Assembly: GCA_002279795.1 (NCBI GenBank)
Contig: NCCT01000004.1
Coordinates: 1-32,776, forward strand
Origin: Hydrogenophilales bacterium 12-61-10
Lineage (GTDB): Bacteria; Pseudomonadota; Gammaproteobacteria; Burkholderiales; Thiobacillaceae
Direction: 5' to 3'
Length of the DNA stretch: 32,776 nt
Each line of letters opens with the position of its first letter. Position 1 is the stretch's first letter. The position numbers were made by a program, and so were the translations under genes. Under the pieces are notes generated by a model. That model ran no database searches. It saw only the letters and a list, made by a program, of their open reading frames with translations, and was not told the DNA's origin. Shown here in pieces: positions 1-32,776 of the stretch.

Positions 1-44
1 CGGACTTCGGGGGAATATTTCGGGGTGATCTTCTTGCTCTTCAT
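1..44 (-). CDS. IS3-family transposase OrfA, N-terminal fragment (partial)
   Basis: Only the first 14 codons are in the window. They begin with ATG at 44 and read MKSKKITPKYSPEVR, the typical start of an IS3-family OrfA, the small helix-turn-helix protein that recognises the element ends and is joined to the DDE transposase OrfB by frameshifting. A GAGAG ribosome-binding site lies about 9 bases upstream. The gene sits 50 bases inside the inverted repeat. The match is short but distinctive, and its position inside a recognisable IS end supports it. Confidence 0.7.
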   Translation of the reverse strand, partial: MKSKKITPKYSPEV

Positions 45-94
45 GGCTTCATTCTCTCAAGAGTTGAAGCCTCCACAAAACCCGGGGCGGTTCA
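1..94 (-). mobile_element. IS3-family insertion sequence, one end (continues past the left edge)
   Basis: Read on the minus strand, the element starts at position 94 with TGAACCGCCCCGGG followed by TTTTGTGGAG. This matches the terminal inverted repeat style of many IS3-family elements. A transposase start codon follows 50 bases inside, the normal distance for this family. The flanking triplet at 95-97 (acc on the + strand) would be one copy of a 3-bp target duplication, but the other end is outside the window. The insertion lies inside the reading frame of the Upf1-like helicase and supplies its last 15 or so codons and stop. The TIR and orfA start are visible; the family assignment is from memory of IS3 ends. 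Confidence 0.8.
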
Positions 95-1569
95 ACCTGC
101 CTTGCAGACAATGCCCCAGCCATCATTTCAGCAATCTTTGTCGCACTCTCGTGCCGAATGAGGCCGCGGTATTTTTGCGACCATTGGCCTTCGGCAGCCA
201 CATCCACAGCGTTCAGCGCAGAGTCGCCGCCGATGTCGGCAAACTTGAAGGTGCGTTCCTGCGCCCAAGTGGGGGCGCTTAAAGCATCCCCAGCAACCTT
301 CAGCTTACCGAAGTAGAAAGCCTCACCGACCGCGCGACATATCTGTTCGGCCATGCGTGACTGCTCATCGAGCATGACCGTATTTCCCCTATCGGCACCT
401 GTTCCACGGTAAATGAAGGGTGATTTGCCCAACACCGCTATGGCCTTCTTGTTCTGACTGGTCACAATCGGTGACAACTGCCTGTCATCGCCCGCAAACA
501 AGAGACGCCTGGCCAGCGGCAAGAGGCACAGCACATTGGCCAGCCCCAGCTGCGATGCCTCATCGAATACGAGAAGGTCGAATTGTCCCAGGGAATTCAA
601 ATCGTCCAAGCTGTGTGCAGCCCGCGTCGCCGTCATGGCTACGATCGATTTCTCGCGGAACAAGGCGGCCATCTGAGCCCGAATACGATCCCGCAGTTGT
701 TGCCGTTGCTGATGCCATTTCGCCAGCGCCTCAGGCGTTGCACCTTCGTCAGGCTTCTCAAGCTCAACCCTCCGAAGCTTGTGAAGCAGCTCCTTATCCT
801 GGATTGGAATCAGGTGATCCCGTCCCTGGTAATGCTCAGCGATGAAGCGGCTGCCGAAGCGGCATAGCCGTCTACGTTGATCCGTGTAATCGCGCCCGAG
901 TTTTTCCAGGGCCCGATCAACTGCCACCAAGGCCTGATCCACGGCTTGGTTCGTTGTGCCAACCAGCAAGATACGCAATTTGGGCTTCTGGACTACGCAG
1001 GTAGCCATCAATGCCCCCAACGTGGTGGTTTTCCCCGTTCCCGGCGGCCCCCAGAGGAAACTGGTCTCGTAATCGAGCAGATCAAACGCCTTGCGCTGGG
1101 CCGAACGTAAATGGGGGAACAGAGCAGGCGAGATCCCGATTGGCTCTAGTGGAGACACACGGGACAGCACCTCTTGATAGGAGATTGCCCGCGTGGACCA
1201 GTCCGTGCGCTGCCAAATATCGCGGAGGATAGACAGATAGTCTTGGGTGTAAATTCGAATCCAGTGCCCATTGGATGGCGGCGTGGATGTGGCCGAACTC
1301 AGCAGTAGCGCTGACTCCTCTGGGATCACTGCCATGACATCGGCTTTGCCTTTAGGCGGGCCAGACCACCAGGCCCTAGCCCCCTCCAAGGCTTCATCCA
1401 GCACGATGTTGCGTTTGCCATTGTCGGCTGTGGCTGTCTCCGGATCGAGCTCTACATGCCAGGCATCGTCAATGCGGCGCGATGCTGTGACCTTGAACGA
1501 CAGGCTGTCAGGCAGATCCTGCGACTCAGCACGCAGACCCTCTTGGACGTCAGATACGCTGAAAGTCAT
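49..1569 (-). pseudogene. Upf1/Dna2-like SF1 helicase, truncated by IS insertion
   Basis: This is the N-terminal part of a superfamily 1B helicase. Visible motifs are the P-loop GPPGTGKTTT (about residues 174-183), Walker B FDEASQ (335-340), motif III AGDDRQLSP (359-367) and motif IV region EQSRM (402-406). The family's C-terminal motifs V and VI (second RecA domain, arginine finger) are absent. Host coding ends at about residue 491-492, where the IS3 inverted repeat begins; the remaining residues to the stop are read from IS sequence. The protein is therefore very unlikely to be an active helicase. Its ATG overlaps the stop of the upstream UvrD-like helicase by 4 bases (ATGA), so it was the next gene in the same operon. 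It is an accessory gene of the BREX island, and its exact role is unknown to me. Confidence 0.85.
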
Positions 1570-4550
1570 AACTCGTCACCCTCCATTCCTGTGACCTCGC
1601 TGGTCGCTGGCCGGAGCATCACTACCCGCAACGAGTCGAAGTCGAAATCCCTGTAGGCACCGTCCGACGCGACTACGAGGCGCCCCTCCTTGAATTCACA
1701 TTCCATGAGGCATCGATCCGTTCCATCATGGAGCGACACTACAACGCCGGACAATTCAGACTCGGCAGCCTCCTTCACCCAAGGGGTATCCAGAAGGAAG
1801 TCCTCAGTCACTTCACCGATTCGGTAACTACGATCCCAGCTTCGTTGCCCGCCCGCCCTTGAGAGATCACGATAGCGATAGTTGTCCGCTTTCAGGGTGG
1901 GGATGAGTGTCTTGATGACCTCATACGGCCCACTAACCTTTGCAACCATCCACTCATTCTTCTCTATAACTGGCGGGTAGTCCGTCCAGGAGATGGATGG
2001 AAGCTTCATCGATTTTTCGATGTCATCCAAGAATGGCGATTCACGTCCCTTCTCCGTGATGACGAAGACTTTCTCCCTGGCCCTGGTCAATGCCACATAG
2101 AAGAGCCGTCTCGATTCATCGATGATCGCGTCAACGCTTTCCCCCAAGACACGGGCAAACACCCAATTGGGATGAATCAGCGGATAGCTCCGCTCCATGG
2201 CATCGAGAATGATCACCACATCACTCTCTTGCCCTTTGTAGCCATGTGCCGTGGATATGGTGAGACGGTCTCTGAATGGCTCAGGAAGTTTGGATCTGAG
2301 CAACGCGAGATATCGTTCCAGCGGCATCTGGCTGCCACCAGGATCGACGAGCATGTTCTTCACGCTCAAAAGCGCAACACGCTTCGACTCATTCAGCGCT
2401 TTGCCAGCAATTCTCAGGACCACAGGGGTGAGCAACGACTTGCTGAAGAGAGCCTCTTCCAGCGAGGACGGCTTGAACTTGGCCAAGTCCACCACGGTGG
2501 CAATCCCTGGCTCCTCATCAGCAGCACGTGCTGGCTTACCCCGGCCTTTCATCAGCGCATTGCCGGCCTCAACAATCCTTCTCCGTGACCGTCGGTTTGT
2601 GTGTATGCCCAACCTGGTAGAGGGGGCAAAGATCTCTGGGAAGCCTTCGTAGTATTTGAGATCGGATCCCGCAAATCTGTTGATCGCCTGCCAATCATCC
2701 CCAACGCAGAAGACGCCGACATTCGGGTTCAAGCGCCTGAGTGCCCCAACCATACGATGAAACAGTTCCGAGAAATCCTGATACTCGTCTACGAAGAGAT
2801 AGCGGATCTGCCTCAGGTCACCGGTAGATCCATTCCGGCTGAACTTCGACACACCAGACTCGATCAACGATACGGCCCGCTGTATGAGCCCATCGAAGTC
2901 ATCCGCATCGATCGCAGCGAGCCTGTTTAGGTAGGCCTCATAGAGCTCCAAAGCGATCTCAATAAACCAGCCCTCGATTTCCGAGAGAGGGTGATGGGCA
3001 GCAACCATCTCCGCCAGGCTGTCCGGGGAGATCCAATGCTTGCGGCAGCGCCCGACGAAACCGGTCATCGCCGCCGTGAACCCCAAGATCACCCGATCTC
3101 GAATGCGCAGCCAGATCTCTTCCTCAGACAATCGCGTTGTTGACACGCGGGCGGGCTTTAACAGATCTGCGAGGTGGAGCTCTAAGGCTTTCACTCCACC
3201 ATTGAGATGCTCTGGCGTGAGTTCAATGAAGAGCCACTCATTTGCCTTGCCAGCCCAGTAGTTCCGCTTCAGTTCGCACGCTTCGTCATATTCCGGATCA
3301 CCCACTAGCCCGAAATACTCGATGACAATGGGTTTGGTCATCGAGCCGGACTTGGGCACAGTGAAGTCTGGTCGGTAGTTGAATCCGCTCCACCAATGGC
3401 TCTGTTCATACCGATAAGGTATGTCGTGCTCGAAGAGGAAGTTCGCGATAACCTTCTCGCCAAAGGACTTCACGTATTCCCCGCGCAAGGTTTCACTTGC
3501 CAGGTTCCTTCGATACTGGAGCATCTCCTCAGGATCGAGGTTATAGCCGCCACGCACAACGCGTTCCCAGTCATTCCGGAAATGCGCCAGCATCAACCTG
3601 CGGACACGAGCCTCGAACTCCCGGTCGGCAAGTGCATCCATCAAGACTCGCTGGAATTCCTGGTTAAGGCTCTGATCGGCTCCATTAGATAGATTGACAA
3701 GAATGTCCTTGGCGCCTGGGACAAGCGCGTAAGCCAGGGCATGAAATGTCATGACGTGAGGCAGCGGCAGCCCGTCCAGCTTCGACTCAAGGCGCTCGGC
3801 CATTTCTGCGGCCGCGTCACGATTGAAAGCGAGAAGCAGCATCTCGCTGGGTGAAATGCCACAGTGTTTCTGAAGGAACACGGCCCGATTAGCGACGGTT
3901 TCCGTCTTCCCGCTTCCTGCGCGCGCAGCCACGAGAACGTGATCAGATACCGACGCAATTGCCAGCGCCTGTTCCTCGTCGGGAATCTTTGGTGGCTTGC
4001 CGTTCGCGCCCCTGGGAAATGATTTACTTATCCAAGTCCGAACAAACTCGGATTTCTTTTGTGCGAGCTCGACCTTGGTCAGATGCCGGGAGGCACGTTC
4101 GGCATAGAAGCGGTCAGCTGCAATGAAATCGCTCCGCAACAACTCATCGAGCTCAGAAAGGATGGTTTCTCTCTCTCGCTTGATCTCCTCCCATGCTGCG
4201 AGCAACTGCCTGTAATACTCGTCTTTGGATCCCCGGTTTTGAATCCGCCTGACGCTTTCCGCGAATAAGTGAAACTGGCTTTCGGGAGTCAAGCCAATAG
4301 AGTTCACCAACTCCAGATCCACTAGCAGCCAACTTGTCCTTCCTCCCAGTTCCTCAGTAGCAGGGATCAGACATAGCTCATCTGCATCGGTGAACACCTG
4401 TTCACCGGAAGCAAACTTCACTTTCAGGTAACCGTCCCACCCAGTCAGGGCTTCGCCCATGCCAAGAAAAGGATGGTTCACACTATCCCCGGCATTCAGC
4501 GTCCGCCTCTGGGTGACAAACTGGTAGAGGGATCCCTCCTGGGACATCAA
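1566..4550 (-). CDS. UvrD-like SF1 helicase with inserted PD-(D/E)XK-like nuclease domain
   Basis: A 994-residue UvrD/Rep-type helicase. Visible motifs: Walker A AARAGSGKT (208-216), motif Ia region AFNRDAAAEM (241-250), motif II VDEYQDFS (587-594), motif III GDDWQAINRFAGSD (617-630), motif V STAHGYKGQESD (766-777) and motif VI RRLFYVALTRAREK (814-827). Between motifs Ia and II, residues about 360-450 look like a restriction-endonuclease fold: a helix with SFGEKVIANFLFE, then YRPDF (Asp395), VIEYFG (Glu411) and a nearby basic segment ELKRNYWAGK. This layout is known in some large UvrD-like proteins. It could unwind and cut DNA. It starts at an ATG overlapping the pglX stop by 4 bases and ends overlapping the next helicase, so it belongs to the BREX transcript. 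The nuclease assignment is motif-based inference. All helicase motifs are intact. Confidence 0.85.
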   Translation of the reverse strand: MMSQEGSLYQFVTQRRTLNAGDSVNHPFLGMGEALTGWDGYLKVKFASGEQVFTDADELCLIPATEELGGRTSWLLVDLELVNSIGLTPESQFHLFAESVRRIQNRGSKDEYYRQLLAAWEEIKRERETILSELDELLRSDFIAADRFYAERASRHLTKVELAQKKSEFVRTWISKSFPRGANGKPPKIPDEEQALAIASVSDHVLVAARAGSGKTETVANRAVFLQKHCGISPSEMLLLAFNRDAAAEMAERLESKLDGLPLPHVMTFHALAYALVPGAKDILVNLSNGADQSLNQEFQRVLMDALADREFEARVRRLMLAHFRNDWERVVRGGYNLDPEEMLQYRRNLASETLRGEYVKSFGEKVIANFLFEHDIPYRYEQSHWWSGFNYRPDFTVPKSGSMTKPIVIEYFGLVGDPEYDEACELKRNYWAGKANEWLFIELTPEHLNGGVKALELHLADLLKPARVSTTRLSEEEIWLRIRDRVILGFTAAMTGFVGRCRKHWISPDSLAEMVAAHHPLSEIEGWFIEIALELYEAYLNRLAAIDADDFDGLIQRAVSLIESGVSKFSRNGSTGDLRQIRYLFVDEYQDFSELFHRMVGALRRLNPNVGVFCVGDDWQAINRFAGSDLKYYEGFPEIFAPSTRLGIHTNRRSRRRIVEAGNALMKGRGKPARAADEEPGIATVVDLAKFKPSSLEEALFSKSLLTPVVLRIAGKALNESKRVALLSVKNMLVDPGGSQMPLERYLALLRSKLPEPFRDRLTISTAHGYKGQESDVVIILDAMERSYPLIHPNWVFARVLGESVDAIIDESRRLFYVALTRAREKVFVITEKGRESPFLDDIEKSMKLPSISWTDYPPVIEKNEWMVAKVSGPYEVIKTLIPTLKADNYRYRDLSRAGGQRSWDRSYRIGEVTEDFLLDTPWVKEAAESELSGVVVSLHDGTDRCLMECEFKEGRLVVASDGAYRDFDFDSLRVVMLRPATSEVTGMEGDEL

Positions 4551-7500
4551 TCGTCCCCAGATCCGCCTGTTACGGCCTTCACCTCGGCCAGCAGATCCCC
4601 AAACTTCCCGTAGTTCACCTTCACCCCATCATCGAGGTCGAGTTTGATACGCATGTCAGCGTAGTGGCGGAGCTTCTCGTCGTAGGCAAGCAGTTCGACG
4701 TGTTTCTTACGCAGGCTTTCGATTTCCTTGTTGAGCTTGTTGCGGGCAGCGGTGGAGGTTGCTGCAGCGGCGTCTTTTTCCAGCATATCGATGCGGGACT
4801 GGATCTTGCCGGTCAACGGCACGACGTATTCCGCGCGCATGCGGGCAAGCGTGCCTTCGTGGTAGCGGTGCAGATAGACGAGGGCCTGGAAGGCGCCCTG
4901 CTTGCCGCTGGAGAAGAGCCAGTAGATCGGGCGCTTCTTGTAGGTCTGCAGGTGGTCCTTGAAGAACTTGTCGGCGAGGTAACGACGGATGGTTTATTCC
5001 GGTGGCCTTCTTGCCAAGGCTCTCGGCGAGCCAAGCCATGTTCTCCTCCAGGGTCTCGGCGCCCCAAACGGCGAGTAGGAATTCCCGAACACGGTTGGCG
5101 GCATCGTCCTCGAACCAGAGTTCGTCGGTGAGCGGAACGATCCCGTCGGCATCGGCCGGGAAGGTCTTATAGCGGGTCGCATCGAAACCGTAGTTGCCGG
5201 CGTTAGCGTAGATCAAGCCGGGTTCATCGAGGCTGTAACGGCCCATCATGCAGCCGATGGTGTAGGAGACGAACTCCTGCACAGTTTCGGTCCGCAGTAG
5301 TTGTTCCAGCTCGCTAACGGACTTATTGCCCCCAAAGCGGTAATGTGGATTGCACGTTAACGTTATCTCGTCGAAACCCACTTCAGGGCTCAGCTCTCCC
5401 TGTAATCCGTAGGCCTCAATATGGACATCATTGTTCTCTTTTTCGAGAAGTTGGGTTTCCGATACAGCCTCTTGCCACCTAGCACGAAGAGTCTTAAACG
5501 TTTCCTTCATGGAGGGTCTACGGAACTCTTCTTCTAAAAAAGGTAAGCTGGTGAAATCCCAAGAAGTTTCATATGAGTTCCAGTCGACACGTGCAAGCTC
5601 TAGGCATCGTTTTACGCAGGATAACGCTCTCCTCGCGGCCTCCTCTGCAACAGGAATGCGTCCGAGGTATCCAGGCGCTAAATTTACAGTCGGATTCAAG
5701 AGTCTAATTGCATTTACGCTGACCCGAGAATTCAGCGCGCCTAGTATTACCAACATGTCTTCCATCTGCTTTGGCTGACAAATCCCAGCAGCAGCATCGA
5801 ATAGGAATCCACGTGGGTGGTATCTAAAGGAAGTGTCTGCAATGGTTACTGTTGTCCAACAGATCCCTGGTTTAAAAATCTGTTCCAGATTGAAGTTGTG
5901 AGCCCAGACTCGCTTCCCTGAAGGATGCAACGTCGTCTGGAGTTCGTGCCCGTCGTCCTGCCAATTCACGAGATGTTCGGAATTGCCATACCATTTCCTG
6001 TAGCCGCCCCCTTTAGCATGCGGGAACCATTTCTTCCCAGAGGCTTTTGCTTCCTTCCTGGAGGGCATATCGAAGCCAACCTGAAGCAAACTGACTTCAT
6101 GCCAGTTTCGGACATAACGGTCATTCCGTCCTGTCGCCATACCGATGCGCGCATCAGCGATTTTTCCTAAAGCAGTGAAATCCGTGAAAGCTCTTCGCAT
6201 AGCTGGGCTTATCCAATATCCAATAGGATATCCAGGCAGTCGCGTGAAATCGTTTTGGTCCACGATGAAGCGACCATACTCCGCATCAAAGAATCTTCTT
6301 TTCAGCTCTTCCTCAGATGCAACTTCGCTTTGCTTAACATATAGCTTGCGATATGAGCCTGCATATCCAGATACTGGGTCGTTTCGAACGACGAAAGCCA
6401 CGCTCCCAAAGTCCGATCCAAATACACCGCGGCCCAGATGGAGAAGATTCTCAATTGTCGTGTCTCTTAGCAACCTGACACGCAGCTTTTCAAATGAGCC
6501 AAGGAAAAGCCAAGATGGGAGGTTTATCATTCCGATGAAACCACCTTCCCTTGAAAGTGAAATCCCCCTTTCCATGAAACATGTCATAAGGTCACTTTTC
6601 GCGGCCGGATAATCCATAGCAGCAAACTTTTTTAGTAGATCATCCATACCGCCGCTACCCATATACGGCGGATTTGCCACCACAGCATCGAACTTCCGTC
6701 CCAGCACCTTTGCCTGGGTGATCAGCGATAGGACGTCCTGTGCTGCGGCCTTGGCATAGAGGTCGCCGTTTTGAATGGCTTGGTGCAAACTCTCATCCAG
6801 ATTCTTAAGCCGTGCGTTCAGTTCATGCGGAATCTGGATCAGCGAGCCAAAGGTTTTTGCATGAGCGAAGGTGTCGAGTAGCGTCTTGAGCGGTTCACGC
6901 TGCACGCCGAAGGGAGCGAGTTGTGTGGCGAGATCGTCAGCGTTCAGCCCCTTGCTCTCCTGCATTGCCAGCACGTTGAGTTTGGGCGGCTCATTGAGCA
7001 GCCTTCGGTCGTCGGCGCGGGCCTTCAGCAGCAGCGCGAAACCCGCCATCTGGGCAGCGCGGTCATCGATGTCGAGGCCGAAGAGGTTCTTTTCCAGGAC
7101 CAGTCGAGGAATGTCGCGCAAGCGGTATCCGCGCTCGAGGTAGATGCCCTTGAGCACCTCATAGGCCTCGACCAGGATGTGGCCGGAGCCGCAAGCAGGA
7201 TCCAGCACGGTGATGGTTTCCGGGTTGAGGCTGCCGCTATTCTCGTCCATGCGGGCCTGGATGAGGGCGTCGAGTTGGGCCTGGACTTTGGGCGTCTGCT
7301 CTGCCGGCTCGATGTAATAGGGCCACTGGCTTTTTAGCGTGTTCGTCGGGTTCGCCATCATCCACAGGCGGCCGACGCTGTTCTGCACCAGATATTGAAC
7401 GATCCAGTTGGGCGTGAAGAGCTGCGTGGCGGCGGGGATGTCCTCGCTCTTCACCACCTTGCCGATGACCTGGTCCTTCTTCTCGCTGATGTAGAACTGG

Positions 7501-8153
7501 TAGAGCCAGCCGATGATTTCGACCTGCTGCCAGTCTTCTTCCAGTATGGCGTCGACCAGCTTGGCGATGATGGAGTCGGTGCGCAGCAGGTTGTCAGGCA
7601 GTAGAAGCTCGGTTTCGTCGTCGATGTGCTCGAAGAGGAAGGGCATGGCCCGGGACAGTGCATTGCACTGGGCGACGAGCAGCAGTTTGTAGAGCTCGCC
7701 GTCCTTGTTGCCGGCGATCTTGAGTTCGGTGACCTGGGCCGCATTCAGGCCCGGAAGCTCGCCGCTCTGGGCAAGCTCGGCGGCATGGGTGAGGATCTCC
7801 GGCAAGCCGCCTTCGCGGCTGGAGAGCGCCCGGTGGCCGTGACCCAGATAGTCATGGATCTCCATAAAGCGCAGGGCAGCGAAGCGGTTGAACCAGGTGT
7901 AAGCGATGGCTTCCATGGTCTGAGCGAAGCCGTCTTTCCGGATGCGCTTGATGAGCTGCTCGCGCTGGCCCTGCACCTTGGCCGGCCAGGGCTGGCCGGC
8001 GATGATGACGACATCACCGCCTATTTCTGCCGGGGCGACTTCGAGTTTTCCCGCCTTTTCTGACAGGCCAAGCTGGTTGGCGCGGGTGGTGACGGCGGCA
8101 ATGAAATCCTTGCGGGCCTGCGGGGCGTAGGCCTTGAGTTTGGCTTTGTTCAT
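4547..8153 (-). pseudogene. pglX: BREX adenine-specific DNA methyltransferase PglX, frameshifted near the 3' end
   Basis: PglX methylates adenine in the BREX recognition site and is needed for self/non-self discrimination. The start MNKAKLKAYAPQARKDF is typical. The SAM-binding motif DPACGSG is at residues 318-324 and the catalytic NPPY at 494-497. Good homology runs to AESLGKKATG near position 5005. The frame then shifts: the expected continuation IRRYLADKFFKDHLQTYKKR and the C-terminus ending VNYGKFGDLLAEVKAV lie in another frame, from about 4995 to 4547. The whole span is 3607 bases, one more than a multiple of three, so a net +1 is needed. The shift lies in the short sequence ATAAACC; a TAA in the downstream frame sits directly before the resumed homology. 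Unrepaired, the first frame ends at 4707 with about 100 unrelated residues. Residues about 500-950 are AT-richer than the rest. It starts 9 bases after brxC and overlaps the next gene by ATGA. Confidence 0.85.
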
Positions 8154-8162
8154 GGCGTCTTC

Positions 8163-11100
8163 TTATTGGATACGGGCGCGTTGGCCAGATTTAATGGCAG
8201 CGAGCAGTTCAGCCCTGAGCTTCTCGATGTAATCCTCCACCTCGGCTTCGGTTTCCAGATAGGACTGGGTCACGAGGTCGGCGGCACGAATCACTTTCGC
8301 AGACTTGGGTGCGATTGCTGTCTTTCCTATGTTGATTACCGTGGCGGCGTCACCTTGGGAGGCCGCCTTGCTAGGCGCCTTGACCTGAGCCGCTTCAATC
8401 GTGGCGATGGCTTCGTCGAGCGCCTCACCCGCCTGGCTCTGGAGATAGAGGATTTTCGGGATGCTGGTCAAAGCCGCGACTTTGGTTTTCAGCTCCTGCA
8501 GGTCCAGTAGGGCCTTGTTGCGCAGGCTGGCCTCGGCCTGAACCCCATCCAGCATTTTCTGGACTTCGGCAATCTTGTGGTCGATTGAGAGCAGCGCCTT
8601 TTCACGCTTGTCCTGGGCAATCTGGAGGTTGACTGCCTCAACGGTGGCAATCAGGGGCTCAATGCGGCTGATCTGACTGTAGGGGGCGGCGTTATCACGG
8701 ATGGATTCGAGATCGGCGAGGGCGGCAGCGGCCTTGGCGTCTTTCACCAAGGCATCATGGTTGTCAGCAAAGCCATCAAGGGCCTCGAGCATGCGGGTCC
8801 ACGTGTGGATTTGCGTCTTGTAGAAGCTGACGACGTCGTGGATGTCTTCCGCGATGTCAAGCCAATCATCCTTGCCGGTCAACAGGGCTTCGATGAACTC
8901 GAAGGAGTCGCGGATGGCAAGCTGCTTGGCAATGCGGTTGAGCGCCTGCCCCATGATGTCCTTGCCGGGGTGGAACTTCATGGCGGCGGCATGAATAAAG
9001 CTCTTCAGTTCGGTCTGCCATTCACCCAGATGGGTGCGGAAATCGGCCACCAAGCCGTCTTCATCTTCTCTTGCCAGATTGGAGAAGAGATCCTTGTGCA
9101 GATCCCGGGCTCGCTTGAGGGCGGTGGCGTCCGCCGTCTTGCGCTTGAGGATGGAAACCTGCTTGAAGCGGACGGACTTGGTCAGGGGATCGACGGCGCT
9201 CTTGGGGTCGAGGTCGGAGCCTTCGAGCATGAGCTTGATCTCGCCAGCCATGAACAGGCGGGCGATCAGCAGCACGACTTCCCATTCTGGCTTCCAGCCC
9301 CAGGGCACGCCGATAAACCGATCGACGACATCGGACAGCAAGACGCGGTTCTGGCTGGCGGCAAGATGGAGATATTCCCGGACCTCCTTGAGGGCAAGGG
9401 GATTGCCTTCCTCTCCCCCCAAGACGAGGCCAGGTTGCGCGACGTCATCAGCAGCAAGGACTGCCTTGATCTCGGCGATAGGGTCGGCTTGCCGAACCTT
9501 GAGGTAGGGCAGCTTGGTATAGGTGTTGGAGATGAGGTAGTTGACCAGTTCGTCCAGCAATGTGGCTGGGCTGGTCGCCTTGATCTGGGGCTTTTGGCCG
9601 AGGACATAGCAATCGCCGTTCAGCATGAGGTTGCTTAGCTGCTCGACCAGACGGCTGCGGCGTTCGCGGTTTTCGTCCTTGCGGTCCATGAGGATGCGCT
9701 TGACGGACGGCGTGGCAGAGCCGCTGGCCTTGGGGCTGTCGATGTATTTCTCGATCTGCTGGTAGAGCGTGAGTTCGATATCGAGCCGTTCGCCCTCGGC
9801 AAGACGAATCAGCGCTCGGCCATTGCTGCGCAGGATGCACTTGTCATCGCTCAGGTTTTCATAGTCGTCACCCAGCGGGGTGACCACTTCCAGGGTAAGT
9901 TCATGGCTGGCCTGCTTCCAGGGTGCGCCGTCGAGCAGGCGGTTGAATTCGTAATCCGCCTTGGTGTCTCTGTGCCGAACTTTGTTCTGGCCGCCCAGGA
10001 TGTCGTCGTAGACCAGCTCACAGAGCAGGCGAACCTTTTCTGCGGAAGAAACTTCGACATGACTGATCTCGCGGGCGACATCGCGTTCCTCGTTGGTGAG
10101 GAAGAACCACAGGTCACCGTTGCGATTGACCAGCCGCTGATGCTCAAGTCGGGTGAGGCTTTCCTGGATCTTTCGCTTGAGCGCCAGCTTGTCGGCGTCG
10201 ATTTCGTCGATGCAGAGCGTGGCCAGGTTGTCGACGCTGGGCCGGAGGATGTCCGGGATGTAGCGGATCAGGAACAGGCCTTTGAGCAGCAGAACGTCGT
10301 AGGGCTCCAGAGAGGGGTTAGCCGGCGCCTCGTCGATGGAACGCTTGGCGCTGGTGTCGATGAAGCTCTCGATGGAGGGGTAGAAGTCGTAGAGCGGGAC
10401 CAGGGCTTCGGTGCCGCGGTCGGCGTTGCGCTTGGCCGCCGACTGGAAGGCATCGAGCAGGGAGCGCTCACCTTTGGAGAGATGCTTGCCGGTGGCGCCG
10501 ACCTTGCGGATGGACTCGAATACCTTCTGCAGCAGGGTGAACTGGTAAGGGGCGAAGGGATAAACGGAGACGAACTCGGCCGCATCCTTGTAGCCACGCA
10601 GGGTGACCGAGTTGCCGACGAAGGCGAGCTGGTTGTTGATGATGTCGCCCTTCTGGGCGAAGAAATCCCGCAGTTCGACGTGAGCCGCCTCGGTTTTCGA
10701 GAGAAGGCGCTCGCCAATGACTTCATCGGTGTTGGAACTGGCCAGCGAGAGGCGGGTATGGAAACGGCCCTGGATCTTGGAGAAATCTTGGGATTTGGTT
10801 TTGTTGGCCTCGCCGATTGCCGCGTCGATGTCTTCCTGGCTGGTGACGATCACCCAGGCCCGCCCTTGGCAAAGGGTGCCCAATTGCTCGGTGATGGTCT
10901 GCAGGGTAAGCATCAGCTGGGTGTTGTCGCCGATGAACTGGCCGACCTCGTCGACCAGGAAGATGATGCGGTGCCCGGCTGGTTTGGTATCCAGGTATTC
11001 GCGGATCAGTTTGGCGAAACTCTCGATGTTTATGCGGTAATCGTCGCGAGCCTTGTCGAACCAGCGGCCGGCGGACTCCTCGGTCATTTTGAGGGCTTTG

Positions 11101-11765
11101 GAGAGGGCATACACCACGTCGTCGCGCAGGAAATCGACGGCATCCCGCTCCTGCTCCCATGAGGAACCGTGCTTTTCCTGGAAGGCGGCCTTGAACGTAT
11201 CGTAGGCACCCTTGGTGACCAGATAGCGTTCCATCTCGGCGATGTGCGGAGCGTCGCCGGAGTAGCCCAGCTTTTCGTTGAAGACGCGCAGGAAGACCTG
11301 AAGGATGACATCGCGATCGGATTTGCTGTCGGCCTTGGCGTCGATGTTGAAGAGAATGACGTCGGAACTGCCTTTGATGGCGCGCTGAACGTCGGCCAGC
11401 AGCATGGCGTCCTTGATCTTGTTCTCGTCGAAGAACTGGGCTGCCCGCTTGAGTTGACCGTTTTCCGGGTTGGTCGCTTCGATGTTTTCCAGCAGGTAGG
11501 ACAGGATTTTGATGAAGTGGGATTTACCCGAGCCGAAGAAGCCGGATACCCATACTCCCATACGGGTCGAGAGCACCGGATCGTTAGGATTGTCGGCGGC
11601 GGCCAGGAAGGCATCGAAGAAGCGCCGGAAATATTCGGTGAGCTGCTTGGTGACGACGTATTCGTCGAGCTCCTGCCAGATGCTTTCGGCATCGCGCTGG
11701 TCGGCCTTGATCACGCCATTGATGGGGCGGTCGATGGGCTTGGTGAAGAGATCCCTGATTTTCAT
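8163..11765 (-). CDS. brxC: BREX ATPase BrxC (PglY-like, DUF6079-type)
   Basis: A 1200-residue P-loop ATPase, the usual size for BrxC. It is a core BREX protein thought to act with BrxB, PglX and PglZ in the defence complex. The start MKIRDLFTKPIDRPINGVIKADQ is characteristic. Walker A GFFGSGKSH is near residues 75-83 and Walker B FLVDEVGQFIGD near 269-280. The C-terminal third is helical and probably coiled coil. I chose ATG at 11765 over an in-frame TTG at 11795: the ATG gives the family N-terminus and has a GAG-rich site about 9 bases upstream, while the TTG would overlap the end of brxB. The gene is intact and 9 bases ahead of pglX. Confidence 0.95.
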   Translation of the reverse strand: MKIRDLFTKPIDRPINGVIKADQRDAESIWQELDEYVVTKQLTEYFRRFFDAFLAAADNPNDPVLSTRMGVWVSGFFGSGKSHFIKILSYLLENIEATNPENGQLKRAAQFFDENKIKDAMLLADVQRAIKGSSDVILFNIDAKADSKSDRDVILQVFLRVFNEKLGYSGDAPHIAEMERYLVTKGAYDTFKAAFQEKHGSSWEQERDAVDFLRDDVVYALSKALKMTEESAGRWFDKARDDYRINIESFAKLIREYLDTKPAGHRIIFLVDEVGQFIGDNTQLMLTLQTITEQLGTLCQGRAWVIVTSQEDIDAAIGEANKTKSQDFSKIQGRFHTRLSLASSNTDEVIGERLLSKTEAAHVELRDFFAQKGDIINNQLAFVGNSVTLRGYKDAAEFVSVYPFAPYQFTLLQKVFESIRKVGATGKHLSKGERSLLDAFQSAAKRNADRGTEALVPLYDFYPSIESFIDTSAKRSIDEAPANPSLEPYDVLLLKGLFLIRYIPDILRPSVDNLATLCIDEIDADKLALKRKIQESLTRLEHQRLVNRNGDLWFFLTNEERDVAREISHVEVSSAEKVRLLCELVYDDILGGQNKVRHRDTKADYEFNRLLDGAPWKQASHELTLEVVTPLGDDYENLSDDKCILRSNGRALIRLAEGERLDIELTLYQQIEKYIDSPKASGSATPSVKRILMDRKDENRERRSRLVEQLSNLMLNGDCYVLGQKPQIKATSPATLLDELVNYLISNTYTKLPYLKVRQADPIAEIKAVLAADDVAQPGLVLGGEEGNPLALKEVREYLHLAASQNRVLLSDVVDRFIGVPWGWKPEWEVVLLIARLFMAGEIKLMLEGSDLDPKSAVDPLTKSVRFKQVSILKRKTADATALKRARDLHKDLFSNLAREDEDGLVADFRTHLGEWQTELKSFIHAAAMKFHPGKDIMGQALNRIAKQLAIRDSFEFIEALLTGKDDWLDIAEDIHDVVSFYKTQIHTWTRMLEALDGFADNHDALVKDAKAAAALADLESIRDNAAPYSQISRIEPLIATVEAVNLQIAQDKREKALLSIDHKIAEVQKMLDGVQAEASLRNKALLDLQELKTKVAALTSIPKILYLQSQAGEALDEAIATIEAAQVKAPSKAASQGDAATVINIGKTAIAPKSAKVIRAADLVTQSYLETEAEVEDYIEKLRAELLAAIKSGQRARIQ

Positions 11766-11791
11766 GTTTGTTTTCTCGTTCAATGTCTTTA

Positions 11792-12379
11792 TCAATGTGC
11801 TTCTGGCACCAGACGAAAAGCCCGGTAGTAGTGGTCTTCATTGAGCTTGTTGAAAAGCCGCAGCGAGTAGCCGTCATAGCGTCCCGGGAACAGCATCAGC
11901 AGTGGGGTGTCCTTCAAGTGCGGATGCAGTGCAGACAACAGGGTGTGGGTCCGAAGCATGGGATACGCGGCTCCCACACCAAAGAGGGTGACCAAATCGA
12001 GATTGGGCAGGTCGATTTGTGTCATTAGTTTCTGCGCGATCTTGTCTTCTTTCAGAACGGAACGCAGCGCGTTCAGCGCGGCTTCATCGCCTTTTTCCTT
12101 TTGCATTGCGATGGCCTTATCGAGAAGGCCGCGCTCCTGCAAGAGTCCCGTGACCAGCTCAAAAAGATTGATGGATGCGGATCGAATCGGGGGCTGGCGT
12201 TTGGCTAGCGCGGGCTCGATAACGTCGTGCAGGAAGGCACGCATGTCCATTTCCCGCTCCGGCGGGTAGTCGAAGATCCAGAACCCGATTTCGTTGCCCA
12301 GCCCCTCATTGCTCAGAAAATCCGCCGAGGTGATTCGGGGCAGGATCTGATTGAGGCGTTCCTCGAATGTCTGGCTCAT
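11792..12379 (-). CDS. brxB: BREX protein BrxB (DUF1788)
   Basis: A 195-residue protein with the sequence features of BrxB/DUF1788: N-terminus MSQTFEERLNQILPRI, central GFWIFDYPPE, and the C-terminal LLMLFPGRYDGYSLRLF. BrxB is a core component of type 1 BREX; its biochemical role is not established, though it is thought to join the BrxC/PglX/PglZ assembly. Its ATG overlaps the brxA stop (ATGA), and brxC starts 26 bases after its stop. The length is normal and no lesion is seen. The family and the position between brxA and brxC both fit. Confidence 0.93.
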   Translation of the reverse strand: MSQTFEERLNQILPRITSADFLSNEGLGNEIGFWIFDYPPEREMDMRAFLHDVIEPALAKRQPPIRSASINLFELVTGLLQERGLLDKAIAMQKEKGDEAALNALRSVLKEDKIAQKLMTQIDLPNLDLVTLFGVGAAYPMLRTHTLLSALHPHLKDTPLLMLFPGRYDGYSLRLFNKLNEDHYYRAFRLVPEAH

Positions 12380-12969
12380 CTTGCTTGTTCCATAGAGGCG
12401 AGCGTCTGCATATCCCCGAGGCGTTTGAGGTAAGTGACCACGCTGGGGTGCAACATCGGTGGGGTCAGGTTCATCTTGCGGGTTGAATCGAGATATCCGG
12501 CCTCAGCCAGAATTCTCACAATTACCTGAAAGAGTTTGCGCTTTGTCGAGTCAGCCCATCCCGCAACAGCGGGGTCGCGGTGTGCGCACTCTGTTATGAA
12601 GGCCTCCCAAGAACGGGGGCTTAATGAGTGCTCCAGACGGCGCAGGTGTTGGGCATAGACGTCATGAAGGAAATCGCCCAGAAGACGGCTATGCCGGATC
12701 GAGGCAGCAAGTAGCAGTTGGGTCGCCATTTCCTTATCGCCCTCGGCGATCAATTGCCAACCTTCCTGGTCGAGCGTTTCAAGCCGATTGCGAATCAATC
12801 TGGCCTGACGCCGAGCCGTTGCTGGTGTCTTCTTCTGCAGCACATTTTCGCCACGCAAGGCCTCTGTCCAATCGACCTCGGTGGGGTTGTTCATGCGCAG
12901 TTTGGCGATGCGCCTGCTTTCAGGGAGCATCAGTGAGCCGGCCGAGATCTCGGCGTTATACATCCCCAT
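12376..12969 (-). CDS. brxA: BREX protein BrxA (DUF1819)
   Basis: A 197-residue protein whose start, MGMYNAEISAGSLMLPESR, is typical of BrxA/DUF1819. BrxA is a small helical, DNA-binding protein related to NusB-like folds and is a conserved component of type 1 BREX. The start at 12969 has AAGGA about 9 bases upstream; a second in-frame ATG lies two codons later at 12963, so the exact start is uncertain by two residues. It overlaps the end of the WYL regulator by 14 bases and the start of brxB by 4, so it is almost certainly translated from the same transcript. Nothing appears broken. Confidence 0.93.
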   Translation of the reverse strand: MGMYNAEISAGSLMLPESRRIAKLRMNNPTEVDWTEALRGENVLQKKTPATARRQARLIRNRLETLDQEGWQLIAEGDKEMATQLLLAASIRHSRLLGDFLHDVYAQHLRRLEHSLSPRSWEAFITECAHRDPAVAGWADSTKRKLFQVIVRILAEAGYLDSTRKMNLTPPMLHPSVVTYLKRLGDMQTLASMEQAR

Positions 12970-13873
12970 GCTGATTTTCCTTGTTGTCTTGCCGCAGATA
13001 GCCCGGGGCTAAGGCGAGGTTCTGGATGCCGTAAAGGGCAGGGGTGTTGCGCAGCCACAATTGATATTCAGGTCCGCGCAAGCTGTGGTCGGGAGACGCG
13101 TCAACATTCCATAGCCGAAGCAGATAACCCGTCATCGCTGCCCTGACTTGGACGTAACCACATCCATTCTTCATACCTAAGTCAGATTCGATCGCATCAG
13201 GAAAGCGAATGTTGTCCGGGTGGGGCACCAGCTCGAGTTCCACAATCCGGCTCCATTGAATGTCGCGTTCCGGGCCTTCTTCCTCGTGCGCGAGCTCATC
13301 CAGTGGTTTGGCTGAAGATATCCGGGTCAAAGAAAAGTCTCGAAACTGTCCAGATTTGCGATCGAATGCCCGCACATGCCAACGCCAGCCGCTGTCGGCA
13401 AGTGCGAAAGGCGCGATGACACGCTCCGACTTGCCGCTCGTAAGCGAGCAGTAGCGAATTTTGAGCAGAGACCGCTTGTGGATAGCCCGGGAGATCGCTG
13501 CGAGCGCATCCATATCGGGCTTTGAAATGAATGGCGTGAGCTCGGAAGGGACGTAACCCCGTTGTCTGACGGGAACGCCATCGCCGAAGCCTTGGCTTAG
13601 CCAGGTCAGAACCCGCTCGGCGGGGAAATCAAAGAGTGGCTTGAACTTGGAGCCAAGCAGATAGCACTTGCGCGAGGAGTCGAAGTCCAGGTTATTTGGC
13701 GCAAGCAGGCGATATGCCGCGAAATCACGCGTGGCAGCAGCCTCTTGGATCGTGAAGCGGTCCAGCAAGTCTTGCCGACGACACTCGCCGAGAAATCGCA
13801 CGCGCATCTCGATATACGCAAGCCGTTCCCTTTGAGTCGCCGGAATATCTTCCAGTGCCATGGGCCGATTCAA
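12956..13873 (-). CDS. brxR: WYL-domain transcriptional regulator, BrxR-like
   Basis: About 300 residues. The N-terminal part (about 10-90) is a predicted winged helix (YIEMRVRFLGECRRQDLLDRF). A WYL-type ligand-sensing domain follows around 140-210 (LLKIRYCSLTSGKSERVIAP, then WRWHVRAFD), with a C-terminal extension. This matches BrxR, the autorepressor placed first in many BREX operons. The TTG at 13873 has AGGGGG six bases upstream; an alternative ATG at 13861 lies too far from that site, so I favour TTG with modest confidence. The gene overlaps brxA by 14 bases. A large inverted repeat about 40-90 bases upstream is the likely operator. The ligand is unknown. Confidence 0.88.
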   Translation of the reverse strand: MNRPMALEDIPATQRERLAYIEMRVRFLGECRRQDLLDRFTIQEAAATRDFAAYRLLAPNNLDFDSSRKCYLLGSKFKPLFDFPAERVLTWLSQGFGDGVPVRQRGYVPSELTPFISKPDMDALAAISRAIHKRSLLKIRYCSLTSGKSERVIAPFALADSGWRWHVRAFDRKSGQFRDFSLTRISSAKPLDELAHEEEGPERDIQWSRIVELELVPHPDNIRFPDAIESDLGMKNGCGYVQVRAAMTGYLLRLWNVDASPDHSLRGPEYQLWLRNTPALYGIQNLALAPGYLRQDNKENQHGDV

Positions 13874-13910
13874 TCGACTCCCCCTTTTATCTTTGGTATC
13901 AGAACTACCA

Positions 13911-13965
13911 GATCAAAATACCACATTTACACGATCATTATGATGACGTAATGTGGATTTTGATC
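13911..13965. promoter_or_regulatory. Large inverted repeat upstream of brxR, candidate BrxR operator
   Basis: The left arm at 13911-13927 reads gatcaaaataccacatt and the right arm at 13950-13965 reads aatgtggattttgatc. They are reverse complements apart from one extra base in the left arm. The 22-base spacer contains a smaller palindrome around atcattatgat. On the minus strand the left arm contains TGGTATTTT, an extended -10 shape (TG-n-TATTTT), so a bound repressor would cover the promoter of brxR. BrxR homologues are known to bind inverted repeats ahead of their own gene. The symmetry is seen directly; the operator role is inferred. Confidence 0.65.
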
Positions 13966-13983
13966 CTTACCAACTACAAACAG

Positions 13984-14010
13984 TAAGGGCCTCAATGACA
14001 GAGGCCCTTA
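13984..14010 (-). terminator. Hairpin between gyrB and the BREX operon, possible terminator
   Basis: taagggcctc and gaggccctta form a perfect 10-bp stem with a 7-base loop (aatgaca). On the minus strand the stem is followed by CTGTTTGTAG, only weakly T-rich. It could stop transcription leaving gyrB before the brxR promoter. It lies about 140 bases after the gyrB stop. Confidence 0.55.
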
Positions 14011-14069
14011 AGGGATCGGCGATAAGTTCAGAAACTGCTTCGTTGCTAGGCAAACAGCCCATTCATTGC

Positions 14070-14150
14070 AGTGCCACTTATTCCGTAAATCCAGTGCCAC
14101 AAGATTGCTTCTAGTGACACTATTTCCGTTTACTTACAAGATCCTACACA
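14070..14150. repeat. Three spaced repeats and a TGT end at the gyrB stop codon, candidate transposon end
   Basis: The motif agtg(c/a)cac occurs at 14070, 14093 and 14113, spaced 23 and 20 bases. The first and third copies agree over 21 bases at 15 positions, sharing the continuation ttccgt; the middle copy keeps only the 8-base core. Read on the minus strand, the array begins TGTGTAGG at 14150, one base from the gyrB stop. Tandem transposase-binding repeats behind a TGT terminus are typical of Tn7/Tn5053-type ends. No such transposase is in the window. The repeats are seen; the transposon reading is inference. Confidence 0.45.
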
Positions 14151-14151
14151 A

Positions 14152-16677
<2,526 letters not shown>

Positions 16678-16705
16678 TTAAACGTCTGGTTCGGCGCCGG
16701 TTAAT

Positions 16706-17809
16706 TTAAATGCGCATGGGCATCACGACATATTTGAAACCGGGTTCGCCTTCGCTGGTGAGCAGCATGCTGCTGTTGGCATCGCCCAGCGACAGGGTGA
16801 TTTCTTCGCTGTTGACTGCGCCCAGGCCATCCAGCAGGTAGGTGACGTTGAACCCCATGTCGAGTGGCTCGCCCGTGAAGCTGACCTCGATTTCGTCGGC
16901 CGCCTCTTCCTGCTCGTTGTTGTTGCACACGATGCCCAATGTGTTTTCGCTCATCACCAGACGGACGCCGCGAAATTTTTCATTCGACAAAATGGCCGCG
17001 CGCTGCAGAGCCTGAATCACGGTCTGGCGATTGGCCTTGAGGTGACGCGGCTGATTGACCGGAATGACGCGCTGGTAATCGGGAAACTTGCCGTCCACCA
17101 CCTTGGTGACCAGTTCGGTACCCGGCAGCGTAATGGTGACTTGATTGGCGCCGATTCTGAGTTCGACCGCATCGTCGACATCGGCCAGCAACTTGGACAG
17201 CTCGACCACGGTTTTGCGCGGAATGATGATTTCGCGCGTGCCCGCATCCATGTCGAGCTCAGTCTCGGCGTAACTCAGGCGATGACCGTCGGTTGCCACT
17301 ACACGCAATTGCTTGCCTTCGAGCACTAGCAGCATGCCGTTGAGGTAATAGCGGATGTCCTGGCTTGCCATGGCGAACTGCACCAGCTGCAGCAGGCGCT
17401 TGAGCTTTCTTTGTGGCAAATGAATGGCTTCGCCCAAGCCGGATCCGGTTTCAACGCGGGGAAAATCGGCTGCCGGTAAAGTTTGCAGGGTGAAGCGTGA
17501 TTTACCTGCGCTCACCACCACCTGGCTGTCCTTGGTGTCGAGCTTGACTTTGGCTGAATCGGGCAATGCGCGAACAATATCAAACAGCTTGCGGGCTGCG
17601 ATGGTGATCGCAAAGTCCTCGCCCGCCTGTGCGTCGAGCTGGGTGCTGATCTGCAATTCGAGATCGGTGGCCAGCAAGGTGAGCTTGCCGGCCTTTTTTT
17701 CCAGCAGCAGGTTGGACAGGATGGGCAGGGTGTGACGACGCTCGACAACCCCAACTACAGAAGTCAGTGCTGCAAGCAGTGCGTTACGTTCGCTTTGTAT
17801 TAATAGCAT
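16706..17809 (-). CDS. dnaN: DNA polymerase III beta subunit (sliding clamp)
   Basis: A 367-residue protein that forms the ring-shaped processivity clamp of the replicative polymerase. The start MLLIQSERNALLAALTSVVG, the segment RRHTLPILSNLLLE and the C-terminal tail ending YVVMPMRI are family hallmarks. The C-terminal PMRL-like motif lines the partner-binding cleft used by clamp-binding proteins. Length is normal. The gene lies 179 bases after dnaA, across the probable origin, and 76 bases before gyrB. Confidence 0.98.
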   Translation of the reverse strand: MLLIQSERNALLAALTSVVGVVERRHTLPILSNLLLEKKAGKLTLLATDLELQISTQLDAQAGEDFAITIAARKLFDIVRALPDSAKVKLDTKDSQVVVSAGKSRFTLQTLPAADFPRVETGSGLGEAIHLPQRKLKRLLQLVQFAMASQDIRYYLNGMLLVLEGKQLRVVATDGHRLSYAETELDMDAGTREIIIPRKTVVELSKLLADVDDAVELRIGANQVTITLPGTELVTKVVDGKFPDYQRVIPVNQPRHLKANRQTVIQALQRAAILSNEKFRGVRLVMSENTLGIVCNNNEQEEAADEIEVSFTGEPLDMGFNVTYLLDGLGAVNSEEITLSLGDANSSMLLTSEGEPGFKYVVMPMRI

Positions 17810-17988
17810 TTATATATTCCTGAGAACAATAATAAAGGCAGCCTAAATCTGGGGATAAGCCTTATTACTCAATTAAAACAGTTTGTTACCGGTCATTTTT
17901 GGGTGTTGGTAAGACCTTGGCAGCGCTGTCTGTTTGTGGACAAATTTGATGCTTTTGGTTTTTGACCTGTTTTATCCACATTTCATCC
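17810..17988. other. dnaA-dnaN intergenic region with DnaA boxes, probable oriC
   Basis: A perfect DnaA box, ttatccaca, lies at 17972-17980. Two one-mismatch boxes on the other strand lie at 17935-17943 (tgtggacaa) and 17850-17858 (tggggataa). The stretch from 17810 to 17890 is AT-rich (tttatatattc, aataataaagg, aattaaaaca) and could be the unwinding element. Position between dnaA and dnaN is common for bacterial origins. The number of boxes is modest, and a further perfect box lies on the other side of dnaA, so the origin could be bipartite. Confidence 0.6.
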
Positions 17989-19335
17989 TCAGCCTGTCAG
18001 GATTTGTAACAAGGTCAAATAGTCACGCCCGATATCAACCTCGGTTTCACGTAATTCAGCGACTTTTCGGCATGCATGAATGACGGTCGTATGGTCGCGC
18101 CCGCCAAACGATTCGCCGATTTCCGGCAGGCTCTGGTTGGTCAGTTCCTTGGATAGTGCCATCGCGATTTGACGTGGCCGGGCCAGATTGCGGGTTCTTT
18201 TTTTGGAAAACATGTCAGCGACCTTGATTTTATAAAAGTCGGAGACGGTTTTCTGGATGTTTTCGATGGAGACGATCCGCGACGTCGAGGCGATGAGGTC
18301 GCGCAGGGCTTCCTTGACCAGTTCCAGGGTGATGGGCTTTTCATGAAAGCGCGAGAACGCGATCACGCGCTTGAGCGCGCCTTCCAGTTCGCGCACATTG
18401 GAACGCACTTGCTTGGCGATGAAAAAAGCCACCGTTTCATCGAGCTTTGTGTTTTCAGATTGTGCCTTGGCCAACAGGATGGCGACCCGCATTTCAAGTT
18501 CAGGCGGTTCGACAGCGACTGTCAAACCCCATGCAAAACGCGATTTCAGTCGGTCATCCAGCCCGTTGATTTCCTTGGGGAACGTGTCGCAGGTGATGAC
18601 GATCTGTTTCTTGTTTTCGATCAGGGAATTGAAAACATAGAAAAACTCTTCCTGGGTACGGTCCTTCTTGGCCAGAAACTGAATATCGTCGATCAGCAGC
18701 AGATCCAGCGACATATAGCGCCGCTTGAGATCATCGAACTGCTTGTTGAGATACGCTTTAACCACATCGTCCACATAATCATTGGCGTGGATGTAGCTGA
18801 TGCGCGCGTCCGGGTTGGCTTCGCGCACCGTATTGCCGATGGCCTGCAGCAAGTGGGTTTTTCCCAGGCCGACGCCGCCATAAACAAACAAAGGATTGTA
18901 GGCAGCCCCCGGATTATTGGAGATTTGCAAGGCAGCCGCGCGGGCCAGCTGGTTGGCGCGCCCCGAAACAAAATTATCAAAATTGAACGCGGGATTGATG
19001 CGCATGCCCGATTGAACAGGCGCCACGACGGCGCGCTCGGGTTGCGACGATCGCGGTTCGATGTGAGACGTGGAAGCGGGCGGGCGGCTTGCAGCAGGCT
19101 TTTTTCCGAGCGCATACACAATGGAAACCGGCTCCGGATAAAACTCCAGCGCCCACTCATTGATAGGCTCGGCGAATTTTTCACGCACCCAGTCCATTAC
19201 AAAATGGTTGGGCGCAAGAATGCGTACCTCCCCGTTCGAGTCATCGAACACCAGGGGTTTGATCCATGTGCTGAATTGCTGCTGGGTGAGGGTGGCGCGA
19301 AAGCGCTCTTGGCAAATGTCCCAGAAGGAATCCAT
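17989..19335 (-). CDS. dnaA: Chromosomal replication initiator protein DnaA
   Basis: About 448 residues. DnaA binds DnaA boxes and opens the origin. Domain I starts MDSFWDICQERFRATLTQQQFSTWIKPL, a linker follows, then the AAA+ domain with Walker A GGVGLGKT (about 153-160) and Walker B LLIDDIQF. The C-terminal DNA-binding domain carries the GGRDHTTVIHA signature. I chose the ATG at 19335 because it gives the family N-terminus; an in-frame ATG at 19365 would add ten residues. Neither has a good ribosome-binding site. It is divergent from rpmH, the usual arrangement. Confidence 0.97.
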   Translation of the reverse strand: MDSFWDICQERFRATLTQQQFSTWIKPLVFDDSNGEVRILAPNHFVMDWVREKFAEPINEWALEFYPEPVSIVYALGKKPAASRPPASTSHIEPRSSQPERAVVAPVQSGMRINPAFNFDNFVSGRANQLARAAALQISNNPGAAYNPLFVYGGVGLGKTHLLQAIGNTVREANPDARISYIHANDYVDDVVKAYLNKQFDDLKRRYMSLDLLLIDDIQFLAKKDRTQEEFFYVFNSLIENKKQIVITCDTFPKEINGLDDRLKSRFAWGLTVAVEPPELEMRVAILLAKAQSENTKLDETVAFFIAKQVRSNVRELEGALKRVIAFSRFHEKPITLELVKEALRDLIASTSRIVSIENIQKTVSDFYKIKVADMFSKKRTRNLARPRQIAMALSKELTNQSLPEIGESFGGRDHTTVIHACRKVAELRETEVDIGRDYLTLLQILTG

Positions 19336-19402
19336 AGTAGGGAGGCGGGGAGCGGATAGCGGCATAGGATTCGAGGCCGAATCTTACTCCCCTTCGATGA
19401 GG

Positions 19403-19411
19403 TTATCCACA
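19403..19411 (+). promoter_or_regulatory. Perfect DnaA box between dnaA and rpmH
   Basis: ttatccaca on the + strand matches the DnaA-box consensus exactly. It lies 68 bases upstream of the chosen dnaA start, so it could serve dnaA autoregulation or be part of the origin. Confidence 0.7.
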
Positions 19412-19442
19412 GGCGGGACGGCAGGCCGTCAAACACAGGAAC

Positions 19443-19472
19443 TTGACATGCCTTGGTAAAGGCAGGTCTAAT
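19443..19472 (+). promoter_or_regulatory. Probable rpmH promoter
   Basis: TTGACA at 19443-19448 and TCTAAT at 19467-19472 are separated by 18 bases, close to the sigma-70 consensus. The spacer holds a small inverted repeat, tgcctt and aaggca. The start codon of rpmH lies about 85 bases downstream. Confidence 0.65.
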
Positions 19473-19557
19473 GCGCGGTTTTTCAACACATTTTTTTGTG
19501 ATTGGCCCGGCCTGTCAAGCAGGAATGCGGTCAGCGCTACTCTGGAAAGGACAAGAC

Positions 19558-19692
19558 ATGAAACGTACTTATCAACCCTCTACCGTTCGTCGCAAGCGTA
19601 CGCACGGCTTTCGTGCCCGCATGAAAACCAAATCGGGCCGTGCCGTCATCAATGCACGTCGTGCCAAAGGCCGCGCACGTCTGGCCGTCTAA
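19558..19692 (+). CDS. rpmH: 50S ribosomal protein L34
   Basis: A complete 44-residue L34, starting [18 protein letters not shown] and ending AKGRARLAV. It is a small, very basic protein of the large ribosomal subunit. AAGGA lies about 7 bases before the ATG. It heads the rpmH-rnpA-yidC-mnmE gene series and is divergent from dnaA. A good promoter lies upstream at 19443-19472. Confidence 0.98.
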
Positions 19693-19719
19693 CTAATCGA
19701 CACGCATCCTGAAAAGGCT

Positions 19720-19735
19720 GGAAGCGTTCGCTTCC
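19720..19735. repeat. Perfect short palindrome inside the 5' part of rnpA
   Basis: ggaagcg and cgcttcc form a 7-bp inverted repeat separated by two bases. It falls 28 bases after the rpmH stop, where the rnpA start signals would be expected. The two-base loop is too short for a good RNA hairpin unless inner pairs open. Confidence 0.4.
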
Positions 19736-19812
19736 ACGACGCGCGGCTGGTCAATAAAGCCGACTTTGACCGGGTTTTTGCCGAAAATCAGCGCGCTCGA
19801 ACCGATTTTGTA

Positions 19813-20112
19813 ATGGTCATGGTGCGCCCCAATCAGGTGGGACACCCGCGTTTGGGCATGATTGTGGCCAAACGCCTGCTTGCACGTGCGGTCGACCGCA
19901 ATCGTGTCAAGCGATGCATACGCGAAAGCTTCCGGCAGGTTCTGCCGGAACTGCCCGCCTGTGATTTTGTGGTTCGTTTGATCGCCAGGCCGGTTCCCGG
20001 CGATGAAGCGCGCGACTTGTCGCGCACCTTTAAACGTGCCGGTCATCGTGCCATGGCAAAATGGCCAGGCGCACGAGCAGCCGATCCTTCGCCCGATCTC
20101 CTCCCCACTTAA
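19813..20112 (+). CDS. rnpA: Ribonuclease P protein component (start uncertain)
   Basis: RnpA is the protein partner of the RNase P ribozyme that trims tRNA 5' ends. The RNR motif region ARAVDRNRVKRCIRESFR is clear, as is the preceding GHPRLGMIVAKR. The ATG at 19813 is the first standard start in frame, but family-like sequence continues upstream in the same frame, from about 19729: RFHDARLVNKADFDRVFAENQ. Between the rpmH stop at 19692 and 19813 no ATG, GTG or TTG exists in that frame. The real start may be a rare codon such as ATC at 19696, or a sequence error may hide it. The protein overlaps nothing; yidC begins 17 bases after its stop. Confidence 0.85.
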   Translation: MVMVRPNQVGHPRLGMIVAKRLLARAVDRNRVKRCIRESFRQVLPELPACDFVVRLIARPVPGDEARDLSRTFKRAGHRAMAKWPGARAADPSPDLLPT

Positions 20113-20129
20113 AAACGACACTCCGCCCC

Positions 20130-21764
20130 ATGGATAATCAGCGACTGATTTTATTTATCGTCTTTTCCTTTTCGCTGCTGTTGTTGTGGGAAGCCTGGCA
20201 GGACAAAAATGCACCGGCACCGTTGCCCCCGAGTGCGATGAGTACACCCGCCGGCCAGGCGGTGCCGACACCCAGTCAGGCATTGAATGCTTCTGCACCG
20301 ACGCCTGCTCAGGCCGGGTTTGCCAAAGGCCAGCGCGCCGTGGTTGAAACCGATGTGCTGCACGCGGTCATCGATGCGAATGGCGGCGATTTGCGCCAGC
20401 TACAGTTGCTGCCCTATCGTGAAACGGACGACAGGAATCAGGTGTTTACGCTGTTCGAAGACAACCAGACCACGCCTTACATGGCGCAAAGCGGTCTGAT
20501 TGGCAAAAACCTGCCCACGCACCGCAGCCTGTTCCAGCTCAATCCCGGGACCTACCGACTGGCCGGAGGCGCCACGCAACTGGAAGTGCCGTTGACCTGG
20601 ACCGACCCGGTTACCGGTGTGCGGGTCGAGAAAACCTATGTTTTCAAGCGCGGCAGTTACGAGATTGCCGTCAGGATGCGGGTCATCAACGGGGGCACGC
20701 AGCCTGTCGATCTCACACCTTATTATCAATTGTCGCGTCATGGCGAGCCGCCACGCGGATCGCAGTTCTTCTTGCCGACCTATACCGGCGCAGCGGTTTA
20801 TACCGATGCCAAAAAATTCCAGAAAGTCGCGTTCGACAAGATCGCTGAAAACAAGGCCGAGTTCGAGAAAAACGCCGACAACGGCTGGGTCGGCATCGTA
20901 CAGCATCATTTCGTTGCGGCCTGGTTGCCCGAAGGCACGATCAAGCGCGAGTTTTATGCGCGCTCAGCCGATGGCATTTATTCCGCCGGCGTGATTCTCG
21001 CCGAAGGCCTGCTTGCGCCCGGGCAGCAAAAAACCTTCACCGTACCGCTGTATGCAGGTCCGCAAACCCAGACCGTGCTGGAACAAACCGCACCTGGTCT
21101 CGATCTGGCCCGGGACTATGGCTGGCTGACGCCGCTTGCTTTCCCCATCTTCTGGGCGCTGGACAAGATCGAGCGCATCGTCGGAAACTGGGGCTGGGCC
21201 ATCATCATTCTGACCATTTTCCTTAAACTGGCCCTGTATCCGCTGTCAGCCGCCGGCTACAAGTCGATGGCCAAAATGAAAACGCTGACGCCGCGCCTGC
21301 AAAAGCTGAAGGAAAACTACGGCGATGACCGCGCCAAGCTGCATCAGGCCATGGCCGACATGTACAAGACTGAGAAAATCAATCCGCTCGGCGGCTGTCT
21401 GCCCATCCTGATCCAGATTCCGGTCTTCATCGCCCTTTACTGGGTGTTGCTGGCCGCCGTCGAAATGCGCGGCGCACCCTGGCTTGGCTGGATTACCGAC
21501 CTGACCGCCCCGGATCCGCTTTATATCCTGCCTATCATCATGGGCATCACCTCGGTTCTGCAGGTCAAGTTGAACCCGCAACCGATGGACCCGATGCAGG
21601 CCAAGATCATGATGATCATGCCGGTAATGTTTACCGTCATGTTCGTGTTCTTCCCGTCGGGCCTGGTGCTGTACTGGGTGGTCAACAACATCCTGTCGAT
21701 CGCGCAGCAGTGGTGGATCAACAAGCAAGTCGAGGGCAGCAAGCCTGCGCCAGCCAAAGCCTGA
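20130..21764 (+). CDS. yidC: Membrane protein insertase YidC
   Basis: A 544-residue YidC of the gram-negative type, which inserts and folds proteins in the inner membrane alone or with Sec. The first membrane segment is at residues 5-21 (LILFIVFSFSLLLLWEA). A large periplasmic domain follows to about residue 345, then the conserved core starting near WAIIILTIFLKLALYPLS, with the cytoplasmic loop KLKENYGDDRAKLHQAMADMY and further membrane segments. The start MDNQRLILF is usual. It follows rnpA by 17 bases with no yidD between. A strong palindrome 46 bases after the stop is its likely terminator. Confidence 0.98.
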   Translation: MDNQRLILFIVFSFSLLLLWEAWQDKNAPAPLPPSAMSTPAGQAVPTPSQALNASAPTPAQAGFAKGQRAVVETDVLHAVIDANGGDLRQLQLLPYRETDDRNQVFTLFEDNQTTPYMAQSGLIGKNLPTHRSLFQLNPGTYRLAGGATQLEVPLTWTDPVTGVRVEKTYVFKRGSYEIAVRMRVINGGTQPVDLTPYYQLSRHGEPPRGSQFFLPTYTGAAVYTDAKKFQKVAFDKIAENKAEFEKNADNGWVGIVQHHFVAAWLPEGTIKREFYARSADGIYSAGVILAEGLLAPGQQKTFTVPLYAGPQTQTVLEQTAPGLDLARDYGWLTPLAFPIFWALDKIERIVGNWGWAIIILTIFLKLALYPLSAAGYKSMAKMKTLTPRLQKLKENYGDDRAKLHQAMADMYKTEKINPLGGCLPILIQIPVFIALYWVLLAAVEMRGAPWLGWITDLTAPDPLYILPIIMGITSVLQVKLNPQPMDPMQAKIMMIMPVMFTVMFVFFPSGLVLYWVVNNILSIAQQWWINKQVEGSKPAPAKA

Positions 21765-21810
21765 CGCAGGTGCTTGAGTCCGTGCTTTAAATCGTTGTTG
21801 TCATTCAAGG

Positions 21811-21828
21811 CCCGATGCATGCATCGGG
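21811..21828 (+). terminator. Terminator-like hairpin after yidC
   Basis: cccgatgca and tgcatcggg form a perfect 18-base palindrome, followed by tctttccattt. It lies between yidC and mnmE and would end the rpmH-rnpA-yidC transcript. The T-tract is broken by C residues, so termination may be partial. Confidence 0.65.
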
Positions 21829-21884
21829 TCTTTCCATTTGTGGCACTGTAAGGTCTTTGTCCTTCCGCCATTTTGAAACGAGCC

Positions 21885-23219
21885 ATGCGCAACTTGCCAA
21901 CCCCCGATCTGATTGCCGCCATTGCCACCGCCCCTGGGCGTGGCGGGGTGGGGGTCGTGCGGGTATCGGGGGCGGATGTTGCCGTACTGGCGGTTGCAAT
22001 GCTCGGTCGGGTGCCCGCACCGCGTCATGCGACCTTCACGCGTTTTCTCGACGCCGATGGCTCGACGCTCGATGAGGGCATTGCGCTGCTGTTTGCGGCA
22101 CCGCATTCCTTTACCGGCGAGGCCGTGCTGGAGCTGCAGGGGCATGGCGGACCGGTGGTGCTCAATCTGATTCTGCAGCGCTGCATCGAGCTCGGCGCGC
22201 GTCTGGCCGGGCCAGGCGAGTTCACGCGGCGTGCGTACCTCAACGGCAAGCTGGATCTGGCACAGGCGGAGGCGGTGGCCGATCTGATCGACGCTGCGTC
22301 GACCGAGGCGGCGCGCTCGGCGGTGCGTTCGCTGTCGGGCGCGTTTTCGGCGCGGGTGCACGAGCTGCTGGACGCGCTGACGCGGCTGCGCATGCTGGTG
22401 GAGGCGACGCTGGATTTTCCCGACGAGGAAATCGATTTTTTGAAACAGGCCGATGCGTTCGGGCGGCTCGATCGCATCGAGGCGGCGTTGGCGGGTGTGC
22501 GCAGCCAGGCGCGCCAGGGTGCGCTGCTGCGCGAAGGCTTGACGGTGGTGCTGATCGGCCAGCCGAACGTGGGCAAGTCGAGCTTGCTGAACCAGCTGGC
22601 CGGGTTCGAGGCGGCGATCGTGACCGAGATTGCCGGCACCACGCGCGACACGGTGCGCGAGGCGATCCAGATTCAGGGCGTGCCGCTGCACATCATCGAC
22701 ACGGCGGGCTTGCGCGAAACCGACGACGCGGTGGAAAAAATAGGCATCGCGCGCACCTGGGCGGCGCTGGACCAGGCCGACGTGGCGCTGCTGCTGGTCG
22801 ATGCGGCACATGGCGTGGGCGCAGACGAGCGGGCGATTCTGGCGCGCTTGCCCGCCGTGGCGCGGCTGACCCTGCACAACAAGATCGACGCCACGCACGA
22901 AGCGCCGCGCGCCACGGCCGATGAGATCTGGCTGTCTGCCAAAACCGGCGCCGGCGTCGAGATGCTGCGTGAAAAGCTGCTGGCGGCGGCGGGCTGGCAG
23001 GCGGCGGGCGAGGGCGCATTCATGGCGCGTGCGCGCCATCTCGATGCGCTGCAGCGCGCCGCGGCGCATGTGACGGCTGCGTGCGGTGCCGTCAGCCAGC
23101 TGGAGCTGTTTGCCGAGGAGCTCCGACTGGCGCAGGCGGCGCTGGCCGAGATCACGGGTGAATTCACGGCGGACGATTTGCTGGGCGAGATTTTCAGCAA
23201 ATTCTGTATCGGCAAATAA
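21885..23219 (+). CDS. mnmE: tRNA uridine-5-carboxymethylaminomethyl modification GTPase MnmE
   Basis: A 444-residue MnmE (TrmE), which with MnmG modifies the wobble uridine of certain tRNAs. The N-terminal domain begins [22 protein letters not shown], which binds the folate cofactor. The G domain sits inside the helical domain: G1 GQPNVGKS (225-232), G2 GTTRDT, G3 DTAGLRET and G4 NKID. The C-terminus ends FCIGK, with the catalytic Cys of the family. I chose ATG 21885; a TTG at 21873 in frame is less likely. It lies downstream of yidC, the common order. Confidence 0.97.
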
Positions 23220-23256
23220 ACCGGTCTGGCCGCGCGATGCGGTCTACTCCACTTTC

Positions 23257-25041
23257 ATGGGCGACGCTTTCATGCTGACCTGGCAATCGATCTACGCCGA
23301 AATCCGCACCTATCGAAGCCGTCTCGCGCAGGCCAATTTCATCGCGTTGCTGGCGGTGATGGCGGCGGTGCCGGTGCCGCTGTTGCTGCCCTTGATGGTC
23401 GACGAGGTGCTGCTGCAGCACCCCGCCGGCTTCGTCGCCCGCATTGCGGGCTGGACGCCGGCTGCCTGGCACGGGCCGGTGCTGTTCATTGGTGCAGCGC
23501 TGCTGTTGACGGTGGTGCTGCGGCTGGCTTCGATCCTGCTGAATGTGTGGCAGGGGCGAACGTTTTCGCTGCTGGCGAAGGCGGTGGTCTACCGTATCCG
23601 GGTGCAGATGCTGAACCGGCTGTCGAAGATTGCGCTGTCGGAATTTGAAACGGTGGGCGCCGGGCGCGTGACCTCGCACTTCGTGACCGACCTCAACGCG
23701 ATCGACAGCTTTCTTGGCGCGTCGATATCCGGCCTGGTGGTGTCGGTGCTCACGCTCATCGGCGTGGCAGCGGTGTTGTTCTGGATGCACTGGCAGCTGG
23801 CGCTGTTCATCCTGTTGCTCAATCCGCTGGTGATCCTGTTTTCCACCCGGCTCGGCAAGCGGGTCAAGGACCTGAAGAAATACGAGAACCGCGCGTTCGA
23901 AGTATTTCAGGATGCGCTCGCCGAAACGCTCGACGCGCTGACGCAAATTCGCGCGATGAACCGCGAGAAGCATTACCTTGCGCGCGTCACCGAGCGCGCG
24001 GCCGATATCCGCCGGCATGCCGCCGCATTCGCCTGGAAATCGGACGCGATGAGCCGGATTTCCTTCTTCGTTTTTCTGGCGGGGTTCGATGTTTTTCGCG
24101 CGCTGGCGATGCTGATGGTGGTGTATTCCAATCTCAGCATCGGCGAGATGCTGGCGGTGTTCGGCTACCTGTGGTTCATGATGACGCCGGTGCAGGAACT
24201 GGTGAACATGCAGTATTCGTGGTTTGCCGCCCATGCAGCGCTGGGGCGGATCAACGCGCTGCTCGGCTTGAAGGACGAACCCGCTCACCCGGCGCGGCTG
24301 AATCCCTTTGCGGGCCGGTTGACGGTTGGCGTAACGCTGCGGCACGTGAGCTTTTCCTACGAGGAAAACGGCGAGAGCGTGCTCGACGACGTCAGCCTCG
24401 CGGTTGCACCGGGCGAGAAAGTCGCGCTGGTAGGGGCGTCGGGTGGCGGCAAGTCGACGCTGGTGCAGGCCTTGCTGGGCTTGTATCCGGTGAAAGCCGG
24501 GCAGATTGCGTATGGCGATGCGCCGGTCACCGACATCGGCTGGGAGACGGTGCGCGAGCATGTGGGGGTGGTGTTGCAGCACCCGGTTTTGTTCAACGAC
24601 AGTGTCCGCGCCAATCTCACGCTCGGCCGCGAGGCGGACGATGCCACGCTGTGGCAGGCGCTGGACATCGCACAGATGAAAGACGTGATAGCCAGCCTGC
24701 CGCACGGGCTCGACACGATGGTGGGACGGCAGGGCGTGCGGCTGTCGGGCGGCCAGCGGCAACGCCTGGCCATTGCGCGGATGATCGTCGCCAACCCGCG
24801 CATCGTGATTCTCGACGAAGCCACCTCGGCGCTCGACAGCGCCACCGAGCACCAGCTGCATCAGGCAATGCACGCGTTTCTGGCCGGCCGCACCACGCTC
24901 ATCATTGCGCACCGGTTATCCGCAGTGCGCGAGGCCGACCGCATTCTGGTATTTGAAAATGGCCGCGTGGTGGAGGAAGGCGGGCACGACGAACTGATCG
25001 AGCGCGGCGGCTTGTATCGCAAGCTGTATCAGCCGGCCTGA
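23257..25041 (+). CDS. MsbA-like ABC exporter (fused membrane and ATPase domains)
   Basis: About 594 residues. The N-terminal half holds about six membrane segments of the type I exporter fold (for example FIALLAVMAAVPVPLLLPLMV and GLVVSVLTLIGVAAVLFWM). The C-terminal ATPase has Walker A GASGGGKST (about 393-401), signature LSGGQ (496-500), Walker B IVILDEA (516-522) and H-loop IIAHRLS. Such half-transporters work as homodimers and export lipids, drugs or peptides; the substrate cannot be read from sequence. The start is uncertain between ATG 23257 and ATG 23272, both with weak ribosome-binding sites. It begins 37 bases after mnmE and may be cotranscribed with it. Confidence 0.9.
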   Translation: MGDAFMLTWQSIYAEIRTYRSRLAQANFIALLAVMAAVPVPLLLPLMVDEVLLQHPAGFVARIAGWTPAAWHGPVLFIGAALLLTVVLRLASILLNVWQGRTFSLLAKAVVYRIRVQMLNRLSKIALSEFETVGAGRVTSHFVTDLNAIDSFLGASISGLVVSVLTLIGVAAVLFWMHWQLALFILLLNPLVILFSTRLGKRVKDLKKYENRAFEVFQDALAETLDALTQIRAMNREKHYLARVTERAADIRRHAAAFAWKSDAMSRISFFVFLAGFDVFRALAMLMVVYSNLSIGEMLAVFGYLWFMMTPVQELVNMQYSWFAAHAALGRINALLGLKDEPAHPARLNPFAGRLTVGVTLRHVSFSYEENGESVLDDVSLAVAPGEKVALVGASGGGKSTLVQALLGLYPVKAGQIAYGDAPVTDIGWETVREHVGVVLQHPVLFNDSVRANLTLGREADDATLWQALDIAQMKDVIASLPHGLDTMVGRQGVRLSGGQRQRLAIARMIVANPRIVILDEATSALDSATEHQLHQAMHAFLAGRTTLIIAHRLSAVREADRILVFENGRVVEEGGHDELIERGGLYRKLYQPA

Positions 25042-25114
25042 CCTGGATTTCGGGGTTGCAGTCGCGGCCTGTTGCCGGCGGTTAAAAAGCCGTCACAAAA
25101 TCAGTGTTTTCTGA

Positions 25115-25431
25115 TATACTGCGCAGCGTTGTGCATACAGCAAGTGGGCAGGCAAAGTTTAACTGCCGTGCCTCGGGACTGTTCTCACAGCCCCATCGTC
25201 TTCGACCTCTCTTTTGTACTGTTCGCACCTTGCGGGCAGTGACAAGTCTTGTGGTTGGCGCCGATGTGATCGACGCGACCCGTGGGCGTTCATGGATTGA
25301 TCCTTCAGGATTCAGCCATCCAAACGCCGCTTCTATATCCGGTTCGTATATTTGACCTGTCTGGTTTCGGACGGGTCTGGATAGCGCGTTTTTGTGGCCT
25401 ATGGCCGGTGCGCTCATTAAAAAGGTTAGTC
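25115..25431 (+). promoter_or_regulatory. Long 5' leader of the DEAD-box helicase gene, with probable promoter
   Basis: The 390 bases between the ABC exporter and the helicase hold no convincing gene. A -10-like TGATATACT occurs at 25112-25120 with a weak -35 (gtcaca, 25092-25097). If used, it leaves a leader of about 300 bases before the ATG at 25432. Long leaders are known on cold-induced RNA-helicase and cold-shock genes, where they control translation or decay. The promoter and the leader role are inferred. Confidence 0.4.
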
Positions 25432-27054
25432 ATGCAATTTTCCGATCTGGGTCTTGACCCCATCATCCTCAATGCTGTTTCAGGCGCCGGTTACACGACC
25501 GCTACGCCGGTGCAACAGCTCGCCATTCCCGCTGCCATGAACGGCAGCGATTTGCTGGTGTCGTCGCACACCGGCAGCGGCAAGACCGCTGCGTTCCTGC
25601 TGCCGTCGTTGCAGCGTCTGCTGACCGAATCGCCCAGCAAGAGCATCGGCCCGCGCGTGCTGGTGTTGACCCCGACGCGTGAACTGGCGCTGCAGGTTGA
25701 AAAGGCCGCGATCACTTACGGTAGCGGGCTGCGCCGTTTCCGCACCGCCTGCCTGGTGGGTGGCGCACCGTATGGCCTGCAGCTCAAGCGTTTGAGCCAG
25801 CCGGTTGACGTGGTGGTGGCGACGCCCGGTCGTCTGATCGATCACCTGGAGCGCGGCAAGATCGACTTTTCGCGCATTGAAGTGCTGGTGCTGGACGAAG
25901 CCGACCGCATGCTCGACATGGGTTTTGTCGACGACATCCAGGCTATCGCCAAGCGCTGCCCGACCGATCGTCAGACGCTGCTGTTTTCGGCCACGCTCGA
26001 CGGCGTGGTGGGCAACCTGGCGCGTGAACTGACGCGCAACGCCGAGCGCATCGAAATCGCGGCCGTTCCGCATACCGAATCCAAAATCGAACAGCGCCTG
26101 CTGTACACCGACAACATGGACCACAAACAGCGTCTGCTGGATGCCCTGTTGCGCGATGTCGACATGACGCAGGCCATCGTGTTCGCTGCCACCAAGCGCA
26201 GTGCAGAAGAGCTGTCCGACATGCTGTCCGAAAGCGGCTTTGCTTCGGATTCGCTGCACGGCGATATGCAGCAGAGCGCGCGCAACCGTTCGCTGCAGCG
26301 CCTGCGTGAAGGCCGTACCAAGGTGCTGGTCGCGACTGACGTCGCCGCACGCGGCATCGACGTCGCCGGCATCAGCCATGTGATCAACTTCGACCTGCCG
26401 CGTCAGGCCGAAGACTACGTGCACCGCATCGGCCGTACCGGTCGTGCCGGCCGCACCGGTATCGCAGTGAGCTTTGCCGGCATGCGCGAAGGCGGTCTGG
26501 TGAAAAACATCGAGCGCTATACCGGCAACCGGATCGAAATTCACACCCTGCCGGGTCTGGAGCCGCAGCAGCGTCCGCAGAGCGGAGGGGGTCGTCCGGC
26601 TGGCAATGGTCGTCCGCGCACCAGCAACGGCGGCAATCGCAGCACCGGCGGTTTTGGTGAAAAACGCAGCTTTGGCGGCGGCGAGCGCAATCACTCGGCG
26701 GGCGGCTACGGCGCGCCACGCAACGAAGGTGCGCCGCGTGCGTACGGCGATCGTCCGCCGCGTGGCGACAGCCAGGACAACCGTGATCGTGGTGCACGCA
26801 GCGAGCGCCCCGCAGGCGATCGTCCGCGTTCGGATGCGCCTCCGCGTGGCAATCGTTTCGATAACGCTGCGCGTGGCTCGTTCGACAAGGCGCCGCGCAC
26901 CTTTGCGCCGCGTGAAGGCAACCGTCTCGAACCTGAGCGCGCACCGCGTCCCGATGTCGACGGCAACAGCGTCGAGTACTGGAAAAAGCGCGAGACCGAA
27001 GCCAAGGCGCGGCCCCAGGCGCGTGCCTATGGCGACCGTCCTGCGCGCAGCGCA
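25432..27054 (+). CDS. rhlE: DEAD-box RNA helicase, RhlE type, C-terminus lost at the junction
   Basis: An ATP-dependent RNA helicase. The Q motif region is GYTTATPVQQLAIP, followed by motif I SHTGSGKT (45-52), Ia PTRELALQ, II DEAD (155-158), III SAT, V TDVAARGID and VI HRIGRTGR (331-338). A tail of over 170 residues is rich in Arg, Gly, Asn and Pro and repeats AYGDRP; such tails bind RNA. About 541 codons are native. After about position 27,054 the frame runs on to 27264 in unrelated sequence that is the back of another gene, so the true C-terminus is missing. I chose ATG 25432 since MQFSDLGLDPIIL is the family start. The rhlE name is by similarity; a DeaD/CsdA-like relative is possible. Confidence 0.88.
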
Positions 27055-27059
27055 AACCA

Positions 27060-29129
27060 GTCAGAGAGCACGAGACCCTTCACAGGCCTCGCCAGCATCA
27101 TCCACAGATTCTCCTTCAAAATGGCGGGAGCCATGCTGATCCGCTGCATCGGCGAGACACGATCCTGCTGCAGGATGGATTCTGCTGTGCTCTCAGCGCC
27201 CAAGGGAGCGACCTGCCCACGCTCCCAGCTCAGCGGCAGCATGCCAAAGACTCCCATCTCATGACCATGCGCAGCTCTCATGGCGAACTGCTGGTCCATA
27301 CAAAGGCCCGCCATGAGCGGATCGCGCGAGTCCATGCTCTGATCGCCAATATTCATGACGGCGCTGAAGGCACCCGCCTTGGAAGGCTGACGCACCGATG
27401 GATGGTGCATGACCCAGGTCTCAGCACGATCCTGCTTACGCCTCTCGTAGGAACGATACCAAGCTTCATTCACAGCCTTCCAGCCGTTGCCCTCAGACCA
27501 AAACCACCGGTAATATTTCAAGATCGGATGCTCGTCCGGTATCATGCGGTCCTTTGGAAAGCCGGGCAGCTTTTGCCAATCCACCGCATCGCCCTGAACA
27601 TCGGCGGGTATTTCCTGCCCGCTGAATTTGCGGTAGGCGTCAGCCTCCGGCGTACTGAAACCCGGCTGCGTCCCTACACGTGCCGACGAGCCCAGCAAGA
27701 CCCCGGTCCAAGCGTTGCTGTATCTGTAATAAAGCGTGAACATATTTCCACACGCCCCCATAAGATTGGCCGCCTCAGGGTGGGCTGCGTTGATCTCAGG
27801 TGGAGAGTACTCATTACCATCTCGACCCACTTTGCGGAAGCCCCGGCTGAGCATCAGCGGGGCATAATCAAGCGCCGCAACAGAACGAAGCCCCGAAAGC
27901 AGACCCGCTTCGAGTTTGGGCCTCACCACCAGTGGTCGGGATTTATTGGCGGTGCCCAGATAGGGAGCGTCATCACTGCTGATGCCTGCCCAATAGGTGC
28001 AGGCCAGCGGCTGCAACTGGGGTAAATCAGACTCAGCCGCGCCGTCCATGACCACCGGTAGCATCTGGCTGCGTCTGCCCACGATCTGATACTCCAGCAT
28101 GCGGCTGACGCGATTGCTGCCCTTGCCCATAACCACCTCCAGGGTGTAAGTTCCAAGCTTGAGCGAAGTGTCAGGTCCGAACTCATTCACATTGGCGGCT
28201 CCAGGTGCCAGATCGGGGAAAATGAACGTCTGCTCCATGCCATCGGTAATGAACGTCATGTTGGCTCCACTCAGAGGCTGTGTGCGCAGATTGGTGCAGG
28301 TGATCTTCATCGGCCACGGGCGCTCCATCCGCTCCCACACGTGCGAGGTGCTGTTGATCTCCAGGGCAAACGCGGCAAACCCACGCACACCAGAGCATAA
28401 GCGCACCTCGTCAATGACGCCCGTGAAGGCTGCTGCGCCTCCAAGGGTGCTGCCAAAGCAGAGCGGCTGCCCGCCTGGCTGCACTGCCCCGCAGCGCTCG
28501 ACAAACGCCTCGCCCACACACTGTGAATCGGCATAGAAGACCACTCTGCCAGCAGCATCATAGGTGAAAGACAGATGCCGCCACACATCCACAGGCAGCG
28601 CCAATGGCTCCGAAACAAACTCTTTAACATACGATCCAAAACCAAGCCTGACCACCATCTGCCGCAGGCCACGCTCATTCGCCGGGAGCAGGTTCCAGCA
28701 GAAATCCTCCATATGTGTTCCCTGCTTGTCCAACAGGCAGGCTGTTTGCTGCAGCGGTGAGTTGCCGGAAAGCTTCACCCACATTTCGGCCGAAAAGGCC
28801 CCCTGCGGTGAATAGTGTGGCTTGGCCACAGCCAGCCTAGTGTCTGCACCGCACCTGAGTCCGCCACCAAAGCGCCCGTCCGGAACCAGATTCGCCCGGT
28901 TCAGCGCCAGTTGCGCTCCATGCCCGGAAGCATCTGCCAGCGGCAGTTCGTCAAACTTCCAGCAGCCCAGCACATGCAGCCCGGTGGCATCCAGATTGGC
29001 GTAGCTTTCCTCCCAAGGGTCTTGCAACGGCAGCGCTCCGTGCGCGCTGAGGCAGACCCCGACGAGGACCAGATGAGGCAGAATGGCAAAGCGGAGGCAC
29101 ATGGGACGCGAGGCAAGCAATGCTTTCAC
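27060..29129 (-). CDS. Secreted protein with LamG/concanavalin-like domain, 3' end lost at the junction
   Basis: About 690 residues remain. A signal peptide is at the N-terminus (LPHLVLVGVCLSAHGA). Residues about 57-250 look like a LamG/concanavalin A-like lectin domain: GCWKFDE, FSAEMWVKLSG, WRHLSFTYDAAGRVVFYADS and VIDEVRLCSG. A beta-rich middle part and a C-terminal part with FWSEGNGWKAVNEAWYRSYERRK follow, which might be a glycosidase-like barrel; I cannot name it. The last residues before the stop at 27027 come from the DEAD-box helicase region, so the end is not native. Its ATG overlaps the stop of the beta-helix gene (ATGA), so the two are cotranscribed. The style is that of Verrucomicrobia/Planctomycetes polysaccharide-related proteins. 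Confidence 0.65.
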
Positions 29130-30514
29130 TGGGCTCCCAGATTGCGCTGTCCCTCTGCAGGCAGATCCTCCATCTGCTGATGGCGAATATAACGCCGCAG
29201 CACTGTAGGCAGTCCTGCAGGCAGATCAGAAGCGGCACCAAAGCAAGGCGACATCGAAGCAAGGGTGAAATCCTGATCTTTCAATGACACAAAGCCTGGA
29301 TCAGCCCCCTGTTCGGAAGCAGCCAGCGTTTCAATTTTCCCAGTGAACTCGTCCACACTGGGCACCCAGCCCTGGGTGAGCCAGTTTTTGCCGAGTTTCA
29401 GCAGACCCAACTTGCACATCAGGGACAGGAATTTTCCTTTTGAAGATGCGTGCAGGACGTTGCTAAAACACTCTACCGTCTCCTCTTCCGAAGACAAACG
29501 AAACAGCGCAATGGGCTGGCTTCGCGTGGAGACAACTGTGTTGTGGTAGAAGTAAAGGACGCCTTTGCGATACCCGGCGGTCTTCCCGCTGTCGCCGCCA
29601 TAGTGAACGATCTGATTGTTTCCGTCCCCCTCGCGCTCGATGATCACATTCCCATAGACATGGGTCTGGCGGTAGGCCGGGGAAGCGTTGAGCACGGGGT
29701 TTCCGGTGGCATCCACCAGATCAAGCTGTCGGTTGCCGCCCTCGATCCAGTTATAGGATACAACCAGCCCTGCGGAGCGGTCTTTGAGATTGTTCCCAGC
29801 ACATCCTTCCCGCAGCGGTCCAAAGTGATTCCCCTCAAAGACGATGCCATCGCACTCCGTATAAGCATTATGCTCGGTGATGGTACCCGGATTGCCATTG
29901 TCGTAGAGGTGGCAGCGCTCCACCCGCACACTCTTAGATTTCGCGCTGACCATGAGACCGTTGCTGCTGTCATGCAAAACAAGGTTGCGCAGCACCAAAT
30001 GGTCCACGATCTCCACATGCACACTGGCGGCATCCTTGCTGTAGGCGGTGACCCCACGTCGGCCTTTGAAAGTGAAGGGAGCCCTGCCACCGCGAATGTC
30101 TAGGTTCTCCAAAACAAGGTGCCCGGGAATTGCCACAGCCGTCGCATTGGAGCCGCCAATCTTCACGACGCCGCGCTCCTGGCCCCAGTAGTTCAACTGC
30201 GCATGCGTCGTTGCATCCTGACCGTCGATCACCGGCAGTTGCCCTTCCGGTCCAGGCACGCCACTTATGATGATCGGCTTTGCCTCGGTGCCGCGACAGC
30301 TCAGCACCCACTTTTCATGGTAGGGTTGTGCCCGCCAGTGAATGCGCACCACATCCCCGGCAGCCAATTTCTCCCAAGGCACCGACCCGATGTCAGCAAA
30401 CCCCTTGGGCGAACCGACATCATAGACCGCCGCCTCCACCCAATCGGCAGCCAGCAAGCCTCCTGAAAAAGCAATCAACCGGAGGAAACTGGGGAGGCAA
30501 TCCAAGGGACGCAT
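29126..30514 (-). CDS. Secreted right-handed parallel beta-helix protein (pectate-lyase fold)
   Basis: About 462 residues. The chosen ATG at 30514 gives MRPLDCLPSFLRLIAFSGGLLAADWVEA, a signal peptide; an upstream in-frame start at 30580 is less likely. The body has repeated strands of the beta-helix kind: HLVLENLDIRGG, HLVLRNLVLHDSSNGLMVSA, SVRVERCHLYDN and GIVFEGNHFGP. This fold occurs in polysaccharide lyases, but no catalytic residues could be identified with confidence. It overlaps the LamG protein gene by 4 bases, so both are probably secreted together for carbohydrate work. Substrate unknown. Confidence 0.7.
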   Translation of the reverse strand: MRPLDCLPSFLRLIAFSGGLLAADWVEAAVYDVGSPKGFADIGSVPWEKLAAGDVVRIHWRAQPYHEKWVLSCRGTEAKPIIISGVPGPEGQLPVIDGQDATTHAQLNYWGQERGVVKIGGSNATAVAIPGHLVLENLDIRGGRAPFTFKGRRGVTAYSKDAASVHVEIVDHLVLRNLVLHDSSNGLMVSAKSKSVRVERCHLYDNGNPGTITEHNAYTECDGIVFEGNHFGPLREGCAGNNLKDRSAGLVVSYNWIEGGNRQLDLVDATGNPVLNASPAYRQTHVYGNVIIEREGDGNNQIVHYGGDSGKTAGYRKGVLYFYHNTVVSTRSQPIALFRLSSEEETVECFSNVLHASSKGKFLSLMCKLGLLKLGKNWLTQGWVPSVDEFTGKIETLAASEQGADPGFVSLKDQDFTLASMSPCFGAASDLPAGLPTVLRRYIRHQQMEDLPAEGQRNLGAQ

Positions 30515-30869
30515 GATTTTGGTTGGGTGTGAGCTGCAAGGACCATGAATTGTCCGGTGCAGGCACTCTTTTGCCAGCAAAATATCCGTGGATCAGGGAA
30601 ACCAGACGTTTTTGATGCAAGCATCTTTCTAATTACCTCTGCGGCACCTTGCACGTGCCTTTCACAATTTGAAACCTGAGGCCATGAGTTTCTCATCTCA
30701 TGGAAGGGATTCGTTGGTTGGTCCTTGGCCCAGAAACGTACAGCACTTCAATGCCTGACGTGGACGCAGGCTAAAAGCGCATAGATTTTGAGGCACGCCG
30801 TTGGAAGAACGTTCACGCAGAGACGCAACGCCCGTGCGGAGTTCAATCCTCCTGGAAACTGCCAGCCGC
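30515..30869. other. Intergenic stretch without a recognisable gene
   Basis: No convincing ORF, RNA gene or repeat is seen in these 355 bases. The promoter of the minus-strand two-gene operon should lie here, but I could not identify it. Confidence 0.5.
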
Positions 30870-31097
30870 TTATTTCGACACGTCCTTTTTCTTCACCGGG
30901 TAGGAGCCGGGAGATTTGGCGAATTTTTGCATGCAGTCCACACAGCAGAAGGAAACAAAGCCTTCATCCGTCTTCACCCGATAGATCGGACGCGAGGCTT
31001 TGTGGTCCACCGGGCATTCATCATTGATGGGCCAAGCGGCGAATACGGTGGCGGTCATGGCTAGACTAAGCAGCAAAGGAGCGAGAAGCGTTTTCAT
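30870..31097 (-). CDS. Small secreted YHS-like domain protein
   Basis: A 75-residue protein. The ATG at 31097 gives MKTLLAPLLLSLAMTATVFAA, a signal peptide. The mature part has four Cys (28, 51, 52, 55) in CPVDHK and SFCCVDCMQKF, ending in KSPGSYP, which resembles YHS-type metal-binding domains. It may bind a metal ion in the periplasm. It lies divergent from the permease pair; whether they share a function is not known. Confidence in the family is moderate because the domain is short. Confidence 0.65.
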   Translation of the reverse strand: MKTLLAPLLLSLAMTATVFAAWPINDECPVDHKASRPIYRVKTDEGFVSFCCVDCMQKFAKSPGSYPVKKKDVSK

Positions 31098-31515
31098 GGA
31101 TGGAGTCGAGTTGGAGTTGGTGCGCGTTACCTCATCAACGTACCTGCACCCCATCCTCATAGGCCATCGCAAATCCTGCTCACGGATGCGCAAGGCAGGC
31201 ACAATGCGGCTCTATTTTTGCTCGATGTCGAGGATCGGTGGTGGCGGTCCGTCAAACAGCTTGCTCAAATCAAATTCCCCATTGCAGCCCCCCCAGCGCT
31301 GTTTCGAACGCTCATTCATGCACCATTCCACCATAACCGCCACCCAAAGGCAATCTCATTTCTGAATTCCGATGTCCCTCCGTTCCTTTTATCGCAGCGC
31401 CGGCTACGTATTCGTCATTCGACATTCCGCATTCGTCATTCCACATTCCACTTCCCCGTTCTTTCCCGCTTGAACCCGCCTTCTCGTCGCGTTTAGACAT
31501 TTCTACACCAACCAC
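31098..31515. other. Intergenic region between the YHS-like gene and the permease
   Basis: No convincing gene is seen in these 418 bases. It should carry divergent promoters for the YHS-like gene and the permease. It contains a CATTC-rich tandem repeat at 31410-31451. Confidence 0.5.
31410..31451. repeat. Two-copy 21-bp CATTC-rich tandem repeat
   Basis: Two 21-base units, both starting attcgtcattc, agree at 19 of 21 positions. Similar cattcgtcattc strings are common between genes in Verrucomicrobia and Planctomycetes, from my memory of such genomes. Confidence 0.65.
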
Positions 31516-32502
31516 ATGATTTTTCTAGCCGATCTGCCCGCACCCAGCCGCATGGGGGACATCCTCATGGCCTTCCTGAGTATTGTCTTCGAAGGCGCTC
31601 CCTACATTCTCATCGGTACGATTTTTTCCGGAATTATTGATGCCTTCCTACCAGCCAAGCTGCTGGACCGGGTGCTCCCGAAGAACAAGGTGCTGGCGAC
31701 GCTGATCGCGGGATTCCTCGGGCTGGTGTTTCCGGTGTGCGAGTGCGCGGTGGTGCCGGTGATCCGGCGTCTGGTGCAAAAGGGCCTGCCTCTGTCCTGT
31801 GCGGTGACGTACATGCTTTCGGCACCGATTATGAACCCCATCGTGGCTATCAGCACACTGACGGCGTTCAAGGAGTTCCAGGGCCTGACCTGGGCCACAG
31901 CGGGCAATGCGACGATGACGATCGCACGTCTTTCGCTCGGCTACCTCGTGGCGGTGATCGTCGGTCTCGTCGTGCTGCGCTTCAAACCGGGCCAGGTGCT
32001 GCGTGCCAGCATCGCCAACAAGATCGCCAATACTGATGCGGCTGCTGACGATCATGTCCACGCGCCTGCCGCCAGCTTCAATGGCAAACTGGTGCATGCC
32101 ATGCGTAGTTCCATGCGCGATTTCCTCGACACAGCGATGTATTTCGCCATCGGCGTGGTGATCACCTCAGTTTTCAATACGCAGATCAACCAGTCCCTGT
32201 TGAACACCGTGGCGGGCAACGACTGGCTGGCCATCCCTTCGCTCATGGGGCTGGCCATCGTGCTCTCCCTCTGCAGCACCTCGGACGCCTTCATCGCCGC
32301 GCCGATGACCGCTTTCTCCATGGCCGCCAAGCTGGCATTCCTAGTCTTCGGACCGATGATGGACATCAAGCTCCTGTTCATGTACTCCAGCGTCTTCCAG
32401 CGCAAGGTGGTCGTATCTTTCCTGATCGGACTTTTCATCCTCATCGGCCTGCTCTCCGGGCCATGGATGAGCTTGGTTCAACATCTATCCATCAAACCCT
32501 AA
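31516..32502 (+). CDS. YraQ/DUF318-type permease
   Basis: A 328-residue integral membrane protein with about eight membrane segments in two blocks separated by a hydrophilic, His-containing loop near residues 175-195 (ADDHVHAPAA). Family marks are the Cys pair in FPVCECAVVPVIRRL (Cys75, Cys77) and the second-half motif LCSTSDAFIAAPM. Members are called permeases but their substrate is mostly unproven; metal or oxyanion transport is suspected. It is followed six bases later by the TIGR03943-type partner, the usual pairing. No good ribosome-binding site is seen before the ATG. Confidence 0.85.
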   Translation: MIFLADLPAPSRMGDILMAFLSIVFEGAPYILIGTIFSGIIDAFLPAKLLDRVLPKNKVLATLIAGFLGLVFPVCECAVVPVIRRLVQKGLPLSCAVTYMLSAPIMNPIVAISTLTAFKEFQGLTWATAGNATMTIARLSLGYLVAVIVGLVVLRFKPGQVLRASIANKIANTDAAADDHVHAPAASFNGKLVHAMRSSMRDFLDTAMYFAIGVVITSVFNTQINQSLLNTVAGNDWLAIPSLMGLAIVLSLCSTSDAFIAAPMTAFSMAAKLAFLVFGPMMDIKLLFMYSSVFQRKVVVSFLIGLFILIGLLSGPWMSLVQHLSIKP

Positions 32503-32508
32503 ATCGCC

Positions 32509-32776
32509 ATGAGTGGAACCCGCACCCTCGTTCATCTTCTCAGTGTCGCCATGCTCTTGCTCTGGGGCGGCGTGATGCTGTACTTCTACATCAGCGGTCG
32601 TCTGACGAACTACCTGCCGCCGGACGGCATCTTCCGCCCCATGGTGCTCGTGTCCGGCATCGGTCTCGCCGTGCTGGGCCTCTTCAATCTGCTGACCATG
32701 GGAGCCGAGGACGCGGGCTGCGAAGGCCATGATCACGGTCACTCGCACGATGATCACGACCACGAGGATTGCGGTC
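32509..32776 (+). CDS. TIGR03943/DUF1980-type partner of the permease, N-terminal part (partial)
   Basis: Only 89 codons are in the window. Two membrane segments (LLSVAMLLLWGGVMLYFYI and MVLVSGIGLAVLGLFNLLTM) are followed by a His/Asp-rich stretch, GHDHGHSHDDHDHEDC, likely to bind a metal such as zinc. The pattern fits the TIGR03943 family, which is regularly encoded next to YraQ-type permeases. The gene starts six bases after the permease stop and runs off the right edge. Confidence 0.75.
   Translation, partial: MSGTRTLVHLLSVAMLLLWGGVMLYFYISGRLTNYLPPDGIFRPMVLVSGIGLAVLGLFNLLTMGAEDAGCEGHDHGHSHDDHDHEDCG

Follow-up and report, generated by a model that had tools for sequence, protein, structure and literature searches.

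Metagenome assemblies can contain interspecies chimeric contigs, and shared k-mers are one way in which such contigs can arise (PMC7299287). The contig described here has much in common with the chimeras described in that review, namely two genomes on one contig, an abrupt change of both closest relative and composition, and a short joint sequence that is compatible with both genomes (PMC7299287). It differs from them in that the chimeras treated there mainly involve closely related species with shared k-mers, whereas here different phyla meet at a short word (PMC7299287). We conclude that the contig is almost certainly an interspecies assembly chimera joined at about position 27,050, and that the two broken genes at this point are very probably an artefact rather than a biological event. 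One piece is from the genome's own betaproteobacterial-type chromosome, ending inside the 3' end of rhlE; the other is from a Prosthecobacter-like bacterium, starting inside a gene for a LamG protein; and the two would have been joined via a shared word of about 14-20 bases. The second bacterium was presumably present in the same sample, and the join was presumably made by software, not by a cell.

The window, by which we mean the whole stretch of DNA that was analysed, is the entire contig C17 (32,776 bases). It belongs to a 3.02 Mb genome in 160 contigs, with a completeness of 99.56% and a contamination of 5.02%, figures that suggest a metagenome bin. The features on either side of the joint are as follows.

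14152..27058, host-side segment with gyrB, dnaN and dnaA on the minus strand and rnpA, yidC, mnmE, an ABC transporter and the 5' part of rhlE on the plus strand (collinearity with G019:C112; Pfam)
25282..27058, plus strand, truncated RhlE-type DEAD-box helicase, start codon uncertain (Pfam DEAD and Helicase_C; full-length relatives in G019 and G018)
27045..27058, junction, 14 bases fitting both sources, or up to about 20 if 27,039-27,058 is taken (comparison with G019 and L014)
27045..29129, minus strand, truncated LamG protein (Pfam Laminin_G_3; relatives at L014-L016)
29126..30580, minus strand, probable right-handed beta-helix protein, adjoining LamG as in Verrucomicrobiaceae (match to L014-L016; Pfam Beta_helix at E 1e-4, which is below the curated cut-off)
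30868..32776, further Verrucomicrobiaceae DNA (matches to G041, G042 and G043 on the contigs of their LamG locus; Pfam)
within 30868..32776, minus strand, 110-aa open reading frame with no family match
within 30868..32776, plus strand, ArsP-type permease (Pfam ArsP_1)
within 30868..32776, plus strand, first part of a DUF1980 gene that is truncated at the end of the contig (Pfam DUF1980)

The original prediction held that two opposing genes are both truncated at one point within 27040..27070. Both open reading frames were found as described, and comparison with relatives fixed the breakpoint at 27,045-27,058, inside that interval. The DEAD-box/RhlE frame (25,282-27,264, plus strand) and the LamG frame (27,027-29,129, minus strand) each enter the antisense of the other. 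The plus-strand frame encodes DEAD and Helicase_C domains (Pfam) followed by a low-complexity tail; its name, RhlE, is the one given in the original prediction, no family search having supplied it. With G019 as the reference, the helicase is without its last 30 residues, the window sequence reading ...PARSAN where G019 goes on for these 30 residues and ends in VRGRFKD. The minus-strand frame encodes a Laminin_G_3 domain (Pfam) and is short of about 380-390 C-terminal residues of a total of ~1,080, as judged from the four relatives with readable ends (L014, L015, L016 and L018), in which 378-391 residues follow the end of the alignment. Of the other two, L017 is cut off by its contig end, and the match to L019 stops at residue 504.

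The left side had been described as a betaproteobacterial oriC cluster. Pfam confirmed gyrB, dnaN, dnaA, rnpA, yidC, mnmE and the ABC transporter, and positions 14,148-27,058 are collinear with C112 of G019, a genome of the bin's own genus, with identities of 93.1, 95.0 and 96.0% in successive pieces. The left side thus belongs to that genus and carries the dnaA/dnaN/gyrB oriC cluster. A betaproteobacterial origin agrees with the best named GyrB match, although this was a weak test (Neisseria gonorrhoeae, 64%, in a plasmid collection). A protein search matched the helicase in 41 of 41 genomes, consisting of its own and 40 relatives. In 18 of the 24 same-genus genomes, a single piece of the rhlE match reaches query residue 581-603, the break in the window being at residue 592. 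The remaining six comprise three in which the helicase is partial or split across contigs (G007, G008 and G022) and three for which the list is headed by paralogue-level matches only, at 41-45% identity (G009, G012 and G021). The closest relative is lost abruptly at the joint: G019 shares 99% protein identity with the helicase over residues 1-594 and 96% DNA identity with the window over 24,001-27,058, with no match thereafter, and the DNA of G018 is 87% identical over 25,415-27,056, again with no match thereafter.

The genes to the right of the joint, which had been called Verrucomicrobia/Planctomycetes-style, belong to the Verrucomicrobiaceae according to the named records that match them. 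Eight stretches in the genome collection fit the LamG peptide pattern, and six of these encode a LamG relative, all of them in metagenome-assembled genomes titled Prosthecobacter (the best, at 78%), Verrucomicrobiaceae or Akkermansia. The LamG protein is 74-78% identical to its relatives at L014-L016, and the nucleotide match to these loci is unbroken from 27,039/27,045 to 30,609 (76-78%). Farther right, 30,868-31,229 and 31,423-32,776 match G041, G042 and G043 at 87-91%. In all three genomes compared, both halves of the right piece are found together on the contig that carries LamG, with order and orientation preserved, and the piece stays Verrucomicrobiaceae to the contig end, with no second host border seen in the window. 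Judged by these matches, the right piece is ordinary chromosomal DNA of Verrucomicrobiaceae that has been shortened at 30,609-30,868. At that place, the two halves are 12.9, 18.5 and 22.9 kb apart in the three relatives versus ~260 bases in the window. These ~260 bases match none of the relatives' intervals, except for 32 bases in G042 that are part of the next homologous block. The missing 13-23 kb could have been deleted naturally in the source, or another misjoin could lie here.

The same right-hand sequence was sought in the genus and in the rest of the genome. Among 56 genomes of the genus, its own included, the only LamG matches beyond the window were one in G008 and one in G063, each of 60 residues with 32% identity and an E value of about 5e-4, and none of the other 55 genomes holds a real LamG relative. 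When 34,972 bases of the Verrucomicrobiaceae neighbourhood (stretches of 19,971 and 15,001 bases) were compared with the window's genome, no contig besides C17 matched among the best 40 of 96 and the best 40 of 111 candidates. A plasmid origin of the LamG protein was also considered and set aside, as 72,556 plasmid records gave no match. As a separate observation, a short repeat of the ATTCGTCATTCGACATTCC type precedes the ArsP gene at 31410-31450; dozens of similar copies are found among the matches listed, in six Verrucomicrobiaceae-side genomes.

Each side of the contig thus has its own relatives, from a different organism and without interruption, and both sets are lost at one point. G019 is identical base for base over 26,995-27,058 and unrelated beyond, its identity in 20-base steps falling from 1.00 at 27,039-27,058 to 0.20 at 27,059-27,078. 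Identity to L014 in the same steps is 0.20-0.45 over 26,959-27,038, 0.75 at 27,039-27,058 and then 0.55-0.90 up to 27,278, so that the Verrucomicrobiaceae match starts at 27,045, or weakly from 27,039. The matching zones of the two sources therefore overlap by 14 bases and at most by about 20. Within 27,045-27,058, 14 of 14 bases equal G019 and 11 of 14 equal L014, although the true right-side source may differ from L014. In the LamG frame these 14 bases read F-A-L-R, as they do in L014-L016, and we infer that the word is shared exactly in the true right-side source.

A real event would also be expected to leave such a joint. In this alternative, illegitimate recombination would have inserted Verrucomicrobiaceae DNA by oriC and removed the 3' end and terminator of rhlE, and 14-20 bases of microhomology are what one would expect at its border. 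Illegitimate recombination needs neither a mobile-element signature nor presence in related genomes. Nevertheless, the surroundings offer it little: there are no direct or inverted repeats of at least 20 bases in 26,000-32,776, no tRNA in the window and no mobile-element families among the seven right-hand open reading frames searched with Pfam. The LamG gene is absent from the genus relatives searched, and the supposed insert is collinear with Verrucomicrobiaceae chromosome and breaks off inside a gene at the contig end.

Its composition is likewise Verrucomicrobiaceae-like, which also speaks against such an insertion. GC content, which the original prediction had proposed to compare across the joint, was not informative: it is 0.654 in the last kb before the joint and 0.595 after, and it discriminates poorly because this step lies within the spread of the left side (0.488-0.686). 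The proposed tetranucleotide comparison, in contrast, separates the two sides near the joint. We computed log-odds from third-order Markov models, using training stretches from the two groups without homology to the window. The log-odds change from +20.0 at 26,059-27,058 to -4.8 at 27,059-28,058, and 1-kb pieces are negative in 5 of 5 cases over 27,001-32,000 and positive in 15 of 15 over 12,001-27,000. Held-out 1-kb pieces were called correctly in 51 of 60 cases on the host side and in 63 of 63 for Verrucomicrobiaceae, pieces that are not independent, since orthologous stretches of relatives remained in the training set. Composition alone is weak evidence, however, because 6 of the first 13 1-kb pieces of the left side (mostly a BREX-type block) are also negative, that is, Verrucomicrobiaceae-like. 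Contig C101 of the same genome gave 11 positive pieces, but these are homologous to the training sequence.

C101 is where rhlE's natural neighbour apparently sits. When the G019 sequence 3' of rhlE was compared with the window's genome (best 40 of 277 candidates), it matched C17 to 27,058 and then C101. That contig (G000:C101) ends at 18,526, and the match begins at 18,524, which on the map of G019 is 186 bp past the break; the 186 bp skipped contain, in G019, the missing end of rhlE and its terminator hairpin. An intact rhlE allele is therefore something we infer, as C101 stops short of the breakpoint by these 186 bp. C101 could also be another strain's contig in a strain mixture, since its identity to G019 is lower than that of the window (87.2-89.1% towards this end of C101 and 93.6% over its first 3 kb, as against 93-96%).

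With both sources, the position, the short overlap and a native continuation elsewhere in the genome in hand, misassembly, which the original prediction had considered the simplest explanation, is the best one, being favoured by the presence of that continuation on another contig of the same genome. For a real insertion, the end of C101 could be the far border of the insert, the host having lost 186 bp; against this, the break then coincides with the very end of the contig that carries the native neighbour. Apart from the microhomology, nothing speaks for a real illegitimate insertion, and we consider it very improbable. A chimera formed before assembly, during amplification or library preparation, would presumably fit the microhomology joint equally well. 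Without amplification of the DNA, it is rare for one chimeric molecule to dominate an assembly, which counts against an origin before assembly, and we regard this as having next to no chance of being correct.

If the contig is an assembly chimera, as we conclude, then this species is credited with 5.7 kb of foreign DNA. These last 5.7 kb should be trimmed, and the LamG, beta-helix and ArsP genes are not attributable to this organism; it would be wrong to claim horizontal transfer, or the presence of these genes in the genus, on the basis of this contig. The search that located C101 also amounts to a cheap test that needs no reads, in which the native continuation of a truncated gene is sought at another contig end of the same genome.

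Beyond the joint, the relatives of rhlE hold a feature that the window is without. In 6 of 10 readable relatives, rhlE has an intrinsic terminator whose stem is a parS-like palindrome (GTTYCACGTGRAAC, then T's), located 27-33 bases past the stop codon (L003, L004, L006, L007, L011 and L012). Three others (L008, L009 and L013) have an ordinary hairpin at that place, and L010, which has a slightly different protein end, has no parS-like site in the locus. These loci are from a set of 11 rhlE loci in the 24 same-genus genomes, from which L005 was left out because it ends 50 bases past the stop. Owing to the joint, the window lacks this terminator site. Altogether, 11 parS-like sites were found in the 141 kb scanned versus 0.002 expected under uniform base frequencies, several of the 11 being orthologous. 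Among the papers listed in literature searches, none dealt with a parS site next to rhlE. From its sequence, the palindrome may be a putative site with a double role in ParB binding and transcription termination. If Verrucomicrobiaceae chromosomal DNA had really been inserted beside the origin across phyla, and very recently, this would have removed both the rhlE terminator and this parS-like site, an event to which we assign an extremely small probability.

At the other end of the host-side segment, a BREX-type defence block (1566-13873) adjoins gyrB near the dnaA cluster, at a place where the DNA of G019 differs. The block encodes BrxA, BrxB, BrxC, a BREX-1-type PglX, a WYL-domain protein and a helicase-like protein. 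The idea that the gyrB/BREX border (~14,148) is another chimeric joint was considered and rejected, as no contig end carries the continuation found in G019, unlike the case of rhlE. When the 7.8 kb next to gyrB on its far side in G019 were compared with the genome, the matches, besides gyrB, were confined to two short stretches inside C48 (82,404 bases), both located near 32 kb, one of 346 bases at 75% and one of 156-157 bases at 70%. Judged against G019, the BREX block is probably an ordinary variable island.
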